Part shown: in pieces, positions 1-64,000 of the stretch
Position numbering within the stretch: the stretch's first letter is position 1
How the letters are laid out: each line of letters opens with the position of its first letter
From: Alkalibacillus aidingensis
GTDB lineage: Bacteria > Bacillota > Bacilli > Bacillales > Alkalibacillaceae
Direction of reading: 5' to 3'
DNA length: 64,000 bases
Assembly: GCF_014595945.1 (NCBI RefSeq)
Contig: NZ_JABXWU010000012.1
Location: 1 to 64,000 of the forward strand
Translations under genes and position numbers: made by a program
Notes under the pieces: model-generated
The model's input: only the letters and a program-made list of their open reading frames with translations
Told to the model about the DNA's origin: nothing
Database searches by the model: none

Positions 1-71
1 GAATCAGTATCGGGATCACCTTTTAGCTGCGTAGTTTTTTTAATACTGTCCACTTTTTGGGGTGCAGTTCA
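1..71 (+). mobile_element. 3' end of an IS3-family insertion sequence, cut by the window edge
   Basis: A sequence reading TGTCCACTTTTTGGGG then TGCAGTTCA (47-71) resembles the right terminal inverted repeat of IS3/IS150-group elements in Bacillaceae, whose ends typically read ..CTTTTGGGGTGCAGTTCA. Just upstream a reading frame ends in a transposase-like C-terminus. The element lies to the left of the window, so its other end and any target duplication cannot be seen. Assignment is by recognition of the terminus, not by a search. Confidence 0.65.
2..34 (+). CDS. C-terminal tip of IS3-family transposase OrfB (partial)
   Basis: Frame 2 reads NQYRDHLLAA followed by TAG at 32-34. IS3/IS150-type OrfB transposases commonly end in a short 'P-V-x-Y-R-x-H-L/A..A' tail just before the right inverted repeat, and this fits in both position and orientation. 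Only ten codons are visible, so the family call rests on the tail plus the adjacent terminal repeat. Whether the gene upstream is intact is unknown. Confidence 0.55.
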   Translation, partial: NQYRDHLLAA

Positions 72-96
72 GGGGGCTTGAAAGCTTTTTATTCGC

Positions 97-525
97 TTAT
101 AAATTTTTAACCATGGTTACGTGTGGAATACCTGCATCCATAAATTCGCAAGAAACTGTTTCATAACCAAGTTTTTTGTAAAATTCTTCAGCATAGGTTT
201 GCGCGTTTAACTTTGTTTTCGCAAATCCTTTCGATTTCACATGATCTTCCATGGCTAAAATGATATCTCTGCCATAACCATGGTCACGTTCTTCTTTTAA
301 TACACAAATCCGTTCTAGTTTACCGTACTCATCAACTAACCTAAGTCTGCTTGCTGCAACGGGACGACGCTCTAAGTTATAACCGATAAAATGTGTAGCC
401 GTATCATCATGTTCATCCATTTCTTCTTCGATTGGTACTTTTTGTTCTTCTACAAACACAATTTTTCTAATATCATATGCTTCGTCTAATTGTCTTTTAG
501 TTTCTACTTTCTGTACATTTAACAT
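97..525 (-). CDS. yjcF: GNAT-family N-acetyltransferase (YjcF-like)
   Basis: The 142-residue product has the GNAT fold pattern: an N-terminal R-x-x-V-F-V-E-E-Q segment near residues 20-28, a central strand with ASRLR, and the acetyl-CoA pyrophosphate loop E-R-D-H-G-Y-G-R-D (about 79-87) followed by a helix and A-x-x-F-Y-K-K-L-G-Y near the C-terminus. This is the ElaA/YjcF type. AAGGGGAAA precedes the ATG. It is the last gene of a minus-strand group in the order yjcH, yjcG, yjcF, the same set as in B. subtilis. The substrate is unknown. Confidence 0.85.
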   Translation of the reverse strand: MLNVQKVETKRQLDEAYDIRKIVFVEEQKVPIEEEMDEHDDTATHFIGYNLERRPVAASRLRLVDEYGKLERICVLKEERDHGYGRDIILAMEDHVKSKGFAKTKLNAQTYAEEFYKKLGYETVSCEFMDAGIPHVTMVKNL

Positions 526-554
526 GTCGTATTTCCCCTTACATATTCAATCGT

Positions 555-1079
555 TTAGCAATCTTCGCCAAATTTAAACGTTTCATAAACTGTCCAGCTA
601 CCATCTTCAAGCTCATAAAGAAGCTGGAAACGGTCAACCGTATCTTTAATATCAAAAGTATTCATTCTTAAGCTACCGTAAACATCAGAATGCTCATCCT
701 CTGATAGGTCTTGACTAATCGTGATATGAGGAACAAATTTATGCTGGCGTTCACCTGGGAAAGGCTCCTCGTGCATCTTTTCGTTTAAGTAAGTTAAGCT
801 CTCGTGGTCTTCAACACGTAAATAAACCGTATGTGTCACCGGGCTAAATGAACTAACACGATTAATCTCAATATCAAATGGCATCATTTCGTTTGCAAGT
901 TTTTGGCACTCTTCAGCAACTTGATCAATTCTCTCTTGTGAAGCCTGGAATCTTTCTTTTAAAGTAATGTGTGGTGGAATTAAAGAGTACCTAGGATCAT
1001 AACGCATACGGTATGAGTTTGCGATGTCTTGTACTTCTTTTGATGGAAATATAGCAATGCCATAGTTTACAGAAGTCAT
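555..1079 (-). CDS. yjcG: 2H phosphoesterase / 2'-5' RNA ligase-like protein (YjcG)
   Basis: This 174-residue protein has the two H-x-T motifs of the 2H phosphoesterase superfamily, P-P-H-I-T-L (about 37-42) and V-P-H-I-T-I (about 115-120), spaced as in B. subtilis YjcG. Such proteins act on cyclic phosphodiester or RNA ends; the substrate here is unknown. An ATG 15 bases upstream is in frame, but the GGAGGG between the two ATGs is a well-placed ribosome binding site for the ATG at 1079, so the shorter start is chosen. It sits 29 bp upstream of the yjcF-like gene and is probably co-transcribed with it. Confidence 0.87.
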   Translation of the reverse strand: MTSVNYGIAIFPSKEVQDIANSYRMRYDPRYSLIPPHITLKERFQASQERIDQVAEECQKLANEMMPFDIEINRVSSFSPVTHTVYLRVEDHESLTYLNEKMHEEPFPGERQHKFVPHITISQDLSEDEHSDVYGSLRMNTFDIKDTVDRFQLLYELEDGSWTVYETFKFGEDC

Positions 1080-1186
1080 AGTAAATCCCTCCATGTTTTC
1101 AATTATTGTTCTCCGATTGTTTAGATTAATGAAGTATAAATTTTATTATAACAGAAAATGGGCAAAAATAAGCCCCTTCATTTTGC

Positions 1187-1912
1187 TTATTTTCGGAAAA
1201 TATCCCTAATAGCGTCTGGTAACCCAGCTTGCCACTGCTTCCATGTGTGGTCACCTTCTAACTCTTTATACGTATAGTCACTGACTTTATCTTTAAGTAA
1301 CTTATTTAACTCACGATTAGGGTGGAAAAAATCATCAATGTCACCAAACGTGGTCTCTACTTCTTCTTCATCATCACCAATTGAATGGTAAATAGACATC
1401 GTATCGATTTCATCAGATTCTTGAACCATATTCTTTAAGCGCTCATCCACATATGGTGATTGCATAATAACTTTCCCAAATGTGTTTGGATATGTTAGTG
1501 CAGTCATTAGAGAAACGGTACCACCTAATGAATCCCCCATTAAGGCTCGACAAGATTTTACGTGGTAGCTTGGAAGCTCACGGTCTAGGATGGGAACCAC
1601 CTCAAAGCGTAAAAACTTAATGTACGCAGCTTGCTTATCACTATCAGGGTGGAATTTATCCCACCGGTCCTCTCGATCTTTATAATGTATCCCACAAAAG
1701 ATGGTATTTTCGATTTTACCTTCTTTATGTAGTTCATCACTTACATTTGCCAGACGACCTAACTGATAATAGTCATCACCATCTTGAACGATACACAGAT
1801 AGTACTTATATAATGGTGAGTAATTTTCTGGACGGTAAATGTTAAGTGTGATTTCTTCATCAAGATATTCACTATCGATTACGCGTTCAACCATTGATCC
1901 ATCTCTACCCAA
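1187..1912 (-). CDS. yjcH: Esterase D-type alpha/beta hydrolase (YjcH-like)
   Basis: The 241-residue protein is a putative esterase of the enterochelin esterase/esterase D class. The nucleophile elbow is M-G-D-S-L-G-G (about 126-132), and the C-terminal catalytic His is probably in E-G-D-H-T-W (about 221-226). It probably hydrolyses an ester of unknown identity. A TTG at 1912 preceded by GGAGGT with good spacing is preferred over the in-frame ATG at 1939, because that binding site would lie inside the longer reading frame. It is upstream of yjcG and yjcF on the same strand. Confidence 0.82.
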   Translation of the reverse strand: MGRDGSMVERVIDSEYLDEEITLNIYRPENYSPLYKYYLCIVQDGDDYYQLGRLANVSDELHKEGKIENTIFCGIHYKDREDRWDKFHPDSDKQAAYIKFLRFEVVPILDRELPSYHVKSCRALMGDSLGGTVSLMTALTYPNTFGKVIMQSPYVDERLKNMVQESDEIDTMSIYHSIGDDEEEVETTFGDIDDFFHPNRELNKLLKDKVSDYTYKELEGDHTWKQWQAGLPDAIRDIFRK

Positions 1913-2031
1913 GTTGAAGACCTCCAGTTGTGTTATCATTTTATTAGTTTAACATATTTTCACTTTATCGCGAATATTTCGATTTCTCTGTTAACCTTCA
2001 CATGGTATAATTAGTAAAAGGGGGAGTTATA

Positions 2032-2592
2032 ATGACGACTTATTCAAACCATATAAAAAGTCAAGAAGTCGAAAAAGCTGCTCGTGATTACCTTGAAAAA
2101 CGAGGTGTCTCTGTTACTAGTATTGCAGAAATCGTTTATCAAATGCAAAAACCTTACAATGAAATGTTAACTTTAGAAGAATGTATAGATAGTGTTGACC
2201 GTGTTTTAGAAAAAAGAGAGATCCAGCATGCGATTCTTGTTGGTGTAGAATTAGATGTTTTAGCTGAACAAGGAAAACTCTCTGAACCATTACAATCGTT
2301 AGTTGCTCAAGATGAGGGGCTTTTTGGTGTTGATGAAACTATTGCTCTAGGGGCAGCTTTAGGGTATGGAAGTATTTCAGTGACTACTTTTGGTCATTTA
2401 GATAAAGCCAAAGTGGGAATTATTGAGAAATTAGATACTAAAAACAGTGGCCAATGTCATACATTTTTAGATGACATTGTAGGTAGCATTGCAGCTAATG
2501 CTTCTAGTAGAATTGCTCACAGAGAGCGTGACATTGAGGACGGTATGAGTAAACGTGACATTGAAAGGCGAGACATTGAAGCAAGATTCTAG
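2032..2592 (+). CDS. yutG: Phosphatidylglycerophosphatase A-like protein (YutG)
   Basis: A 186-residue protein of the PgpA superfamily as found in bacilli (YutG type). Conserved blocks are V-D-E-T-I-A-L-G-A-A-L-G (about 100-111) and C-H-T-F-L-D-D-I-V-G-S-I-A-A-N (about 142-156); the acidic H-T-F-L-D-D motif is the family signature. The proposed role is phosphatidylglycerophosphate dephosphorylation or a related phosphatase reaction, but no strong membrane segments are visible, so the function in bacilli is uncertain. The charged, repetitive C-terminus (R-D-I-E-x-R) is an oddity. It has AGGGGGAG before the ATG and a TATAAT upstream near 2006. Confidence 0.72.
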   Translation: MTTYSNHIKSQEVEKAARDYLEKRGVSVTSIAEIVYQMQKPYNEMLTLEECIDSVDRVLEKREIQHAILVGVELDVLAEQGKLSEPLQSLVAQDEGLFGVDETIALGAALGYGSISVTTFGHLDKAKVGIIEKLDTKNSGQCHTFLDDIVGSIAANASSRIAHRERDIEDGMSKRDIERRDIEARF

Positions 2593-2619
2593 TCATGAAT
2601 GATTTTGAAGGAGGATTCG

Positions 2620-3450
2620 ATGGGAAACGAACTATTAAACGTGGTTAAGACACTGAATAATGGTGTCAAGATGCCTGGGTTTGGCTTAGGTGTATATAAA
2701 GTTTGGGAAGATGCTGACGCAAGAGATAGCGTAAGAACAGCGATTGATCATGGCTACCGATTAATCGATACGGCCTCTTATTACGATAATGAAGACGGGG
2801 TCGGTGCAGGAGTTAAGGAGTCATCTACCAATCGAGAGGAAATTTTCGTTACATCAAAGGTTTGGAACGAGGAACAAGGGTATGATGAGACACTTCGAGC
2901 ATTTGAGCGAAGCCTAAAACGCCTTAATTTTGATTATTTGGACCTCTATTTAATCCATTGGCCAGTTGGAGATCTCTTTAAAGATACATGGAAGGCGATG
3001 GAACGTCTTTATGATGAGAAGTTAATCCGTGCAATCGGGGTTAGTAACTTTAACATCCACCATCTTGAGAAGTTGATGAACCAGGCGAATGTGAAGCCTA
3101 CAGTAAATCAAATTGAGTATCACCCTCACCTGACTCAAAAGGAGGTCAAAGCTTTTTGTGAAAGTGAAGAGATCCAAGTAGAGGCTTGGTCACCATTAAA
3201 ACGGGGACAGATTTTTAAGGATGAGACCATTCAGAGTCTTGCAGAGAAATACGGGAAAACGCCAGCACAAATTATTCTTCGCTGGGATATTGATACGAAT
3301 GTCATTACGATACCTAAGTCTGTAAATAAAGATCGTATTATTGAAAATAGTCAAATTTTTGATTTTAGCCTAACAGCAGAAGAGGTTGAAAGCTTGAATC
3401 AATTAAATAAGAATGAGCGTACTGGCCCAGACCCTGAGATTTTTAGTTAA
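2620..3450 (+). CDS. Aldo/keto reductase (YvgN/YtbE-like)
   Basis: The 276-residue protein is a typical NADPH-dependent aldo/keto reductase. Visible signatures: G-Y-R-L-I-D-T-A-S-Y-Y-D-N-E (about 45-58, with catalytic Asp and Tyr), T-S-K-V-W-N (catalytic Lys), L-Y-L-I-H-W-P-V-G (catalytic His) and the cofactor block I-P-K-S-V-N-K-D-R-I at the C-terminal end. It probably reduces aldehydes or methylglyoxal-like carbonyls. AAGGAGG is correctly spaced for the ATG at 2620; an in-frame ATG at 2599 lies upstream of that site and is rejected. A strong terminator follows. Confidence 0.92.
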   Translation: MGNELLNVVKTLNNGVKMPGFGLGVYKVWEDADARDSVRTAIDHGYRLIDTASYYDNEDGVGAGVKESSTNREEIFVTSKVWNEEQGYDETLRAFERSLKRLNFDYLDLYLIHWPVGDLFKDTWKAMERLYDEKLIRAIGVSNFNIHHLEKLMNQANVKPTVNQIEYHPHLTQKEVKAFCESEEIQVEAWSPLKRGQIFKDETIQSLAEKYGKTPAQIILRWDIDTNVITIPKSVNKDRIIENSQIFDFSLTAEEVESLNQLNKNERTGPDPEIFS

Positions 3451-3477
3451 TGTTAAGGTCATGTATGCATAGAAGAG

Positions 3478-3510
3478 AATTGAACTGATATTGATCAGTT
3501 CAATTTTTTT
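3478..3510 (+). terminator. Rho-independent terminator after the aldo/keto reductase
   Basis: A perfect 12-bp stem, AATTGAACTGAT paired with ATCAGTTCAATT around an ATTG loop, runs directly into a T tract. It insulates the catabolic operon downstream. Confidence 0.9.
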
Positions 3511-3535
3511 AACAGAAAATTAAACTGATATTTAA

Positions 3536-3556
3536 TTTTTAAACATAGTTTAAAAA
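3536..3556. promoter_or_regulatory. Candidate TetR operator 1 (perfect palindrome)
   Basis: A perfect 9-3-9 inverted repeat, TTTTTAAAC-ATA-GTTTAAAAA, lies just upstream of the -35 box of the operon. The adjacent gene encodes a TetR regulator, so this is the best operator candidate. A related, imperfect copy lies at 3634-3653. AT-richness makes a chance palindrome possible but a perfect 21-bp one is unlikely. Confidence 0.6.
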
Positions 3557-3560
3557 AGTA

Positions 3561-3589
3561 TTGCATTAGCCTAATCGTGGTGATATGAT
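3561..3589 (+). promoter_or_regulatory. Sigma-A-type promoter of the acyl-CoA operon
   Basis: TTGCAT at 3561-3566 and TATGAT at 3584-3589 are separated by 17 bases. The box pair sits between the two TetR-like palindromes, leaving a 5' leader of about 90 bases before the GTG of the regulator gene. Confidence 0.6.
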
Positions 3590-3633
3590 ATTCAATAAAT
3601 ATAGAATTTTCAGATTAATGAATTAAGTTCAAA

Positions 3634-3653
3634 TTTTAAACATACATTCAAAA
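3634..3653. promoter_or_regulatory. Candidate TetR operator 2 (imperfect palindrome)
   Basis: TTTTAAACAT-ACATTCAAAA shares TTTTAAACATA with operator 1 and forms an imperfect inverted repeat. It would lie in the transcribed leader, about 40 bases beyond the predicted start, a position suited to repression. Confidence 0.45.
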
Positions 3654-3654
3654 A

Positions 3655-3668
3655 TGAAAACGCTTTCT
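3655..3668. promoter_or_regulatory. cre-like catabolite repression site (CcpA)
   Basis: TGAAAACGCTTTCT matches the Bacillus cre consensus TGWNANCGNTNWCA at every fixed position but the last (T instead of A). It lies between the promoter and the first gene, where cre boxes act as roadblocks. This fits carbon catabolite repression of an organic-acid degradation operon. Confidence 0.6.
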
Positions 3669-3686
3669 AGAGGTGGGTGGTAGTAA

Positions 3687-4271
3687 GTGAATTTAACAGA
3701 ACGAAAAATGAAACGTAAAAGAGAACAAATTCTACAAGCAGCTATTAGCATTATTAAAAGACGAGGGTACAGTGGAACAACAATGGAAGAAATAGCTTCT
3801 GAGTTACTGATGACGAAAGGCTCACTTTATTATTATTTCAAAAATAAGAGTGATTTAATGTATCAATGTCATAACTTTACATTATCGCAAGCAATTGAAG
3901 ATCACCATGACATCTTAAATAGAGGCCTATCTCCAACTGAAACTTTCTATGAAATGGTCAGCCTACATATTGAGTACGCTGTTGAACAAAAGGAAACATT
4001 TAATCTAATTATGGAACCAAAGCGTTTCTTTGCAGGGGAGAAATTACCACTAGTATTAAAGTTAAGAAAGGAATATGAAGAATTATTCGACTCTGTGATC
4101 GCAGACGGGGTACAAAAAGGTGAATTTTCACCTAAAGACCCAAAAATAGCTCGTTTATTTATATTAGGATCAATGAACTGGATTCAACAGTGGTATCGAC
4201 CTGATGGAACGCTTAATAAACAAGAGTTAAAGGATATTTATTTTGACTATATAATGAAAATTTTAAGATGA
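3687..4271 (+). CDS. TetR-family regulator of the acyl-CoA catabolic operon
   Basis: The 194-residue protein has an N-terminal TetR helix-turn-helix (about 8-55), with I-L-Q-A-A-I, G-Y-S-G-T-T-M-E-E-I-A and K-G-S-L-Y-Y-Y-F-K-N-K, and a variable helical ligand domain after it. It starts with GTG behind AGGTGGG. It is the first gene of the operon and ends 12 bp before the acyl-CoA synthetase, like FadR- or PsrA-type regulators of fatty-acid degradation that respond to acyl-CoAs. It is probably autoregulatory through the palindromes at 3536-3556 and 3634-3653. The ligand is likely an acyl-CoA of the pathway (inference). Confidence 0.88.
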   Translation: MNLTERKMKRKREQILQAAISIIKRRGYSGTTMEEIASELLMTKGSLYYYFKNKSDLMYQCHNFTLSQAIEDHHDILNRGLSPTETFYEMVSLHIEYAVEQKETFNLIMEPKRFFAGEKLPLVLKLRKEYEELFDSVIADGVQKGEFSPKDPKIARLFILGSMNWIQQWYRPDGTLNKQELKDIYFDYIMKILR

Positions 4272-4283
4272 AAGGAGTAAAGT

Positions 4284-5867
4284 ATGATCGTACAAGAGAT
4301 TGATTTATTTAATAGGTCTGGAATTAAAGTTTTTGAAGAACGGCCTGAAAACCTTAACGAGGTCTTAAGTCAAAGTGTTCAAAAGTTCCCTGAGAAGGAG
4401 GCGATTGTATCTGAAGAAATCAGTCTAACTTATAGGGAATTAGATGAGTATTCTACAAAGATTGCAGCCTATCTTCAGAATGAATGTTTAGTAAAACCAG
4501 GAGACCGTATAGCAACTGTTATAGGGAATCGGTATCAATTTGTCCCTATTCTCTTTGCCTGCTCGAAGGTCGGTGCAATTATGGTACCTGTGAATGTTAA
4601 ATTAAGCGTCGAGGAAAAGAGTTACATATTAACACATTCAGATATCAAAGTTTTAATGTCTGAGGGAGGCTATCAGCAAGAAGTAGAACAAATTAAATCA
4701 GTTCACCAGTCGTCATTGCCAGATGAAGAATCAATTTTTTATCTGGACCATGATTATTTATTTAGTCAACTACTCAACCATCAATATTCCTATCAACCAG
4801 TAGAAGTGAAAGAAACAGATTCCGCATATATTTTATACACCTCAGGAACAACAGGAAAGCCAAAAGGGGCGATCCTTAGTCACATCAATGTAATCCACAG
4901 CTTAATGAACTACCAACAAATATTTCAAACTCACCACGACTTAAAAACATTAATAGCAGTTCCATTGTTTCATGTAACAGGTCTTGTCGGTCAGCTATTA
5001 CACATGGTTTATATCGGGGGTACGGCCCACATTATGAATCGTTATCAGAACCAAAAGTATATAGATCTAATATTGAAATATCGTATTAATTTCCTGTTTA
5101 ATGTCCCAACCATTTTTATCATGATGTCAACCGAGGAATCCTTCCAAAATAACAGCTTTGATTTTGTTACTAAGGTTGCATTTGGTGGTTCTCCGATCTA
5201 TGAACAAACATTTAATATGTTACGTCATGCTTTTCCAAATGCTGAATTGCATAATGCTTACGGCTCTACAGAAACAACATCTCCGGCTACGCTAATGCCA
5301 GTCAAGTACCCAGAATCAAAGGTAAGGTCAGTAGGTAAAGCAGTTCCTGTTGCAGACATTAAAGTAGTGGATGAACAAGGTATTGAATGTCAACCAGGTC
5401 AAACAGGTGAGATTCTCATTAAAGGTCCAATGGTAGTTAAAGGTTATTGGCGAAACCAAGAAGCAAATGAGAAAAACTTCTTAGAAGGATACTGGAAGTC
5501 CGGAGATATTGGTTGTATGGATGAGGATGGTTATTTTTATGTTCTGGATCGTAAAAAAGATATGATCAGTCGAGGTGGAGAAAAAATTTTTTCTATTGAA
5601 GTTGAGGATGTGTTAAAGGCTCATCCTGAGGTTAATGAGGCAGCAGTTGTTGGAATTCCTGACGCTGTCTATGGAGAAAGGGTTAAGGCATTTATAGCTT
5701 CTGACCACTTAGACGAACATCATCTCGATAAAATCAAGTTACATTGTAAAAATAGGTTAGCCAAATACAAAGTCCCTGAAATCATTGAAATCGTTGATGA
5801 ACTCCCAAGAAATGCATCGGGTAAAATTCTTAAAACGCAATTAAAAAATAATAATGGAGGGTTATAA
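4284..5867 (+). CDS. AMP-dependent acyl-CoA synthetase (ligase)
   Basis: The 527-residue enzyme is a class I adenylate-forming ligase. The P-loop [11 protein letters not shown] (about 183-193), the Y-G-S-T-E-T-T block, the W-K-S-G-D-I-G hinge region with D-R-K-K-D-M-I, and the C-terminal catalytic Lys in N-A-S-G-K-I-L-K are all present. It activates a carboxylic acid with ATP and CoA, the entry step of the pathway. The ribosome binding site is AAAGGAG. It is followed by the dehydrogenase with almost no gap. The substrate chain cannot be read from sequence; co-location with a TRAP importer suggests a small organic acid. Confidence 0.92.
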
Positions 5868-5868
5868 A

Positions 5869-7086
5869 ATGCTGAAGGAATTATCACCACGTGTTCAAGA
5901 GTTAAGAGTTGAGCTTATTGAGTTTATGGAACAATACATCTATCCTAATGAATCTGTATTTGAAAAACAGTTAGAGAATGGAAAATCACGCTGGGAAGTC
6001 CCACCGATAGTTGAAGAGTTAAAACAAAAAGCGAAGGAAAAGGGACTTTGGAATCTGTTTATACCTAAAGAATACGGGTATGGAGCGGGTTTAACAAACT
6101 TCGAATACGCTCACTTATGCGAAGTTATGGGTCGTTCATTAATGGCTCCAGAGATTTTTAACTGTAATGCGCCGGATACTGGGAATATGGAAGTTTTAAT
6201 TAAATATGGTACAGAGGAACAAAAGAAGAAGTGGTTAGAACCTCTATTAGAAGGCGAAATAAGATCTGTTTTCTCAATGACTGAACCCGATGTAGCTTCT
6301 TCAGATGCGACAAACATTCAAGGTGAGATTATTAGAGATGGTGATGAATACGTCATTAACGCTAAGAAGTGGTGGTCTACTGCAGCTTTAGATCCACGTT
6401 GTAAGGTAGCTATAGTGATGGGAAAATCAGACCCTAACGAAAAGAAGCACTTACAACAATCTATGATTCTAGTTCCTTTTGATACACCTGGTGTAGAAGT
6501 GAAAAGACCTCTAAGTGTCTTCGGTTATGATCACGCACCACAAGGTCACGCTGAAGTTCACTATAACAATGTTAGAGTCCCAAAAGAGAATATTTTATTA
6601 GGGGAAGGTAGAGGATTTGAAATTGCACAAGGTCGCTTAGGACCTGGTCGTATCCATCATTGCATGCGTGCAATTGGGGCTGCAGAGAGAGCCTTAGAAT
6701 TGTTAATTGACCGTGCAAATAAAAGGGAAGTATTTGGAAGTAAAATGGTCGATAAAGATACTGTGCGTGAGCAAATTGCTAGAACAAGAATTGAGATTGA
6801 ACAGGCAAGACTACTCACTTTACAAGCAGCTAATACGATTGACCAAGAAGGTACAAAAGCTGCCCGGAAAGAGATTGCGATGATTAAGGTTGTCGCGCCA
6901 ACTATTTCTTTAAATGCAATAGATCGTGCGATGCAAGTACACGGTGGGGGAGGTTTTTCACAAGACTTTCCATTAGCAGAGCATTGGGCAAATGCTAGAA
7001 CGTTACGTGTACTAGATGGTCCGGATGAGGTTCATTTAAGAGATATTGCTAAATTAGAGGTAAGAAATCAGCTTAACAATCATTAA
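5869..7086 (+). CDS. ACAD10/11-like acyl-CoA dehydrogenase family protein
   Basis: The 405-residue flavoprotein has the ACAD FAD block [12 protein letters not shown] (about 140-151). Its C-terminal half strongly recalls ACAD10/ACAD11 and Pseudomonas Lva[22 protein letters not shown], and L-D-G-P-D-E-V-H-L where ordinary ACADs have Y-E-G-T with the catalytic Glu. Family members eliminate phosphate from 4-phosphoacyl-CoA rather than carrying out a normal oxidation. The matching kinase domain, fused in animal ACAD10/11, is a separate gene at 13561 in this operon. GGAGGG positions the ATG at 5869, not the earlier in-frame ATG at 5854. Confidence 0.88.
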
Positions 7087-7098
7087 GGGGGTTGATGT

Positions 7099-8100
7099 AT
7101 GAAGAGTTACTTCGTTACACAATTAGGGGAACCTAAAGATGCGCTAGTAGTTAAAGAGTCAGCTCAACCTAATTTGCAAAATGATCAGATATTAATAAGA
7201 GTGGAGGCCTTTGCCTTAAACTTTTTTGATATTTTGCAGTGTCAAGGAAAATATCAGGAAAAACCAGAATTACCTTTTACCCCAGGTGCAGAAGTGGCAG
7301 GCGTCATTGAAGAAGTTGGTTCAGCTATTAGTAGCTATGATGTTGGTCAAAGAGTATTGGCAACGCCTTTATTACCAAATGGAGGATACTCTGAGTATGT
7401 AGCAATTCATGAATCAAATGTATTTCCAATTCCGGATGAATTGAGTTATTCAAAAGCTGCCTCCATGTTCATTACTTACCATACAGCTTATTATGCATTA
7501 AAAGAACGTGCTCAGTTAAGACGTGGAGAGAGCGTACTCGTTCATGCAGGATCTGGAGGGGTCGGTTCAGCTGCCATTCAATTAGCAAAAACAATGGGGG
7601 CAACCGTATTTGCGACAGCTGGAAGTGAAGAAAAGTTAGGTGTTTGTAAAGAGCTCGGTGCGGATCATGTCATTAATTATCGTGAGGAATCCTTTGAAAA
7701 AGTCGTCAAAGAGTTAACAGGTCATAAAGGTGCTGATGTGATATTTGATCCTGTAGGTGGTGACGTTTTCCACCGTTCTCGAAAATGTATTAACTTCTCG
7801 GGGAGGATTTTATTAATTGGTTTTGCAGGGGGTGACATGCAAGATGCTCCGATGAACCACGCTTTAATTAAAAATTATTCATTAGTAGGTGTACATTTTG
7901 GATATTTCCGTCAATTGTTTCCTGAAAAAGTGAAAGAAGCACATGAAGAATTAATGGTATTGTATCAACAAGGATCTATTAATCCGTTAATCTATCAAAC
8001 CTACTCATTCAACCAAGTCGTAGAAGGTTTGGAGGATTTAGCATCTAGAAGAACCTATGGGAAGGTTGTTGTTCAGCCAATCATAGAAGGGAGTGATTAA
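7099..8100 (+). CDS. Zinc-free MDR oxidoreductase (NADPH:quinone reductase-like)
   Basis: The 333-residue protein belongs to the medium-chain dehydrogenase/reductase superfamily. The N-terminal GroES-like part contains F-T-P-G-A-E-V-A-G-V-I (about 61-71), and the Rossmann fold has V-H-A-G-S-G-G-V-G-S-A-A-I-Q-L-A (about 149-164). The usual zinc-binding Cys and Glu residues of alcohol dehydrogenases are not evident, which points to the quinone-oxidoreductase or enoyl-reductase branch. In this operon it could reduce an enoyl-CoA or carbonyl intermediate (inference). Its stop is directly followed by the GTG of the next gene. Confidence 0.85.
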   Translation: MKSYFVTQLGEPKDALVVKESAQPNLQNDQILIRVEAFALNFFDILQCQGKYQEKPELPFTPGAEVAGVIEEVGSAISSYDVGQRVLATPLLPNGGYSEYVAIHESNVFPIPDELSYSKAASMFITYHTAYYALKERAQLRRGESVLVHAGSGGVGSAAIQLAKTMGATVFATAGSEEKLGVCKELGADHVINYREESFEKVVKELTGHKGADVIFDPVGGDVFHRSRKCINFSGRILLIGFAGGDMQDAPMNHALIKNYSLVGVHFGYFRQLFPEKVKEAHEELMVLYQQGSINPLIYQTYSFNQVVEGLEDLASRRTYGKVVVQPIIEGSD

Positions 8101-8877
8101 GTGAGCGATATTGTAACTTCTAGTATAGAAGGAAGTGTAGCGTATGTATGCATGAATCGGGATACAAAGCTAAATGCCCTATCTAGGGATTTAGTAAAAC
8201 AGTTGTTAGTTACGTTAGATCAAGTTTCAGCTGACGACCAGGTTAAAGTAGTTGTTTTAAAAGGGCATGGAAAGGCATTTTGTTCAGGTGGTGACTTGGA
8301 AACCATGTCAACAATTGAAACCGCTTACGAGTCACTGGAATGGATTGACTCAGTTGCTGAGCTAACAACGAAAATTAGGTCGTTGAAGCCATATGTAGTA
8401 GCGAAGGTTCAAGGTTATGCAGCAGGTGCAGGTTTTAGCTTAGCAATGGCTTGTGATTTTGTCATCGCAAAGCAGGACGCCAAATTTGCCATAAGCTTTA
8501 CTAATGTGGGTTTAATACCAGACTTAGGGCTTATTAAATCTTTAACAGACCGAGTATCACCTCCTTTGGTTAAGGAGTGGGTCTCATCAGGAAAGGTTTT
8601 AAGTGCTAAAGAAGCTTTCGATTACCAGTTGATTAATAGAATTGCTGAAGGTTCTTTAGATGAGGAAGTGGAAGAGTTTATACAATTTATCTTAAATGGA
8701 CCGAGTGCAGCTAATCGGTATGTAAAAGATATTGTTAATGTAGCCGGCGAGTTAACTTTTGAGCAATGTATCGAGAAAGAAAATAAGATTCAAGCAATTT
8801 TACTTCAAACAGAAGATCACCAAGAAGGTATTCAAGCATTTTTGGAAAAAAGAAGTCCACAATTTAAAGGACGTTAA
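8101..8877 (+). CDS. Enoyl-CoA hydratase/isomerase family protein, isomerase-like active site
   Basis: The 258-residue crotonase starts with GTG directly after the previous stop. It has the CoA-binding and oxyanion segments A-F-C-S-G-G-D-L and A-A-G-A-G-F-S-L-A-M-A-C-D. Neither of the two catalytic Glu residues of rat-type hydratases is present: G-F-S-L stands where hydratases have G-x-E-L, and F-T-N-V-G-L-I-P-D-L-G carries an Asp at the position used by PaaG-like isomerases. It is therefore more likely a double-bond isomerase than a hydratase. It is one of three crotonases in the operon. Confidence 0.85.
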   Translation: MSDIVTSSIEGSVAYVCMNRDTKLNALSRDLVKQLLVTLDQVSADDQVKVVVLKGHGKAFCSGGDLETMSTIETAYESLEWIDSVAELTTKIRSLKPYVVAKVQGYAAGAGFSLAMACDFVIAKQDAKFAISFTNVGLIPDLGLIKSLTDRVSPPLVKEWVSSGKVLSAKEAFDYQLINRIAEGSLDEEVEEFIQFILNGPSAANRYVKDIVNVAGELTFEQCIEKENKIQAILLQTEDHQEGIQAFLEKRSPQFKGR

Positions 8878-8907
8878 TGAAAGTTATATCAAAGGGGAGG
8901 CTTTAAG

Positions 8908-9999
8908 ATGAAAATAAGTAGAATGTTATTTTTTGTGGCGTTATTGAGTGTCCTATTGTTAGCAGCTTGTGGTGATTCGGGTGATGGCGAAACGATCGAG
9001 TTAAGAGCAGCAACAGGGTTGAGTTCTCAACACGCATGGTGGGATGCAACCATGGTTCCGTGGATGGATCGTGTTGAAGAGTTAACAGATGGTCAAGTAC
9101 AATTTGAAACATTTACTGGTGGTGAGCTCGTTGATGTTCCCGATGAAGCAGAAGCAACGCTAGATGGGACGATTGATGTTGGTTTGATTCTACCAATATA
9201 TGAACCCGATCAATATCCAATGGCAGAAGTGACGATGTTACCACTAGCTCATTCAGATACGTTAATTGCAACGCGTGCTTGGAACCGTTTATTAACTGAA
9301 AGTATGGAGCTACAAGATGGTGAAAGTTATTCAGATATGCAATTCTCAGAGTTTAAAATATTCCCAACATCGACAACTCAGGAGTACTCGATTTCCACTA
9401 CAGGACATTCATTTGAAACGGTTGATGATGTAGAAGGGACTTCATTAAGAACCCCTTCAAGAATACATGAGCTTTATTCTGAAAAGACAGGGATTAATAG
9501 TGTGACTATGCCTGCTGTTGAAATGTTTGACGCATTAAGCCGTGGATCGTTCGAGGGTAGCTATTATAGTATTGCAGACTGGTCCGGTTATGGATTCCAG
9601 GATTTATTTGAGTATACGCTTACTGGAATTAACTTTGGTCACTTTAATGCATTTATCGGAATGAGCGACGATCGTTTTGATGAATTACCAGAAAATGTTC
9701 AAGAGGCAATGGAACAAGCCGCTGAAGAAGTGTTGATTCCTGGTGGCGAAGAGTGGTTAGATCGTGCCGAAGAAATGATTGATTATAACGAAGATGAAGG
9801 TGGAGAATTCGTTGAATTTGATACTTTAGATCAATCGGTTCAAGATCATTTTAATGAAGGTATTGAAGAGACTTGGTTAGAATATGCAGAATTGCTTGAA
9901 GACCAAGGACTACCGGGGACGGACTTAATCATTCTTTGGAGAGATCTCATCATTGAAGAAGGTGGAGATGTCCCTGAGGCTTTAAAGGATATTGAGTAG
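8908..9999 (+). CDS. dctP: TRAP transporter substrate-binding lipoprotein (DctP family)
   Basis: The 363-residue protein starts with a lipoprotein signal ending in L-L-L-A-A-C (Cys about 21) and continues as a DctP-type solute receptor, with L-R-A-A-T-G near the mature N-terminus and the R-x-P-S family core (S-L-R-T-P-S-R, about 180-186), where an Arg usually binds a carboxylate. The mature protein is very acidic, as in halophiles. It captures an organic acid outside the cell for the DctM/DctQ permease. AAAGGGGAGG precedes the ATG. The ligand is unknown, but genomic context says it is the substrate of the acyl-CoA synthetase. Confidence 0.9.
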   Translation: MKISRMLFFVALLSVLLLAACGDSGDGETIELRAATGLSSQHAWWDATMVPWMDRVEELTDGQVQFETFTGGELVDVPDEAEATLDGTIDVGLILPIYEPDQYPMAEVTMLPLAHSDTLIATRAWNRLLTESMELQDGESYSDMQFSEFKIFPTSTTQEYSISTTGHSFETVDDVEGTSLRTPSRIHELYSEKTGINSVTMPAVEMFDALSRGSFEGSYYSIADWSGYGFQDLFEYTLTGINFGHFNAFIGMSDDRFDELPENVQEAMEQAAEEVLIPGGEEWLDRAEEMIDYNEDEGGEFVEFDTLDQSVQDHFNEGIEETWLEYAELLEDQGLPGTDLIILWRDLIIEEGGDVPEALKDIE

Positions 10000-10017
10000 T
10001 AAACATACCCCCTAAAC

Positions 10018-10047
10018 CTTACCACTCCTATGTCAAGGAGTGGTAAG
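10018..10047 (+). promoter_or_regulatory. Intercistronic hairpin between dctP and dctM
   Basis: CTTACCACTCCT pairs perfectly with AGGAGTGGTAAG around a 6-base loop. No T tract follows, so it is not a classical terminator. Stem-loops of this kind after the binding-protein gene often protect its mRNA 3' end and give more receptor than permease. Confidence 0.65.
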
Positions 10048-10087
10048 CGTTACATAAGTACTTTATTTAATAAGGAGGGGTTTAAGC

Positions 10088-11422
10088 ATGGATAACATAG
10101 TTATTATCGCCATTATATTAACAATGGTTGTTGTCTTGTTAATGTCTGGTTTATATATCCACTCGGTTTTATTTGCTGCAGGTATTATCGGATTAATTAT
10201 GCTAGAGGGCTTTAATTATCTTCCAGGGTTATTAGGAAATGAGTCGTTTAGAAGAGTTGCTAGTTATACATTAACAACGATTCCTTTATTCGTTTTGATG
10301 GCACAGTTTATCTTACAGGCAGGGATTGTTAGAGACGTCTTCTACCTTGTTAATAAAGCTGCTAGAGGAAGAAATAGTGTTTTAGGGATTTTAACATTAT
10401 CAATTGGTGGTGTGTTAGGGGCAGTCTCTGGTTCTGGGACAGCTACATCGGCATCGTTAGGTCAAGTGGCTATTCCTGAATTAAGGAAGCATGGTTACAG
10501 TGGTAGGTTAGCCGGTGCTATCGCTGCTTCGGGTGGGTCCTTGTCTGGAATTATTCCTCCTAGTATTATTCTAATTCTTTATGGTGTTGCAACTGAAACT
10601 CCAGTTGGCGCATTATTTATTGGAGCCATTATCCCAGGAATTATTGTTCTGCTAGTTTTTATTACGGTCATGCTAGTCTTTTATCAAGTAGAAAAGAAAC
10701 GGTCATCGCAAGCTGAACTGCCTGATGAGGAAGGTCAGCTAGAGGTTCATGGTAATCAACAAGTAAATCTATTACGATTATTCGTTGTTAGTTTTGCTGC
10801 GACGATGATTATGTTAGTTATCTTTGGTGGGATTTACTCAGGGTTATTCACCCCGACTGAAGCTGGTGGAGTGGGTGCTTTTGTTGCCTTTTTAGCTGCA
10901 GTTTGCTTAGGTAAAGTGAATTTTCAATTTTTACAACAATCATTGGTAGAAACCATTAAACTAACGGGAATGGTCATGTTGATTATGATTGGTGCTCAAA
11001 TCTTTGGAAGATTTGTTTCATTATCATTGCTACCTCGTAAATTAATTGATTTATTAGAACCAATTATGGAGCAGCCAGCGATTGTGTTAATTCTCATTTC
11101 ACTTTTTCTATTTGTGTTGTTTATGTTTATCGAAGGTGCAGCTGTTATTCTAATGACGATTCCAGTCCTATTACCTATAATGAATGCGTTACAAGTTGAT
11201 TTATTATGGTTTGGTGTTTTTGTGGGTATCATTTGTACGATTGGATTAATTACCCCTCCTGTTGGGCTGAGTGTTTATGCGGTTTCAGGTGTTAGTAAAA
11301 TTAGATCAGAAGCCATTTTTAAAGTGTGTATGATTTTTGCGTTATCTGCTTTGGCTATCGTTTGTGGGTTAATGATTCTATTCCCTGAAATTGCAACATT
11401 CTTACCAAGCTCTATGGATTAA
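10088..11422 (+). CDS. dctM: TRAP transporter large permease (DctM family)
   Basis: The 444-residue hydrophobic protein has about twelve membrane segments and the DctM signatures G-G-V-L-G-A-V-S-G-S-G-T-A-T-S-A (about 101-116), G-G-S-L-S-G-I-I-P-P-S (about 146-156), and F-T-P-T-E-A-G-G-V-G. It is the Na+-coupled translocating subunit. The gene order receptor, large subunit, small subunit differs from the common P-Q-M order. AAGGAGGGG is the ribosome binding site, and the hairpin upstream may lower its level relative to the receptor. Confidence 0.94.
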   Translation: MDNIVIIAIILTMVVVLLMSGLYIHSVLFAAGIIGLIMLEGFNYLPGLLGNESFRRVASYTLTTIPLFVLMAQFILQAGIVRDVFYLVNKAARGRNSVLGILTLSIGGVLGAVSGSGTATSASLGQVAIPELRKHGYSGRLAGAIAASGGSLSGIIPPSIILILYGVATETPVGALFIGAIIPGIIVLLVFITVMLVFYQVEKKRSSQAELPDEEGQLEVHGNQQVNLLRLFVVSFAATMIMLVIFGGIYSGLFTPTEAGGVGAFVAFLAAVCLGKVNFQFLQQSLVETIKLTGMVMLIMIGAQIFGRFVSLSLLPRKLIDLLEPIMEQPAIVLILISLFLFVLFMFIEGAAVILMTIPVLLPIMNALQVDLLWFGVFVGIICTIGLITPPVGLSVYAVSGVSKIRSEAIFKVCMIFALSALAIVCGLMILFPEIATFLPSSMD

Positions 11423-11443
11423 AAAGTGAAAGGGTGAATCTAA

Positions 11444-11989
11444 ATGGTTGCGATTGAAAAAGCTTATCATATTTTTGAAAAAATAAAGCTAATCGGTGTA
11501 TGGATCAGTGGCATCAGTTTATTTGGAATGATGTTATTTATCGTGATAGATGTGGTATTAAGAAATTTGTTTAACTCATCTATCAGTGGTGGTTTTGAAA
11601 TGGTTCAAAACTACTTTATGACATTAACCGTATTTCCGGCGTTAGCTTATGTTTATTCATCCGGGGTTCTACCCAAAATGGATCTATTAATAGAAAGGTT
11701 TCAGGATCAAGTTAAGAAGTTAATTATCTTCTTTATGATTGCTTTAGAGGTTTTCATATTAGCGATTATGTTTTATTTCTCACTTGATTATGCGATTAAT
11801 GGTTTTGAACGAAGCATGTCATTTCCTGCGGCAGGAACCTTATATCCGATTTACCCGTTTTTGTTTTTAATTCCTTTGGCCTTTTTCTTAATTGTCATTG
11901 AAAACATGTTTATTCTGATAAAAAATATCATGTTTAAAGAACCATCTTTTCTTTTTAAAGGTGATTCAACACAAGATTCTGGGGAGTAA
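11444..11989 (+). CDS. dctQ: TRAP transporter small permease (DctQ family)
   Basis: The 181-residue protein has four predicted membrane helices, with the typical DctQ features: a first helix ending in V-D-V-V-L-R-N (about 41-47) and a long loop before G-F-E-M-V-Q-N. It pairs with DctM in the membrane. It lies 21 bp behind dctM and is followed by the phosphatase gene 13 bp later, so it is in the middle of the operon. Confidence 0.9.
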   Translation: MVAIEKAYHIFEKIKLIGVWISGISLFGMMLFIVIDVVLRNLFNSSISGGFEMVQNYFMTLTVFPALAYVYSSGVLPKMDLLIERFQDQVKKLIIFFMIALEVFILAIMFYFSLDYAINGFERSMSFPAAGTLYPIYPFLFLIPLAFFLIVIENMFILIKNIMFKEPSFLFKGDSTQDSGE

Positions 11990-12002
11990 GTGAGGTTAGG
12001 TC

Positions 12003-12749
12003 ATGAGAAAAATATATGTTGTGACTCAAAAAGAGCTTGTCAATTCCGATCGTTTACAAGGCGCAACGGCTATTGTGATAGATGTGTTTTTGGCAACTTC
12101 GACAATTACATTTTTATTAGAGAAAAATTATCAGCCGGTTTATGCTGCTGAGAACCAGGAACATGCTATGAATATTGCGAATCAGTTAGGTAGTGATACC
12201 CCGTTAATGCTCGGAGAAAAAAATGGTGAATCCATTAATGGGTTCGGTTTCCCTGATCCACGATTACTTAAGCATAGTGAGCAACAAAACGCAGCGATTA
12301 TTTGCTCTACCAATGGAACACGAGCTATTGAAGCAGCGAAAAGAGCCAAAAAATTATATATATCTTCTATAACGAATGGACATTTAGTAGCCAAGTCTGT
12401 TGATCAAGAATCGATCAATCACTCTCCAATTGTATTAGTTTGTTCAGGTAATGGAGGACATTTCTCATTAGAAGACTTTGTAGGGGCTGGTCATATTATT
12501 GATCACTTACTTAAGAGTGGAGAATTTGAGTTAAACGATGCTGCAAAACTAGCTAGAAATACCTTTATAAACGTTAGGTCAAATAATTTTATCGATTTAT
12601 ACAGTTGTGATACAAAGCACTTATTAGAAAGGCTAGGTTATCCAGGTTCTGTTGATTATGTCATTAATCAGTTTGAGAAAGTAAATGTTATTCCAGTGTA
12701 TCAAGAAGGAAAGATTATGAACATATCATCGGAGGTTACTCAATCATAG
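12003..12749 (+). CDS. ComB-family (2-phosphosulfolactate phosphatase-like) phosphatase
   Basis: The 248-residue protein shows the ComB family pattern: V-I-D-V-F-L-A-T-S-T-I (about 25-35), G-E-K-N-G-E-S-I-N-G-F (about 70-80) and I-C-S-T-N-G-T-R-A-I (about 99-108). The founding member, from methanogens, is a Mg-dependent acid phosphatase acting on 2-phosphosulfolactate in coenzyme M synthesis. Bacilli do not make coenzyme M, so the substrate here is probably another phosphorylated hydroxy acid. Its place between TRAP genes and the acyl-CoA kinase gene suggests removal of phosphate from a pathway intermediate or by-product (inference). Confidence 0.8.
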   Translation: MRKIYVVTQKELVNSDRLQGATAIVIDVFLATSTITFLLEKNYQPVYAAENQEHAMNIANQLGSDTPLMLGEKNGESINGFGFPDPRLLKHSEQQNAAIICSTNGTRAIEAAKRAKKLYISSITNGHLVAKSVDQESINHSPIVLVCSGNGGHFSLEDFVGAGHIIDHLLKSGEFELNDAAKLARNTFINVRSNNFIDLYSCDTKHLLERLGYPGSVDYVINQFEKVNVIPVYQEGKIMNISSEVTQS

Positions 12750-12762
12750 GGAGGTTAGGGTA

Positions 12763-13539
12763 TTGACACAATTAGTAAATGTTCGTGTTGAGGATCATAT
12801 AGCGATTATTGAATTGAATCATCAGCCGTTGAATGTACTAACTAAACCATTTTTAGGTGATATTCATTCAGCTGTTGAAGTAGTTACATCAAACGAAGAG
12901 ATAAGGGCATTAGTGATTCAATCTGCTTCAGAGAAAGCTTTTGTTGCCGGAGCAGATATTAAACAATTTTCAGAACTGGACCCGTCTTCAGGTCAACAGT
13001 TAGTCGAACGTGGTAAACAAATCTTTGATCAAATACAGGATGCTAGATTTCCAGTCATATGCGCTATTAATGGGGTTGCATTAGGAGGGGGGTTGGAATT
13101 AGCTCTTGCTTGCGATATTAGGGTGGCAGAAAGTAAAGCTAAATTAGGACTACCTGAGACTGGGTTAGGTGTATTACCAGGCTATGGTGGAACACAAAGA
13201 CTCGCTAGATTAATAGGTTTGGGTAAAGCTAAGGAGATGATTTTTACAGGTGAACCTCTTAAAGCTGAAGAAGCCTATCGGTTGGGGTTAGTTGAACATC
13301 TCGTTAGTGATGGTAAATCACCAAAGGTGGCATTAGAGATAGCTGAGAAGATTGCCAAACAGGGTCCTATAGCCATAACAAATGCAAAAAAGGCAGTTAA
13401 CCAAGGCTTTGAGCTGCCACTCAATGAGGGGCAGCAAATCGAATCAGAGTTATTCGCACAACTATGTGAAACTCAGGACATACAAGAAGGTGTTGAGGCA
13501 TTTCTTGAAAAAAGAGATCCAGTTTTCAAAGGTGAATAG
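12763..13539 (+). CDS. Enoyl-CoA hydratase (both catalytic Glu present)
   Basis: The 258-residue crotonase begins with TTG behind GGGAGGT. It has the oxyanion segment A-F-V-A-G-A-D-I-K-Q-F and both catalytic acids of true hydratases: G-G-G-L-E-L-A-L-A-C-D (Glu about 112) and G-L-P-E-T-G-L-G-V-L-P-G-Y-G-G-T-Q-R (Glu about 132). It should hydrate a trans-2-enoyl-CoA to the 3S-hydroxyacyl-CoA used by the dehydrogenase at 18317. It is the only one of the three crotonases here with the canonical site. Confidence 0.92.
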   Translation: MTQLVNVRVEDHIAIIELNHQPLNVLTKPFLGDIHSAVEVVTSNEEIRALVIQSASEKAFVAGADIKQFSELDPSSGQQLVERGKQIFDQIQDARFPVICAINGVALGGGLELALACDIRVAESKAKLGLPETGLGVLPGYGGTQRLARLIGLGKAKEMIFTGEPLKAEEAYRLGLVEHLVSDGKSPKVALEIAEKIAKQGPIAITNAKKAVNQGFELPLNEGQQIESELFAQLCETQDIQEGVEAFLEKRDPVFKGE

Positions 13540-13560
13540 TTAGCAAGAGAGGAGGATTTC

Positions 13561-14610
13561 ATGACCACTAGTCAAGATTTTGTTGATCACAAATATATTA
13601 ACTGGGAGTTATTTGAACAATTTTTAAGAGAATCCGTTGAAGGTTTACCGGATAAACTGATGGATGTTAAGAAGTTTTCAGAAGGATACTCGAATCAAAC
13701 CTATCTTATTCAGGTCGGTGAGTGGGAAGGAGTTATGAGAAGACCCCCTTTTGGAGAAATTCCACCTAAGGCTCATGACATGGAAAGAGAACATAATTTG
13801 TTAAAGAAAATTAATCAAGCGTTTGATCTAGCACCCAAGCCATATGTCTATTCTGAGGGTAACCAGATAATGGATAAACACTTCTATATAATGGAAAAGA
13901 AAAATGGAATTGTTATTGATGAAAAGATCCCAAGTTGGTATGGGAAATCGGAAGATATTGGGGGCATCATTTCTGACCAAGTTATTGAAACCATGGTTAA
14001 GATGCAAGCAATCGATTATCGAAAAGCTAATTTGGAAGGTATCGGAAAACCAAATGGGTACTTGGAGAGACAGGTACATGGTTGGATAAAACGATTCAAC
14101 CGTTCAAAAACGGATGATGTTCATTCATTAGAACAACTGGAGCAATGGTTTGTGAATAGTATGCCCACTACAAAAGAATCAACCATTGTTCATAATGATT
14201 TTAAATTAAATAATATAGTATTGGATGAAAAGGTAGTAGGTAAAGTAAATGGTATCATTGATTGGGAGTTATCAACGATAGGAGACCCAATGACAGACTT
14301 AGGTTCAACAGTCGCGTATTGGGGAGAAGCAGGGGATCCTGATTTAGGTATTAATGTCGTTACTGATCAACCTGGATTCTATAGTCGACGTGACTTTTTA
14401 AGTCGTTATGCAGAGAAAAGTGGTCGTGATTTATCTGAAATTACGTTTTATGTTGCATTTGGTTTTTATAAATTAGCAGGTATCTTACAGCAAATCTATT
14501 ATCGTTGGAAAATCGGTGAATTAAAAGATAATCGTTTTAAGGAGTTAAATCATTCAATTAATAATTTACTAGAGATGGCTGAATTAACTAGTCAGAACCG
14601 TTTGTTATAG
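13561..14610 (+). CDS. APH-fold phosphotransferase, ACAD10/11 N-domain / LvaA type
   Basis: The 349-residue kinase-fold protein has a glycine loop S-E-G-Y-S-N-Q-T-Y-L-I (about 40-50), then M-R-R-P-P-F-G typical of the ACAD10/11 and LvaA clade. The catalytic loop is V-H-N-D-F-K-L-N-N (about 209-217), and the Mg-binding Asp is in I-I-D-W-E-L-S-T-I-G-D-P (about 232-243). In the P. putida levulinate pathway and in animal ACAD10/11 this domain phosphorylates the 4-hydroxyl of 4-hydroxyacyl-CoA; the dehydrogenase-like partner then removes phosphate. The partner gene here is at 5869. GAGGAGG is the ribosome binding site. Antibiotic resistance is unlikely. Confidence 0.88.
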   Translation: MTTSQDFVDHKYINWELFEQFLRESVEGLPDKLMDVKKFSEGYSNQTYLIQVGEWEGVMRRPPFGEIPPKAHDMEREHNLLKKINQAFDLAPKPYVYSEGNQIMDKHFYIMEKKNGIVIDEKIPSWYGKSEDIGGIISDQVIETMVKMQAIDYRKANLEGIGKPNGYLERQVHGWIKRFNRSKTDDVHSLEQLEQWFVNSMPTTKESTIVHNDFKLNNIVLDEKVVGKVNGIIDWELSTIGDPMTDLGSTVAYWGEAGDPDLGINVVTDQPGFYSRRDFLSRYAEKSGRDLSEITFYVAFGFYKLAGILQQIYYRWKIGELKDNRFKELNHSINNLLEMAELTSQNRLL

Positions 14611-14620
14611 GGGGTTACCA

Positions 14621-15055
14621 ATGAGTGAGGGGATATTCTATTACACTCCTTTAAAAGTTAGTGTCGAGCACATTTATCAGCTCTCTAAGATTTTAGGGTT
14701 TAAGGATGATGTTTATTATGATCGCAAAGAGGCTCAAAACCAAGGTTATGCGGACATATTAGCTCCCCCAACCTTTATGACATTGGTCGACTATTCAAAT
14801 GATAAAGACCTTTATCAGATGTTTGAAGCATTAAATATTGACGGTTCAAAAGTGTTACACGGTGAGCAATCTTATGACTATCTCCAACCTGTTGTTTCAG
14901 GAGACACTTTAGAAGCAGAGGCTAGAGTGATCGACAAAGTTGATAAAGGCGATAAACGTTTTTATAAGGTGAGAACGGACTACTATAATCAATCAGGGAA
15001 CAGAGTAGTTGTTGGCGAGGCAACATATATTGAATTGGATGTTAGGGATGAATAA
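14621..15055 (+). CDS. MaoC-like dehydratase subunit, FAS1-type N-terminal hotdog domain
   Basis: This 144-residue protein looks like the non-catalytic N-terminal hotdog half of a two-part MaoC dehydratase: A-P-P-T-F-M-T (about 48-54), H-G-E-Q-S-Y-D-Y (about 82-89) and P-V-V-S-G-D-T-L near the middle. The next gene supplies the catalytic half with the D-x-N-P-x-H motif, and the stop of one and the start of the other are adjacent. Together they would form an R-specific enoyl-CoA hydratase or 3-hydroxyacyl-CoA dehydratase, as in actinobacterial HadAB/HtdXY-like pairs. Confidence 0.82.
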   Translation: MSEGIFYYTPLKVSVEHIYQLSKILGFKDDVYYDRKEAQNQGYADILAPPTFMTLVDYSNDKDLYQMFEALNIDGSKVLHGEQSYDYLQPVVSGDTLEAEARVIDKVDKGDKRFYKVRTDYYNQSGNRVVVGEATYIELDVRDE

Positions 15056-15056
15056 G

Positions 15057-15410
15057 ATGGAACAGGAACCGTTTGAAAAAATAACTCAAACCCAATTAAT
15101 GGAATATGCTCAGATTTCAGGGGATTTAAACCCTATTCATATCGATGAGGGGGTTGCAAAGGAACTAGGTTATCAAACAAACTTTGCTCACGGTATGTTG
15201 ATATTAGGCCTGATTACCAGGTGGGTTCAAGATCGATACAAGAGTTACCAATTATCATCTATAAATACACGTTTTATCTCACCAATTTATAAAGAAGAAT
15301 CTTTATATTACTCGGAATCTATAAAAGAATCTGAGGTATTAGATGTCGAGATTATCAGTGAGAAAAATATAAGGAAACTGATAGCTACAGTCAACTTATC
15401 TAAACGATAG
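15057..15410 (+). CDS. MaoC-family dehydratase/hydratase, catalytic subunit
   Basis: The 117-residue hotdog protein has the R-hydratase motif S-G-D-L-N-P-I-H-I-D (about 16-25, catalytic Asp and His) and A-H-G-M-L (about 43-47). Several upstream in-frame starts overlap the previous gene; the ATG at 15057 begins one base after its TAA and has TTAGGG at suitable distance, so it is chosen, with 15048 as an alternative. It should pair with the hotdog protein encoded just upstream. Its R-stereochemistry would complement the S-specific crotonase at 12763. Confidence 0.85.
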   Translation: MEQEPFEKITQTQLMEYAQISGDLNPIHIDEGVAKELGYQTNFAHGMLILGLITRWVQDRYKSYQLSSINTRFISPIYKEESLYYSESIKESEVLDVEIISEKNIRKLIATVNLSKR

Positions 15411-15432
15411 CCTATAGTTGAGGAGGAATAAT

Positions 15433-16614
15433 ATGGGTAAAGTATATTTAATTAATGGAGCACGAACACCTTTTACGGCCTTTGGTGGATCGTTTGTTGA
15501 CACAGATGCAGTACAGTTAGGGGTAGCAACGGCTAAGGAGGCTCTAAAGCGATCTCAAGTATCCCCATCTAATGTGGATCAAGTAATTTATGGGAATGTG
15601 ATCCAGTCTGGAAAAAATGCTGCATATTTATCACGTCATATTGGTCTGTACAGTGATGTACCTAAAGAAATACCAGCGTTAACGTTAAATCGCCTGTGTG
15701 GATCCGGTTTACAATCTGTTGTAACGGGGGCACAACAGGTCTTACTAAATGAAGCGAATATCGTATTAGCTGGTGGTTCTGAGAACATGTCACAGGCTCC
15801 TTTTTCGAATTTTAAACAGCGTTTTAAAGGGGTGAAAATGGGAGAATTAGCTTTTGAAGATATGCTTCAAGCAACATTAACTGATCAGTATACAGGTAAA
15901 GGTATGGGGATGACGGCTGAGAAGCTTGCAGAGTTACATGGCATCTCTAGGGAAGAGCAGGATGCCTATTCAGTGGAATCCCACAAGCGCGCAACTCAAG
16001 CCGTTGAAAATAGGACGTTCGAAGAGGAGATTGTGCCTGTTGAGGTAAAGAAACGTCGAGATACAGTACAAATTTCTAAAGATGAACATATCAAACCAGA
16101 CTCGACAGTTGAAGTCATGTCAAAATTAAAACCCGTATTCAAACAAGATGGAACGGTTACTGCTGCTAACTCATCAGGCATTAATGATGGGGCAGCTAGT
16201 GTTGTTATAGCTGGTGAAAAAGCGATTCAAGAGCACCAGGTATCACCTATGGTAGAAATTAAATCATGGGGAGTTGCAGGAGTCGACCCAACTATTATGG
16301 GAATTGGACCTGTCCCTGCTATTAATCAGGCTTTACAAAGAGCTAACCTAACTATTGATGATATGGATTTAGTAGAAGTAAATGAAGCATTTGCTGCTCA
16401 GTATTTAGCAGTTGAAAAGGAGTTAGGGTTAGATCGTTCTAAAACGAATGTAAACGGGGGAGCTATTGCGTTAGGTCATCCTGTTGGTGCTAGTGGAACC
16501 CGTGTTTTGTTAACAGCTGCTTATGAATTAAAACGCAGAGAAGGTCGCTACGCCGTTGTTAGTTTATGCATTGGTGGTGGCCAAGGGATAGCTGTGGTGA
16601 TTGAGAATGTCTAA
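15433..16614 (+). CDS. Thiolase (acetyl-CoA acyltransferase)
   Basis: The 393-residue enzyme shows all thiolase active-site blocks: N-R-L-C-G-S-G-L-Q-S-V (nucleophilic Cys about 88), V-N-E-A-F-A-A-Q, G-G-A-I-A-L-G-H-P-V-G-A-S-G (His about 349) and C-I-G-G-G-Q-G (Cys about 379). It cleaves a 3-ketoacyl-CoA to acetyl-CoA or propionyl-CoA plus a shortened acyl-CoA, the last step of a beta-oxidation turn. GAGGAGG places the start at 15433. It overlaps the next gene by 8 bases. Confidence 0.94.
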   Translation: MGKVYLINGARTPFTAFGGSFVDTDAVQLGVATAKEALKRSQVSPSNVDQVIYGNVIQSGKNAAYLSRHIGLYSDVPKEIPALTLNRLCGSGLQSVVTGAQQVLLNEANIVLAGGSENMSQAPFSNFKQRFKGVKMGELAFEDMLQATLTDQYTGKGMGMTAEKLAELHGISREEQDAYSVESHKRATQAVENRTFEEEIVPVEVKKRRDTVQISKDEHIKPDSTVEVMSKLKPVFKQDGTVTAANSSGINDGAASVVIAGEKAIQEHQVSPMVEIKSWGVAGVDPTIMGIGPVPAINQALQRANLTIDDMDLVEVNEAFAAQYLAVEKELGLDRSKTNVNGGAIALGHPVGASGTRVLLTAAYELKRREGRYAVVSLCIGGGQGIAVVIENV

Positions 16615-17515
16615 GCTACCTTTAATTGTTGCGCCGATGTTTTTAGTATCAACTCCTAAGATGGTAATTGAAGCAGGAAAGTCAGGAGTAATAGGGTCGT
16701 TCCCCTTATTAAATGCTAGACCGATCGAAACATGTGTAGAATGGTTAAAGGAAGTAAAAGCTGAGCTAACTGATCAGCCTTGGGCGGTCAATTTTATTGC
16801 TCATAAAAAATCAAATAAACGATATACTGAGGACCTTGAGTTAATTAGGGAATACCAACCACCGATTGTAATTACCTCTCTTGGTAGTCCAAAAGAAGCC
16901 ATTGAGGTCGTACACGGCTATGGTGGGACTGTTTATTCAGATGTCGCAACAGTGGAACATGCTAAGAAAGCTGCTCGATCTGGTGTGGATGGGTTAATCC
17001 TAGTCTGTGCTGGAGCTGGAGGCCACGGTGGAACATTAAACCCATTTGCATTTATAGCTGCCGTTAAAGAATTTTATGACGGTAAAATTGTTTTATCAGG
17101 CAGTATATCAACAGGAAAAGATATAGCAGCTGCTCAACTAATGGGAGCAGATTATGCATATATGGGAACTCGTTTCTTGGTGGCTAAGGAAAGTCATGCA
17201 CCTGAAGCATATAAAGACATGGTACTTGAGTCAACTATGGAAGATGTTATATATACAGATGCTTTTAGTGGTGTACACGCTAATTTGTTAAAGCCGAGTT
17301 TAAGAAAACAAGGAATTGACCCTCATGAGTTGACTTCAAAAGGAGAAGTTGATTTAACACACTTAGTTGATGTGAAAGCATGGCGAGATCTTTGGTCGGC
17401 CGGACATGGAGTTACAACGGTTAAAGAGAAGAAAACGACTAAAGAAATTATTAATCAGTTAAGCGAAGAATATGGAAAGGGGGTCATGCAACTTGTACCA
17501 AACGTTAAAAGTTGA
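16607..17515 (+). CDS. Nitronate monooxygenase / 2-nitropropane dioxygenase-like flavoprotein
   Basis: The 302-residue protein has the FMN TIM-barrel pattern of this family: P-L-I-V-A-P-M-F (about 4-11), the V-C-A-G-A-G-G-H-G-G block (about 126-135) with the likely catalytic His, and L-S-G-S-I-S-T-G with M-G-A-D-Y-A-Y-M-G-T-R-F (phosphate binding). The family includes true nitronate oxidases but also enzymes of acyl-CoA pathways, such as mycobacterial IpdC in steroid ring degradation, so oxidation of a CoA-bound ring or branched intermediate is possible. It overlaps both neighbours, which implies translational coupling. Confidence 0.85.
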   Translation: MSKLPLIVAPMFLVSTPKMVIEAGKSGVIGSFPLLNARPIETCVEWLKEVKAELTDQPWAVNFIAHKKSNKRYTEDLELIREYQPPIVITSLGSPKEAIEVVHGYGGTVYSDVATVEHAKKAARSGVDGLILVCAGAGGHGGTLNPFAFIAAVKEFYDGKIVLSGSISTGKDIAAAQLMGADYAYMGTRFLVAKESHAPEAYKDMVLESTMEDVIYTDAFSGVHANLLKPSLRKQGIDPHELTSKGEVDLTHLVDVKAWRDLWSAGHGVTTVKEKKTTKEIINQLSEEYGKGVMQLVPNVKS

Positions 17516-18314
17516 ACAGGATGAAGGTATCTTAACGGTGACATTAAATCGACCTGATGCGATGAATGCATATACTTATCAGATGAACGAGGAGCTAATG
17601 AATGTTTATCAAAAAGCGAATCAAGATGATCAGGTAAGAGTCATTATTGTGACAGGGGCAGGCCGAGCCTTTTGTGCTGGCATGGATCTTGATGAAGGTG
17701 ATACCACGTTTCAAACTGAAGATACGATAGAATCCTTTCGTGATATTGGTGGGAAAACGAGTCTAACGGTTTATGAACTAAATAAACCAATTATCGCGGC
17801 CATTAATGGTCCTGCTGTTGGCATTGGTCTAACGATGACATTACCAATGGATCTAAGAATTGTTAAGAAAAATACCAAAATCGGATTTGTCTTTGGAAGA
17901 AGGGGAATCGGACCTGAAGCAGCATCGGGCTGGTTTTTACCTCGTGTGGTACCAATGGGGAAAGCCTTAGAGTGGACGTTAACTGGGAGAATGATTCCGA
18001 CCGAGGAAGCATATCAGGCTGGGTTAGTTCAATATGAGGAGGAAGATCCGTTAAATAAAGCATATGAGATTGCTAGAGAAATCGTCGAAAATACGGCAGC
18101 TACATCGAATGCATTTACTAGACAGTTAATTTGGCAAATGAGAGGAGATCAACATCCTGAACGATCGCATTTAATTGAATCAAAGTATTTATATTGGGCT
18201 AGTAGAAACAAAGATTCAAAAGAGGGGATCGAATCTTTTATGGAAAAGCGAAAGCCAGATTTTCCACTATCAGCTAGTGATTTACCAAACTTTTTTACAG
18301 AAAAGAGGGAGTAG
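17493..18314 (+). CDS. Enoyl-CoA hydratase/isomerase family protein (G-P-E type site)
   Basis: The 273-residue crotonase starts at TTG 17493, with AAAGGGGG at 17476-17483; the in-frame ATG at 17472 lies upstream of that site. It overlaps the previous gene by 23 bases. Motifs are A-F-C-A-G-M-D-L and G-P-A-V-G-I-G-L-T-M-T. The first hydratase Glu is replaced (G-L-T-M) and the second site reads R-R-G-I-G-P-E-A-A-S-G-W, with Glu at the position where PaaG-like isomerases carry Asp. It is probably an isomerase or an atypical hydratase. Confidence 0.85.
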   Translation: MYQTLKVEQDEGILTVTLNRPDAMNAYTYQMNEELMNVYQKANQDDQVRVIIVTGAGRAFCAGMDLDEGDTTFQTEDTIESFRDIGGKTSLTVYELNKPIIAAINGPAVGIGLTMTLPMDLRIVKKNTKIGFVFGRRGIGPEAASGWFLPRVVPMGKALEWTLTGRMIPTEEAYQAGLVQYEEEDPLNKAYEIAREIVENTAATSNAFTRQLIWQMRGDQHPERSHLIESKYLYWASRNKDSKEGIESFMEKRKPDFPLSASDLPNFFTEKRE

Positions 18315-18316
18315 TC

Positions 18317-19156
18317 ATGACAATAGGTGTATTAGGTTCAGGTATTATGGGGAATGGAATTGCTCAAGTTTTTGCTATGAGTGGGTACAACGTGACTATT
18401 GTTGACTTGAAGGAATCCGCACTAATTAATGCAAAGCAGGCAATCGAACATAGTGTAGTTAAAATGCTAGAAAAGAAAAATTATGAAGAAAGTGTTGAGT
18501 CAATTATTAACCGAATTTCCTTTACAACGAATCAAGAAGAGTTAAAGGATGCTGAGTTAGTTGTTGAAGCTATTGTAGAAAATATTGAGGCAAAAAAGAG
18601 TGTATTTAAGGAGTTAGAGGAAATTTGTGGCGATTCAACGATTTTGGCGACGAACACATCGAGTTTATCCGTGACAGAAATTGCTGCTGTTACAAATAGG
18701 CCAGAAAGAGTATGTGGCATGCACTTCTTTAATCCAGTACCGGTTATGAAATTGGTTGAAATAATTAGGGGGGAAGAAACATCTGAGGCCGTTATCAATC
18801 GAATAAAGTCTTTGACGGATGACATTAACAAAGACCACATTTTAGTATCAGATGCCCCTTTATTTGTCGTCAATAGAATTTTAGTGCCGATGATTTCCGA
18901 GGCCATATTCGTTTTGGATGAGGGGATTGCTTCTGCAGAAGATATAGATCAAGGAATGATGTTAGGTGCAAATCACCCGATTGGACCTTTAAAGTTAGCT
19001 GATTTAATTGGTTTAGATACGTTGCTGTATGTTCAACAATCTTTGCTAAATGAAACAGATGACCCTAAGTACCGTATACCAAGGTCGCTAAAACGTTTAG
19101 TAAGGGCCGGACATTATGGGCGTAAAACGGGTAAAGGGTTTTATAATTATAAGTAG
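18317..19156 (+). CDS. 3-hydroxyacyl-CoA dehydrogenase (NAD-dependent, single-function)
   Basis: The 279-residue enzyme has the NAD-binding loop G-V-L-G-S-G-I-M-G-N-G-I-A (about 4-16), T-N-T-S-S-L-S-V-T and the catalytic block M-H-F-F-N-P-V-P-V-M-K-L-V-E (His about 136, Glu about 148). Its length equals that of stand-alone HBD/PaaH-type enzymes. It oxidises 3S-hydroxyacyl-CoA to 3-ketoacyl-CoA for the thiolase. It is the last gene of the operon; a weak terminator-like hairpin follows. Confidence 0.93.
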   Translation: MTIGVLGSGIMGNGIAQVFAMSGYNVTIVDLKESALINAKQAIEHSVVKMLEKKNYEESVESIINRISFTTNQEELKDAELVVEAIVENIEAKKSVFKELEEICGDSTILATNTSSLSVTEIAAVTNRPERVCGMHFFNPVPVMKLVEIIRGEETSEAVINRIKSLTDDINKDHILVSDAPLFVVNRILVPMISEAIFVLDEGIASAEDIDQGMMLGANHPIGPLKLADLIGLDTLLYVQQSLLNETDDPKYRIPRSLKRLVRAGHYGRKTGKGFYNYK

Positions 19157-19164
19157 GTTTAAAT

Positions 19165-19190
19165 AGGGTTCAAAATCCCTTTTTCTATTT
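19165..19190 (+). terminator. Possible weak terminator at the end of the acyl-CoA operon
   Basis: AGGG and CCCT form a short stem around TTCAAAAT, followed by TTTTTCTATTT. The stem is only 4-5 bp, so read-through into the amidohydrolase gene is possible. Confidence 0.4.
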
Positions 19191-19272
19191 CGACCCCCGA
19201 AGTAATTTACAAACTGGTAGACTTACTATATTATGAATATTAAGCAAATAAACAAAATTGGGGGAAGAGAGA

Positions 19273-20406
19273 ATGCTAGTTTTTAAGAATGCATCGGGAT
19301 TTGACGGGTTAGGTAAGTACTTTGAAAATCAAGTAATTATCGTTGAGGATGGTCAAATCAAAGAATTAACTGATACATATGACATTCCGAGTGACGCTTT
19401 GGTCATTGATTTGGCTGGGAAAGTTGTGTCACCTGGTTTAATCGATGTCCATACACATTTAGGTGTGTTTGAAGAGGGGAAAGGACCTTCAGGGCATGAT
19501 TTCAATGAAACAAGTGATGCAAATACGGCACAGGTTCGTGCGATTGATGGAGTAAATCCTTTTGATGAAGGGTTTGAGGATGCGCGTCAAGCAGGTGTGA
19601 CAACGATTCAGACGTTACCGGGTAGTGCTAATGTGATCGGTGGCGAGATGGTCATTCTAAAGACGGTAGGAACCGTTGTGGATCAGATGGTGGTGCGAAA
19701 TCCGTCTGGGTTAAAAGCAGCAACTGGTGAAAACCCTAAACGTGTCCACGGTGGGAAAGGAAAGCTTCCAACGACGCGAATGGGTGTGGCTTCGGTTTTA
19801 AGAGATAAGCTATATGAAGCGAAGACGTATATAGAGAAGCGAGAGAAAGGTGAAGCAGATTATAAACTTGAGCTTGAGCATATTGCAAAAGTGTTAAAAG
19901 GTGAAATGCCTTTACGTGTTCATGCGCATCGCGCCGAGGATATTGCAACCGTTTTACGGGTAAAGCGTGAGTTTGAGATTGATGTGACCGTTGAACATGG
20001 CACGGAGGGTCACTTAATTCCAGAGTTTATTGCCGAGCACAATGTAAGTGTCGCTGTTGGTCCGACACTAGGTTCACGTTCAAAGGTAGAATTAGAGAAT
20101 AAAGGTTGGGGAACATTGGCTGTATATGCTAAACATGAGGTGCCGTTCACGATTACGACAGACCATCCAGTTGTACCTATTGATCACTTAATGACGAGTG
20201 CGATTATGGGTGTGAAAAACGGGTTATCGGAACAAGAGGCGATGAAGGCTCTAACTATTAATGGTGCAAAACATTTAGGGATTGAAGAACGTGTTGGATC
20301 AATTGAACCAGGTAAGGATGCTGACTTAGTCATCTGGAGTGGTGATCCGTTTGATTTAAGAAATAAAGTCGAAGCAACTTATATTAATGGTGAGAAGGTC
20401 AATTAA
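19273..20406 (+). CDS. Metal-dependent amidohydrolase (imidazolonepropionase-like)
   Basis: The 377-residue protein belongs to the amidohydrolase superfamily. Metal ligands are visible in D-V-H-T-H-L-G (about 57-63), R-V-H-A-H-R, V-E-H-G-T-E-G-H and T-T-D-H-P-V (the Asp). The composite beta-sandwich ends with G-S-I-E-P-G-K-D-A-D-L-V-I-W-S-G-D-P, as in stand-alone amidohydrolases of bacilli. The substrate is unknown. GGGGGAAGAG is the ribosome binding site for the ATG at 19273. It is separated by 116 bp from the operon upstream and ends in a strong terminator. Confidence 0.88.
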   Translation: MLVFKNASGFDGLGKYFENQVIIVEDGQIKELTDTYDIPSDALVIDLAGKVVSPGLIDVHTHLGVFEEGKGPSGHDFNETSDANTAQVRAIDGVNPFDEGFEDARQAGVTTIQTLPGSANVIGGEMVILKTVGTVVDQMVVRNPSGLKAATGENPKRVHGGKGKLPTTRMGVASVLRDKLYEAKTYIEKREKGEADYKLELEHIAKVLKGEMPLRVHAHRAEDIATVLRVKREFEIDVTVEHGTEGHLIPEFIAEHNVSVAVGPTLGSRSKVELENKGWGTLAVYAKHEVPFTITTDHPVVPIDHLMTSAIMGVKNGLSEQEAMKALTINGAKHLGIEERVGSIEPGKDADLVIWSGDPFDLRNKVEATYINGEKVN

Positions 20407-20431
20407 TTATTAGTCATACCAGGAATCTTGC

Positions 20432-20468
20432 AGACTGTCTAAAACTAGTGGTTTTTAGACAGTCTTTT
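20432..20468 (+). terminator. Rho-independent terminator after the amidohydrolase
   Basis: AGACTGTCTAAAA pairs perfectly with TTTTAGACAGTCT around an 8-base loop and continues into T residues. Confidence 0.92.
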
Positions 20469-20571
20469 TACGTTAGGAGACCTTGTTTTCGAAAGTGAGG
20501 TAAATTAGAATAGTAGTTAGAATTTTCTAACATAAGGGGCATCAAAATACGTTTAAGGAGTGGGCTTTTTC

Positions 20572-22182
20572 ATGAACATTGATGCAAATGTTGTGGAAGG
20601 ACTTGGACAGACTTTAAGTCAAGTGAGGCGTCAAACGCTTGGAGACCTATTGTTAAGAACCAAAGAGCGTATGCCTGAAAAATTTGCCTTAGCATACGGT
20701 GAAAAGCGACTAAACTATGCAGAGTTAGATGATTTAGTGAACCAGACTGCACATGCATTTTTAGAAAATGGCATGAAAAAAGGTGACATGATTACGGTTA
20801 TGTCGAAGAACAGTCTTGATTTTGTCGTGGTTATGTTTGCTTTAGCACGAATTGGGGCAGTGATGATTCCGATTAATTACATGTTAGGTGTTGAAGATGT
20901 TCGTTATATTTTGAAGCATGCTAGAGCTAACGGGTTAATTGCTTCTAAAGAATGTGCTCCTGTTCTTGACGAGTCTTCGGGTGAATTAGAAATCCTGCAT
21001 CGATATTTAATGGATTATGATTCAAATGAAGATCTACCCGATCAGCTTTCTCATTGGTTTCCACTAGATGAAGCAAGAAAAGGAATGTCACAAGATTTAG
21101 TCAATGCTGATCTTGATGATGACGATCTGGTGCACGTGTTATACACGAGTGGGACGGAATCACGTCCTAAGGGGGTCATGCTAAGTCATAAAAGCATTAT
21201 TAGTGAATATATGAGTTGTATCGTAGACGGAAAAATGGAAGAGAAAGATGTCTTAGTTCATGCATTACCTTTCTATCACAGTGCACAGTTACACGTCTTC
21301 TTAGGACCAAGCATATATCTAGGTTCAAGTGGAATTGTTTTACCAGGTGCAAGTCCTGACGTCATATTGGAGACGATTGAGAAAGAGGGTGCAACTCAGT
21401 TATTTTGCCCACCTACTGTTTGGATTGCTTTACTACGTCACCCTGATTTTGACCGGCGCGATTTATCTACGCTACAGAAGTGCTATTATGGTGCAGCAAT
21501 TATGCCAAGGGAAATATTAAAAGAGTTATCTGAGCGATTACCCAATGCAGAGTTTTGGAATTTTTATGGTCAGACAGAAGTGGCTCCATTAGCGACAGCT
21601 CTTCAACCAGAAGATCAGCTTCGTAAGCTAGGATCTGCAGGAAAGCCGACGTTAAATATGCAAACGAAGTTAGTTGACGATGAAGGAAATGAAGTGCGCC
21701 GTGGTGAAGTTGGAGAGATTGTTCACCGGACTCCACATGCGATGAAAGGGTATTTACATGATCCAGAGAAAACTGCTGAAGTATTTAAGAATGGTTGGTT
21801 TCATAGTGGTGATTTAGGTGTGATGGATAACGAGGGTTATATTACAATTGTCGACCGTAAGAAGGACATGATCAACACAGGTGGTGTCAATGTATCCAGT
21901 CGAGAAATTGAGGAAACCATCTATCAAATGGAAGGTGTGTCTGAGGTCGCTGTAATTAGTATTCCAGACCGTTATTGGATCGAGGCAGTCACGGCAATCA
22001 TCGTTCCCAAAGATGGTGTTTATATGACGAAAGAAGCCGTTAGTGAATTTTGTAAGCAACATTTATCAAAATTTAAAGTGCCAAAATATGTAGAGTTTAC
22101 AGACTCCTTACCAAAAAATCCGAGTGGAAAAGTGCTGAAACGTTCGCTAAGAGATCAATATGAGGAGTTAGCTGAAGGATAA
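20572..22182 (+). CDS. Acyl-CoA synthetase (fatty-acid CoA ligase family)
   Basis: The 536-residue ligase has the P-loop Y-T-S-G-T-E-S-R-P-K-G (about 186-196), a Y-G-Q-T-E-V-A-P block, W-F-H-S-G-D-L-G with D-R-K-K-D-M-I-N-T-G-G, and the C-terminal Lys in P-S-G-K-V-L-K-R. The T-E-S version of the P-loop is allowed in the AMP-binding family. It is a second CoA ligase outside the operon with its own ribosome binding site (AAGGAG, about 11 bases before the ATG) and terminator. It probably activates fatty acids. An in-frame GTG at 20560 sits on the binding site and is rejected. Confidence 0.9.
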   Translation: MNIDANVVEGLGQTLSQVRRQTLGDLLLRTKERMPEKFALAYGEKRLNYAELDDLVNQTAHAFLENGMKKGDMITVMSKNSLDFVVVMFALARIGAVMIPINYMLGVEDVRYILKHARANGLIASKECAPVLDESSGELEILHRYLMDYDSNEDLPDQLSHWFPLDEARKGMSQDLVNADLDDDDLVHVLYTSGTESRPKGVMLSHKSIISEYMSCIVDGKMEEKDVLVHALPFYHSAQLHVFLGPSIYLGSSGIVLPGASPDVILETIEKEGATQLFCPPTVWIALLRHPDFDRRDLSTLQKCYYGAAIMPREILKELSERLPNAEFWNFYGQTEVAPLATALQPEDQLRKLGSAGKPTLNMQTKLVDDEGNEVRRGEVGEIVHRTPHAMKGYLHDPEKTAEVFKNGWFHSGDLGVMDNEGYITIVDRKKDMINTGGVNVSSREIEETIYQMEGVSEVAVISIPDRYWIEAVTAIIVPKDGVYMTKEAVSEFCKQHLSKFKVPKYVEFTDSLPKNPSGKVLKRSLRDQYEELAEG

Positions 22183-22189
22183 ATGATAT

Positions 22190-22234
22190 GAGCTGTTCCT
22201 AAAGCCTTTTGTATAGGCCTTGGGAGCAGCTTTT
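22190..22234 (+). terminator. Rho-independent terminator after the acyl-CoA synthetase
   Basis: GAGCTGTTCCTAAAGCC pairs with GGCCTTGGGAGCAGCTT, using a few G-T pairs, and ends in TTTT. Confidence 0.8.
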
Positions 22235-22263
22235 AAGGTGCGATGCAGGAATTTGTCTTTTAA

Positions 22264-22421
22264 GCGTGTGACTGGGGAATGAGAGTGCGCCTCTATTCCT
22301 GGAGCGCAGCCATAAAGTGTGTGACCGGTCAAAGAGAGCAGTCCTCAATTCCCGGAGCCCGGGCATAAAGTAAGTGACCGGTCAAAGAGAGCGGTCCTCT
22401 ATTTCCAAATGCCAACACCTA
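22264..22421. repeat. Tandem array of a 53-bp repeat, three copies
   Basis: GTGAC landmarks at 22268, 22321 and 22374 give an exact 53-bp period. Units share G-T-G-A-C-C-G-G-T-C (an 8-bp palindrome GACCGGTC in units 2 and 3), AGAGAGC.GTCCTC and CATAAAGT. The third unit decays after about 45 bases. No coding frame runs through it. The rest of the 376-bp gap (22183-22558) holds the terminator and AT-rich sequence with nothing recognisable. Confidence 0.85.
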
Positions 22422-22558
22422 ATCACTCAACCGGGAGCATAGAACCAATTTCATAGTTATTCATACTCTGTTTGGTTTAATTTTGCATGAATTTCGGAAC
22501 AAAACATCCATATTGTTAAAGTCTTGCATCAAATTCCCTTATATAAATTTTCACCCTA

Positions 22559-22987
22559 TCATATCAAACGTTTGTAAAAACCTGTTGCTTTTGCCTCAAA
22601 ACCACGTCTAATATAGAATCGGTGGGCCGTATGTCTTTCACGGCGGTTCCCACTATTAAGAACTAGTTTAGTCGCCTCATTTTGTTTAGCCCACTTTTCG
22701 GCTTCATCCATGAGTTGTTCACCAATCCCTTGGTTTCGATAATCGGAATCGACGACTAAAGCGACAATTCTGACGTAGTTGTCGTTGTTTTCGTAGTGAT
22801 AGCCGAGGATCATACCAATCATGCCCACTAGTTTTCCGTCTTTTTCTTTAACTAATGTCTTGTATTCAGGGCTTGAATTAATTTTCTCCATTCGATGTTT
22901 CATTTCTTCCTCAGTTGTTGGGTAGCCTAGCTCACCTATTAAATAGGCTAGTTTGACCATATCGTCTGAAGTGGCTGGTCTAATCAT
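22559..22987 (-). CDS. GNAT-family N-acetyltransferase
   Basis: The 142-residue protein is a GNAT enzyme. It begins I-R-P-A-T-S-D-D, has the acetyl-CoA-binding motif V-D-S-D-Y-R-N-Q-G-I-G-E-Q-L (about 79-92) and the C-terminal R-F-Y-I-R-R-G-F. The substrate is unknown. AAAAGGAGT precedes the ATG. It lies 20 bp downstream of the flavin reductase-like gene and is probably co-transcribed with it. Confidence 0.9.
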   Translation of the reverse strand: MIRPATSDDMVKLAYLIGELGYPTTEEEMKHRMEKINSSPEYKTLVKEKDGKLVGMIGMILGYHYENNDNYVRIVALVVDSDYRNQGIGEQLMDEAEKWAKQNEATKLVLNSGNRRERHTAHRFYIRRGFEAKATGFYKRLI

Positions 22988-23007
22988 AACAGACTCCTTT
23001 TCAAAAA

Positions 23008-23631
23008 TTATTCTGTTTCAGTCGGGCGCTCAAGATGAATCGGTTGATCTAACGTTGAATAACTAGGTCCGGATAAACGTGCAAGTGGGTTTAAGGCTTG
23101 TGCGTCAATTTTATTTCCATCTTGATAAACAGTGTGATCAATATGATATTGGACAACCTTTCCGATTAGTAAATCGTTATGGTACTCACCATTTTCCCCA
23201 AGTGGTATATGATCAAAGAGCTCGCATTCAAGACGAATTTTGCATTCTTTAATACCAGGGACCGACACTTTGTCGCTTGGGATGGTTGTTAAATTGGCTT
23301 TGTCAATTTCGCTAATGTGCTCTTTGTAAGGGGCGGAGGTTTGGTTCATTTGCTCAATTAGATCAACGTCAACTATATGTACGACGAATTCCTTTTGGCT
23401 TAAGGCGTTTTTAGCCGTGTGTTTGACTATTTCTCCGTCAATTCTACCAACAGATATGGCAACTAATAGTGGCTCGGCGCTAATCATATTAAAAAAGCTG
23501 TATGGAGCCGCGTTGATGACGCCTTGCTCATTTTGAGATGTGACGAATGCGATTGGTCTTGGGATGATACTGCCACTTAATAGCTTATAATTTTCCTGTT
23601 TGTTCAGGGTTTTCGGGTCAATTGTTTTCAT
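23008..23631 (-). CDS. Flavin reductase-like, FMN-binding split-barrel protein
   Basis: The 207-residue protein shows the flavin reductase-like pattern S-G-S-I-I-P-R-P-I-A-F-V-T-S (about 19-32), N-A-A-P-Y-S-F-F-N-M-I-S and a C-terminal P-L-A-R-L-S-G-P-S-Y segment. Such proteins bind FMN and act as flavin reductases or unknown flavoproteins. AAGGAGGATACTC precedes the ATG at 23631; a longer frame to 23688 has no ribosome binding site and is rejected. It faces the zinc-ribbon gene divergently. Confidence 0.88.
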   Translation of the reverse strand: MKTIDPKTLNKQENYKLLSGSIIPRPIAFVTSQNEQGVINAAPYSFFNMISAEPLLVAISVGRIDGEIVKHTAKNALSQKEFVVHIVDVDLIEQMNQTSAPYKEHISEIDKANLTTIPSDKVSVPGIKECKIRLECELFDHIPLGENGEYHNDLLIGKVVQYHIDHTVYQDGNKIDAQALNPLARLSGPSYSTLDQPIHLERPTETE

Positions 23632-23753
23632 GAGTATCCTCCTTATATGGATTACTATATACGTTATTATATTATCAGAAAATAACAAAAGGTTAAAAAG
23701 TTATGGAAGAAATTATGCTATAATTGTTAGTAATATGAGTGAGGAGTGAGGGG

Positions 23754-24149
23754 ATGTCATCGTTTTATGAACTGGAAAGGAAACGATTACTTGCGGAAAA
23801 GTCATGGTGGTTAGCCAAATTAGGAGAGTCTATTTACCATCAGTATCGGATGGGGAATTTATATAGTGAAGAGTTGAAGGAATTTGGAGAGAAGTTACAG
23901 ACACTTGATGAAAGGTTGCATCAGGTGAGGGTTAATGAAGAGAGTATTAAGATTAACTATTGTGTATGTGGTCATGAGGTTGACACAGAAGACAAATATT
24001 GCGGTAAATGTGGAGTGGAATTAAGTCATTTACGGGCTAATCGAAAGGGAATCGCCTGTACTTATTGCCAGACAGAGTTAATGGCGCAGGCGAACTTTTG
24101 TCATGTTTGTGGCATGAGGCATGAGCAAGGTCAGGAGGATTTGGCGTGA
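23754..24149 (+). CDS. Zinc-ribbon protein with N-terminal helix
   Basis: The 131-residue soluble protein has a charged helical N-terminus (about 1-60) and two C-terminal zinc ribbons: C-x-C-x(10)-C-x2-C around residues 72-87, and C-x2-C-x(9)-C-x2-C (T-Y-C-Q-T, F-C-H-V-C-G-M) near 104-119. A TATAAT at 23719-23724 and AGTGAGGGG precede the ATG at 23754. It overlaps the next gene (GTGA), which also starts with zinc ribbons, so the two are probably partners. The function is unknown. Confidence 0.75.
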   Translation: MSSFYELERKRLLAEKSWWLAKLGESIYHQYRMGNLYSEELKEFGEKLQTLDERLHQVRVNEESIKINYCVCGHEVDTEDKYCGKCGVELSHLRANRKGIACTYCQTELMAQANFCHVCGMRHEQGQEDLA

Positions 24150-25726
24150 TTTATTGTACAACGTGTGGTACTGCCAACCCTAAAGAGGCTGTTTATTGCA
24201 TGCACGACGGATTACCTTTACATAAAGATTTTGAGGTAGCTGAAGTTAAACATAATGACATGAAACCTTGTCTATATTGTGGGACAGAGTCGATTGAAGG
24301 TGCGAGTTATTGTTACGTTTGTGGTGAATCAATTAATGAGTTGACCCAAAAGCAGATTAAAGGTCACCCTCACACGGTAACATTTGAACGAATATCGAAA
24401 AATGACGTGGTCAAACAAGCGTTCATGGTCATTCCATTTGTCATGTTCTCACTGCTGTTAATAGTAATGGGCATTCAACTAACGACTGAAGAGGTTGATC
24501 GAAATCAAAATATCGCATCACTTCAATCTCCAAATATTTTTACGCAATATCACAATACTGTAAGACATTTGGATCGCTTAAAGTTTGAAACGACTAACGG
24601 TGGCGGGTACGAACGGGGGACAATTCCCACCGAAGCTGATGAGCCCCATTTTTCGATCAGTGAATATATGTTGTTAGCGAATGGAACATCAATTAAGTTT
24701 AGTGTAGAGGAAATGAACCACTATGATGAGGCTAATTCTAGCTATCATTCGTATCAGATGTACTTTTCGTTAGGGGTTGTCCATTATTTAGTTATTATTT
24801 TAATAGCCACCTTTATTAGCGCCTATCTTTACAGCATATGGCGCAAAGAGAATCATTTAACGAATCAAGTAGTTAGTTCGTTAATGTATGCTGGTTGGTA
24901 TGCTTTATTTTTTGCTATTCTGACCTTATTTGTAAAAGATGAAACAGTTATTGAACATGACTATGCTGACCAGTCTTACCTGTTTAATTACCCTATGATT
25001 GACACCTTTTGGAAGAGTTTTTTGATTGCTAGTATCGTTTTTTTTGTGGGACAGTTAGTATGGGGTAAGCATAAATTACCTGTCGTTTTATCTGGTGTTA
25101 AAGTGGGGGCCATGTGGTTTTTAGTCATACTTACATTATTTTATTTAGGTAGTACTCTATTTTCTTTAGTGACGTTAACAGATAGCTCCTACTTTAATAC
25201 AGTATCCAAATCTTCATCATTTATCAGTCTGTTCATTGTTATAGGCCAGATTGCTGTTTTGGCGTTGAACATGGGCTTATTAAATGTGTTGTATTTAAAA
25301 GGGAGTATCTTTTTTGAAGAAACCTTATATTACCATCTCCTCACACAAGAGCTTGGGTTTGAGGTTGAGCGAGTAGATCCGATGTTTGAAGCGTTTTTCG
25401 AGCCATTATATTCATCACATCTATGGTTTTGGGTGAGTATGGTTGTGGTATTCGGCCTCCTATTCTTTGCAGGACAACGAGTGGAGTTTAAAAATATTAA
25501 AAATCAAATATGGTTTATTTCCGGTTTTGCGTTGATATTTGCCGTTTTAAATTCCATACTCGCAAAAGGGACAACGACAAGCATGAAACAATTAGGTGAT
25601 GAAGGAGAAAATTATACTCGACTAACAGGCTTCGAATTTATCACCACCTTTGGGATTACCTTGATCTTAGTTTGGTTAGTTGTGTTTATGGGAGTACTAT
25701 TAAGAAGAATGATGACAAAAACATAA
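24146..25726 (+). CDS. Double zinc-ribbon membrane protein, function unknown
   Basis: The 526-residue protein starts with GTG inside the stop of the previous gene. Residues 1-60 carry two ribbons (Y-C-T-T-C-G, Y-C-M-H, then C-L-Y-C-G and Y-C-Y-V-C-G). A membrane helix at about 95-112 is followed by an extracytoplasmic segment (about 113-215) and then a block of about seven or eight membrane helices to the C-terminus. This recalls bacillar zinc-ribbon membrane proteins with a cytoplasmic N-terminus. No enzymatic motif is seen. It is followed 13 bp later by the oxidoreductase gene. Confidence 0.75.
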   Translation: MIYCTTCGTANPKEAVYCMHDGLPLHKDFEVAEVKHNDMKPCLYCGTESIEGASYCYVCGESINELTQKQIKGHPHTVTFERISKNDVVKQAFMVIPFVMFSLLLIVMGIQLTTEEVDRNQNIASLQSPNIFTQYHNTVRHLDRLKFETTNGGGYERGTIPTEADEPHFSISEYMLLANGTSIKFSVEEMNHYDEANSSYHSYQMYFSLGVVHYLVIILIATFISAYLYSIWRKENHLTNQVVSSLMYAGWYALFFAILTLFVKDETVIEHDYADQSYLFNYPMIDTFWKSFLIASIVFFVGQLVWGKHKLPVVLSGVKVGAMWFLVILTLFYLGSTLFSLVTLTDSSYFNTVSKSSSFISLFIVIGQIAVLALNMGLLNVLYLKGSIFFEETLYYHLLTQELGFEVERVDPMFEAFFEPLYSSHLWFWVSMVVVFGLLFFAGQRVEFKNIKNQIWFISGFALIFAVLNSILAKGTTTSMKQLGDEGENYTRLTGFEFITTFGITLILVWLVVFMGVLLRRMMTKT

Positions 25727-25739
25727 GGAGGAAACAACA

Positions 25740-26732
25740 ATGAAAGCAATTATACATGAAAAAATAGCTGGCTTAGCTGGTTTAGATTTGAAAGAGGTAG
25801 ACGAGCCTGAAGTGCGTGAGGGAATGGTGAAAGTCAAATTAAAAACTGCCGGGATGAATCGTCGAGATGTGGCTGTGACTAGTCGTCATAAAGTGGCAGA
25901 CCCAGCACTGATTTTAGGTTCAGATGGTGCGGGTGTTATTGAAGAAGTTGGTGAGGGCGTGACAGATTGGCAGGTTGGTGATGAAGTCATGGTTAATCCA
26001 GGTTTAGGATGGGAGAAGAATAGTGATGCGCCCCCTGAAGGGTTTGAAATTGTTGGCTTACCTAATCACGGAACATTCGCGGAGTATTACGTCGTGGATG
26101 CTAAGCATGTTGAGAAGAAGCCAGAATTTTTAAGTTGGGAAGAAGCTGGTGTGTTAGGATTAGCTGGGTTGACGGCTTATCGCGCGTTGTTCACTCGTGG
26201 TCAAGTGAAAGCTGGCGATACGGTAATGCTTCCGGGAATTGGCAGTGGTGTGTTAACATTTGTTTTGAAGTTCGCCAAGGCTGTCGGCGCGCGTGTGATC
26301 GTGACTTCTCGTCATATGGAGAAGCTTGAAGCGGCGAAACAGTTAGGCGCTGATGTCGCCATTTCAACAGAGTCTAACTGGCAAGAAGAATTACAGGGGG
26401 AAACGGTTGATTTATTAATTGAAAGTGTCGGTCGTGCTACTTTTAATAAGTCTTTAGATATCATTCGACGTGGTGGGACAGTTGTGACATTTGGCGCGAC
26501 GACTGAAGATTTAGTTGAGATTGATATACGTAAGTTTTTTTATGGTCAATATAATTTATTAGGTTCAACGATGGGTAGTGCTGAAGAACTTCGTGACATG
26601 CTAGCCTTTGTGGAAAAAGAGCAGATTAGACCAGAGATTGACCGGATGTTTAGAATTGAGGACTATCAAGAAGCATTTCAGTACTTACGAGATACGAAAA
26701 ACTTTGGAAAAATTGGATTTACTATTAAGTAA
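25740..26732 (+). CDS. MDR-superfamily alcohol dehydrogenase / quinone oxidoreductase
   Basis: The 330-residue protein has the MDR N-terminal block M-N-R-R-D-V-A-V-T, L-G-S-D-G-A-G-V-I-E-E-V-G (about 60-72) and a Rossmann region L-P-G-I-G-S-G-V-L-T-F-V-L (about 164-176). The structural-zinc cysteines of classical alcohol dehydrogenases are missing, so it is more likely a zinc-free NADPH oxidoreductase. AAGGAGGAAAC is the ribosome binding site. A terminator follows directly. Confidence 0.85.
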   Translation: MKAIIHEKIAGLAGLDLKEVDEPEVREGMVKVKLKTAGMNRRDVAVTSRHKVADPALILGSDGAGVIEEVGEGVTDWQVGDEVMVNPGLGWEKNSDAPPEGFEIVGLPNHGTFAEYYVVDAKHVEKKPEFLSWEEAGVLGLAGLTAYRALFTRGQVKAGDTVMLPGIGSGVLTFVLKFAKAVGARVIVTSRHMEKLEAAKQLGADVAISTESNWQEELQGETVDLLIESVGRATFNKSLDIIRRGGTVVTFGATTEDLVEIDIRKFFYGQYNLLGSTMGSAEELRDMLAFVEKEQIRPEIDRMFRIEDYQEAFQYLRDTKNFGKIGFTIK

Positions 26733-26740
26733 TGGGAGGA

Positions 26741-26787
26741 CTGTCTTGCCAAGTCTGGTACGTAACTTGGTGGGACAGCTTTTTTTA
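26741..26787 (+). terminator. Rho-independent terminator after the MDR gene
   Basis: CTGTC..CCAAGT pairs with ACTTGG..GACAG with an internal bulge, followed by CTTTTTTT. Confidence 0.85.
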
Positions 26788-26871
26788 TTGGATATTCGTA
26801 TCTAAATGTAAGCAAAATCCTCGTAACATTTGTCGACATCCTACGTCTAATTCAATAAAGGAGGCTTACCG

Positions 26872-27267
26872 GTGTTAAGAATAATAGGAGTATTTATGAT
26901 ATTAGTATTGGTCATAACAACTGCGTGTGGTACACAGTCATCTGGTGATGGTGGCAATAGTGAAGATTTTGATCAGCCACAACCTGATGAACACAGAACG
27001 TTTACTGGTTATATTGCTAAGCTTGAAGATGATCGCATGTTAGTGACTGAAAATAAAATTGAAGAAGAAGAGGCAAATCACGAGGACCTGGATGATTTCG
27101 GAGAGAAAGCAGGTTCTGCTGTTTATTTTAGTATGGATGAACTTGATGGAAGCTTAATTGAGACACTTTCTGTCGGTGATTTTATTGAAGTTGACCACGA
27201 AGCTATAGCTGAGTCTTATCCAGGACAAAGCTCTGCACTAGATGTCAGACATTTAGATGACGATTAG
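26872..27267 (+). CDS. Small lipoprotein, DUF3221-like
   Basis: The 131-residue protein starts at GTG with AAAGGAGG upstream. Its lipobox is V-I-T-T-A-C-G (Cys about 19), and the mature part begins with an acidic linker followed by T-F-T-G-Y-I-A-K-L-E-D-D-R-M-L-V-T-E and D-F-I-E-V-D-H, which fits a small OB-like DUF3221 domain. It is anchored outside the membrane; the role is unknown. It is paired with another lipoprotein gene 11 bp downstream. Confidence 0.75.
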   Translation: MLRIIGVFMILVLVITTACGTQSSGDGGNSEDFDQPQPDEHRTFTGYIAKLEDDRMLVTENKIEEEEANHEDLDDFGEKAGSAVYFSMDELDGSLIETLSVGDFIEVDHEAIAESYPGQSSALDVRHLDDD

Positions 27268-27278
27268 GCGGTGAAAAA

Positions 27279-27659
27279 ATGAAAAGCATTCTTTCAATAG
27301 GGATGTTATTTATGTTATTGGTGTTATTTGGATGTGAAAAGAATAACTTAGAACTTGGTCAAGTCGTTACTAGTATAGAGGTGTACAAGTGGGATAACGA
27401 AGAGCTAGTAACGACGATTTCTGATGACGAGTTTATTGATGAGTTAATCCATAAGCTAAATCATGCCGATTCGATCACCACAGCTAATTTAGATTTTATG
27501 TTACCAGATTATGTTATTTATTTAAAACACGATGAGGAGACTTTATATGAGCTTGGGTACTACATGAGAACGTTAAAGCTTTCAGGGATAGATGGTAAGT
27601 ATTTAGATTTTGAAGCGGATTTATTTTATGATGTTGATTTGGCTCTTCCAATTGAGTGA
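27279..27659 (+). CDS. Small lipoprotein of unknown function
   Basis: The 126-residue protein has a signal peptide ending in L-V-L-F-G-C (Cys about 19). The mature domain reads V-T-S-I-E-V-Y-K-W then I-S-D-D-E-F-I-D-E-L-I-H-K-L, a pattern of a strand followed by a helix also seen in the C-terminal regions of the membrane proteins at 54936 and 63093. It is probably co-expressed with the lipoprotein upstream. No function can be assigned. Confidence 0.7.
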   Translation: MKSILSIGMLFMLLVLFGCEKNNLELGQVVTSIEVYKWDNEELVTTISDDEFIDELIHKLNHADSITTANLDFMLPDYVIYLKHDEETLYELGYYMRTLKLSGIDGKYLDFEADLFYDVDLALPIE

Positions 27660-27807
27660 TTACTAATCCTCACATTGATTTACTTTTATCACCTTGCCAT
27701 TGAACCATACTACTCCCCTTTTCGTTCCTTATCAACCTCGTCTGCTATTCGTTTTTCGTCTTTTCTCTACTGTTTGTACTACCTTTTGTTAGAGGAGGTA
27801 AATTGAC

Positions 27808-28950
27808 ATGAATATTACCATTGCTCCAGATTCATTTAAAGGAAGTCTAACGGCTAATCAAGCAAGCGATCTTATGGAACAAGCTTGTTTAGAAGTAAAC
27901 CCGTCAGCAATTATTCGTAAAATCCCTATGGCTGATGGTGGAGAAGGAACCATAGATAGCTTAATTTATTCGACCAATGGAAAGCGCAGCTATGTCCAAG
28001 TGTCTGGTCCTTTAGGTGACACGATTGAGGTGCCTTTAGGAGAAAGTGGTATCAAACCTGAAGCATATATTGAAGTAGCAAGTGTATGTGGTCTTGTCCA
28101 AGTTCCAAAAGAAAAGAGAGATCCATTAAAAACATCATCTTATGGATTAGGAGAGTTAATTAAAATTGCTTTAGACAAAGGATATCGGCGGTTGATGATT
28201 GGACTTGGAGGGAGCGCAACTAATGATGGTGGGTTAGGAATGCTCCAAGCATTGGGAGCTAAATTTATGAATCGTGATGGTACTGAAGTTGGGCGCTTTG
28301 GTGAAGATTTGTTCGAAGTCGCATCTATTGATTTTACAAACTTAGATAAGCGATTAAATGAGTGCGAAGTGGTTGCCGCAACTGATGTTAATAATCCTTT
28401 GTGTGGTGAAAATGGTGCGTCATTTGTGTTTGGTCCACAAAAAGGAGCAGGCCCTGAAGTAGTTAATAAACTAGATCATGCGCTAAACCATTACAGTGAT
28501 TTAGTTGAGGATGAGTTAAATCAATCGTTTAAATGGGTTGAAGGTTCTGGAGCGGCCGGTGGTATAGGTTTTTCCTTACTTGTGGTAGGTGCGACGATTT
28601 CTTCTGGAGCTGAAATTATGGGAGATTTAGCAAAACTGGAACAATCGATAAAAACGAGTGATTTAGTCCTTACTGGTGAGGGGAAGAGCGATGTCCAAAC
28701 CTTCTTTGGGAAAGTACCTGGTTTTACAGCGAAGTTGGCGAATAAATATGGAATTCCCTGTGTTTTAATTTCTGGTGCGATTGATGACCAAGAAAGAAAG
28801 TTACATCAATTATTCACAGGTGTTTTTTCGATCGTAAATGAGCCAATGTCATTTGAAGAATGTATGACCAAGGCAGACGAACTCCTTTATTTTCAAACGG
28901 TTAATGTCATTCATTTTTATCAAAACTTACTGGAGGAAAAAGAAAGCTGA
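27808..28950 (+). CDS. glxK: Glycerate 2-kinase (GlxK/GarK family)
   Basis: The 380-residue protein is a glycerate kinase of the GarK/GlxK family. Signatures: I-A-P-D-S-F-K-G-S-L-T-A (about 4-15), P-M-A-D-G-G-E-G-T (about 42-50), G-L-G-G-S-A-T-N-D-G-G-L-G (about 132-144) and L-T-G-E-G-K-S-D (about 290-297). It phosphorylates glycerate with ATP for entry into glycolysis. AGAGGAGG precedes the ATG. It is monocistronic with a strong terminator; the 148-bp gap upstream shows nothing distinctive. Confidence 0.93.
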   Translation: MNITIAPDSFKGSLTANQASDLMEQACLEVNPSAIIRKIPMADGGEGTIDSLIYSTNGKRSYVQVSGPLGDTIEVPLGESGIKPEAYIEVASVCGLVQVPKEKRDPLKTSSYGLGELIKIALDKGYRRLMIGLGGSATNDGGLGMLQALGAKFMNRDGTEVGRFGEDLFEVASIDFTNLDKRLNECEVVAATDVNNPLCGENGASFVFGPQKGAGPEVVNKLDHALNHYSDLVEDELNQSFKWVEGSGAAGGIGFSLLVVGATISSGAEIMGDLAKLEQSIKTSDLVLTGEGKSDVQTFFGKVPGFTAKLANKYGIPCVLISGAIDDQERKLHQLFTGVFSIVNEPMSFEECMTKADELLYFQTVNVIHFYQNLLEEKES

Positions 28951-29026
28951 GGGAATTAGATGGTTTTGTGAGGCGAAGCTGAATCATGAGATGGAGACAC
29001 CATTTTTCAAATGCCCCCGTATAAAC

Positions 29027-29079
29027 AAAAAAGTAATACCGTAACACTTTTCTGTGGATGATACGGTATTACTTTTTTT
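29027..29079. terminator. Bidirectional terminator between glycerate kinase and the convergent gene
   Basis: AAAAAAGTAATACCGTA pairs with TACGGTATTACTTTTTTT; T tracts exist on both strands, fitting the convergent genes on each side. Confidence 0.9.
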
Positions 29080-29122
29080 ATTTTGGCTCTGTTAAATTTT
29101 AAAGTATTTGAAGTTTATTTTG

Positions 29123-29623
29123 TTAATGATGAATTTGTTCAAGAATGTCCAAAAAGTTATTCAACTCTTTAATAGAAAGTTCTGGATCTTCTTGGCCTGT
29201 TTTTTCAGAATACATTCCTTCTCTTACTTTTTCCAGCCTATTAAATACCTCCTCTAAAAACTCTTGATCACTAGTTGTTATTTCTTCTTTACTAGCTATT
29301 TCAAATATTCTAGGGGCAGTTTCTAACCTAATCTGTTCATTATATTTCAGTTCTTTATCTAAAAGTAATTCACCAATTGTTAGGGTGGTATCTATCTCTA
29401 CTAAACTAGAGTGGAAGTTATATAATCTTTCAGGGCTAATATCAGATTTCTCGGTCAACGGGAACTTCATAGCTGAGTCAACCTGATAATATAGTCTGTT
29501 TAAAAATTGCTCATAAGCACGATCATTGTGTCTTTTTTCACTATAAAAAAGGATACTGGTTATAGCAAATAATATAATTAGCGCTATAAGAATCCACCTT
29601 TTTTTATCAAAAAATAATTTCAT
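29123..29623 (-). CDS. Hypothetical single-pass membrane protein
   Basis: The 166-residue protein has a short basic N-terminus and one membrane helix (I-L-I-A-L-I-I-L-F-A-I-T, about 10-28); the rest is a charged, helical domain facing outside. I do not recognise the family. TGGAGGGG is correctly spaced for the ATG at 29623, so the longer frame reaching 29677 is rejected. It stands alone between two large gaps. Confidence 0.65.
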   Translation of the reverse strand: MKLFFDKKRWILIALIILFAITSILFYSEKRHNDRAYEQFLNRLYYQVDSAMKFPLTEKSDISPERLYNFHSSLVEIDTTLTIGELLLDKELKYNEQIRLETAPRIFEIASKEEITTSDQEFLEEVFNRLEKVREGMYSEKTGQEDPELSIKELNNFLDILEQIHH

Positions 29624-29677
29624 GATAACCCCTCCATAACTGATTATATTTATCTGTTTCACTCCACGAAGTTCCAA

Positions 29678-30093
29678 ATAGTTCCAATAAAATAAATGTT
29701 AACATAAATGTTCAGTCAACTCCATTGCCAGTAGCGACAGCCACGCCATTAGAACGCTCCTGTATCGATTATTTCCCTCTAAAAATAGTTTCCTCTAAAG
29801 TTTGTGATTTCCTGTCAGAATTGCTTAATCCCCTCTAAAAAACTTCTTTCTATATTCATTTATTTCTTTTCAACTCATATTTATTAAAAAAACTATCATA
29901 AACATAAAAATAATAGTCGTGTCAGGCTAGGCGTTTACATATACATCTATTAATCTTAACTCGTATTTTTATGATGTCTAGTTACACACTTATTTTCTAT
30001 CTGCTTCGATTGTTTAGATGAGGAAATCTTTGGCGTAAGCCGTTCAACAAAGAGAGCTTGAACATATTTTATGTTAGGGAAGGAGGTATTTTG
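29678..30093. other. 416-bp intergenic region without a recognisable gene
   Basis: The region is AT-rich. It contains several short C-C-T-C-T-A-A-A repeats (29770-29850) but no convincing reading frame, tRNA or terminator in either direction. It must hold the promoters for the minus-strand gene and for the amidase gene. Confidence 0.5.
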
Positions 30094-30888
30094 ATGAACA
30101 GGTGGATTCAAGATGCCGGGCATGGTGGGTCAGACAGTGGAGCTACTCATGAAGGCCTAAAGGAGAAAGAATGGACATTGGAGGCTGCTCTTTACGTCTT
30201 TGATCGTCTAAATGAGTTAGGTATTCAAACGGATATTACGCGTACTGAAGATATTACTCTTGATCGTCATAGTCGAACAGAAATGGTTCGCCAGTATGAT
30301 CGAGCTATTTCCCACCATTTTAATGCAGGTGGGGGAGCAGGAGCTGAATTCATTCATAGTATATATGCGGAAGGGGAGTTCGAACAAAAGCTAGAAGAAG
30401 AGTTTGCTAAATCTGGTTATCCGATTAGACGAACGTTTACTCGAACTTACCCGGGAAATGATCAACAAGACTATTACTATATGAACCGTGAGACAGGAGA
30501 TTGTCGTGTAACGATTGTCGAGTATGGTTTCTTAGATGGACCTCACTTAAACCAATTAAAAGATCGCAATTACCGAGTAGGGATGTATGAATGTGTTATT
30601 CGGGCTATTTGTCGTGAAGAAGGAATTGATTACCGTCAACCTGGTGATTCTGAAGTTTACTATCGAGTGGTAGCTGGATCATTTAAGGAATATAACAATG
30701 CAACCAAATATGTAGATACACTAAAGGATAAAGGTTTTGACGCTTTCGTTGCACGCCATGAGATTAGCTCTAGGGTCTATTATCGAGTCATAGTGGGCTC
30801 TTACAAAAAAAGAAAAAATGCAGAAAAACAAGTTGAGGTTTTAGATGAGGTGGGTGTCAGTAGTTTTATTGATGCTTATCAATCTTAG
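30094..30888 (+). CDS. N-acetylmuramoyl-L-alanine amidase with C-terminal SPOR domain
   Basis: The 264-residue enzyme is an Amidase_3 peptidoglycan hydrolase. Zinc ligands appear in Q-D-A-G-H-G-G (His about 9), the Glu of E-K-E-W, S-H-H-F-N-A (about 77-82) and the catalytic V-E-Y-G-F (about 155). A SPOR domain occupies about 190-262 as two similar halves, Y-Y-R-V-V-A-G-S-F and Y-Y-R-V-I-V-G-S-Y. There is no signal peptide, as in phage endolysins and in CwlC, the mother-cell lysis enzyme of B. subtilis. AAGGAGGT places the start at 30094. A holin-like gene follows. Confidence 0.9.
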   Translation: MNRWIQDAGHGGSDSGATHEGLKEKEWTLEAALYVFDRLNELGIQTDITRTEDITLDRHSRTEMVRQYDRAISHHFNAGGGAGAEFIHSIYAEGEFEQKLEEEFAKSGYPIRRTFTRTYPGNDQQDYYYMNRETGDCRVTIVEYGFLDGPHLNQLKDRNYRVGMYECVIRAICREEGIDYRQPGDSEVYYRVVAGSFKEYNNATKYVDTLKDKGFDAFVARHEISSRVYYRVIVGSYKKRKNAEKQVEVLDEVGVSSFIDAYQS

Positions 30889-30908
30889 TTTCGAAAGGGG
30901 TGAGGATC

Positions 30909-31160
30909 ATGGAGTTAATGAACTATATCATGGATGAAGCTTTAATTTTAGTTCCTGTCTTATTGATTTTAGGTAAGATTATAAAAGTTTCATCAATTAT
31001 CCAGAATCGATTCATCCCATTTGTGCTACTAGCTATTAGTGTCGTATTTACCACTTTAATGATGGGTCTATCTGTGCAGACAATCATTCAAGCTATCCTC
31101 GTCACTGGTGCGGCCGTCTTTGGACATCAAATAACTAAACAATTAAGAGACGTCCAATAA
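30909..31160 (+). CDS. Holin-like small membrane protein
   Basis: The 83-residue protein has an N-terminal amphipathic stretch and two or three membrane helices (about 8-25, 35-52, 55-72), ending in a charged tail G-H-Q-I-T-K-Q-L-R-D. It resembles the phage holin 5_2-type family. GAAAGGGG precedes the ATG at 30909. It sits 20 bp after a signal-less amidase, the classic arrangement in which a holin releases the enzyme through the membrane. No other phage gene is nearby. Confidence 0.75.
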   Translation: MELMNYIMDEALILVPVLLILGKIIKVSSIIQNRFIPFVLLAISVVFTTLMMGLSVQTIIQAILVTGAAVFGHQITKQLRDVQ

Positions 31161-31167
31161 CACCTAG

Positions 31168-31202
31168 AATCCCGAACGGTTAGGAATCGTTCGGGATTTT
31201 TT
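31168..31202. terminator. Terminator between the holin-like and carbonic anhydrase-like genes
   Basis: AATCCCGAACG pairs perfectly with CGTTCGGGATT and is followed by TTTT; it serves the plus-strand pair and may also stop the convergent gene. Confidence 0.92.
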
Positions 31203-31214
31203 AATAACTAGTTA

Positions 31215-31622
31215 TTAAGATGCCGAATTTGGTTGAATGACCTCCGTTACTTGTTCAACTTTCCATTGGTCATTGACGTAAAGGCCAACAATTTTCATAT
31301 CATAGCCCCATGAATTCGCAAGTTCTGTTGTTTCTTTAATTTGTTTGACTTGCTCTTCTCTTGGGACTGGATTTCCAGCACAATCATGATGTCCTGCAAT
31401 CACTAAAACCTCGGATCGGTGACCATGGTGTGAGATCTCGACTCGCTTTTTAATAGATGCTAGTGTTTCTTCATTTCCTTCTAAAATAACTTTTGTTGGG
31501 CCAGCGTCGTTAATTTTGTCTACATACTGAACTTGAAATTGTTCCTTTACCCAGTTCATGACTGGCTCTTGTACTCGTCCGTCCATACAGTTAATGGCTG
31601 TTCCAAAAGTTCCATTTGTCAT
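31215..31622 (-). CDS. Small beta-carbonic anhydrase-like protein
   Basis: The 135-residue protein has a beta-carbonic anhydrase-like zinc site: I-N-C-M-D-G-R-V (Cys about 11, with Asp-Arg) and A-G-H-H-D-C-A-G-N-P (His and Cys about 78-83). It is much shorter than normal beta-carbonic anhydrases (about 190-220 residues), so hydration of CO2 is uncertain. GGAGGAATTAGC lies before the ATG at 31622, so the longer frame is rejected. It is a stand-alone gene. Confidence 0.75.
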   Translation of the reverse strand: MTNGTFGTAINCMDGRVQEPVMNWVKEQFQVQYVDKINDAGPTKVILEGNEETLASIKKRVEISHHGHRSEVLVIAGHHDCAGNPVPREEQVKQIKETTELANSWGYDMKIVGLYVNDQWKVEQVTEVIQPNSAS

Positions 31623-31823
31623 TGCTAATTCCTCCAAACTCCAATGTATATAGTTTGTAGTTGCAGTGGTTCTAATTCTATTATAGCAGACTGTTTATTT
31701 GTGTCATGAGATATCGTGTGAACATATTAGGAAAATGAAGGAGTCTTAAGGAAGGGTAGCGAATTAGTGTTTATAGATAAAATGTCGAATTTGATTAGGA
31801 ATGTAAATAAAGAAGGTGAAAGT

Positions 31824-32300
31824 GTGAAGAAAGTTGTGTTTATTATTTTTTTGGTGCCATTATTTATTACTTTAGTAGGTTGTCAATTTATAGAGGAAAA
31901 CCGGGCGAAGAATATAACTAAGGGTTATTATCAAGCATTAGTTAATAGCGATTATGAAGAGGCTTTTGATTATCTATATTTATATGATGTGGCTGAAGAC
32001 CATTCGCCAACAGATGGTACGGTTTTAAGTGAATCTGTAGCTAAACAACATTATATGGACAAGGTGCATTATTTAGAGGAACAGGGTTATCAAGTTAAAG
32101 ACTTTGAAATTGAAGATATCAGATATGAGGATGGACATACTTTTTTTCTTGAGCTCTCATTATTTGTCGAACATGGTGGAGAGACTTTCGAGTGGGCTGA
32201 GACAGTAGACATTTGGGATGGAGAAGTATGGGTGATTGAGAAGGACGATCCGTTTGCCATTTATCGGGATGGAAGGCTGAACATTGATTTTGATGAGTAA
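31824..32300 (+). CDS. Lipoprotein of unknown function (DUF4878/NTF2-like fold possible)
   Basis: The 158-residue product starts at GTG 31824 after AAGGTGA; it has a lipobox F-I-T-L-V-G-C (Cys about 20). The mature part begins A-K-N-I-T-K-G-Y-Y-Q-A-L-V-N-S-D-Y-E-E-A-F, typical of NTF2-like extracytoplasmic domains, and is very acidic. The in-frame GTG at 31767 would add a hydrophilic N-terminus before the signal and is rejected. A strong terminator follows. Confidence 0.7.
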   Translation: MKKVVFIIFLVPLFITLVGCQFIEENRAKNITKGYYQALVNSDYEEAFDYLYLYDVAEDHSPTDGTVLSESVAKQHYMDKVHYLEEQGYQVKDFEIEDIRYEDGHTFFLELSLFVEHGGETFEWAETVDIWDGEVWVIEKDDPFAIYRDGRLNIDFDE

Positions 32301-32305
32301 ATATG

Positions 32306-32337
32306 AGCGTATCTATTAAACAGATACGCTTTTTTTA
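32306..32337 (+). terminator. Rho-independent terminator after the lipoprotein gene
   Basis: AGCGTATCT pairs with AGATACGCT around ATTAAAC, followed by seven T. Confidence 0.92.
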
Positions 32338-32353
32338 AATATTTTTATCAAGT

Positions 32354-32382
32354 TGCGACTTTTTTAATTAAACATACGTCTT
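32354..32382 (+). promoter_or_regulatory. Candidate ECF-sigma autoregulatory promoter
   Basis: TGCGAC at 32354-32359 and CGTCTT at 32377-32382 are 17 bases apart, resembling the Bacillus ECF pattern TGNAAC-N16/17-CGTC. It lies about 35 bp before the sigma gene, as expected for autoregulation. The -35 match is partial. Confidence 0.45.
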
Positions 32383-32417
32383 AATATCGAGTATGGATTG
32401 GGAAGTGGGGGAGGACG

Positions 32418-32963
32418 TTGTCGAATCGAAAGAGAGAGGATATATCGGATTGGTACGACCTTTATAGTGATGCTATTCTTAAATTCATTCTATTGATGGT
32501 ACGTGATTATCAATTAGCAGAAGATCTAACACACGATACGTTTATCAAAGCTTACAAACATTATGATTCATTTAAGGGTCAGTCAAAAGTTAAGACTTGG
32601 CTATTTAGTGTTGCTCACCATGTCACGATTGACCACCTTAGGAAGCGAAAACCACTTGCTTATTTAAAAGAGATACTCCCAACACCAGATCTGGAGTCTT
32701 TACCTGAAGAAGTGATCGAGCTAAAAGAGGATTCTAAAGAATTGTATGAGGCAATAGGTAAGCTTAAACCTTCTTATCGAAAGGTGATTATGTTAAGGAA
32801 AATCAAGGAATTTTCTATAAAAGATACGTGCGCCATATTAAATTGGTCCGAAAGTCGAGTGAAAACAACTCTCTATCGTGCATTACCAGCTTTGGAGAAA
32901 CAACTGAAGAAGGGTGGATATTCATATGAAGAATCGGTATCAAAAGCCCAAAGAAGAATTTAA
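32418..32963 (+). CDS. ECF RNA polymerase sigma factor (SigX-like)
   Basis: The 181-residue protein starts with TTG behind GGGGGAGG. Region 2 (about 15-80) contains D-Y-Q-L-A-E-D-L-T-H-D-T-F-I-K-A and K-T-W-L-F-S-V-A-H-H-V; region 4 (about 115-170) contains Y-R-K-V-I-M-L-R-K-I and S-E-S-R-V-K-T-T-L-Y-R-A. This is the SigX-like ECF group. The next gene, overlapping by 38 bases, encodes a membrane protein in the position of the cognate anti-sigma factor. Targets are unknown but in bacilli usually concern the envelope. Confidence 0.9.
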   Translation: MSNRKREDISDWYDLYSDAILKFILLMVRDYQLAEDLTHDTFIKAYKHYDSFKGQSKVKTWLFSVAHHVTIDHLRKRKPLAYLKEILPTPDLESLPEEVIELKEDSKELYEAIGKLKPSYRKVIMLRKIKEFSIKDTCAILNWSESRVKTTLYRALPALEKQLKKGGYSYEESVSKAQRRI

Positions 32964-34128
32964 TTTCAACAGTTTGAATGAAAATATGGTCTGGAATATG
33001 GAACGTCAACGCTCCCTCAAACAAAGGCTATTAAATAGTATGGATCAGTTAGAGAAGCCATCCCGTCGATTGCAATCATCTTCAAGGCTTGTTTTCCCTG
33101 CGACTGTGGTGGCGTTCATGTTCTTTATTGTGATCGGTTATATCATCTTGCCATTTGGTCATGATGGAGAAGTCCAAGCACCAATAGATGTAGAGGAAGA
33201 GGAAGATCAAGAGGATGATAACACTGATGATTATACAGATGATGAGTCTGAAGGTGTGGAGTTAGATACAGATCGAGATACTGAAAATCAACCAGTTCGC
33301 TATCACGGTCGGGATCGTAAACAGGATTCCTATCTAACGTTAGGCTTGGCGGATGAAATGGCTATGTATCTAATTGAGGCGAATGTTCCTGATCTGACGA
33401 TTGAAGAGGCCGCAACTATTAATTTTTCGCCGGATGATAAAGTGAGAGAAATGCTTGAATCCGAGTATGGATTAATCACCGCACGTGGTGATATTCCGTT
33501 AGAACGTTATCAGGTAGTTGATGAACATCTACAGTTATATTTTAACGAAGAGGACTTAACTAATGTACGAGGATCGACGGGCGTTAGTATGGGATTGTTT
33601 AGTATTAGTGCCTTTGCTTCTAACTTTAAAGGTGAGGTTGATGCTTTTACTGGTTTTGGCGATGAACAGATATTCTATCATCACGGTGAGGAGTTTGACT
33701 TAGATGATCGAGACCTTGGTGGGAAGAGATACTACTTTCCTATCAAGACAGAGAAAGGAGTCTTCTTAGCAAGTAACTATTCCTATATTGAAGGAATCAA
33801 TTCATTGTTCGATGACTTTTTTGGTGCCCCTGAACAATCTGACTTGATTGATCTTTCAATGTTATCAGTCGAAAGTCTCGAGGAGAATGGAAGTGAGTTG
33901 GATATTTCTATTGAAGGGGACTTGGAGAAGGCTGCTAAAGACAACTCAATGGAAGAAGAAAATATCAAAGAGTTAGTATCACATGGTCTTGGTCTAAATA
34001 TTAAACACCATGAAGAGTTTTTTGAAAATCCTTTACAACAGATGAACATTCGCTTTAATGATGAGGATTATGACCAACTCACTCTTGATGACATCGTTCC
34101 GAATGTGATTGAAAAGGTGTGGGAGTAA
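32926..34128 (+). CDS. Membrane anti-sigma factor (RsiX-like)
   Basis: The 400-residue protein has a cytoplasmic N-terminus (about 1-40), one membrane helix (V-V-A-F-M-F-F-I-V-I-G-Y-I-I, about 54-72), a very acidic linker (about 80-115) and a large extracytoplasmic domain of about 290 residues that may contain GerMN-like repeats. AAGGGTGG before the ATG at 32926 decides the start. Translational coupling with the sigma gene and the topology argue for an anti-sigma factor, although the N-terminus lacks a clear zinc H-C-C motif. Confidence 0.75.
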   Translation: MKNRYQKPKEEFNFNSLNENMVWNMERQRSLKQRLLNSMDQLEKPSRRLQSSSRLVFPATVVAFMFFIVIGYIILPFGHDGEVQAPIDVEEEEDQEDDNTDDYTDDESEGVELDTDRDTENQPVRYHGRDRKQDSYLTLGLADEMAMYLIEANVPDLTIEEAATINFSPDDKVREMLESEYGLITARGDIPLERYQVVDEHLQLYFNEEDLTNVRGSTGVSMGLFSISAFASNFKGEVDAFTGFGDEQIFYHHGEEFDLDDRDLGGKRYYFPIKTEKGVFLASNYSYIEGINSLFDDFFGAPEQSDLIDLSMLSVESLEENGSELDISIEGDLEKAAKDNSMEEENIKELVSHGLGLNIKHHEEFFENPLQQMNIRFNDEDYDQLTLDDIVPNVIEKVWE

Positions 34129-34294
34129 AGATCCGTGCAAATTGGTGTGGGGGGGAAGCTGACTGTGGATGGAGTAATTTATTGATGGAAAAAGTGGAAA
34201 GCTTTGAATAATTTAGTACGATGATGACTATTTCATAATTGGCAATGGAAAATGCATGAATGAAAAATTAAGATTTTCCCTGTATGATAAGGAA

Positions 34295-34326
34295 GGAGCC
34301 TGGTATTGAACCAAGCTTCTTTTTTT
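34295..34326 (+). terminator. Rho-independent terminator upstream of cydA
   Basis: GGAGCCTGGT pairs with ACCAAGCTTC with one mismatch and is followed by a T run. It lies in the 353-bp gap between the anti-sigma gene and cydA, which also holds the palindrome at 34353. Confidence 0.75.
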
Positions 34327-34352
34327 GAATTGAGCTTATAATTAACAAAAAG

Positions 34353-34368
34353 TGTGATCTATATCACA
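34353..34368. promoter_or_regulatory. TGTGA-N6-TCACA palindrome upstream of cydA (Fnr/Rex-like site)
   Basis: TGTGATCTATATCACA is a perfect match to the Bacillus Fnr half-site arrangement and is close to the Rex consensus TTGTGA-N6-TCACAA. Another TATCACA-like half-site follows at about 34372. Redox control of cytochrome bd genes by Rex or Fnr is well known. A TATAAT at 34433-34438 is the likely -10 box; the palindrome is centred about 84 bp upstream of the expected start. Confidence 0.65.
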
Positions 34369-34481
34369 AAAATATCACATTCTAGCCAAAAATCTCTCAC
34401 GTTTAATAAGCTTCAGAGTTGTTATAATCGGGTAAAATATATGTTAGAAAGATTATTTTCCCTTTGAAGGAGGGGATGGTG

Positions 34482-35825
34482 ATGATGATGTTATTTGAGG
34501 ATCCGGTGTTTGGCAGTCGGATGTTGACGTTGTTGACATTGACGTTTCATGTGATTTTTGCCACTCTGGGTGTTGGTATTCCACTGATGATTATGATTGC
34601 TCAGTGGGTGGGAATTAAGAAAAATGATTTACATTATATAATGATGGCGCGTCGATGGGCGCGAGGATTTGTCGTGTTGGTAGCAGTTGGTGTTGTGACA
34701 GGTACAGCGATCGGACTACAGTTAGCGTTGTTGTGGCCTAATTTTATGGAGTTGGCCGGACATGTAATTGCTCTACCACTCTTTATGGAAGTGTTCGCGT
34801 TTTTCTTTGAGGCGATTTTCCTAGGGATTTATTTGTATACTTGGGATCGGTTTGAGAATCAAAGAAAACACCTTTTACTACTTGTTCCAGTTGCAGTCGG
34901 TGCAGCAATGTCGGCGTTTTTCATCACAACGGTGAATGGGTTTATGAATGCACCTGCTGGTTTTGACATTGTGAATGGTCAAATGACCGGTGTGAATCCG
35001 ATTGAGGCGATGTTTAACGCAGCGACACCGACAAAGGTTAGTCACGTCGTTGCAACAGCATTTATGACTTCAGCGTTTGTGTTAGCGGCTGTTGCAGCTT
35101 ATCGCTTAATTCGTGGTTCTGATCATGTCTATCATAAAAAGGCGCTTCATTTAACGATGAAGATTGGTTTAGTGTTTGCGGTTGCTATCGCTTTAATTGG
35201 TGACTTTGCAGGTAAATATTTAGCAGAGTACCAACCTGAAAAATTAGCAGCTGCTGAATGGCATTTTGAGACAGAACGAGAAGCACCACTTGTCTTGTAT
35301 GGTTTGTTAGATGAGGAGCGAGACGTTCGTTATGGACTTGAAATTCCTTATGCTTTAAGTATTTTAGCACATAATCACCCAAGTGCTGAGGTGATTGGTT
35401 TAAATGAGTTTCCAGAAGATGAGCAACCACCGTTATTTATTCACTATTTCTTTGATGTAATGATTACCATTGGCATGTGGATGATCGGACTGTCACTCGT
35501 CTATTGGTTCGCGATTCGTCGTGGCTGGGCTTTTGCTCAGGCGAATTGGTTCAGGTGGCTGATCGTGTTAGGGGGTCCACTTTCCATGCTCGCGATTCAA
35601 TCCGGCTGGTGGATGACTGAGTTCGGTCGTCAGCCGTGGATTATGCGTGGGGTGATGACTGTACAGGAAGCAGCCACACAAAGTGATTATGTCGGTTTAA
35701 TGTTTGTCTTATTTGCTGGATTGTATTTTATCCTAGGTGTTGGGGTCGTTGTTGTGTTAACGAAAATGTTTAGAGGTAATCCGGTTGAAAAAGAGTTAGC
35801 TGAACAAGGTGGTGATCGTTCATGA
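34482..35825 (+). CDS. cydA: Cytochrome bd menaquinol oxidase subunit I
   Basis: The 447-residue membrane protein carries the CydA hallmarks: haem-ligand His in T-L-T-F-H-V-I-F (about 17-19), L-L-W-P-N-F-M-E-L-A-G-H, the acidic E in F-M-E-V-F-A-F-F-F-E-A, a short Q-loop with E-W-H-F-E-T, and G-R-Q-P-W near the C-terminus (about 385-389). It oxidises menaquinol and reduces O2 at low oxygen. Several ATG/GTG codons follow GGAGGGG; 34482 has the best spacing but 34476-34488 are all possible. It overlaps cydB by 4 bases. Confidence 0.95.
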   Translation: MMMLFEDPVFGSRMLTLLTLTFHVIFATLGVGIPLMIMIAQWVGIKKNDLHYIMMARRWARGFVVLVAVGVVTGTAIGLQLALLWPNFMELAGHVIALPLFMEVFAFFFEAIFLGIYLYTWDRFENQRKHLLLLVPVAVGAAMSAFFITTVNGFMNAPAGFDIVNGQMTGVNPIEAMFNAATPTKVSHVVATAFMTSAFVLAAVAAYRLIRGSDHVYHKKALHLTMKIGLVFAVAIALIGDFAGKYLAEYQPEKLAAAEWHFETEREAPLVLYGLLDEERDVRYGLEIPYALSILAHNHPSAEVIGLNEFPEDEQPPLFIHYFFDVMITIGMWMIGLSLVYWFAIRRGWAFAQANWFRWLIVLGGPLSMLAIQSGWWMTEFGRQPWIMRGVMTVQEAATQSDYVGLMFVLFAGLYFILGVGVVVVLTKMFRGNPVEKELAEQGGDRS

Positions 35826-36838
35826 GTTATGAAATTATCGGCATGGCTGTGTTGTGGACGTTCTTGTTCGGCTATGTCATTGTCGCATCTGTCGACTTCG
35901 GTGCTGGTTTTTTTAACGCTTATAGTTTGATGACGGGAAAGCAGCATATTTTAACTAGAGTGATCCAACGTTATTTATCACCGGTATGGGAAGTTACGAA
36001 TGTGTTTTTAGTCTTTTTCTTTGTGGGCATTGTCGGATTCTTCCCATCAACGGCTTATTATTACGGTAGTATTTTGCTGATCCCGGTGAGTATTTCGATT
36101 ATTCTCCTAGCGATTCGTGGTTCTTATTACGCCTTTGAAACTTATGGTGCCAGAGGACATAGAGGCTATGCGTTTATGTACGGGGCGACAGGTTTGATTT
36201 TACCGGCATCATTATCTGTTGTACTGACGATTTCTGAGGGTGGATTTGTTGAACTGACAGACAGTGGTCCCCATTTAGATTACTGGGCATTATTCACAAG
36301 TCCATTGACGTGGAGTATTGTCGTATTGAGTGTCGCAGCTGTCCTTTATATTTCAGCGGTCTTCCTTACTTGGTATGCAGACCGTGCAGGTGACGTTGAA
36401 GCGACAAAGGTGTTACGTCGTTATGCCTTGATTTGGGCATTGCCAACGATTGTTACTGCGGGTGGAATTGTTTATGAGCTTCGTTCCCATAATGTCGAGC
36501 ACTTTGAATCACTTATGAACTTATGGTGGATGTTTGCGATTTCGTTTATATTTTTTGTGGCAAGTGTTTGGTTAATTTGGAACCGTAAAAAGTATGGCGT
36601 AGCGTTTGTGATGCTAATTGGTCAATTTGCCTTTGCGTTTTATGCTTACGGAATTTCCAAATACCCATACTTGTTGTATCCACATTTAACGGTGTTTGAT
36701 GGCGTGACCAATGATTCGATGGCGATTGCCTTGATTATTGCATTTGTTGCTGGCTTGGCATTGCTGTTGCCGTCGTTGTATTTACTCATGCGCTTGTTCC
36801 TGTTTGATAAAAAATATGTATCTGGAAAATCTAAGTAG
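35822..36838 (+). CDS. cydB: Cytochrome bd menaquinol oxidase subunit II
   Basis: The 338-residue protein has about eight or nine membrane helices and the CydB features V-D-F-G-A-G-F-F-N-A (about 24-33), S-P-V-W-E-V-T-N-V-F-L-V-F-F-F-V-G and a C-terminal L-P-S-L-Y-L-L. Its ATG overlaps the cydA stop. It is followed 11 bp later by a 33-codon gene for the small subunit, completing a three-subunit oxidase. Confidence 0.95.
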   Translation: MSYEIIGMAVLWTFLFGYVIVASVDFGAGFFNAYSLMTGKQHILTRVIQRYLSPVWEVTNVFLVFFFVGIVGFFPSTAYYYGSILLIPVSISIILLAIRGSYYAFETYGARGHRGYAFMYGATGLILPASLSVVLTISEGGFVELTDSGPHLDYWALFTSPLTWSIVVLSVAAVLYISAVFLTWYADRAGDVEATKVLRRYALIWALPTIVTAGGIVYELRSHNVEHFESLMNLWWMFAISFIFFVASVWLIWNRKKYGVAFVMLIGQFAFAFYAYGISKYPYLLYPHLTVFDGVTNDSMAIALIIAFVAGLALLLPSLYLLMRLFLFDKKYVSGKSK

Positions 36839-36849
36839 AGGTGAACGAA

Positions 36850-36951
36850 GTGAGTGATTTTCTAATTTCATACGCACCATTTATTGTGTTGGTGATCGCA
36901 ATAGCAATTGCATTTTTTGTTGCGATTGAAGATATTTATAGAGATGAATAA
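36850..36951 (+). CDS. cydS: Cytochrome bd small subunit CydS (33 residues)
   Basis: GTG at 36850 with AGAGGTGA at 36837-36844 opens a frame for a single-helix peptide: S-D-F-L-I-S-Y-A-P-F-I-V then V-A-I-E-D-I-Y-R-D-E at the C-terminus. It closely resembles the 33-residue CydS of the Geobacillus thermodenitrificans cytochrome bd structure in length, the F-L-I-x-Y-A-P start and the charged tail. It is directly behind cydB and before a terminator. The peptide is too short for ordinary gene-calling cut-offs. Confidence 0.85.
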   Translation: MSDFLISYAPFIVLVIAIAIAFFVAIEDIYRDE

Positions 36952-36960
36952 TCAAGGCTG

Positions 36961-37002
36961 ACCACAAGCATTTCTTAAAATGAGAGTGCTTGTGGTTTTT
37001 TT
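36961..37002 (+). terminator. Terminator of the cydABS operon
   Basis: ACCACAAGCA pairs perfectly with TGCTTGTGGT and is followed by TTTTTT. Its end touches the stop of the convergent gene. Confidence 0.9.
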
Positions 37003-37345
37003 ATGATGTAATCGTTTCTTCCTCCTCAAAAAATCCATAAAGAAACATATTAAATCCAATGAAAAATAAAAGTGGAAAGATATTAAGCATCAGCCAAGAG
37101 GTGATTGCAGTGATGGGGTTTTCTACAATATTTCGCATTAGACCAGGAACCATTAAGATCACAAATATTAAAATCCATCCCGTACTGATTGAAAATAGGA
37201 ATTTAAAGGTGCGTTTGATTTTTGGTGGATTTCTTAGAGGCATATTAACAAGGTCATAAATATAAAAACCACAACTAATAGCTGTGAAGAGAAAACCATA
37301 CCCCCAAAAAATGAAGTGAAAACTGATAAAATCGGACCAAATCAT
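37001..37345 (-). CDS. Hypothetical membrane protein with three helices
   Basis: The 114-residue protein has hydrophobic segments at about 7-27, 47-66 and 82-103 and an acidic tail E-E-E-E-T. AGGAGGAGATAC precedes the ATG. It is convergent with cydS, and the stop overlaps the end of the cyd terminator. The family is not recognised; a link to respiration is possible only by location. Confidence 0.65.
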   Translation of the reverse strand: MIWSDFISFHFIFWGYGFLFTAISCGFYIYDLVNMPLRNPPKIKRTFKFLFSISTGWILIFVILMVPGLMRNIVENPITAITSWLMLNIFPLLFFIGFNMFLYGFFEEEETITS

Positions 37346-37488
37346 TGTATCTCCTCCTATTATAGCTGTTTGCCATAATTATACAGTATTGTTTTTATGT
37401 TGTGTATGGATATTTCGTAATCTTGATGAGATCCCGATATAATTCCAAAGGTTATTTGCTGGTGTGGAAACTTTAAAGCGAAAGAAAT

Positions 37489-37534
37489 AAAATAATCACG
37501 TAAATTCCATTGTTGAATTTACGTGATTATTTTT
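37489..37534. terminator. Bidirectional terminator-like hairpin
   Basis: AAATAATCACGTAAATTC pairs perfectly with GAATTTACGTGATTATTT around CATTGTT. It lies immediately downstream of the minus-strand gene ending at 37533. Confidence 0.85.
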
Positions 37535-37814
37535 ATGGTGAATGTTTCTCGTCTGGTAATGGTTCTGCAGGTGGTGGAGGTCCTTCTGGAACAGGCATAG
37601 GCTCCATGATTTGTTCTCCTTCAGGTAATGGTAATAATCCGTTATCGTATGATTGATTTTTATTTATATCTAAATTAATGTTTTGTTGGTATGTTGAATC
37701 GTGAGTGTCATCGTCTGATTCCGACGCAAGATGATTGACGGCTTGTACACCGAGTAAAGTGAGAGTTGAGATCACAATGACAAACAGGACCGAAAATATT
37801 TTAAGTCTTTTCAA
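37533..37814 (-). CDS. Small secreted or membrane-anchored proline-rich protein
   Basis: The 93-residue protein starts with TTG behind AAGGAGTG. It has a signal/anchor helix (I-F-S-V-L-F-V-I-V-I-S-T, about 5-22), an Asn/Asp-rich middle and a proline-rich C-terminus with P-M-P-V-P-E-G-P-P-P-P. No enzymatic features are visible. It is monocistronic, between two structured non-coding regions. Confidence 0.6.
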   Translation of the reverse strand: MKRLKIFSVLFVIVISTLTLLGVQAVNHLASESDDDTHDSTYQQNINLDINKNQSYDNGLLPLPEGEQIMEPMPVPEGPPPPAEPLPDEKHSP

Positions 37815-37920
37815 GTCATCACACTCCTTATCATTATTCTATGTCTGGTGAGTGTGAAAAAAACCGGGAATCTGTACCAAATCAATGCCATTTTTATATG
37901 AGGGTTAGTTTTGGCGGAGT

Positions 37921-38440
37921 TCTAATTAACGGAATGAGTCGTGATCGAGGGGGAACCGTCAATTAGGGAGGTTCTAATTAACGGAATGAGTCCTGTCTAA
38001 GGGGGAACCGTCAATTAGGGAGGTTCTAATTAACGGAATGAGTCCTGTCTAAGGGGGAACCGTCAATTAGAGAGATTCTAATTAACGGAATGGGTCGTGG
38101 TCGAGGAGCAACCGTCAATTAGGGAGGTTCTAATTAACGGAATGAGTCCTGTCTAAGGGGAAAGCGTCAATTAGAGAGGCTCTAATTAACGGAATGAGTC
38201 GTGGTCGAGGGGAAAGCGTCAATTAGGAAGGCTCTAATTAACGGAATGAGTCGTGGTCGAGGGGAAAGCGTCAATTAGGAAGGCTCTTATTAACGAAATG
38301 AGTCCTGGTCAAGGAGAAAATGTCAATAAGGGAGGCACTCATTAACAAAATGAGCCCTCACCAAGCCGAAAACGTCAATAAGACAGCATCTAATTAACGA
38401 AATCACCACCCTGTGTAGTCAAAATGTCAGATAGACTAGT
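37921..38440. repeat. Ten-copy, exactly phased 52-bp tandem repeat with internal hairpins
   Basis: Units start at 37921 and at every 52 bp to 38389 with no insertion or deletion. Each begins T-C-T-A-A-T-T-A-A-C-G-G and ends near C-C-G-T-C-A-A-T-T-A-G, so CTAATTAACGG and CCGTCAATTAG pair (one mismatch) and each unit folds as a stem-loop. The loop exists in two versions (GTCGTGGTCGAGG and GTCCTGTCTAAGG). Units 6 and 7 are identical; units 8-10 are increasingly diverged. 52 is not a multiple of 3 and each unit holds stops, so it is not coding. The whole gap 37815-38519 contains no gene. Confidence 0.95.
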
Positions 38441-38450
38441 CTAAATAAAT

Positions 38451-38486
38451 AAAAAAGCATCAAATTGAAATTCAATTCGATGCTTT
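38451..38486 (-). terminator. Terminator of the siderophore permease transcript
   Basis: On the minus strand, GCATC.AATTGAA and TTTCAATT.GATGC form a stem followed by TTTTTTA. It lies just downstream of the permease gene and next to the repeat array. Confidence 0.8.
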
Positions 38487-38519
38487 CATAATTCTCAAGT
38501 AAATCAACTGTATATGAGT

Positions 38520-40484
38520 TTATTTTGTTTTCTTAAGCAAGTACAACAGGTAAGGTGCTCCAATTAAGGCTACAACAAGTCCTGATGGTATTTCTTTTGG
38601 AACGAGTACGGTTCGCCCGATAAAATCAGCGGCGACGAGTAAGATTCCACCAAGTAATGAGCTTGTGATCAGTAATGGCAAGTGATTAAATCCAACAATC
38701 CGTCTGGCCATGTGTGGCGCGAGTAGCCCAATAAAGCCAATCGTTCCGACGAAGGAGACCGCAATCGCACTAAAAGTGACACTCGTAATTAAGGCAACTA
38801 ACCTTGTTCGGTAAACATTTAGGCCGTGACTAGTTGCTAATTCATCACCAAAAGCAATGGCATCTAATGAACGAGTTAGATAAATCGCTAAGGGCAATAA
38901 GACGATAAACAGAATGAAGACAATTTGGACTTCATCCCATGTCTTCGCATACGTACTTCCGGAAAGCCAGACAAGTGCAGCTGCAACTACAAGGTCAGCT
39001 TTTACAACAAGAATTTGGATAATTGCTGAACCAAAGGCTGATAAGGAAATCCCCATTAACGCTACTAAAATTGGCTGCAATCCATTTCGCCAAGCGGATA
39101 TTAATATCACGACTAGAGCTAAAAATGCGCCAATTATAGCTCCAACTGGCATCCACGCAGCAGGTAAGCTAGGAAATAAGATGAGAAACATCATGGCACC
39201 TGCTCCACCAAGTGATGTGATTCCTAGGATACTGGAATCAGCTAATGGATTTCTTAAAACACCTTGTAACATCATCCCACTGATCGCCAGCATCACTCCG
39301 ACGATAAAGGCAATTAAGACACGAGGGATTCTAAATTCGGCAATGATCGGACTGAACCACTCATCGACTGAAGCCCAGGCTACGCCTCCATAAGAAAAAG
39401 AAACGTAGATCATGATAATGCTGATGACTGCGAGTATTGGGTAAACCAGCTTTTTTGAAACTGGTTTTTTTGTCCCACCAAGCGTTTTCTCACCACGTTT
39501 TTGTTGTTTAGCAGTTTTATAGGCTAAGAACATCAGCCATGGACCACCAACAAGCGCTGTCATGGCACCGACTGGAATTTCCTGACCAGGTTGAATCCAT
39601 CTAGCAATGGAATCAGCGGTAATTAGAATGACACTCCCCCATAAGAATGAATGGATAATGAGCTGTCTGTGTCCGGTAATCCCAATTAGACGAACGATGT
39701 GTGGAGCAATTAGTCCAATAAACCCAATTACACCGACGACACTAACCACAACGGCAGCAAGGGTAATCCCAATGGTCCAAGCGAAAAACTTTAAACGGTC
39801 AGTTGATTGCCCTAAAGATCTAGCCATATCTTCTCCTAAAGCAAGCACGTCAAGAGACTTTCCTAATAATAATGCAAGAATAATAGCAATTACAATAAAT
39901 GGTGCAGCAAATATAGTGCCTGACCAATCCATTTGAATTAAAGTCCCTGAGCCCCAAAGGAACAGGCCGCCCGTTTCATTTTCAAATAATAATTGAAGTG
40001 CTGCTGTTAAGGATGAAAATAATAAGGTAATGATCATTCCCGTTAAGGCTACACGTACGGGATTTAGTTCTTTACCAGCTAAAATTAAGACGAAAATCGT
40101 TGTTAAAACAGCACCTGCAAAAGCCACTAAAAAAGAAAATTGTGCTAGCCACGACGGGAAGAAGACCGCTGCAAAGACAACGGCAAAAAAGGCCCCTGAG
40201 TTGATTCCTAACGTACTAGCTGAAGCTAGTGGGTTGTTGGTTAACGTTTGGAATAACACGCCAGAAGCGGCTAATGCACCACCTGCTAAAATACCGATAA
40301 CTAAACGAGGTAAACGCATTTCAAGGATAATATCCTGGATTCTTCCAGGCTGCCAGACGTCAGTGATTAGCTCTACGATCGTAAACCCAGCTTGTCCTTG
40401 TGATAAATTGATTAAACTGACGAAAAATAAAAGGAAAAGTCCCGTCATTAACGAGATGAGGGACTTTTTTTCAAGAAAAGACAT
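38520..40484 (-). CDS. Fused FecCD-type siderophore permease (FhuB-like)
   Basis: The 654-residue protein is two BtuC/FecCD permease modules in one chain (about 1-330 and 345-654), each with the R-L-P-R/R-I-P-R-V-L motif (residues about 49-53 and 388-392) and G-x-I-x-F-I-G-L-I-A-P-H-I-V-R/H-M-A-R-R. About 18-20 helices are expected. FhuB-type fusions usually transport hydroxamate siderophores. It begins 1 bp after the binding-protein stop and is co-transcribed with it from a Fur-controlled promoter. A terminator-like hairpin lies inside its first codons. Confidence 0.93.
   Translation of the reverse strand: MSFLEKKSLISLMTGLFLLFFVSLINLSQGQAGFTIVELITDVWQPGRIQDIILEMRLPRLVIGILAGGALAASGVLFQTLTNNPLASASTLGINSGAFFAVVFAAVFFPSWLAQFSFLVAFAGAVLTTIFVLILAGKELNPVRVALTGMIITLLFSSLTAALQLLFENETGGLFLWGSGTLIQMDWSGTIFAAPFIVIAIILALLLGKSLDVLALGEDMARSLGQSTDRLKFFAWTIGITLAAVVVSVVGVIGFIGLIAPHIVRLIGITGHRQLIIHSFLWGSVILITADSIARWIQPGQEIPVGAMTALVGGPWLMFLAYKTAKQQKRGEKTLGGTKKPVSKKLVYPILAVISIIMIYVSFSYGGVAWASVDEWFSPIIAEFRIPRVLIAFIVGVMLAISGMMLQGVLRNPLADSSILGITSLGGAGAMMFLILFPSLPAAWMPVGAIIGAFLALVVILISAWRNGLQPILVALMGISLSAFGSAIIQILVVKADLVVAAALVWLSGSTYAKTWDEVQIVFILFIVLLPLAIYLTRSLDAIAFGDELATSHGLNVYRTRLVALITSVTFSAIAVSFVGTIGFIGLLAPHMARRIVGFNHLPLLITSSLLGGILLVAADFIGRTVLVPKEIPSGLVVALIGAPYLLYLLKKTK
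40435..40470 (-). promoter_or_regulatory. Terminator-like hairpin inside the first codons of the siderophore permease
   Basis: AAAAGTCCC and GGGACTTTT form a strong stem; on the minus (coding) strand the hairpin is followed by C-C-T-T-T-T-A-T-T-T-T-T. It lies at about codons 5-17 of the permease gene, right after the binding-protein gene, where it could terminate part of the transcripts and raise the receptor to permease ratio. Confidence 0.5.
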
Positions 40485-40485
40485 A

Positions 40486-41520
40486 TTACTCAGACACCAT
40501 GCTTTCTACGACTTGTTCAACAAACACTTCAGCGGCTAGTGGTCCACCAAATAACCAAGTATCGCTACCAATATCGTAAGTGCGACCTTCTTCAACGAAG
40601 TTTAAGTTGCTCCATACACTGTGGTCAGCTAAGTCTTCATAAAGATCATCGCCACTTTCCACGACATATAAATAGTTAGCATCTTCAAAGTTGGTAAATG
40701 CTTCTAAGTTCACTTCGCTATAACCGTAAGCTTCAAACTCTTCTGATTCGTATGGGTTTTCAAGACCAATTTGCTCCATTATTTGTGAAACCATTGAATT
40801 TTGGGTGAATAGGCGGAAAACCGGAGCCTGATCAGCACTCCAACCATAAGTCAGAATCGTTTCATAAGTGCCAAGCTCAGCTTCTTCTAAGGTAGTTCTT
40901 GCTTCAGCATAGGTTTCTTCTAGGTCAGCTAGAATATTCTCTGCTTGTTCTGATTCTCCAACTGCTTTTGCGATTTCTTTAAACGTATCTTCCATTTCTG
41001 TATATTGGTCGACTGTACCTTCTTCTGGGTAAGGGTTAAAGAAAACAGTAGGCGCAATCGATTCTAATTGTTCTTGAATACCTTCGTGTCTAAATTCGAT
41101 TGCAATGATTAAATCAGGATCTAATGCAGAAATCGCTTCTAGGCTTGGTTCTTGGCGAGTTCCAACATCAACTACATCTTCACCAAGTGTTTCATTGATA
41201 TTAACGTATTGATGGAAACCGTCGATATCTGCCACACCCGCTGGTTGATGACCTACAGCAAGTAGATCCTCAGCATATGTCCATTCAAGTGCAACAACTG
41301 TTTCAGCTTCTTCCTCTAATTCAACGTCTCCTAGTGCACCTGAAATAGTGATATTTTCATTTGTCTCCTCAGATTCATCATCATCATGATCAGATATTTC
41401 TTCTGTAGAGTCACCATCTTCAACTGGTTCTTCTTGGTCCGAATTACAGGCTGCAAGAAGCATACCAAGTATTAGTACGAACATTAGTGCTAAAATTGAT
41501 TTCAGTTTCATATTTTTCAT
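40486..41520 (-). CDS. Iron-siderophore ABC transporter substrate-binding lipoprotein
   Basis: The 344-residue protein has a signal ending in G-M-L-L-A-A-C (Cys about 23) and an acidic linker rich in Asp and Glu, followed by a class III binding protein (TroA/FhuD-like) with V-V-A-L-E-W-T-Y-A-E-D-L and D-L-I-I-A-I-E-F. ACAGGAGG before the ATG at 41520 decides the start; the longer frame runs through the Fur box. It delivers a ferric siderophore to the permease encoded next, and is transcribed from the Fur-box region at 41552-41570. Confidence 0.92.
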   Translation of the reverse strand: MKNMKLKSILALMFVLILGMLLAACNSDQEEPVEDGDSTEEISDHDDDESEETNENITISGALGDVELEEEAETVVALEWTYAEDLLAVGHQPAGVADIDGFHQYVNINETLGEDVVDVGTRQEPSLEAISALDPDLIIAIEFRHEGIQEQLESIAPTVFFNPYPEEGTVDQYTEMEDTFKEIAKAVGESEQAENILADLEETYAEARTTLEEAELGTYETILTYGWSADQAPVFRLFTQNSMVSQIMEQIGLENPYESEEFEAYGYSEVNLEAFTNFEDANYLYVVESGDDLYEDLADHSVWSNLNFVEEGRTYDIGSDTWLFGGPLAAEVFVEQVVESMVSE

Positions 41521-41551
41521 ATGTAAACCTCCTGTATGTGTCAGTTTTTGT

Positions 41552-41570
41552 GAATGATAATCATTATCAA
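41552..41570. promoter_or_regulatory. Fur box of the binding protein-permease operon
   Basis: The core TGATAAT-C-ATTATCA is a perfect 7-1-7 Fur palindrome at 41555-41569. It lies 30-50 bp upstream of the binding-protein start on the minus strand. Confidence 0.92.
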
Positions 41571-41679
41571 TTATCTGCCATCTTGATAATAAACCCAAAT
41601 GAAAAAAAGTGCAAGTACCTTTTTTTAGTAAAAAGATTAAGACAATTGACTTTTGGTGATAAATCAGCTAATCTTTACT

Positions 41680-41694
41680 TGAGAATGATTATCA
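41680..41694. promoter_or_regulatory. Fur box of the ATPase-fhuF operon
   Basis: TGAGAAT-G-ATTATCA matches the 7-1-7 Fur motif with one mismatch and contains the perfect palindrome AATGATTATCATT. It is placed just upstream of the divergent ATPase gene. Confidence 0.88.
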
Positions 41695-41726
41695 TTAATT
41701 ATTAACAACAAAAGGTGTGTGCTCGT

Positions 41727-42563
41727 ATGGCAAACCATCAGATTCAAGCAGAGTCGTTAACATTAGGGTACGACGACCATATTATTATAGATGAATTAAA
41801 TTTAGAAGTTCCTAAAGGTGAGATCACTGTATTAGTTGGCGCAAATGGATGTGGGAAGTCTACTCTATTAAAATCTATGGCGCGCTTACTAAAACCGTCC
41901 ACAGGTGCCGTTTTATTAGATGGTAAAGATATTGCAAAAACTCCGTCAAAAGAGGTGGCGCAAAACTTAGCGTTATTACCACAATCCGTCATGGCTCCTG
42001 AAGGGCTGACTGTTTATCAATTAGTTAAGCAAGGTCGTTATCCACATCAATCTTGGATGAAAAAATGGTCTAAAGAAGATGAGGATATCGTTGAAAATGC
42101 CTTAACTTTAACGAAAATGCAGGATTTACGAGATCGCTCCATCGATGAACTATCTGGTGGGCAGCGTCAACGTGCCTGGATTGCGATGACACTTGCACAG
42201 GATACAGATGTCATTTTACTAGATGAACCTACAACTTATTTGGATATGACGCACCAAATTGATATTCTTGATTTATTGTTTGATTTGAATCAGCAAGAAG
42301 GTAGAACAATTATTATGGTGCTTCATGATCTAAACTTAGCTTGCAGATACGCACATAACATTGTGGCAATTAAGAATGGCGATGTTTATGTAAATGGTAA
42401 GCCAGAAGATGTGATTACATGTGAGAATGTCCACACTGTATTTCAAATGCATTGTCAGGTCTCACAGGATCCGATTTTTGGTACGCCACTTTGCATCCCG
42501 CACGGTAAAGGTCGTTGCTTGTTTAAACAACAATTAGAAGGTAATTTTAATGCAGTTAAATAA
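41727..42563 (+). CDS. Iron-siderophore ABC transporter ATP-binding protein (FecE/FhuC-like)
   Basis: The 278-residue ATPase shows Walker A G-A-N-G-C-G-K-S-T (about 37-45), signature L-S-G-G-Q-R-Q-R-A-W (about 142-151), Walker B V-I-L-L-D-E-P-T-T-Y-L-D (about 162-173) and a switch His in L-H-D-L-N. The C-terminus I-P-H-G-K-G-R is typical of siderophore ATPases. It energises the fused permease encoded divergently. The ATG at 41727 has AAAGGTG nine bases upstream; an in-frame GTG lies at 41715. It overlaps the FhuF-like gene by 14 bases. Confidence 0.93.
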   Translation: MANHQIQAESLTLGYDDHIIIDELNLEVPKGEITVLVGANGCGKSTLLKSMARLLKPSTGAVLLDGKDIAKTPSKEVAQNLALLPQSVMAPEGLTVYQLVKQGRYPHQSWMKKWSKEDEDIVENALTLTKMQDLRDRSIDELSGGQRQRAWIAMTLAQDTDVILLDEPTTYLDMTHQIDILDLLFDLNQQEGRTIIMVLHDLNLACRYAHNIVAIKNGDVYVNGKPEDVITCENVHTVFQMHCQVSQDPIFGTPLCIPHGKGRCLFKQQLEGNFNAVK

Positions 42564-43290
42564 TATTCAAGTAACTGAACTTGCGGGGTTTCGAGTTGTA
42601 TCTGCAGTTGAATCGATGGATGAATTGCTCATGCCCAAGCACCTATTTGAAGATATGGATTTGTTATTTAAAAAGTTAAGTACACGTATCGATGCACCAA
42701 ATGAAAAAGTTCTAGCCTCGATGTGGATGAGACGCTTTGCCTTTTTAACCGTTGCACAACTATTTATGTTTAGTAAATATCGCCTTGTATGGACAGGTGA
42801 TGTGAGTAATGTCAATTTGTTGGATCGAAAGCGAAATGATCAATGGCTTCCAGATATCGTGCTAAATGACGGGGAATGGAAGTCTAGTGACCAATCAGAG
42901 ATTTGTTTAAATCAAATCCTCAAGCAATCTGGAGCGAAAATGATCGATCAGTTACATGAACGTACGCGAGTGTCAAAGCGCATTCTTTGGGAGAATATTT
43001 GGAGTTACGTCATTTGGATGTATTCAACCAAGTTAATGAACCATCCTGATTATGAGTTGCGTGCGCGTTATGACCTTGGTTTACTAATGAACGATAAGGT
43101 ATGGCAAGGAGCAGCTGATTATTCATTATTTAATGAGTTTGCTGATGGACAAGCGATTGATCATATATTTGCTCATTTTAAGCGAATGACCTGTTGTCTA
43201 AATTTGAAAACACAATCTTCAGGAGGAAAACCTTGTCCATATTGTCCGAAACTTGAAATCGAGAAGAAATCTGAATCGAAAGTTGTTTAG
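42550..43290 (+). CDS. FhuF-like ferric-siderophore reductase
   Basis: The 246-residue protein has a C-terminal [2Fe-2S] motif of FhuF type: T-C-C-L-N-L and K-P-C-P-Y-C-P, giving C-C-x12-C-x2-C (about 216-233). The rest resembles the FhuF/IucA-C-terminal fold. In the cytoplasm it would reduce ferric siderophore to release iron. It overlaps the ATPase gene and shares its Fur-controlled promoter. The final terminator is at 43291. Confidence 0.88.
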   Translation: MQLNNIQVTELAGFRVVSAVESMDELLMPKHLFEDMDLLFKKLSTRIDAPNEKVLASMWMRRFAFLTVAQLFMFSKYRLVWTGDVSNVNLLDRKRNDQWLPDIVLNDGEWKSSDQSEICLNQILKQSGAKMIDQLHERTRVSKRILWENIWSYVIWMYSTKLMNHPDYELRARYDLGLLMNDKVWQGAADYSLFNEFADGQAIDHIFAHFKRMTCCLNLKTQSSGGKPCPYCPKLEIEKKSESKVV

Positions 43291-43324
43291 GATCCGACTC
43301 TTTTTTTGAGGGTCGGATTTTTTC
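43291..43324 (+). terminator. Terminator after the FhuF-like gene
   Basis: ATCCGAC pairs with GTCGGAT and is followed by TTTTTT. Confidence 0.85.
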
Positions 43325-43456
43325 GTGGAAATGTAGTATAGGCGAGGGTGGATGATGAATAGGTGGTTTGAGTGATGAATCCCTGTCAATAAATGATGAA
43401 TCCAACCACTACATTTTATAAGTATATGAGACAACTAGTCGACATATGATTAATTA

Positions 43457-43504
43457 TTGACAATATAATTTATGCTCGCGTATAATGAATGACAGTCAGT
43501 CAGT
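43457..43504 (+). promoter_or_regulatory. Promoter and operator of the TetR/SMR locus
   Basis: TTGACA (43457-43462) and TATAAT (43481-43486) are 18 bp apart. An imperfect palindrome AATGAATGA-CAG-TCAGTCAGT (43484-43504) overlaps the -10 end and resembles the perfect operator at 44159. The TetR protein encoded next is therefore probably autorepressed. Confidence 0.75.
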
Positions 43505-43532
43505 TAATTAAAAAGTAAGAAACGAGGTTATT

Positions 43533-44102
43533 ATGGTGGATAAACGTGAGCGCATTATTCAGGCTGCCATTGAAGTATTTAATGAATTAGGAATAGAGAA
43601 AACAAAGGTCTCTAAAATTGTAAAAAAAGCTGGCGTGGCACAAGGAACGTTTTATTTATACTTCCCTTCAAAGCTATCAGTCATGACAGCTATTGCTGAG
43701 AAGGTTATTGAGCAGTATGTCCAGAAAATTGATGAGATGGTTGATGAAGAGGGAAGTTTACCAGAACAGCTGAATCAGATCATTGAGGCCATGTTCACCG
43801 TATCACGTGAATTTAGTGATTTAAATATGTTAGTTTATGCTGGGTCTTCGTCGAGTGATCAGATGAATGAATGGGATAAGATTTATTCACCACTTTATGA
43901 ACGCGTCCAAGAACTAGTGGCTGAGCATCAGGAAAAAGGGATGGTGCGGGATAATACAGAGTCGTATCGCCTAGCTAAGTTAATGGTGGGGTTAATTGAG
44001 ACGACGGCAGAACAAGTTTATTTGTATGATGAGTATAAAGAAGATGAAGAGAAAGCGCAACGAGAAGCTTTAAAACTCTTTCTAGAACGTGCTTTGCAAT
44101 AA
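43533..44102 (+). CDS. TetR-family regulator of the SMR efflux pair
   Basis: The 189-residue protein has the TetR DNA-binding domain at about 5-50: I-I-Q-A-A-I-E-V-F-N-E-L-G, K-V-S-K-I-V-K-K-A-G-V and Q-G-T-F-Y-L-Y-F-P-S-K. The remaining helical domain would bind a drug-like ligand. It is upstream of two SMR genes, in the manner of yvdT-yvdS-yvdR in B. subtilis. Matching TGACTGA/TCAGTCA palindromes lie at its own promoter and at the SMR promoter. Confidence 0.88.
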   Translation: MVDKRERIIQAAIEVFNELGIEKTKVSKIVKKAGVAQGTFYLYFPSKLSVMTAIAEKVIEQYVQKIDEMVDEEGSLPEQLNQIIEAMFTVSREFSDLNMLVYAGSSSSDQMNEWDKIYSPLYERVQELVAEHQEKGMVRDNTESYRLAKLMVGLIETTAEQVYLYDEYKEDEEKAQREALKLFLERALQ

Positions 44103-44158
44103 CTGTAGTAGTGGCTATTACTAGGGTCTTAAGTAGTGGCCATTTATTCTCCAACTGC

Positions 44159-44192
44159 AGTGACTGACAATCAGTCACTTTATAACTATAAT
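44159..44192 (+). promoter_or_regulatory. SMR promoter with perfect TetR operator
   Basis: AGTGACTGA-CAA-TCAGTCACT (44159-44179) is a perfect 9-3-9 palindrome. It overlaps CTGACA (44164-44169), which with TATAAT (44187-44192) forms a promoter with a 17-bp spacer, an ideal layout for repression. Confidence 0.85.
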
Positions 44193-44243
44193 GACAAACT
44201 CAAGCGAAAGGAGCTGGGTTTGCCTCGATTAAGGGGGATTCCG

Positions 44244-44582
44244 ATGAATAAGTACTGGTTTTTTGTAGGGATGACTTGTTTGCTTGAACTTGCTTGGGTA
44301 TTTGGTTTCACTACTGCCGATAAGTGGTGGCATTGGGGATTAGTTGGGATCGTAATCGTTGTTGATTTTCTATTTTTCTCCAAAGCATGTGAGGGGCTGC
44401 CAACAGGGACGGTTTACGCTATGTTTGCGGCAGTAGGATCAATTGGAACAGTCTTGATGGATGTTTATTTGTTTGGTGGTAGTATTGATTTTGCCAAACT
44501 ATTTTTTATTGGTTTATTGATTGTCGGGGTAATTAGCCTTAAGATAGCTGATCAACAAATTGAGGATGGTGAGAAATCATGA
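44244..44582 (+). CDS. SMR multidrug efflux subunit A (YvdS/YkkC-like)
   Basis: The 112-residue protein is a four-helix small multidrug resistance subunit, with the essential Glu in C-L-L-E-L-A-W-V-F-G (about 13), L-P-T-G-T-V-Y-A-M-F and a C-terminal tail. A longer frame back to 44136 runs through the operator and promoter and cannot be the start. The ATG at 44244 has AAGGGGGA before it; a TTG at 44220 with AAAGGAG is an alternative. It overlaps the partner gene, which indicates a heterodimeric pump. Confidence 0.88.
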   Translation: MNKYWFFVGMTCLLELAWVFGFTTADKWWHWGLVGIVIVVDFLFFSKACEGLPTGTVYAMFAAVGSIGTVLMDVYLFGGSIDFAKLFFIGLLIVGVISLKIADQQIEDGEKS

Positions 44583-44896
44583 TGGGTTGGGTATTCATTG
44601 CGTGTGCTGCAATATTTGAGATGGTTGGAGTTGTTGGCTTGAAGTTATTTAGTCAGGTAAAGAAGCTTATCCATGGTGTCTTGTTTTTTGGTGGTTTTGC
44701 ACTATCGTTTCTATTTTTGTATCAATCGTTTAATTTTGTACAGATTAGCATTGCCTATGCGGTATGGGTTGGGTTAGGAACGGCAGGAGCAGTCGTTATT
44801 AATATGATCTTTTTCGACGAACCTCGAAGCATAAATCGGATCATGAGTGTCATTTTAATAGTAATTGGTGTCACAGGGTTAAAATTGGTGTCGTAA
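44579..44896 (+). CDS. SMR multidrug efflux subunit B (YvdR/YkkD-like)
   Basis: The 105-residue protein has four helices, the SMR Glu in A-A-I-F-E-M-V-G-V (about 13), I-S-I-A-Y-A-V-W-V-G-L-G-T-A-G (about 57-71) and F-F-D-E-P-R-S. Its ATG overlaps the stop of subunit A. Paired SMR genes of this sort often form asymmetric drug or metabolite exporters. No guanidine riboswitch is seen upstream; control is by the TetR operator. Confidence 0.9.
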   Translation: MMGWVFIACAAIFEMVGVVGLKLFSQVKKLIHGVLFFGGFALSFLFLYQSFNFVQISIAYAVWVGLGTAGAVVINMIFFDEPRSINRIMSVILIVIGVTGLKLVS

Positions 44897-44964
44897 AGGT
44901 GTCGAAAACTTCCCAAATTTTTGATACAATACTATCGGAAAATTGACATGAAGGAAGTGATTGG

Positions 44965-46092
44965 ATGAACCTATTAAACTACTTCCAAGATCATCACAGT
45001 GAGATTTTGTCTGATATTGAGTCAGTCGTTAAACACGAATCACCGTCACATCGAAAAGACTTGACTGATCGTTGTGCGGACTATATATATGAGTTGTTTT
45101 ACGATCGGTTAGGTGTCAGAGGTGAAACTTATTCTAACGAAAAAACGGGTAAGCATTTGAAGTTTGAAATCGGTGAGGGTGAGACAACGGTTGCTATTCT
45201 AGCTCACTATGACACGGTTTGGGATGAAGGAACCTTATCTTACTATATTGATGGAGATAAAGCCTATGGACCAGGTACGGTCGACATGAAAGCAGGGCTT
45301 ATTCAAGGTATGTGGGCGCTTAAAGCTTTACAAGAAGAGGGGAGGTCATTAAATAAGAAGGTTCGCTTTTTAATAACTTCAGATGAGGAAATTCAAAGTC
45401 CGACTGGTAAGTATTTTATTAAAAACCAGGTAACAGATTGCGATGCCGTATTAGTTGTCGAACCTCCGACTGGCTATTCAGGATTGTTAAAAACAGCTAG
45501 AAAAGGTGACGCGGTGTATCAAGTTAGTACAAGTGGTGTAGCTTCACATGCGGGTAATGACCCCAGGCCTAATGCTAATGCGATTAATGAAATAGCTCAT
45601 CAAATTATTAAGTTAGAGAGTCTATCTGATTTAGCTAACGGGACGTCTGTTAATGTTGGTGTGATTAATGGTGGGACGTTATCAAATGTCACGGCCGAGC
45701 ATGCAGAAATTGAAGTGGATGTTCGCTTTACAAAAAAAGAAGAAGCCTACCGAGTCGATCAGGCAATACAGAATTTGGTACCAAAGTTACAAGAGACAAG
45801 CCTCCAAGTTAAAGGAGGGGTCAAACGGTTTCCAATGGAGAGAACTGAAGGAACTCTTCAGCTGTATGATCACGCAGAAAAGGTCGCCTTTGATTTAGGA
45901 ATTGAACTTGGTGAATCTCTATCAGGTGGAGTCAGTGATGGTAACTTCACGTCTGCTATGGGGATTCCAACTTTAGACGGCTTGGGTGCGATTGGTGATG
46001 GCTTACATGCCACACACGAACATATAGTTATAAGTGAAATTCCGAGAAGATCAGCACTATTGGCAGGATTATTGCATCGAATCTGTAAATAG
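44965..46092 (+). CDS. M20 family metallopeptidase (carboxypeptidase G2-like)
   Basis: The 375-residue protein shows the M20 two-zinc site: L-A-H-Y-D-T-V-W (about 79-86), G-P-G-T-V-D-M-K-A-G (bridging Asp), T-S-D-E-E-I-Q-S-P (catalytic Glu and ligand), V-V-E-P-P-T-G and the final His in H-A-T-H-E-H. A dimerisation domain lies between about 180 and 290. The closest named group is glutamate carboxypeptidase. It is monocistronic and ends in a strong terminator. The substrate is uncertain. Confidence 0.9.
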   Translation: MNLLNYFQDHHSEILSDIESVVKHESPSHRKDLTDRCADYIYELFYDRLGVRGETYSNEKTGKHLKFEIGEGETTVAILAHYDTVWDEGTLSYYIDGDKAYGPGTVDMKAGLIQGMWALKALQEEGRSLNKKVRFLITSDEEIQSPTGKYFIKNQVTDCDAVLVVEPPTGYSGLLKTARKGDAVYQVSTSGVASHAGNDPRPNANAINEIAHQIIKLESLSDLANGTSVNVGVINGGTLSNVTAEHAEIEVDVRFTKKEEAYRVDQAIQNLVPKLQETSLQVKGGVKRFPMERTEGTLQLYDHAEKVAFDLGIELGESLSGGVSDGNFTSAMGIPTLDGLGAIGDGLHATHEHIVISEIPRRSALLAGLLHRICK

Positions 46093-46099
46093 CAAACAA

Positions 46100-46130
46100 A
46101 ACGCTCAGAAAATATTCTGAGCGTTTTTTA
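46100..46130 (+). terminator. Terminator after the M20 peptidase gene
   Basis: AACGCTCAGAA pairs perfectly with TTCTGAGCGTT around AATA, followed by TTTTT. Confidence 0.93.
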
Positions 46131-46185
46131 ACGTAATATTTAATTTCCTTCTTCAACTAAAGCTCACGATAGTGAAAATAGGGTA

Positions 46186-46659
46186 TTACTTTATGGTTTT
46201 ATTCTTAATAACGGATAGGATGCCGATGATGACAGCGATAATATGCGTCAGCAAAAAAGTATAAACATTAAAATATATACTATTGGTGTACTGATTAAAC
46301 CAACCAAAGCGGAAAATTTTAGAGTTAGGGTTAGAAGGTGTGCCACCCAACGCAATTACTAACTCACGTGCATAATTGACGATTGGGAGTATCAATAAAG
46401 CGCAGGAAATGAGGGCTAAGGTTAATATGACTACTCTTATTTTCCTTTTCATTATGTTGTATGATATTTCCCTTGATATTTTATAAGTTAAAAAATAACT
46501 CAAAATAAAAATAGGTGAGAAGAGCATCATAATCAAAATACCAAGATTTCCATTACCTGACCATACATCAGGATTAATCGTAAACATATTTTCTATGAGA
46601 TAGAAACCAAGAAAAGTAAGCAGAATACTTATGAAACCAAAAATATATATTTTTTTCAA
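46186..46659 (-). CDS. Hypothetical four-helix membrane protein
   Basis: The 157-residue protein starts with TTG behind GAGGTGG. Hydrophobic segments are at about 5-22, 39-58, 73-92 and 130-150, with a K-R-K-I-R basic loop near 72. No family is recognised. The 240-bp gap on its upstream side contains only the cydC terminator and AT-rich DNA. Confidence 0.65.
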   Translation of the reverse strand: MKKIYIFGFISILLTFLGFYLIENMFTINPDVWSGNGNLGILIMMLFSPIFILSYFLTYKISREISYNIMKRKIRVVILTLALISCALLILPIVNYARELVIALGGTPSNPNSKIFRFGWFNQYTNSIYFNVYTFLLTHIIAVIIGILSVIKNKTIK

Positions 46660-46811
46660 TAAACCACCTCTTTGATCTTAAACTAAACTGATTCATTAGT
46701 TTAAGAACGACTTTTCACAATCTCTATAATCATTTTAACATAAATTTTCCATTTACCTTTTAAAAAATATAGTCCACCATAACTTATGTTAACTAACACT
46801 GTTACGGCAAT

Positions 46812-46848
46812 AAAAAAAGGATGCCAAATCATATGTGATTTACATCCC
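46812..46848 (-). terminator. Terminator of the cydDC operon
   Basis: On the minus strand GGATG.AAATC pairs with GATTT.GCATCC (small internal bulge), followed by TTTTTTT. Confidence 0.8.
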
Positions 46849-46899
46849 TAAATAGTAAGTTATTTTATATTTTCTCTTCTGTAACTGAACGAGTTATAT

Positions 46900-48606
46900 T
46901 TACGTAAGTGTATCTTTTTCTATTTGTTTTAGTTGATAGAAGTGGCCACGTTGGTTGATAAGTTCTGAATAAGTTCCCGATTCCACAATTTGTCCTCGAT
47001 CTAGCACGATAATCTGATCCATATCCTCTAGTCCTTTAAGGTTATGACTCACGTAGATCAAGGTATTAAATTCAGCAGCGGTAAAGATTGAATCCATCAC
47101 CTGCTTAGACGTGATCCCATCTAGTGAGGAAGTGGGTTCATCTAACAACCACAAGTTCGCTTTTCTTAAGAGAGCCCGTGCGATTGCTAGTCGTTGCTTT
47201 TCACCACCTGATAGATTGGCCCCTGCTTCATAAACAGGGTCATCTAATGAAAATCCTTCAAGACCAGCTTGTAATAAAGCTTCTGCCAACTGATTCTCAC
47301 TCAATTCTCTTAATGGAAGCAAGTTTTCTCTGATAGTTCCATGGAAAAAGTGAGATTCTTGTAAAACGGTGTTCGTTTGTTTCCAGATGGATTCTGGATT
47401 TATTGCCTCAATTGGATGACCATTAATTTGGACAGCTCCACTCTTAGCTTGCTCTAACGCTAAGATAAGTTGGAGGATCGTCGACTTTCCTGAACCACTC
47501 GCCCCGACAATCGCTGTCTTTGAACCAGGTTTAATCAAGAGATTGAGATCTTGGAGGGCTAAACGTGGTTCATTAGGGTAAATAAATCTTACGTTTTCAA
47601 AGGATATTTCGATAGGTGTTTCAGACAGATTAATCAAATTATGACTGGATTGATTAGATTGATCTTCTTTTGAAAAAATCCGAGCCGCAGCCTGTTTATT
47701 ATCCTCCCAATATTGTGGAAAGACAGACATAGCACCCGTATTTTCGAAAACCGTCAAAGTAATAAGCATGAACATAGCTAGAAAGACACCGTTTAGTTGA
47801 TCAGTAGAAATTAAATACCCACCAACAGCTAGTACTAACCAAGCGATCAATAAACCAATTAATCCATCAAGCGTTTGACTGGTTAAATCTTGTTGTTGGT
47901 TAAACCCTTGAGCTTCAACGTATTGATCGTTGGCTCTTTTAAATTGCTCTTCCTGCTTGATTAATTGTTGATGGACTTTTAAATCGCGAAAGCCAAATAA
48001 ATACTCTGTTACCTGTTCAGATAAGTCACTTCTTTGTTTGTGAATGTTTTGATCAATTTGACGCTGTCTAGCTGCAAAAAAAGCTGGCAAAACTGTCATG
48101 GATAAAATCATCCCAACGACAAGTAAAATAGCAATCCATACCGAAAAGAACATGGTAAAAAGAATCGTACTTAAAAATATTAAAGCTAACACGATTGGTG
48201 GATAGAAAATTCTAAGGAAGAAGTTTTGTAAAGACTCCACATCTGCGACGATTCGTGATAATAGGTCACCTGAACGAAAACGATGCATGGTTGCTGGTGA
48301 GCGTTTTAATAGGTTTTTGAAAAATGTCACCCGTATATGGCTAAGCATGGTAAAAGTTGCTCGATGTGAAAAGTAACGCTCACCATATCGAGTGATGGCC
48401 CGAGTGAAACCTAGTAATTTTACAAGAGCGATCACGATTGTTAATGCATATATAGGGACACCAAGAGCAGCCTGAGATAGTAAGTAGCCGCTCGCTGCAA
48501 ATAAACCTACAGCAGCAATACCGGCGATGAAGCCAAGAATGATTGTAAGAATGACATCTCGCTTTTCTTTCATCAATTGTTTCATAATTCCTGAAAAATC
48601 ATTCAT
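46900..48606 (-). CDS. cydC: Thiol/haem exporter ABC half-transporter CydC
   Basis: The 568-residue protein is an ABC exporter with a six-helix membrane domain (about 1-310) and a nucleotide-binding domain: Walker A G-A-S-G-S-G-K-S-T (about 368), signature N-L-S-G-G-E-K-Q-R and Walker B L-W-L-L-D-E-P-T-S-S-L-D. Together with CydD it forms the exporter needed for cytochrome bd assembly. It overlaps the cydD gene by 8 bases and is downstream of it. Confidence 0.9.
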   Translation of the reverse strand: MNDFSGIMKQLMKEKRDVILTIILGFIAGIAAVGLFAASGYLLSQAALGVPIYALTIVIALVKLLGFTRAITRYGERYFSHRATFTMLSHIRVTFFKNLLKRSPATMHRFRSGDLLSRIVADVESLQNFFLRIFYPPIVLALIFLSTILFTMFFSVWIAILLVVGMILSMTVLPAFFAARQRQIDQNIHKQRSDLSEQVTEYLFGFRDLKVHQQLIKQEEQFKRANDQYVEAQGFNQQQDLTSQTLDGLIGLLIAWLVLAVGGYLISTDQLNGVFLAMFMLITLTVFENTGAMSVFPQYWEDNKQAAARIFSKEDQSNQSSHNLINLSETPIEISFENVRFIYPNEPRLALQDLNLLIKPGSKTAIVGASGSGKSTILQLILALEQAKSGAVQINGHPIEAINPESIWKQTNTVLQESHFFHGTIRENLLPLRELSENQLAEALLQAGLEGFSLDDPVYEAGANLSGGEKQRLAIARALLRKANLWLLDEPTSSLDGITSKQVMDSIFTAAEFNTLIYVSHNLKGLEDMDQIIVLDRGQIVESGTYSELINQRGHFYQLKQIEKDTLT

Positions 48607-50335
48607 GCCTCATACCCCCAGTTTTTTGGTTTACTCCTACTAATTCTCGGTAGGTTGGCTCTTTTTTTAGTAGCTCTTCATGAGTTCCTTTAGCAAGTAA
48701 TTGACCTTGATCTAAAAGTAAAATTTGATCAGCTTGCTTAATCGTGTGTAGTCGATGAGCGACCGTAATCATTGTCGCATTTTTAGCAAGTTCATTTATC
48801 GACTGTTTTAACGTTTGTTCAGTTTTTAAATCTAAACCGGTTGTCGGTTCATCAAATAAGATCAGTGACGGTTTTTTGATGAATGCCCGTGCTAGAGCTA
48901 GACGTTGTTTTTCGCCCCCTGATAGACCACGGCCACCTTCACCAACTAGCGTATCGATACCTTCTTCAAGGGATAAGATTAAGTCAGTTAACCCTGACCA
49001 CTTCGCTGCTTGCATGACCTCTTCTTTTGTTACATGACGGTTTTTCCCCATTGCAATGTTGTCATAAATCGTTCCTGCGAATATATATGGATGTTGAGTA
49101 ATATAGCTGACATGTTTAAACCACTCATCTTCGTTAAGTTGATTTTGGGGAGTTCCACTTATAAAGAGTTGGCCAGTGTGGACAGGTAACATACGTGTGA
49201 AGATATTGAGTAAAGTCGTTTTACCTGCACCACTTTTCCCGACAATAGCGACATGACTGTTTGCTTCAATAGTGGCATTTAGATTTTGTAAAGTCGGGTG
49301 ATCTTCATCATAATAAAAGGAAACCTCCTCAAGTGTGATTGAAGGTGGTAAGGATTCAATGGATTGATTGCCCCAAGTGATCTGTTCAGTCGGCTCAGCT
49401 AGGACTTCTTCTATCTTCTTCGCTGCAGTCATGCTTTCTCGTCCTGTGTGAAAGGCACTACTTAGATCTTTCAACGCAACAAAAAACTCAGGAGCTAAAA
49501 GTAAGATGAAGAAGGCGGTTGTAAATGCGATATTCTCGAAGATAATCAATCCAAGCGAAAGCTCAAGTGCGATTAATCCAACACTTAACATAGAGATTAG
49601 TTCCATCATAAAGGAAGAAGTAAATGCTACTGCAAGAACACCCATTGTTGCTTCACGAAAACGAATGCTACTTGCTTCGATTTTACCCACTTCGTTTTCT
49701 GCCCGACCGAAGAGTTTCAAGGTGGTTAAACCTTTTAAGGAATCTAAAAATTGACCAGAAAAAGCGGATAATTCGTTAAGCTGCTCTTCTGATTTCTTCT
49801 TCGTTTTAATACCAATTAATGCCATAAACAACGGAATAAAGGGTGCAGTTATTAGGATGATTAAACCGGATGTTACGTTTTGTGTAAAAATTACTATGAG
49901 TAATACTAACGGAATGGTAAGCGCTTGGATATTTTTCGGTAAATATTGGCTGAAGTAACCATCAACTTCTTCAACGACATCAAGAATCATGCTGACTTTT
50001 TTCCCTGACTGACCTTGTGTGGATCGCTCAAGAGGTTGTTTTGACAAATGATCAAGAATTTTTACTCGAAAGACACGCTTGGCTTGTGTCGTCATTTGAA
50101 TACCAATTCGTCCATTGATATGGTTGGTTAGCGTACGCAATAACATGACGAACGCCAGGAATCCAAGATGTGGCAAAATACTATGGAATGTTGCATTGTT
50201 TAGAAAGATTTCATATATGATTTGAACGATTAGATAAGCTTGTACAACGATGGTCGCCGCTAACATTACACTGATGATGGTTAAAATCATTAGCTTTTGT
50301 CTTTGTTGTTTCACAAGATCTTTTAATAGAGACAT
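48599..50335 (-). CDS. cydD: Thiol/haem exporter ABC half-transporter CydD
   Basis: The 578-residue ABC exporter has membrane helices to about 310 and a nucleotide-binding domain with Walker A G-K-S-G-A-G-K-T-T (about 366), signature L-S-G-G-E-K-Q-R-L-A-L-A-R-A and Walker B L-I-L-F-D-E-P-T-T-G-L-D. The N-terminal F-S-Q-Y-L-P-K-N and G-R-A-E-N-E segments are typical of CydD. GAAAGGACG precedes the ATG. In B. subtilis cydABCD is one operon; here cydDC is ~10 kb from cydAB and oppositely oriented. Confidence 0.9.
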   Translation of the reverse strand: MSLLKDLVKQQRQKLMILTIISVMLAATIVVQAYLIVQIIYEIFLNNATFHSILPHLGFLAFVMLLRTLTNHINGRIGIQMTTQAKRVFRVKILDHLSKQPLERSTQGQSGKKVSMILDVVEEVDGYFSQYLPKNIQALTIPLVLLIVIFTQNVTSGLIILITAPFIPLFMALIGIKTKKKSEEQLNELSAFSGQFLDSLKGLTTLKLFGRAENEVGKIEASSIRFREATMGVLAVAFTSSFMMELISMLSVGLIALELSLGLIIFENIAFTTAFFILLLAPEFFVALKDLSSAFHTGRESMTAAKKIEEVLAEPTEQITWGNQSIESLPPSITLEEVSFYYDEDHPTLQNLNATIEANSHVAIVGKSGAGKTTLLNIFTRMLPVHTGQLFISGTPQNQLNEDEWFKHVSYITQHPYIFAGTIYDNIAMGKNRHVTKEEVMQAAKWSGLTDLILSLEEGIDTLVGEGGRGLSGGEKQRLALARAFIKKPSLILFDEPTTGLDLKTEQTLKQSINELAKNATMITVAHRLHTIKQADQILLLDQGQLLAKGTHEELLKKEPTYRELVGVNQKTGGMRHE

Positions 50336-50517
50336 AAGAAACGTCCTTTCATTAATCTACCTCTATTTTAAGCCTATAGGAACAGTATTTAAACAAATAC
50401 GGTTATAAACGCTCAATTCCTTCTAGGTTATGTCTAAAGTAAGAAAATTAAGATATAATGGGTAGTAATGAAAGAATAGTAGATGAATTCTATGCAATAG
50501 AAGGGAAGAAGCAGTTT

Positions 50518-51006
50518 ATGAAGTGGATAATTCCGTGGATAATGATCCTAGCTATATTAGTCGGCTGTCAATCAGGGTCTGCCGGTACAGAAACTGAAGA
50601 TGCAGTGGATGAGATCGATGAAATGAACGAGGCATTAGTTGATTTTCAAGGTGGAAATCCTGATAATACTGACGAATATCTTGGGGCATGGTCAACTTAT
50701 ACAGGAGAAGATGAGGCTTATCAATTATTACAAATTAAAGAGGAGGACGGTGAGTTTTTATTTAATTTTGATGCGATTGATGCACATGGGCGATTATCGA
50801 ACTCCTATTTCGGTGAGATGGACGAGCCAGTTCAAGGTTTTGGCGAATTTATATATAAAGCTGACCAGTTTGGAACTTCTGGGCAATTTGAGATTGAATT
50901 CCAAGAGGATGGTCTACTTGTATTTCATGAAATAAATTTGGAAAATCGAGATGATACGAGAGTTGAGGAATTTTTCTTTGGTCGTAAATTAGAGAGGCAA
51001 TCATAA
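50518..51006 (+). CDS. Lipoprotein of unknown function
   Basis: The 162-residue protein starts at 50518 with a lipoprotein signal ending in I-L-V-G-C (Cys about 17), then an acidic linker and a mainly beta domain with Y-L-G-A-W-S-T-Y-T and G-E-F-L-F-N-F-D-A-I. A frame beginning at 50458 overlaps the TATAAT at 50454-50459 and is rejected. AAGGG lies 12 bases upstream, a weak match. The domain resembles small beta-barrel lipoproteins; no function is assigned. Confidence 0.68.
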   Translation: MKWIIPWIMILAILVGCQSGSAGTETEDAVDEIDEMNEALVDFQGGNPDNTDEYLGAWSTYTGEDEAYQLLQIKEEDGEFLFNFDAIDAHGRLSNSYFGEMDEPVQGFGEFIYKADQFGTSGQFEIEFQEDGLLVFHEINLENRDDTRVEEFFFGRKLERQS

Positions 51007-51009
51007 TCA

Positions 51010-51048
51010 AACACACTGCTAGCTGGTTGGTTCAGCTTAGCAGTGTGT
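51010..51048. terminator. Hairpin between convergent lipoprotein genes
   Basis: AACACACTGCTAGCTG pairs with CAGCTTAGCAGTGTGTT with one mismatch. The T tract is weak, but the position between convergent genes supports a bidirectional terminator. Confidence 0.7.
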
Positions 51049-51055
51049 TGTTGAT

Positions 51056-51733
51056 TTAATATAGGTCAATTTCCATGTCGACTTTCTCACCGACATCTTC
51101 CCAGTCTTCATCGTGTGGTGCACTAAAGACTAAGCGAACATTTTCCACATCTTCAGCACTTGAATTTTCTAAGACATAGAAGAAAGTTCCACTACTTTGG
51201 GTGTTCGCCATCATATCACCTTCGATATGATCACTTAACCACATGTCAGGGTCTAGCTGCTCACCAGTACTCGTCGCCATAGTCCCTTGGCTAGAATAGA
51301 AAGTGATGTCATCGTCAGACGTGTTTTCCACATGGATATCGACTTGAACATATTCTAATTGGTCGGTTTCCATAAATTCAGCCATATCCCCCTGAAGTTC
51401 ACCGGATGCTGTTGCAACTTGCTCAATGGTTAAAGTGATCGGTCCGGTTTCAAATGTATGGGCTTCTTCAGTTTTCCGGTGGAGGGTAAAGGTACCAGCT
51501 TCATTTTCAATTGTGTCACCTGGCTGGGCTTCTTCTGCCTCTTCAGCTAATTCCTCACCTTCTTCAGCACCCTCATCATCTGGACCCGCATCGTCACCGT
51601 TTTCCTGATCATCTTGTTGCTCCTGATCCTCACCATTAGCGCCTTGATCCTCAGTATCATCCTGCTCGGCACCACAAGCTGCGATCATTATAAAAAGAAA
51701 TAATGACATAAATAATAGAGATATTTTTTTCAA
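51056..51733 (-). CDS. Acidic lipoprotein with DUF4352-like domain
   Basis: The 225-residue product starts at TTG 51733 with GAGGGGG upstream, giving K-K-I-S-L-L-F then a lipobox M-I-A-A-C (Cys about 20). A long Glu/Asp/Gln-rich linker (about 22-70) precedes a beta-sandwich with F-E-T-G-P-I-T-L-T-I-E-Q-V and Y-V-Q-V-D-I-H-V-E-N-T-S, the pattern of DUF4352 domains. The acid content is extreme. A longer frame to 51871 lacks a ribosome binding site and is rejected. Confidence 0.75.
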   Translation of the reverse strand: MKKISLLFMSLFLFIMIAACGAEQDDTEDQGANGEDQEQQDDQENGDDAGPDDEGAEEGEELAEEAEEAQPGDTIENEAGTFTLHRKTEEAHTFETGPITLTIEQVATASGELQGDMAEFMETDQLEYVQVDIHVENTSDDDITFYSSQGTMATSTGEQLDPDMWLSDHIEGDMMANTQSSGTFFYVLENSSAEDVENVRLVFSAPHDEDWEDVGEKVDMEIDLY

Positions 51734-51844
51734 AAGTGTTAACCCCCTCTTATCCATGAAGGATTGTGTTTTATATGTTTTGTCGTCGTTATTATTTCCA
51801 ATGAGGGGCAAAGTATGAATTAGTCGGTCCTTAAATTGAATTTC

Positions 51845-52085
51845 AATCAACAAAAAGTGGGTGGTAATCACCGTGATCTGGGGGCAATCAACAATTTTGA
51901 GAGGTCTATCAACAAAATTGGACGTGTAATCAACAAAAATTACGTTCCAATCAACAAAAATGGCGGTGCAATCAACAAAAATTATGTTCTAATCAACAAA
52001 GTAACGTAGCTGACATTCGAAAAGTGGCAGTCAATCCGTGAAAAACAGCGTTCAATCCGTGTAATCACCGGTCTATCCGTATGTA
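51845..52085. repeat. Tandem array of a ~21-bp repeat, about 12 copies
   Basis: Units headed by AATCAACAAAAA or AATCCGTG recur at 51845, 51866, 51886, 51907, 51928, 51949, 51970, 51991, (52012, degenerate), 52034, 52055 and 52076, giving a 21-bp period with small drifts. The first half of each unit is conserved and the second half varies. There is no open frame through it. It fills the 395-bp gap between the lipoprotein and phosphatase genes; the rest of the gap (52086-52128) holds a terminator. Confidence 0.9.
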
Positions 52086-52102
52086 GGAAAGCACCAACAT
52101 AA

Positions 52103-52130
52103 GAAAACCACTCCGGTTCAGAAGTGGTTT
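52103..52130 (-). terminator. Terminator after the metallophosphatase gene
   Basis: On the minus strand AAACCACT pairs with AGTGGTTT and is followed by TCTTATG; the T tract is short. Confidence 0.7.
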
Positions 52131-52833
52131 ACTTAATGGTACAGCTTTTAAAGGATTGGTTTTCGTAAATTAAGCAGTTCATTTGATAGCCAAAAGTGTA
52201 GCCTCCATCGATACCAATTTTATTTGCTGCAAAATAAATGTCAGGACTTTTTTGAATGTTAACAGTAGGTGTATGTCCAAAAATAATTGTTTTTTCGGTT
52301 GGGAGGTTAGTTGCTTTAATAAACTCATCTCGAATCCAAAGGAAATCTCTTGTTGATGTGTCTTTCCAATTTTCATGGTTGGGGTCAATTCCGGCGTGGA
52401 CGCAGATAAAGTCATCATGTTCATAGTAATAGTTAAGGTTTTTTAGAAACTCAACGTCTTCAGCATGGTTTGACCGGATATATTCAGCCCATTCTTCGGT
52501 TTCTAAACGATTAAAATCTGAGTGCCTTAAATCACCGACGTATGATTCAATCGTCTCTATACCACCGTGAATATAGAAGTTTTTAGAAACTTCAAGGGGG
52601 TCCGTTATAAATTGAAAAAACCAATCATCATGATTTCCCCTTAAGGCTACGGCTCCTTCGTTAACTAATTCCCTTACGAATTCGATCACTTGTTTACTTT
52701 TTGGGCCTCGATCCACATAATCACCTATTAAAATGAGTTGGTCATGATTTGGTGAGTAATTGACCTCCTTAAGTAATCGCATGAAAGGGTCTAAGTGTCC
52801 ATGAATATCACTAATCATTATATGTCTTTTCAA
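52129..52833 (-). CDS. PPP-family metallophosphatase (PrpE/ApaH-like)
   Basis: The 234-residue protein has the calcineurin-like signature of bacterial PPP phosphatases: I-S-D-I-H-G-H (about 7-13), G-D-Y-V-D-R-G-P (about 37-44) and L-R-G-N-H-D-D-W (about 65-72), plus V-H-A-G-I-D-P and G-H-T-P. It dephosphorylates phosphoproteins or dinucleoside polyphosphates. The TTG at 52833 has AGAGGTG upstream. It is monocistronic. Confidence 0.88.
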   Translation of the reverse strand: MKRHIMISDIHGHLDPFMRLLKEVNYSPNHDQLILIGDYVDRGPKSKQVIEFVRELVNEGAVALRGNHDDWFFQFITDPLEVSKNFYIHGGIETIESYVGDLRHSDFNRLETEEWAEYIRSNHAEDVEFLKNLNYYYEHDDFICVHAGIDPNHENWKDTSTRDFLWIRDEFIKATNLPTEKTIIFGHTPTVNIQKSPDIYFAANKIGIDGGYTFGYQMNCLIYENQSFKSCTIK

Positions 52834-52926
52834 AATAACACCTCTAATGGCAAATTAAATCTGACAAACTGGTTACTAGCTATATTGTACCAGAAAATGG
52901 TTATTATTGGTGTTATTTTCTGTGAT

Positions 52927-53109
52927 TTATGAGTCTTCTTGATCACTTTTCCATCGTCGATAGTAAGAATCTGCAAGAATGATGCCTAATGTAACTAAAA
53001 CTAAAATACCGGCAACAATCGAAAGCGTTAAACTATGGTACACTCGGCTGAGCCCAGCTGCTACAGCTGTTACTAAAATTAACATGACCATCCCTACATT
53101 TTTGGACAT
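52927..53109 (-). CDS. Small membrane protein (two helices)
   Basis: The 60-residue protein has two hydrophobic segments (about 5-20 and 26-46) and a charged tail Y-Y-R-R-W-K-S-D-Q-E-D. GAGGAG places the start at 53109; the longer frame is rejected. The family is not recognised. Confidence 0.6.
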   Translation of the reverse strand: MSKNVGMVMLILVTAVAAGLSRVYHSLTLSIVAGILVLVTLGIILADSYYRRWKSDQEDS

Positions 53110-53335
53110 GAAATCACTCCTCAAGTTCGTTACTCCTATTTTGCTTGTCTAACCAAATTTTATGAAGACTGTTCGGCTGATTTCAAGGTAATTGCACATT
53201 GATTGTTTTTTGAAGTAGTTGTAAAATTGTAACAATAATCGTCAATGAAATCGGATAGTGATTTGTTTGTCATCTATTGAGTTCTACCTATGAATTTATA
53301 TTTGCTGTTCAAAATGAAGTCGAAGGTGAAAGAGT

Positions 53336-53929
53336 ATGTTGAATCAGTTGAAGAAGTTTGAACAAAAGCATCGGAGAAAATGGGTTTTATTCATTGTCTT
53401 AATGATCACTTGGTTTGCTGTTCACACTGTGGTGATGGTCATTGATGGCGTAACAGATGACCTAGAAAAAAGTGATGTCGCCGTTGTTTTAGGAAATAAG
53501 GTTGAACGAAGTGGGGAGCCATCAGATCGCTTACAGGCCAGATTGGATAAAGCTGTTGATCTTTATGAACGAGGTTATTTTGATCACATCATCGTCAGTG
53601 GTGGGATTGGTGAAGAAGGATTCGATGAAGCAGATGTTATGCGGGCTTATTTAACAGAAAAAGAAGTACCGATTGAAAAAGTCACGACGGATTCTAACGG
53701 ATATAATACCTATATGACAGCTGAGAATACAAAGTCCTTACAAGAGGATTTAGATATTGATTCAGTGACAGTGATTTCTCAATACCATCACTTGACTAGA
53801 ACGAAGCTCGCTTTTCATAAGGTCGGGTTTGATCAAGTTTATTCAGGTCACGCTGAATATGTTGAGCTAAGGGATGTTTATTCAGTTGTTCGGGAGTTTG
53901 TCGCTTATTATGCTTACTTATTCAAATAA
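53336..53929 (+). CDS. SanA/YdcF-like DUF218 membrane protein
   Basis: The 197-residue protein has one N-terminal membrane helix (about 16-36) and a DUF218 domain: V-A-V-V-L-G-N-K-V (about 48-56), I-I-V-S-G-G-I-G (about 82-89), T-D-S-N-G-Y-N-T-Y and I-S-Q-Y-H-H-L-T-R. SanA/YdcF-type proteins are linked to envelope integrity. GAAGGTGAAAG precedes the ATG. It is followed 15 bp later by a polysaccharide deacetylase gene, which supports an envelope role. Confidence 0.87.
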   Translation: MLNQLKKFEQKHRRKWVLFIVLMITWFAVHTVVMVIDGVTDDLEKSDVAVVLGNKVERSGEPSDRLQARLDKAVDLYERGYFDHIIVSGGIGEEGFDEADVMRAYLTEKEVPIEKVTTDSNGYNTYMTAENTKSLQEDLDIDSVTVISQYHHLTRTKLAFHKVGFDQVYSGHAEYVELRDVYSVVREFVAYYAYLFK

Positions 53930-53944
53930 ATCAACGGAGGACTT

Positions 53945-54661
53945 ATGAAAAGAATTATCTACATAATACTTATAGTTACTGTGATCATCCTATTAATCAC
54001 ATTTTTAGGAAATGAATTATCGAAAGCAAGATCATTTCAGTTATTTGGTGATTTAGTCGATCACGTTGAGACGGAGGAGCATGTTGTCGCTTTAACATTT
54101 GATGATGGACCTGGTATCCATTCTGAGGAAGTGTTGCAAGTGTTGGATGAACAGGAGGTAAAAGCTACCTTCTTCTTAACAGGAGAAGAAATTGAAAATG
54201 AGCCTGAGTTAGCGCAACTTATGGCAGATCGTGGACATGAGATTGGGAACCATTCGTATTCACATGAACGAATGGTGTTAAAATCTCCCTCGTTTATTGA
54301 GAAGGAAGTTCAAAAGACAAATGGGCTTATTCGAGAAATAGGCTATAAGGGAGAGATTCACTTTAGGCCACCTTATGGAAAGAAGCTTTTCATTTTGCCG
54401 TATCATTTAAGTCAACATAACCAGAAAACGGTTATGTGGAATTTAGAACCAGAGTCGGATCCAGAATTGGCACGTGATTCGGAAAAAATGATCACATATG
54501 TTGAAGAAGAAGTGAAACCTGGGTCTATTATTTTGATGCACGTCATGTACGAAAATCGTAAGGAATCTTTAAAAGCGATACCAGGGATGATTGAAAGCTT
54601 AAAGGAAAAAGGTTATACATTTGTAACAGTCTCAGACCTGATGCAGGATCAAGGTAACTAG
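53945..54661 (+). CDS. Polysaccharide deacetylase (NodB homology domain)
   Basis: The 238-residue protein has an N-terminal membrane anchor (about 3-22) and a carbohydrate esterase 4 domain: L-T-F-D-D-G-P-G (catalytic Asp, about 51-58), G-N-H-S-Y-S-H (metal His, about 100-106), F-R-P-P-Y-G-K and a C-terminal I-L-M-H. It removes acetyl groups from peptidoglycan or another surface polymer outside the membrane. CGGAGGA precedes the ATG. It forms a short operon with the DUF218 gene and the next small gene. Confidence 0.9.
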   Translation: MKRIIYIILIVTVIILLITFLGNELSKARSFQLFGDLVDHVETEEHVVALTFDDGPGIHSEEVLQVLDEQEVKATFFLTGEEIENEPELAQLMADRGHEIGNHSYSHERMVLKSPSFIEKEVQKTNGLIREIGYKGEIHFRPPYGKKLFILPYHLSQHNQKTVMWNLEPESDPELARDSEKMITYVEEEVKPGSIILMHVMYENRKESLKAIPGMIESLKEKGYTFVTVSDLMQDQGN

Positions 54662-54671
54662 GAGGGTCGAT

Positions 54672-54920
54672 ATGATGAACTTTTCACATGAAGAAAAACA
54701 GTATATGATCAATCAAATTCAGAGTTATTATTTTGAAGAACATGGTCAGGAAATAGGTGAGTTAGCCGCTGGAAACTTTCTTGAGTTTGTTTCAAATGAA
54801 CTCGGTCTCTTTTTTTATAATCAAGGGGTCCGTGAAGCAAAAGAGGTTGTGGAGCAAAAATTAATGAATGTGGATGAGGATTTAGTAGCTCTTGAACGGC
54901 CGGTTAAAAAAATGAGATAG
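54672..54920 (+). CDS. DUF2164 family protein
   Basis: The 82-residue helical protein reads I-Q-S-Y-Y-F-E-E-H-G-Q-E-I-G-E-L-A-A, F-Y-N-Q-G-V-R-E-A and D-L-V-A-L-E-R-P, matching the small DUF2164 family of unknown function. Two ATGs (54672 and 54675) follow GGAGGG. It lies 10 bp behind the deacetylase gene, probably in the same transcript. Confidence 0.85.
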   Translation: MMNFSHEEKQYMINQIQSYYFEEHGQEIGELAAGNFLEFVSNELGLFFYNQGVREAKEVVEQKLMNVDEDLVALERPVKKMR

Positions 54921-54935
54921 GTGAGGTGGCCAACC

Positions 54936-55652
54936 ATGGATGACTTATCATTAGTAATTCTTCCAATTCTTGCGGTGTTTGTGGGTGTATCGGCTTCCAA
55001 GTTTTTTAAATGGTGGATCACTCCGGTTTATACTTGGCTAGCTTATATCGGATTTATTTTGCTATATGAACTTGGGCTATATGGGCGAATGGAAGTATTC
55101 AAGACGATTGTAGAAGAGTTTCATACTAGCATTTTTTTAGCCTTGATTGCTACATTAATAAGGCTTACTATTGCTGGAATTGATAAGAGAAGAAACCGTA
55201 TTATTTATGGTGCAGCGATGTTAACCTTTCTAGGGCTCATGATTGTAGGCCACCAGATGCAATATACGACTTATGAAGAGGTAATGTTAGATTGGGTAGA
55301 GCTAGATGACATAGAAAGTGTTGAGGTGAGGTTTATTGAACAAACAGGTGAGCAAATCTCTATAGGTTCAAGGTCTTTTCCAGCAACTAGCAGTACTGAT
55401 GTGACTATAGAAGACCCACGATTAATTAAGAAGTTGGTTGAAGCTCCATCTAATGTGGAATTAAGAGAAGTTAATTTCCCTAGATTTGGCAACGATAAGT
55501 ATATATTGATTAATTATTCTAAAGAAGTAGGTAGGCAAACTTTAAATGTAGAAATGGACGGAATTAGGGTTGATCGGGATTTTTATCAAGTGGTTGGCGA
55601 TGAGAGTGTTTACAATATTGTTGAAGGTTTTGTCGAAAATGAAGACATATAG
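54936..55652 (+). CDS. Membrane protein with C-terminal extracytoplasmic domain
   Basis: The 238-residue protein has four hydrophobic segments to about residue 110 (including S-K-F-F-K-W-W-I-T-P-V-Y-T-W-L-A) and a soluble domain (about 125-238) with D-D-I-E-S-V-E-V-R-F and D-P-R-L-I-K-K-L-V. Its first half resembles the small membrane protein at 59187 (K-W-W..P..T-W-L..L-L-Y..G-Y/L-Y-G-R). GGTGAGGTGG precedes the ATG. It is the last gene of the deacetylase group. Function unknown. Confidence 0.7.
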   Translation: MDDLSLVILPILAVFVGVSASKFFKWWITPVYTWLAYIGFILLYELGLYGRMEVFKTIVEEFHTSIFLALIATLIRLTIAGIDKRRNRIIYGAAMLTFLGLMIVGHQMQYTTYEEVMLDWVELDDIESVEVRFIEQTGEQISIGSRSFPATSSTDVTIEDPRLIKKLVEAPSNVELREVNFPRFGNDKYILINYSKEVGRQTLNVEMDGIRVDRDFYQVVGDESVYNIVEGFVENEDI

Positions 55653-55656
55653 TTAA

Positions 55657-55680
55657 AAACCTCCTACAACGAGGAGGTTT
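55657..55680. terminator. Terminator between the membrane protein and sspH genes
   Basis: AAACCTCC pairs with GGAGGTTT; it is placed between convergent genes. The stem is 8-9 bp. Confidence 0.7.
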
Positions 55681-55683
55681 AGC

Positions 55684-55878
55684 CTATTTTCTGAGATCGT
55701 CTTTTTCAATTAAGCTACCAAGTTCAACATCGAATTGGTTACCTGGGTCATTTAATGGGTAAACTCTTGCTTTACCATTCTGATCATCGACGTGTTGTAT
55801 GTAGACACGCTCTCCGTTGTACTGGACATCTTTCATGTCTGGTGAGTTGGCAATTTCTCTAGCTCGTTCTTTGTTCAT
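55684..55878 (-). CDS. sspH: H-type small acid-soluble spore protein
   Basis: The 64-residue protein reads N-K-E-R-A-R-E-I-A-N-S-P-D-M-K-D-V-Q-Y-N-G and Y-I-Q-H-V-D-D-Q-N-G-K-A-R-V-Y-P-L, closely matching SspH-family minor spore proteins. These are made in the forespore under sigma-G and packed into the spore core. AAAAAAGGAGGATTTT lies before the ATG. A diverged paralogue is encoded 16 bp upstream on the same strand. Confidence 0.92.
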   Translation of the reverse strand: MNKERAREIANSPDMKDVQYNGERVYIQHVDDQNGKARVYPLNDPGNQFDVELGSLIEKDDLRK

Positions 55879-55894
55879 TTAAAATCCTCCTTTT

Positions 55895-56083
55895 TTAATG
55901 TGGACCTTCTTCAACCAAGTCATCTACTTGAACTTGTTGTCTTTCCTCAACATCTGTTAATGGAGACACAGTAGCAGTGTTGTTCTCTAGGTCAACATCT
56001 TGGATAAATACAGGTTGCCCCTGATAGCTGACGTTAATTAATACTGGGGCTTCGTATATTTGCTGTGCGCGCTGACTTTCCAT
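55895..56083 (-). CDS. Diverged H-type small acid-soluble spore protein
   Basis: The 62-residue protein shares the SspH frame: E-S-Q-R-A-Q-Q-I-Y-E-A-P and V-S-Y-Q-G-Q-P-V-F-I-Q-D-V-D-L-E-N-N-T-A-T-V-S-P-L. It is more diverged than its neighbour, especially in the S-P-D-M-K segment, replaced by A-P-V-L-I. AAAAAAGGAGGATTTT precedes the ATG, the same spacing as in the other copy. The two probably arose by tandem duplication. Confidence 0.82.
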   Translation of the reverse strand: MESQRAQQIYEAPVLINVSYQGQPVFIQDVDLENNTATVSPLTDVEERQQVQVDDLVEEGPH

Positions 56084-56194
56084 AAAATCCTCCTTTTTTA
56101 AAAAGTCTCATTAATACTTTTTGTTATTTTATGTTAAATATACATGGTTATTGTGCTGACTATGATGTAGTAACCTAAAGTGACATCATCATAA

Positions 56195-56227
56195 AAACGC
56201 TCAAGGATGACATGACCTTGAGCGTTT
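56195..56227. terminator. Terminator upstream of the spore protein pair, after the 56241 gene
   Basis: AAACGCTCAAGG pairs perfectly with CCTTGAGCGTTT around a 9-base loop. It is downstream of the minus-strand gene ending at 56241. Confidence 0.85.
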
Positions 56228-56240
56228 ATAGGTGTTTGTA

Positions 56241-56459
56241 TTAATAATCTTCTTGACCGTCTTCTTTTAAAGATGCCTCAGGTTGACGGTCATCTTCTTC
56301 CACCTTTTTAAACTTGTCTAAATTACCGGCATTTTCAATATCCCCTGAGGCCTGATAGCCACCGATTTCCTGATTTGAAGTGGTTCCATAAAGCCCCATG
56401 CCACCTAGTTTGGCATTGACATTTTCTTCATTACGTTTCTTTTGATTATCTTTAGCCAC
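56241..56459 (-). CDS. Small hydrophilic protein of unknown function
   Basis: The 72-residue protein starts with GTG behind GGAGGT. It is charged and Gly/Asn/Gln-rich, with no hydrophobic core (K-L-G-G-M-G-L-Y-G-T-T-S-N-Q-E-I-G-G-Y). Its composition and neighbourhood with spore genes suggest a small spore or stress protein, but no family is recognised with certainty. Confidence 0.6.
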   Translation of the reverse strand: MAKDNQKKRNEENVNAKLGGMGLYGTTSNQEIGGYQASGDIENAGNLDKFKKVEEDDRQPEASLKEDGQEDY

Positions 56460-56720
56460 GCTATACCTCCTAAAGTTTAAAGCAGTGTCATCCTATGGTT
56501 ATTATTGATGTAAGTTTAATCGCTTATACATAAGAAAGACTGTAGTCTGACTGAAGCCATTGTGTGAGGTTCATTTATGTATGGTAAAATGAATCAAATA
56601 AGCTCATTAATGGAAATTTAAATCTAACATTAAAATGGCGAATGCCCCACTGGTGAAGCGATTGTGGAGGAAGTAGAAGAGCTGACTAAATGGAATAATA
56701 ATTATTATTGGAGGAATCAC

Positions 56721-57092
56721 ATGGAAATTTTCGAAGATTTTTTAGCAAATATCGATCAGCCACAACATCGTGCGAGAGTGGAAGAGGTTTTGGATTGGAT
56801 AGCTCAAAAGTTCCCTGATTTAAAGCCGGAATTTAAGTGGAATCAACCCATGTTTACCGATCATGGTACATTTATTATTGGCTTTAGTGTATCCAAAAAG
56901 CATATGGCCGTTGCTCCTGAAAGGGAGGGAATTATTCGTTTTTCTGAAGAAATTATAGAAGCTGGCTACGATCATACCAAAATGTTAGTTCGTTTCCCTT
57001 GGGACCGTCCCGTTGATTACTCTTTATTAGAAAAAATGATTGAGTTTAATATTAAGGATAAAGAAGATTGTGCGACTTTTTGGAGGAAATAA
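56721..57092 (+). CDS. DUF1801 / YdhG-like protein
   Basis: The 123-residue protein shows the DUF1801 pattern R-V-E-E-V-L-D-W-I-A-Q-K-F-P-D-L-K-P-E-F-K-W-N-Q-P-M-F (given in parts; about 20-45), G-F-S-V-S-K-K-H-M-A-V-A-P and K-M-L-V-R-F-P-W. In bacilli such proteins are often called iron chaperones (YdhG). TGGAGGA precedes the ATG at 56721; a longer frame from 56664 has no ribosome binding site. Confidence 0.85.
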   Translation: MEIFEDFLANIDQPQHRARVEEVLDWIAQKFPDLKPEFKWNQPMFTDHGTFIIGFSVSKKHMAVAPEREGIIRFSEEIIEAGYDHTKMLVRFPWDRPVDYSLLEKMIEFNIKDKEDCATFWRK

Positions 57093-57151
57093 ACTTAAGT
57101 GGCTATTAGATTAGGGTTGACGCTGAACGTGAGGGCTGATATTCTAATCGA

Positions 57152-57177
57152 ATAGAAAGGTCGTTCTATATAAAATG
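57152..57177 (+). promoter_or_regulatory. Operator-promoter block of the TetR gene (copy 1 of an identical pair)
   Basis: The block contains TAGAAAGGTCGTTCTA (57153-57168), a near-palindrome typical of TetR-type operators, directly joined to TATATAAAATG, a -10-like element. The same 26 bases recur at 57766-57791. Confidence 0.8.
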
Positions 57178-57194
57178 AAGGAGAAGTGATTCAA

Positions 57195-57749
57195 GTGAGT
57201 CGATCCGTAAAAAAAGAAACATTACTTAACGTAGCTGAACGATTATTTTATGAACACGGTTTTCGTGGTGTAGGGTTAAAACAAATCATCAGTGAAGCGA
57301 ATGTTGCCACGATGACTCTTTATAATCACTTTTCTTCCAAGGATCAATTGGTTGAAGAGGTACTAAAACAACGAGAAGAACGGTATTGGTCTTATTTAGA
57401 TGCTCATGTGGAAATGGACTCAGATTCCCCATTCATTCTGGCTGTTGAAGCTCATGGACGATGGTTAAAGGAACAATCCTACCAAGGGGATATGTTTTTA
57501 AGAGCAATCGAGGATTATGCGGGGACTGATAATGAGATTGAAAATATTGCACGAGGGCACAAATCCAAATTACTTAAGTATTTTCAAGAGTTGGCTCAAA
57601 GAAAAGGAATAGAAAACGAACGTGATTTAGCTAATCAATTTACGTTGTTGCTTGAAGGAACGACATCGATGACGACGCTAATCGGTGCCGAGAAGGCAAC
57701 AGAGCATTCTATTGCGATGGCGAGGACAATTGTCCAACATACATCGTAA
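57195..57749 (+). CDS. TetR-family regulator of the MFS transporter
   Basis: The 184-residue protein has a TetR domain at about 4-50: T-L-L-N-V-A-E-R-L-F-Y-E-H-G-F, G-V-G-L-K-Q-I-I-S-E-A-N-V and M-T-L-Y-N-H-F-S-S-K. GTG at 57195 has AAGGAG 11 bases upstream; the GTG at 57186 is too close to it. It precedes an MFS gene by 62 bp, and both have the same operator block, so the regulator probably represses both. Confidence 0.87.
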   Translation: MSRSVKKETLLNVAERLFYEHGFRGVGLKQIISEANVATMTLYNHFSSKDQLVEEVLKQREERYWSYLDAHVEMDSDSPFILAVEAHGRWLKEQSYQGDMFLRAIEDYAGTDNEIENIARGHKSKLLKYFQELAQRKGIENERDLANQFTLLLEGTTSMTTLIGAEKATEHSIAMARTIVQHTS

Positions 57750-57765
57750 TTTTTTTACCTTTAAA

Positions 57766-57791
57766 ATAGAAAGGTCGTTCTATATAAAATG
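57766..57791 (+). promoter_or_regulatory. Operator-promoter block of the MFS gene (copy 2 of an identical pair)
   Basis: Identical over 26 bases to 57152-57177, with TAGAAAGGTCGTTCTA at 57767-57782. This places the MFS gene under the same regulator. Confidence 0.85.
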
Positions 57792-57811
57792 TGAAGTTAG
57801 GGTGAATCCAC

Positions 57812-58966
57812 ATGAATTTTTCAAGGTTAGTTTTACCTGGGATTACAATGATTGCTGTAACCTATGGGTTAGCTAGATTTAGTTATGGATTACTTCTTCC
57901 GGATATGAATGAATCACTAGATATGTCTGAGTTTGTATCAGGCGTGATTTCGTCGTTATTTTATTTGGCTTATTGTTTTACTATCGTCTTATCGACAGTG
58001 ATTACAACAAGAGAAGGACCAAGGAAGATGATTCTAGCAGCTGGTTTATCAGCCTTTTTAGGTTTACTTTTAATGTCGGTCACGCCAAATACTTGGATAC
58101 TTGCTTTCGGTGTGTTGTTTGCTGGAGGAAGCACAGGATTAGTGTCTCCACCTTATGGCGCGGCTATATCACTTTGGATTAATAGGAATCAACAAGGAAA
58201 GGCAAATACATGGATTAATTCAGGTACTAGTTTAGGAATTGTCCTCTCAGGGTTAGGTTCAATTTTACTAACACCGAATTGGCGACTGACGTATTTCATC
58301 TATGCGATCTTAACATTACTTGTCTTGATATGGAATTTTAGAACTATACCGAAAGTTGCAGCAAAATCGAGTGCAATGTTTCAAAAAGGAAACCTCTCTA
58401 TTCGTGGTGTGAAAGGTGCTATTCCTTTAATTTTAGCATCTCTTATCCTAGGAATTTCTACAGCTGCATTTTGGACTTTTTCAAGGTCGTTTATAGAGGT
58501 TTCAGGTAACTATAGTGATTGGCAACTATCTGGTTTTTGGGTTGCTATCGGTTTGTTTGGGATATTAGGTGGTTTTTCTGGTTCTTTAATTGAAAAAGCA
58601 GGATTGTCATTCGCTTATAAATTAGGGGCATTATCGATTGCGTTAGCATCTATGATTCTAGCAATTGCACCTGCCAATTGGTTTGTGTCTTATTTATCAG
58701 CCAGCGTCTTTGGTGGTTCTTATATATTTTTAACAGGGGTTTTATTAGTCTGGGGCATCCACGTATTTATCACCAATGCATCATTAGGCATTGGTATCCC
58801 GTTTTTACTTTTAGCTGTCGGTCAAGTTATAGGTTCATCATTTGCTGGGTTATTAATTAGTGAATGGGGCTATGTCATTTCGTTCATTTTATATGGCTTT
58901 GTGGGCATACTCGCAGCCTTTATAGCCCCAAAGAAGATAAGCAAGTACAGTCCTGTCAATAATTGA
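57812..58966 (+). CDS. MFS transporter (YbfB-like)
   Basis: The 384-residue protein has about twelve membrane helices with the YbfB-type start M-I-A-V-T-Y-G-L-A-R-F-S-Y-G-L-L-L-P (given in parts; about 13-30), G-G-S-T-G-L-V-S-P-P-Y-G-A (about 110-122) and a second half with G-I-G-I-P-F-L-L-L-A-V-G-Q. It probably exports a small compound sensed by the TetR protein upstream. A 7-base leader after the operator block holds GTGAAGTTAGGGTGA as a ribosome binding site region. Confidence 0.87.
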   Translation: MNFSRLVLPGITMIAVTYGLARFSYGLLLPDMNESLDMSEFVSGVISSLFYLAYCFTIVLSTVITTREGPRKMILAAGLSAFLGLLLMSVTPNTWILAFGVLFAGGSTGLVSPPYGAAISLWINRNQQGKANTWINSGTSLGIVLSGLGSILLTPNWRLTYFIYAILTLLVLIWNFRTIPKVAAKSSAMFQKGNLSIRGVKGAIPLILASLILGISTAAFWTFSRSFIEVSGNYSDWQLSGFWVAIGLFGILGGFSGSLIEKAGLSFAYKLGALSIALASMILAIAPANWFVSYLSASVFGGSYIFLTGVLLVWGIHVFITNASLGIGIPFLLLAVGQVIGSSFAGLLISEWGYVISFILYGFVGILAAFIAPKKISKYSPVNN

Positions 58967-59003
58967 AGATTAAAAGAGTTGATGGATAAAAAGTAAAGAC
59001 TGT

Positions 59004-59042
59004 CATTATTTAGAATATTTTGATTACAGGGTCTAAATAATG
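59004..59042. repeat. 11-bp perfect inverted repeat after the MFS gene
   Basis: CATTATTTAGA and TCTAAATAATG are 17 bp apart. There is no T tract on the plus strand, so it is not a clear terminator. Confidence 0.55.
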
Positions 59043-59075
59043 GAATAATATGTTAGTATATATTTAGAGAGGACC

Positions 59076-59175
59076 TCTCAACACCATAATGAAAGCTCAT
59101 CATGGCAAAAAAACGTATAGATATAGCTTCTCAACACTGAAATGATGGGTCATCATTCATAAAACCGTTAAGAGG
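59076..59175. repeat. Two ~53-bp direct repeats upstream of a small membrane-protein gene
   Basis: TCTCAACAC at 59076 and 59129 heads two related units 53 bp apart; both contain AATGA..G.TCATCAT, which in the second is a 7-3-7 palindrome (AATGATG-GGT-CATCATT). This may be a two-unit version of the tandem arrays elsewhere in the window or a pair of regulator sites. Confidence 0.6.
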
Positions 59176-59186
59176 GAGGGTGCTGG

Positions 59187-59468
59187 ATGGGTTTTATTAT
59201 CTTTCTCATCATATTTCCTGCTATTGCAGTTGGGGTGGGTGTTTTCAGCTATTTAATGGTTAAAAAGTGGTGGGTTGTTCCCATTGCTACTTGGCTTTCT
59301 TATGTCATTATTCAATTACTCTATTTTTTAGTCGGGTACGGAAGGGTTGACCTCTTAGCTACCATTAATGAGGCATTAAATCCTTATAGTTTGGCTATAT
59401 ATCCGTTATTTGCGATCTTTATAGTAGCTATTATTAAAGGATATAAGGTAGATTCGGTGACTAATTGA
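59187..59468 (+). CDS. Small membrane protein related to the 54936 protein
   Basis: The 93-residue protein has three hydrophobic segments and resembles the N-terminal half of the membrane protein encoded at 54936: A-V-G-V-G-V-F, K-K-W-W-V-V-P-I-A-T-W-L-S-Y and V-G-Y-G-R-V-D. It lacks the C-terminal soluble domain. GGGAGGGTG precedes the ATG. It overlaps the next frame and is probably co-transcribed with the gene at 59501. Confidence 0.7.
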   Translation: MGFIIFLIIFPAIAVGVGVFSYLMVKKWWVVPIATWLSYVIIQLLYFLVGYGRVDLLATINEALNPYSLAIYPLFAIFIVAIIKGYKVDSVTN

Positions 59469-59500
59469 AGGGAATTTGGTTCATTTTGGAGGTGACGATC

Positions 59501-59710
59501 TTGAGCTCAAAACAATCATTATATTTAACTATTGGGTTACTGATCCTTTTTTCAATATTATTGATGATTCAAGCAGGATATGCTCCATTTTACGGACTGA
59601 TTAATCTATTTGAATGGGGAACGCGTTATGTTTTACCGTGGATCGCGTTGTATTGGTTGGTTCACTTGGTGAAAGTGATCAAAGCTGACCGAAATAACGA
59701 GGAGAAGTAA
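59501..59710 (+). CDS. Small membrane protein, function unknown
   Basis: The 69-residue protein begins at TTG 59501 with GGAGGTGA upstream; a longer frame from 59465 would overlap the previous gene and lacks a ribosome binding site. It has two hydrophobic segments (about 7-22 and 42-58) and a charged tail K-A-D-R-N-N-E-E-K. The family is not recognised. Confidence 0.65.
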   Translation: MSSKQSLYLTIGLLILFSILLMIQAGYAPFYGLINLFEWGTRYVLPWIALYWLVHLVKVIKADRNNEEK

Positions 59711-59750
59711 CCGACTCATTCACGGTGATATTTATAAAGATCCAATTGCT

Positions 59751-59984
59751 ATGGTGATAAGAATTGCAGATAGTGTGGGTGATTTAAATGGTGCAGAAAT
59801 CCTTGAACTTGAAGGTCAAGAGCTTCAATTTCATCACAACGAAAGCATCGAAAGGGAAGCTGAGGCCGTTTTCATGCATATTAACTTTGAAGATCTAGGT
59901 TATGGTATTCAGTATTTCGTTGAAGAAAATGATATTGAAGAAGAAGCAAAGGCCCTTGCTAGAGATATTATTCAAAATAATTAA
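59751..59984 (+). CDS. Small acidic protein of unknown function
   Basis: The 77-residue frame codes for a soluble acidic protein with E-I-L-E-L-E-G-Q-E-L-Q-F-H and A-L-A-R-D-I-I-Q-N-N at the end. No good ribosome binding site is seen at the ATG. Codon use and charge pattern look like real coding sequence, but this remains a weak call. Confidence 0.5.
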   Translation: MVIRIADSVGDLNGAEILELEGQELQFHHNESIEREAEAVFMHINFEDLGYGIQYFVEENDIEEEAKALARDIIQNN

Positions 59985-60185
59985 GTTCGATACCCAGGAA
60001 ATATTTATTAAAATTGAAACAGGAATGTTGAAAAACAAACAGATTAACAAAAGAGTAAAATAAAGTATTTCTAGAACGATTGCCCATTTGATTCAACAGA
60101 GTCATTTTCCCGGCAAATAAGGCTTTAATAAGATTTCTAAACTACCCCCGTTAGTAGACTATTATCACAAACTTCCTATAAATTA

Positions 60186-60223
60186 AGAGAGATAACCCTA
60201 AGCTGAACCGGCTATCTCTCCTT
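60186..60223 (-). terminator. Terminator-like hairpin downstream of the MBL-fold gene
   Basis: AGAGAGATAACC pairs with GGCTATCTCTC with one bulge. T tracts are weak on both sides. The gap 59985-60240 shows nothing else. Confidence 0.55.
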
Positions 60224-60240
60224 TAAAGTTTGTCCATTTT

Positions 60241-61020
60241 TTAAAAGGAGTAAGACTCTCCGTCATTTGGCACTAACACGTTGTATGAGATTCCTTTTTC
60301 ATTGGCAAAGGTTCTTAGATCTTCCCTTGATAATGTCCAATGGTTAACAGCTTCCATATGGACTGCAATAATCTTTGCGTTAGGGGCAGCCTTATATACT
60401 TGATAGACATCATCTTTCCCCATCACTAGAGATCCTCCTTCATTGAATTGATTATCCCCAGCATTGACGACAATAATTTCTGGATTGTGTGTGTCGATAA
60501 CTTCTTGAACACCATCATACCAAACCGTATCACCAGCAACATATAACGTTTTCTCTGATGAGTGTTTAAATACAACTCCACACACGAGTCCTGCAGCTTT
60601 TAAGATTTCGCCTCTTCCGTGTTCACCTTTTGTCTTAGTCAATTGGATATCTTGAAAGACGGTATCCTCTTGTAAGACCTCGACATTTTGGAAACCGGCA
60701 TCGCGTATTGCTGTAGCATCTTCTTCATTTTGGGAGTATAGTTTAATGTCTTTTGGCAAAGCTTCTACAGCTGCCATATCCCAGTGGTCAGGGTGAAGAT
60801 GAGTGACGATCACTGCATCAATATCTTGAATGATCTTGTCAATGGATGTTGGCAAGCTTACTAATGGATTGTTTTGATCTTGTCTTGGCGCTTCAGGTAA
60901 GCCAACTTCAGGTCCAAAAGCTGGTAAAGTCCCTTTTTCCGCTAACATAGGATCAATTAAGAACCTTTTACCTGCATATTCAACAATAATTGTCGCATTA
61001 CGAATTTGGTGGATATTCAT
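60241..61020 (-). CDS. MBL-fold metal-dependent hydrolase
   Basis: The 259-residue protein has the metallo-beta-lactamase fold motif T-H-L-H-P-D-H-W-D (about 73-81), further ligands in G-E-H-G-R-G and A-G-D-T-V-W-Y (about 175-181), and H-M-E-A-V-N-H-W near the C-terminus. It belongs to UlaG-like/YtkL-type hydrolases. The substrate is unknown. It is divergent from the Lrp-type regulator gene at 61148, which may control it. Confidence 0.88.
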   Translation of the reverse strand: MNIHQIRNATIIVEYAGKRFLIDPMLAEKGTLPAFGPEVGLPEAPRQDQNNPLVSLPTSIDKIIQDIDAVIVTHLHPDHWDMAAVEALPKDIKLYSQNEEDATAIRDAGFQNVEVLQEDTVFQDIQLTKTKGEHGRGEILKAAGLVCGVVFKHSSEKTLYVAGDTVWYDGVQEVIDTHNPEIIVVNAGDNQFNEGGSLVMGKDDVYQVYKAAPNAKIIAVHMEAVNHWTLSREDLRTFANEKGISYNVLVPNDGESYSF

Positions 61021-61147
61021 ATTTAATAACTCCTTTATCTTTTGAAAATTCCTCTGTACAATTATATTCTAAGCTATAGTCAGTGACCGGATACATAGAT
61101 TAGATAAAGTATTTTGTCCACTTTACTTTATTTATGAAAGGAGATAG

Positions 61148-61561
61148 ATGATGTTAGACAAAACTGATATACATATCCTAGATGAGCTATCTAAAAATAG
61201 TAGAATCTCGATGAAGGAGTTGGGCGAAAAAGTCCATTTAACTGGGCCAGCCACTTCTGCCAGGGTAGAAAAATTAGAGGATCATGGAGTTATTGAAGGA
61301 TATACTATTAAACTAAATCAAGCTAAATTAGGGTTCTCTATTCATGCTTTTATAACTATCATCACACAAAATATCAATCATAAGCCATATTTGACGTTCA
61401 TAAAAACGCAAGAGGAATATCTAATAAATAATTATAAAATTAGTGGAGATGGGTGTTATCTGCTCGAGTGTAGATTTCAATCCTATGAAATAATGGATCA
61501 ATTTTTAGAGGAATTGAATGAGTTTGCAAACTATAAATTATCTATTGTCATTAATAAATAA
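61148..61561 (+). CDS. Lrp/AsnC-family regulator
   Basis: The 137-residue protein has the AsnC helix-turn-helix D-K-T-D-I-H-I-L-D-E-L-S-K-N-S-R-I-S-M-K-E-L (in parts; about 4-25), A-R-V-E-K-L-E-D-H-G-V-I and the C-terminal RAM/ligand domain with I-S-G-D-G-C-Y-L-L. Two ATGs (61148 and 61151) follow AAAGGAG; the second has better spacing. It shares a 127-bp intergenic region with the divergent MBL-fold gene. Confidence 0.9.
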   Translation: MMLDKTDIHILDELSKNSRISMKELGEKVHLTGPATSARVEKLEDHGVIEGYTIKLNQAKLGFSIHAFITIITQNINHKPYLTFIKTQEEYLINNYKISGDGCYLLECRFQSYEIMDQFLEELNEFANYKLSIVINK

Positions 61562-61591
61562 TTGATAATCACTAATAGGAGGGCATCATAG

Positions 61592-61828
61592 ATGGATAAA
61601 AAAGAGTTTTTTATGTATTACTACAACAAGAATGTTGAAACGGATCGTGAAGAAGTTGGTGTGAAACTTGACGGTTTTGTCCTACCACTTAAAGATGGTA
61701 AGCAAATTGGACATAATGAATTTTTAGATAAATTTATCGACTTCCTTGAATCTGAGGGTTGGTCGTTTACAGGGTTGAGCGTTCAAATTAATGCTGATGG
61801 AAATGAAATTAAAGATATTGATGAGTAA
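61592..61828 (+). CDS. Small conserved-looking protein, function unknown
   Basis: The 78-residue protein, preceded by AGGAGGG, is soluble and acidic: M-Y-Y-Y-N-K-N-V-E-T-D, G-V-K-L-D-G-F-V-L-P-L and F-I-D-F-L-E-S-E-G-W. It lies 30 bp after the Lrp-type gene and could be co-transcribed with it. The family is not recognised. Confidence 0.65.
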   Translation: MDKKEFFMYYYNKNVETDREEVGVKLDGFVLPLKDGKQIGHNEFLDKFIDFLESEGWSFTGLSVQINADGNEIKDIDE

Positions 61829-61865
61829 AACTTAGATCAGTAAACGTTTATCCTATGATGACTGA

Positions 61866-62651
61866 TTAATTCAAATGCTTAAGAAAACGTTCAGGATTGT
61901 TTAAGAAGTCTTTGGTTAAAGTGACATGCTCAATGTCCTCAAAATGTCTTTGACCCATCGTTCCATCTTCAATTACGTAAACATTCGCATAAGGAATTGC
62001 CATTAAGATGGGTGAGTGGGTGGCAATTATAAATTGACCATCTTGCTCAACCATTTCGTTTATCATGGCAATTAGCGATAATTGCTTAATGGGGGATAAG
62101 GGTGCTTCAGGCTCGTCTAAAATGTATAGACCATTGGGTTTAAATCTTGCTTGAAATAAATCTAAAAAGCTTTCACCGTGTGACCTTGTATCCAGACCTT
62201 CTCCGTAAGCATGGTTTAAATCGTGCAAAGTTCTAGCATAGGGAAGTGCTTCAAGACTGTTTGGGTCTCTTTGACGAATGTTTTGTAAAGCTTCAGTTGA
62301 TTCCTCTTTCATGGTTTTCAGTCTTTGTGTGAAATTGATAAAATCATTAGCTCTAAAGAAAAAACCACTTTGCGTTTTGATCTTCCAAGTCAACTTCATG
62401 TGGTTACTTAAACTTCTAGCAGCAGTCAGGGTAGGGTCGTCATCGATATGTTCACCACCGATTAAAATGCTGCCTATATTTGAGGCAATGGCTTCAAGTA
62501 AGGTAGACTTTCCTGTTCCGTTGTCACCGACTAAAATGGTGACAGGCTTGTTGAAGCGTAACTCTTGGAAGTTTTGAATCAGAGGTAAATTGAACGGGTA
62601 TCGATCGGTTTCTAAGACGTTTTTGATTTGCACTGATTTTAGATGTATCAC
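61866..62651 (-). CDS. Stand-alone ABC-like AAA ATPase
   Basis: The 261-residue cytoplasmic ATPase has Walker A V-G-D-N-G-T-G-K-S-T-L-L (about 42-53), a signature-like S-H-G-E-S-F-L-D-L-F (about 157-166), Walker B Y-I-L-D-E-P-E-A-P-L-S-P (about 176-187) and a D-loop/H-switch region A-T-H-S-P-I-L-M-A. It resembles the AAA_21/RecF-like ATPases found alone or in defence systems. It starts with GTG behind AGGAGG. No partner nuclease is evident next to it. Confidence 0.85.
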   Translation of the reverse strand: MIHLKSVQIKNVLETDRYPFNLPLIQNFQELRFNKPVTILVGDNGTGKSTLLEAIASNIGSILIGGEHIDDDPTLTAARSLSNHMKLTWKIKTQSGFFFRANDFINFTQRLKTMKEESTEALQNIRQRDPNSLEALPYARTLHDLNHAYGEGLDTRSHGESFLDLFQARFKPNGLYILDEPEAPLSPIKQLSLIAMINEMVEQDGQFIIATHSPILMAIPYANVYVIEDGTMGQRHFEDIEHVTLTKDFLNNPERFLKHLN

Positions 62652-62711
62652 TGGTAAGCCTCCTAATCTTTAGACTATGTCGATTTAAACACCTACTGTT
62701 TAAACCAAAAA

Positions 62712-63059
62712 TTAAATAGCATAGTTAAGGTAGATTAACATAATCGTTAGGCCTGAGAGCTGATGGATATAATTTTTGCTTTCATGGAGATACTTCCAAT
62801 CAAGATAGGCATGAAAACCAACAAAGATCGTTAAAAAGAACATAAGTAGGAATTTTACCAACTGAATATTCGAAAATCCTACGTTCAAAAACGTAATAAC
62901 TGCAGCAGTAACGATGATGATCGTTCCATAAATCCCAATGGTGAAGCCATCAGTTTCTGAAAGCTTCTCCTTATTTTCCTTTCTACCAACCAAAAGGTAA
63001 TAAATTAAACTAACTATACCTAATATAATCGATGTCTCCAATGTGACGTCTGTGATCAT
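62712..63059 (-). CDS. Hypothetical four-helix membrane protein
   Basis: The 115-residue protein has hydrophobic segments at about 8-25, 42-60, 70-88 and 97-113, with few charged residues. GGAAGTGAGA precedes the ATG. It lies 33 bp downstream of the larger membrane protein on the same strand, so the two may form an operon. No family is recognised. Confidence 0.65.
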   Translation of the reverse strand: MITDVTLETSIILGIVSLIYYLLVGRKENKEKLSETDGFTIGIYGTIIIVTAAVITFLNVGFSNIQLVKFLLMFFLTIFVGFHAYLDWKYLHESKNYIHQLSGLTIMLIYLNYAI

Positions 63060-63092
63060 AGTTTATCTCACTTCCAAATAAGATTTAAGAAT

Positions 63093-63857
63093 TTAAGAAT
63101 CTAACTCTTCCCACTCAATTTCATCATGTTCTTTTAATCCTTCGATAAAGTCCTTTAAGTCAATGTCATTGGTGATTTCATAACTCCCTCTAACAGAGTT
63201 ATAGATTAGTAAATAATCACCATCAGAATAGACACTGTATGATGAAGTTGAGTTATAGTTTTCGTCGGTAGGGTTTGTCACTGTAAACCTTACATGGTAG
63301 TTCATGTCCATAGAATGTAACCGTTGATCACTTTCTTTTAGGTTAATATCAGAGAAAACATCTAGAATTTGCTCCATTTGTTCTTCGTCTTTAATAATGG
63401 CACGCTCATTATCTTTTTGGAAACCTGTTTCATCTTTGAATTGCTCCGTAATAGATATTTCCTTGATTTCACTTTCCTCATGCAGCCAGTCAGAAGTGGC
63501 TTCTGTAAAGGAAGCATATTTAGTAAGCTCAAAAGTGATGAGAAAGACGATGAATAGAAGCACTGCCCCACCAATTTTCCATTTATTAAATAAATTTGGA
63601 CTAGGATTACTTTTGCCTGCATCAGTATGGTCGTTATTTCGGTCGGTATAAGTAGCGTGTAGAGCTGTTGCAATGAAATACACAATAAAAATGATCAATG
63701 CCCATAGGCCAAGCTTACTTGCTTGAGGTATATCTGAGCCTTTTGTGATTAAGAAGCTTAATAAAAAAGTTAATGGAAGGTATAGTAATAAAAATTGTTT
63801 AATATGGGATGTTAACAGGTGTCGGTTGCTCGGTTGATCTTGTCTTTTATGTGTCAT
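63093..63857 (-). CDS. Hypothetical membrane protein with C-terminal soluble domain
   Basis: The 254-residue protein has three helices (about 21-40, 47-66, 93-112) and a soluble acidic domain (about 120-254) containing I-K-E-I-S-I-T-E and D-E-E-Q-M-E-Q-I-L-D-V-F, a layout similar to the 54936 protein and to the lipoprotein at 27279. GGAGAATTC precedes the ATG. It is the first gene of the minus-strand pair. The function is unknown. Confidence 0.68.
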   Translation of the reverse strand: MTHKRQDQPSNRHLLTSHIKQFLLLYLPLTFLLSFLITKGSDIPQASKLGLWALIIFIVYFIATALHATYTDRNNDHTDAGKSNPSPNLFNKWKIGGAVLLFIVFLITFELTKYASFTEATSDWLHEESEIKEISITEQFKDETGFQKDNERAIIKDEEQMEQILDVFSDINLKESDQRLHSMDMNYHVRFTVTNPTDENYNSTSSYSVYSDGDYLLIYNSVRGSYEITNDIDLKDFIEGLKEHDEIEWEELDS

Positions 63858-64000
63858 ATGAATTCTCCTTCGACCATTTAGCTTTTACATAAACATATGC
63901 TAACATATTTTTACTAAGAGTGAGGGTTATTTCTCGAATATTTGTTCAATATTGGTGAAGCCACGTTAGTGGACTTGACTTATAGATATACTAGATCAGC

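Follow-up and report, generated by a model that had tools for sequence, protein, structure and literature searches.

How does an operon work in which the kinase and the acyl-CoA dehydrogenase (ACAD) of the ACAD10/11 type are encoded by separate genes, and what is the task of the ComB-like phosphatase-fold protein encoded between them? We analysed this for a stretch of 64,000 nucleotides from Alkalibacillus aidingensis (the window; NZ_JABXWU010000012.1, positions 1 to 64,000). We favour, with a probability of about 60%, an operon for 4-hydroxy acids in which the ComB-like protein serves the kinase as a dedicated partner, preferably as a repair phosphatase. The genes concerned are the following (window coordinates).

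3687..4271, + strand, TetR-family regulator (Pfam TetR_N E 8e-15, TetR_C_24 E 5e-31)
4284..5867, + strand, acyl-CoA ligase A, AMP-forming (PF00501 E 8e-87)
5869..7086, + strand, ACAD10/11-type acyl-CoA dehydrogenase, predicted 4-phosphoacyl-CoA to 2-enoyl-CoA (PDB 8v3u E 4.9e-145, residues, tree)
7099..8100, + strand, PIG3-like zinc-type NAD(P)H oxidoreductase (TIGR02824 E 5e-86, slightly below cut-off)
8101..8877, + strand, crotonase family protein 1 (PF00378 E 4e-54)
8908..9999, + strand, TRAP solute-binding protein DctP (PF03480 E 3e-26; NF037995 above cut-off)
10088..11422, + strand, TRAP large permease DctM (from sequence; conserved in loci L059, L060, L062)
11444..11989, + strand, TRAP small permease DctQ (from sequence; conserved in L059, L060, L062)
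12003..12749, + strand, ComB-like (PF04029) phosphatase-fold protein, proposed kinase partner (PF04029 E 5e-47; PDB 1vr0 E 1e-24; linkage; Leu30 for the ComB Arg)
12763..13539, + strand, crotonase family protein 2, short-chain enoyl-CoA hydratase-like, TTG start (PF00378 E 4e-61)
13561..14610, + strand, APH-type kinase, predicted 4-hydroxyacyl-CoA kinase (PF01636 E 3e-37; PDB 9o56; ACAD11 kinase domain)
14621..15055, + strand, MaoC-type hydratase, N-half, FAS1_DH_region (PF13452 E 1e-22)
15039..15410, + strand, MaoC-type hydratase, C-half (PF01575 E 4e-18, scan started at 15054)
15433..16614, + strand, thiolase (from sequence; ATG with GGAGG at 15433; 71% identical homologue in L014)
16607..17515, + strand, nitronate-monooxygenase (NMO)/FabK-like flavoprotein (PF03060 E 2e-27, scan started at 16601)
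17472..18314, + strand, crotonase family protein 3, start uncertain (NF006109 E 3e-106, above cut-off)
18317..19156, + strand, 3-hydroxyacyl-CoA dehydrogenase (from sequence; 59-64% identical homologues in L014, L060, L021)
19273..20406, + strand, amidohydrolase, possible distal operon gene (PF01979 E 4e-23)
20572..22182, + strand, acyl-CoA ligase B, possible distal operon gene (from sequence)

DctM, DctQ, the thiolase, the dehydrogenase and ligase B were named by sequence and BLAST neighbours, the others by family scans. The initial annotation had proposed one operon with a ligase, a TRAP importer and beta-oxidation genes, and all of these parts were found in co-directional order: TRAP components P, M and Q, three crotonase genes, the MaoC pair, the thiolase and the 3-hydroxyacyl-CoA dehydrogenase, with intergenic gaps below 100 bp up to 19156. 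Homologues of the regulator (64-66% identity) head the related operons L014, L059 and L060. For crotonase family protein 3, a TTG at 17493 has a better ribosome site than the start at 17472. The PF04029 gene (12003) and the MaoC pair (14621/15039) had been left out of an earlier reading of the locus.

The ACAD ORF (5869-7086) is intact, and another in-frame ATG is located at 5854. In phmmer searches against the PDB, the protein matches ACAD11 (8v3u) with an E-value of 4.9e-145, compared to 1.6e-41 for the best ordinary ACAD (4iv6). Its residues R256, R261, H264, R267 and D383 correspond to mouse R626, R631, H634, R637 and D753; in the mouse enzyme the substrate phosphate is held by R626, H634 and R637, and D753 is the base (PMC12440821). 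A phylogeny against ACAD11 had been suggested as a check and was run for the ACAD, which falls with mouse ACAD11 into one 24-row clade (SH-aLRT 100). Only this named clade was used in reading the tree, in which several rows are long branches, and its A11/typ labels were disregarded as too loose, with ordinary ACADs placed under A11. The ACAD11 match, the phosphate-binding residues, the catalytic Asp and the clade bear out the assignment to the ACAD10/11 type. The enzyme is predicted to convert 4-phosphoacyl-CoA to 2-enoyl-CoA without net oxidation.

The kinase ORF (13561-14610) is also intact. Its best PDB match is 9o56 (E 1.2e-97), deposited as 'aminoglycoside phosphotransferase', followed at some distance by the ACAD11 kinase domain (E 6e-43) and, with 3e-4 only, by the macrolide kinase 5igh. 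The motifs named for the two proteins ([24 protein letters not shown] and HNDFKLNN) were confirmed, the motif and family matches of both lie far above chance level in phmmer against the PDB, and the match to the ACAD11 kinase domain upholds the view that this is the matching APH-type kinase. Catalytic H211, D213 and N218 as well as R76 and R170 are invariant in set A2; the published residues D220, N225, R86 and R176 are matched, the CoA-side arginines being matched by alignment alone. A search of viral contigs for the kinase gave no match.

The split form had been considered unusual for a Gram-positive, and this has to be rejected. The ACAD10/11-type ACAD occurs in 134 of the 299 genomes of the host order and a kinase homologue (E <= 1e-40) in 137. 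A different situation is encountered at 17 of 80 named loci, all from Pseudomonas or Atopomonas, where an ACAD of the mouse-ACAD11 clade has no kinase detected nearby; in the Pseudomonas genomes with such loci the kinase is located elsewhere (10 of 10 searched).

Because both proteins are of ACAD10/11 type and retain the phosphate residues, 4-hydroxyacyl-CoA is, judged from sequence, their most likely substrate class. To this extent the proposed pathway for 4-hydroxy or gamma-substituted acids stands. Levulinate as substrate is unsupported and was rejected, because no LvaD-type short-chain reductase is seen in the operon (none among the 14 of 19 proteins between 3687 and 22182 that were scanned with Pfam, the remaining five being judged from sequence). 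Lactonase-type genes were considered as standing neighbours and discarded: PTE-like, SMP-30-like and HSL-like genes account for only 11 locus/family combinations at 116 loci, a hint rather than evidence. We propose that the operon imports and breaks down 4-hydroxy (gamma-hydroxy) acids. The TRAP system would import the acid and ligase A would convert it to the CoA thioester. The kinase would then phosphorylate the 4-hydroxyl of the acyl-CoA and the ACAD would take the phosphate away, leaving 2-enoyl-CoA; we assign these two steps because of published experiments on ACAD10/11, LvaA/LvaC and Burkholderia orthologues and because the active-site residues are kept. A crotonase or the MaoC hydratase, followed by the dehydrogenase and the thiolase, could complete beta-oxidation.

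The ComB-like gene looks like an overlooked part of this pathway, and its partnership with the kinase is well supported by linkage. In the 299 genomes of the host order there are 120 strong PF04029 genes (E <= 1e-44), of which at least 92 have a listed kinase homologue no farther than 400 bp away (89 in the order kinase-then-ComB) and at least 12 more have one within 20 kb; the strand is the same in 104 of 104. The remaining 16 are not near a kinase homologue among the matches listed. Adjacent pairs occur in at least 91 genomes from 27 families and 40 genera, and the adjacency persists while other neighbours differ among loci. In the window and in L060, one crotonase gene sits between the two. 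Among the matches listed, the ACAD is also present in 111 of the 117 genomes with a strong PF04029 gene, compared to 134 of 299 overall (Fisher p values are uncorrected for kinship), and none of 30 weaker PF04029 genes lies within 15 kb of an ACAD. Counting against a partnership, 48 of 147 ACADs of the host order have no PF04029 gene within 15 kb among the matches listed; the PF04029 list used for these distances has 150 entries, from 136 of the 140 matching genomes. A presumed kinase-ComB fusion in G297 and G209, where the ComB frames span 593-599 aa, was dismissed, as the extra part is a downstream Abhydrolase_3 esterase. Our literature search returned no report linking ComB to this kinase.

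ComB itself, the 2-phosphosulfolactate phosphatase, belongs to the same family (PF04029), and the 12003 protein shares its core (D27, E72, TNGT, N125, D158, D179). It differs from ComB in its linkage to a 4-hydroxyacyl kinase homologue, in carrying Leu30 where D-x-[LIF]-R-A has its conserved Arg, and in scoring below the cut-off of all eight NCBIfam ComB models matched (curated equivalog scores of 129.8 bits versus 330, and of 109.5 versus 175 for TIGR00298). The Arg column was sampled from 20 places with linked strong genes, 20 of the 51 places far from an ACAD and the earlier loci; four more rows are gapped there (second pieces or esterase part). Leu, Phe, Ile or Met was found in 48 proteins, including that of the window, and 47 of these share their stretch with a kinase or ACAD. 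The exception is L056, where neither was found in the 20 kb stretch; at L015 and L059 the stretch examined holds the ACAD and lacks the kinase. The 48 include a broken gene (L020), a truncated fragment that lies 6.7 kb away from a kinase on the opposite strand (L112) and some near copies (L050 and L119). Among 28 sampled unlinked PF04029 proteins the residue is Arg in 22 and Ser in 6, the three strong-scoring ones having Arg.

In other phyla, the partner gene beside the kinase is often one for a histidine phosphatase with Ser for the second His, or one for SurE (some of the distances were read by eye). The Leu-variant ComB is found in Bacillota, the Ser-variant histidine phosphatase in Proteobacteria, Actinobacteria and others, and SurE in some Gammaproteobacteria. 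The second His is replaced by Ser in 36 of 36 alignable linked histidine phosphatases; the CobC structure 3hjg, which matches only weakly (E 0.002), has His there, and so does the Paraburkholderia-type histidine phosphatase at L155. SurE partners keep the NDDG motif which, with the intact ComB-like core, led us to reject the idea that all partners are dead enzymes. The lost Arg and the lost second His could nevertheless entail weak or no phosphatase activity. Counting against a partnership, 62 of the 126 kinases examined (those below about 283 residues left out) lack a ComB-like, histidine phosphatase or SurE gene on their own strand within 800 bp; these 62 comprise some paralogues, some kinases in short loci and some with a partner farther away, and include L149, scored as partnerless with SurE nearby on the opposite strand and a histidine phosphatase 9 kb away. 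In animal ACAD10 the HAD domain has lost an Asp, its phosphatase activity is negligible and it restrains the kinase (PMC11342911). As ComB-like, histidine phosphatase, SurE and ACAD10 HAD domains all recur beside one kinase, we consider it rather probable that at least three unrelated phosphatase folds, in addition to the HAD domain, were independently recruited as a widespread, unrecognised third component, for repair or for sensing and braking.

The biochemical role that we infer for the ComB-like partner is metabolite repair: it would dephosphorylate 4-phospho compounds that have become stranded, for instance the free 4-phospho acid left by thioester hydrolysis or a less favoured stereoisomer, and return the 4-hydroxy acid for a new round. 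Cells running this pathway do produce the free 4-phospho acid (PMC11342911). Activity on 4-phosphoacyl-CoA itself would create a futile cycle, which counts against repair. A less probable but serious alternative is that the partner, in practice no phosphatase, holds the kinase back once it has bound the 4-phospho product. The replaced Arg in the 48 ComB-like proteins, the Ser of the histidine phosphatases and the behaviour of the ACAD10 HAD domain would all fit a product-sensing brake, as would the binding of LvaA by its accessory subunit LvaB in P. putida (as cited in PMC6692424). However, the ComB-like core is otherwise intact, SurE partners carry NDDG, L155 retains its His, and the catalytic role of the replaced ComB Arg is only putative.

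Other readings give the kinase link less weight. The ComB-like protein might act on another phosphate ester of the operon substrate, its association with the kinase reflecting shared regulation of a catabolic island; several operon genes have no assigned role (PIG3-like, NMO-like, amidohydrolase) and the intervening crotonase gene in the window and L060 would agree with this. We regard it as improbable, since the adjacency is maintained across the 27 families while the remaining neighbours vary, and since the presence of a histidine phosphatase or of SurE in this position elsewhere indicates that the function goes with the kinase. Least credible of all is the view that an ordinary acyl-CoA dehydrogenase merely happens to co-occur with an aminoglycoside-type or otherwise unrelated phosphotransferase. 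Automatic families do give general names only (acyl-CoA dehydrogenase, APH), but the E-values for ACAD11 and for ordinary ACADs are some 100 orders of magnitude apart, the specific phosphate-binding residues and the clade with mouse ACAD11 argue against it, and the kinase is far below the cut-offs of the NCBIfam aminoglycoside and macrolide kinase models.

Repair by a dedicated kinase partner, the reading that we prefer, can be set against known systems. Animal ACAD10 and ACAD11 represent the same two families with the same active-site residues and, by prediction, the same two steps; there, kinase and ACAD are fused, while they are separate genes in the window and the other bacterial loci examined. 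ACAD10 has a degenerate HAD domain, whereas the operon has a ComB-like gene whose core is intact, a TRAP importer and beta-oxidation genes. LvaA and LvaC of P. putida are likewise separate 4-hydroxyacyl-CoA kinase and ACAD genes (PMC12440821, PMC11342911), likened here from their published description. As initially claimed, the gene set is different from lva: neither an LvaD-type reductase nor a further small gene is seen in the operon, whose gaps up to 19156 are below 100 bp (LvaB is a 12 kDa partner of LvaA), the importer is another one, and the ComB-like gene is present. In the lva cluster of P. citronellolis LA18T, a phosphatase-family gene adjoins the LvaA homologue and replaces lvaB, and is described as a feature of that single strain (PMC6692424). 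It belongs to the histidine phosphatase family, which is unrelated to PF04029.

The ACAD10/11 pathway was first reported for mammals in 2024-2025. If an unrelated phosphatase-fold gene repeatedly accompanies its kinase in bacteria, a third requirement exists in this pathway, which would be to clear stranded phosphorylated acid or to brake the kinase. If true, the bacterial loci offer ready-made separate proteins for testing why ACAD10 has a near-inactive phosphatase-like domain. A possible function also emerges for the many genes that, by family alone, would now be called 2-phosphosulfolactate phosphatase.

The genome that contains the window comprises 2.84 Mb in 25 contigs, the window representing contig C4. 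Seventeen genes on the + strand, with intergenic gaps below 100 bp, are followed by two further genes. For DctM, DctQ, the thiolase, the dehydrogenase and the second ligase, the names come from the sequence and BLAST neighbours; for the other genes, from family assignments.

3687-19156, + strand: operon genes in the order TetR, CoA ligase, ACAD (ACAD10/11-type acyl-CoA dehydrogenase, 5869-7086), PIG3-like oxidoreductase, crotonase, TRAP P/M/Q, ComB-like (PF04029, 12003-12749), crotonase, APH-type kinase (13561-14610), two-gene MaoC hydratase, thiolase, NMO/FabK-like flavoprotein, crotonase, 3-hydroxyacyl-CoA dehydrogenase
After 19156, up to 22182: amidohydrolase and second ligase, downstream of the 17-gene run

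Elsewhere in the window (34464-36838 and 38520-43290), a cytochrome bd oxidase-like pair and an iron-siderophore uptake set (FecCD-type permease, binding protein, ATPase) were recognized by sequence alone.

At E <= 1e-100, the ACAD occurs in 8 of the 22 genomes of the family (the window's own included) and is absent from all five other species of the genus that were searched; the operon thus has a patchy distribution. An even draw of 299 genomes from the order contains the ACAD in 134 and a kinase homologue (E <= 1e-40) in 137 cases. The TRAP-type operon (TetR, ligase, ACAD, PIG3, crotonase, TRAP, ComB-like, crotonase, kinase) is found again in L060, one of the homologous loci compared, and in part, as far as the contig end, in L059; TRAP genes near the ACAD also occur in L062 and on a Tistrella plasmid. 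Separate genes for kinase and ACAD are thus nothing unusual among the bacterial loci examined.

The initial annotation had assigned the protein at 5869 to the ACAD10/11 type and the gene at 13561 to the matching APH-fold kinase, and both assignments hold. The best PDB matches of the ACAD are mouse ACAD11 (8v3u, E 4.9e-145), another ACAD11 chain (2wbi, E 3.8e-140) and 4hr3 (E 8.8e-130), while ordinary ACADs follow, after a drop, only from E 1.6e-41. According to PMC12440821, ACAD11 holds the substrate phosphate by R626, H634 and R637, R631 is conserved, and the base is D753. The counterparts in the window protein are R256, H264, R267, R261 and D383 (numbering from the ATG at 5869). In a quick-search tree of 71 rows it falls within a 24-row clade that includes mouse ACAD11 (SH-aLRT 100), its nearest rows being L014, L015 and L060. 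Bacterial members of this clade share RLGPGR-[IV]HHCMR and DGPDxVH. A 13-residue motif is exact in 102 of the 117 ACADs retrieved with the clade's own profile (E < 1e-150); 12 of the remaining 15 differ by one letter and three gave no match to the script patterns. The kinase best matches 9o56 (E 1.2e-97), a deposit titled aminoglycoside phosphotransferase, followed by the ACAD11 kinase domain (E 6e-43) and 3dxp (E 2e-40), with antibiotic kinases only from E 3e-4. Seven aligned kinases from four classes all share its catalytic H211, D213 and N218 and its arginines R76 and R170.

No kinase was detected near the ACAD within 17 Pseudomonas/Atopomonas loci that hold a clade ACAD (L082, L084, L086-L091, L093-L095, L097-L101, L141); a kinase is encoded elsewhere in all ten of their genomes that were searched. 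On the Tistrella plasmid (L074), where TRAP genes and AtuA adjoin, the ACAD10/11-type gene is followed by an HPr-kinase-like ORF (8299-9249; PF07475 E 8e-8, under the cut-off), and the 15 kb of plasmid analyzed contain no annotated APH-type kinase; the ORF could possibly encode a non-homologous kinase. An Archangium MAG (L113:6237-9236) has a 1000-residue open frame with the ACAD at its C-terminal end.

The ComB-like gene had been overlooked in the initial annotation. Annotation of the neighbourhoods of nine ACAD genes in the family, the window's included, placed a PF04029 gene close to six of them. ACADs, PF04029 genes and kinase homologues were then listed in one 299-genome draw of the order. 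Among the matches listed, 120 PF04029 genes are strong (E <= 1e-44) and 30 weaker; 99 of the strong and none of the weaker ones start within 15 kb of an ACAD. Of the 147 ACADs listed, 99 have a PF04029 gene near and 48 do not. Among these matches, 111 of the 117 genomes with a strong PF04029 gene also have the ACAD, versus 134 of all 299 genomes (Fisher p 3e-50, uncorrected for kinship). The link to the kinase is tighter still than that to the ACAD: among the matches listed, 92 of the 120 strong genes lie within 400 bp of a kinase (order kinase-ComB in 89, the reverse in 3) and a further 12 within 20 kb; these 104 are all on the kinase's strand, and 16 are away from any listed kinase. Adjacent kinase-ComB pairs are found in at least 91 genomes from 27 families and 40 genera.

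The pair also accompanies a divergent ACAD. ACADs of a second clade, which carry LGPGRITHAMR and DGPDEVH and share about 43% identity with the ACAD of the window, are encoded directly upstream of kinase-ComB pairs:

L055:7404-8594: second-clade ACAD, directly before a kinase-ComB pair
L065:7573-8796: second-clade ACAD, directly before a kinase-ComB pair
L067:6760-8085: second-clade ACAD, directly before a kinase-ComB pair

In three loci (L050:9627-11405, L051:8881-10677, L119:12204-13982) no stop codon separates the ComB-like frame from a following Abhydrolase_3 esterase domain, which may be a natural fusion; the two are separate genes in L052. Kinase and ComB-like gene are both broken into pieces in L020:6229-7932 (genome G015), and the ACAD10/11-type gene there is intact.

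The motif D-x-[LIF]-R-A-[ST] contains an arginine in the ComB structures 1vr0, 2yyv and 2z0j, as it does in the PF04029 proteins of L063 and L064, which are unlinked. In 48 sampled proteins this position is Leu, Phe, Ile or Met (Leu30 in the window), and 47 of these are encoded in a stretch with a kinase or ACAD, a count that includes L015 and L059 (with the ACAD, kinase not found in the stretch), the broken L020, a cut piece on the opposite strand (L112) and near copies (L050/L119). The 22 unlinked PF04029 proteins sampled from the order have Arg (16) or Ser (6), and Arg is present in all six readable gammaproteobacterial PF04029 proteins. Because three unlinked Arg proteins (L063, L064, L211) are nevertheless strong by score, the residue in this column tracks linkage better than the score does. 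The acidic residues and the TNGT core are kept in the sampled ComB-like proteins. As the arginine is replaced and the window protein scores below the cut-off of every NCBIfam ComB model matched, we do not file it as ComB and treat it as a probable sister subfamily, which may still have phosphatase activity. The L112 piece (1-198, - strand, Burkholderiales) is of the Phe type and lies 6.7 kb from a kinase; the Bacillota-type partner may thus occur outside Bacillota.

Other phyla have other phosphatase folds beside the kinase. Named genomes were scanned with the ACAD alignment, and the best 80 of at least 594 loci were analyzed. Within these 80, 70 loci are from outside Bacillota, and 39 of them have a kinase. 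A histidine phosphatase gene lies within 130 bp on the same strand in 21 of the 39, a PF00300 gene within 400 bp in one more (L142), and SurE adjoins in two (L126, L156); none of these was found beside the kinase in the remaining 15. Nine of the ten Bacillota loci among the 80 have a kinase or part of one, with a ComB-like gene directly beside it in four, and no kinase of the 80 loci has both a histidine phosphatase and a ComB-like neighbour. In L149:10622-13415 (Ectothiorhodospiraceae), SurE lies less than 1 kb from the kinase on the opposite strand, divergent rather than tandem.

To lessen bias, 185 Gammaproteobacteria were drawn. The kinase profile (E <= 1e-95) retrieved 26 kinases in 22 genomes, with a histidine phosphatase (10), SurE (1) or neither (15) within about 1.5 kb on each side. 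The reverse search with the histidine phosphatase profile hit 14 genomes, each with one strong match and one of them with a weak second match as well. The kinase is present in 13 of these genomes (Fisher p 2e-13, uncorrected for kinship). Ten of the strong matches are within 1.3 kb of the kinase, one is at 2.1 kb and three are not near (genomes G434, G414, G344). Seven of the 185 genomes contain PF04029, all of them without the kinase, and the histidine phosphatase profile gave a single weak match over 299 genomes of the window's order. At the thresholds used, the partners are mutually exclusive by lineage.

A tree of 126 near full-length kinases (quick search, no bootstrap; partners within 800 bp on the same strand) comprises 40 with a histidine phosphatase, 20 with a ComB-like protein, 4 with SurE and 62 with none of these. 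All 20 ComB kinases are within one 29-row group (SH-aLRT 98), the four SurE kinases in a 6-row group (SH-aLRT 99), and 32 of the 40 kinases with a histidine phosphatase in a 45-row group (SH-aLRT 99), the others lying elsewhere. The partner label changes twice when only labelled rows are considered, and 20 times versus 54 in shuffles when "none" is counted. The pattern agrees with a histidine phosphatase background in which the partner was exchanged once for ComB-like and once for SurE. The Paraburkholderia-type histidine phosphatase differs so much (22% identity to the first row of alignment A3) that it is likely a separate recruitment. In the literature searched, neither the ComB link nor recurring kinase partners came up. 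Searches on 2-phosphosulfolactate phosphatase together with acyl-CoA dehydrogenase led to studies of a biogas reactor and a gut microbiome, those on histidine phosphatases with lva terms to PMC6692424 alone, and those on phosphatases with ACAD10 and 4-phosphoacyl to the two ACAD10/11 papers and an unrelated one.

The initial annotation had proposed levulinate among the growth substrates to be tried. Unlike the lva cluster, the operon has no LvaD-like reductase that we could see, which makes a ready 4-hydroxy acid or its lactone a likelier substrate than levulinate. A close relative (G013) with the same kind of operon has the following gene:

L014:11431-12507, - strand: PTE-type gene between ligase and kinase, lactonase-like by its nearest structures

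These structures are 3tn3/4h9u, then DR0930, all of which we take to be lactonases. No ComB-like gene was found in the 20 kb of L014 that were analyzed. Since few of all the loci have lactonase-like genes, and none turned up in the window, the link to lactones is only a hint.

What the partner might do is suggested by related systems. In mammalian cells the pathway also yields the free 4-phospho acid, likely via hydrolysis of the CoA ester, and the HAD domain of ACAD10, a suspected phosphatase, has negligible activity but restrains the kinase (PMC11342911). In the P. citronellolis lva cluster as described in PMC6692424, a histidine phosphatase gene replaces lvaB beside the LvaA homologue. Together with the linkage counts, these cases make phosphate handling or kinase braking the natural reading of the partner's role. 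A partner that senses product and restrains the kinase, rather than acting as a working phosphatase, would agree with the serine that replaces the second catalytic histidine in all 36 alignable linked histidine phosphatases (four more are not alignable there; 3hjg has His), and with the loss of the ComB arginine in the ComB-like proteins. In favour of repair, the ComB-like proteins have kept their core and the SurE partners NDDG. For the ComB-like protein, repair, by which stranded 4-phospho products would be dephosphorylated, seems somewhat ahead of a braking function.
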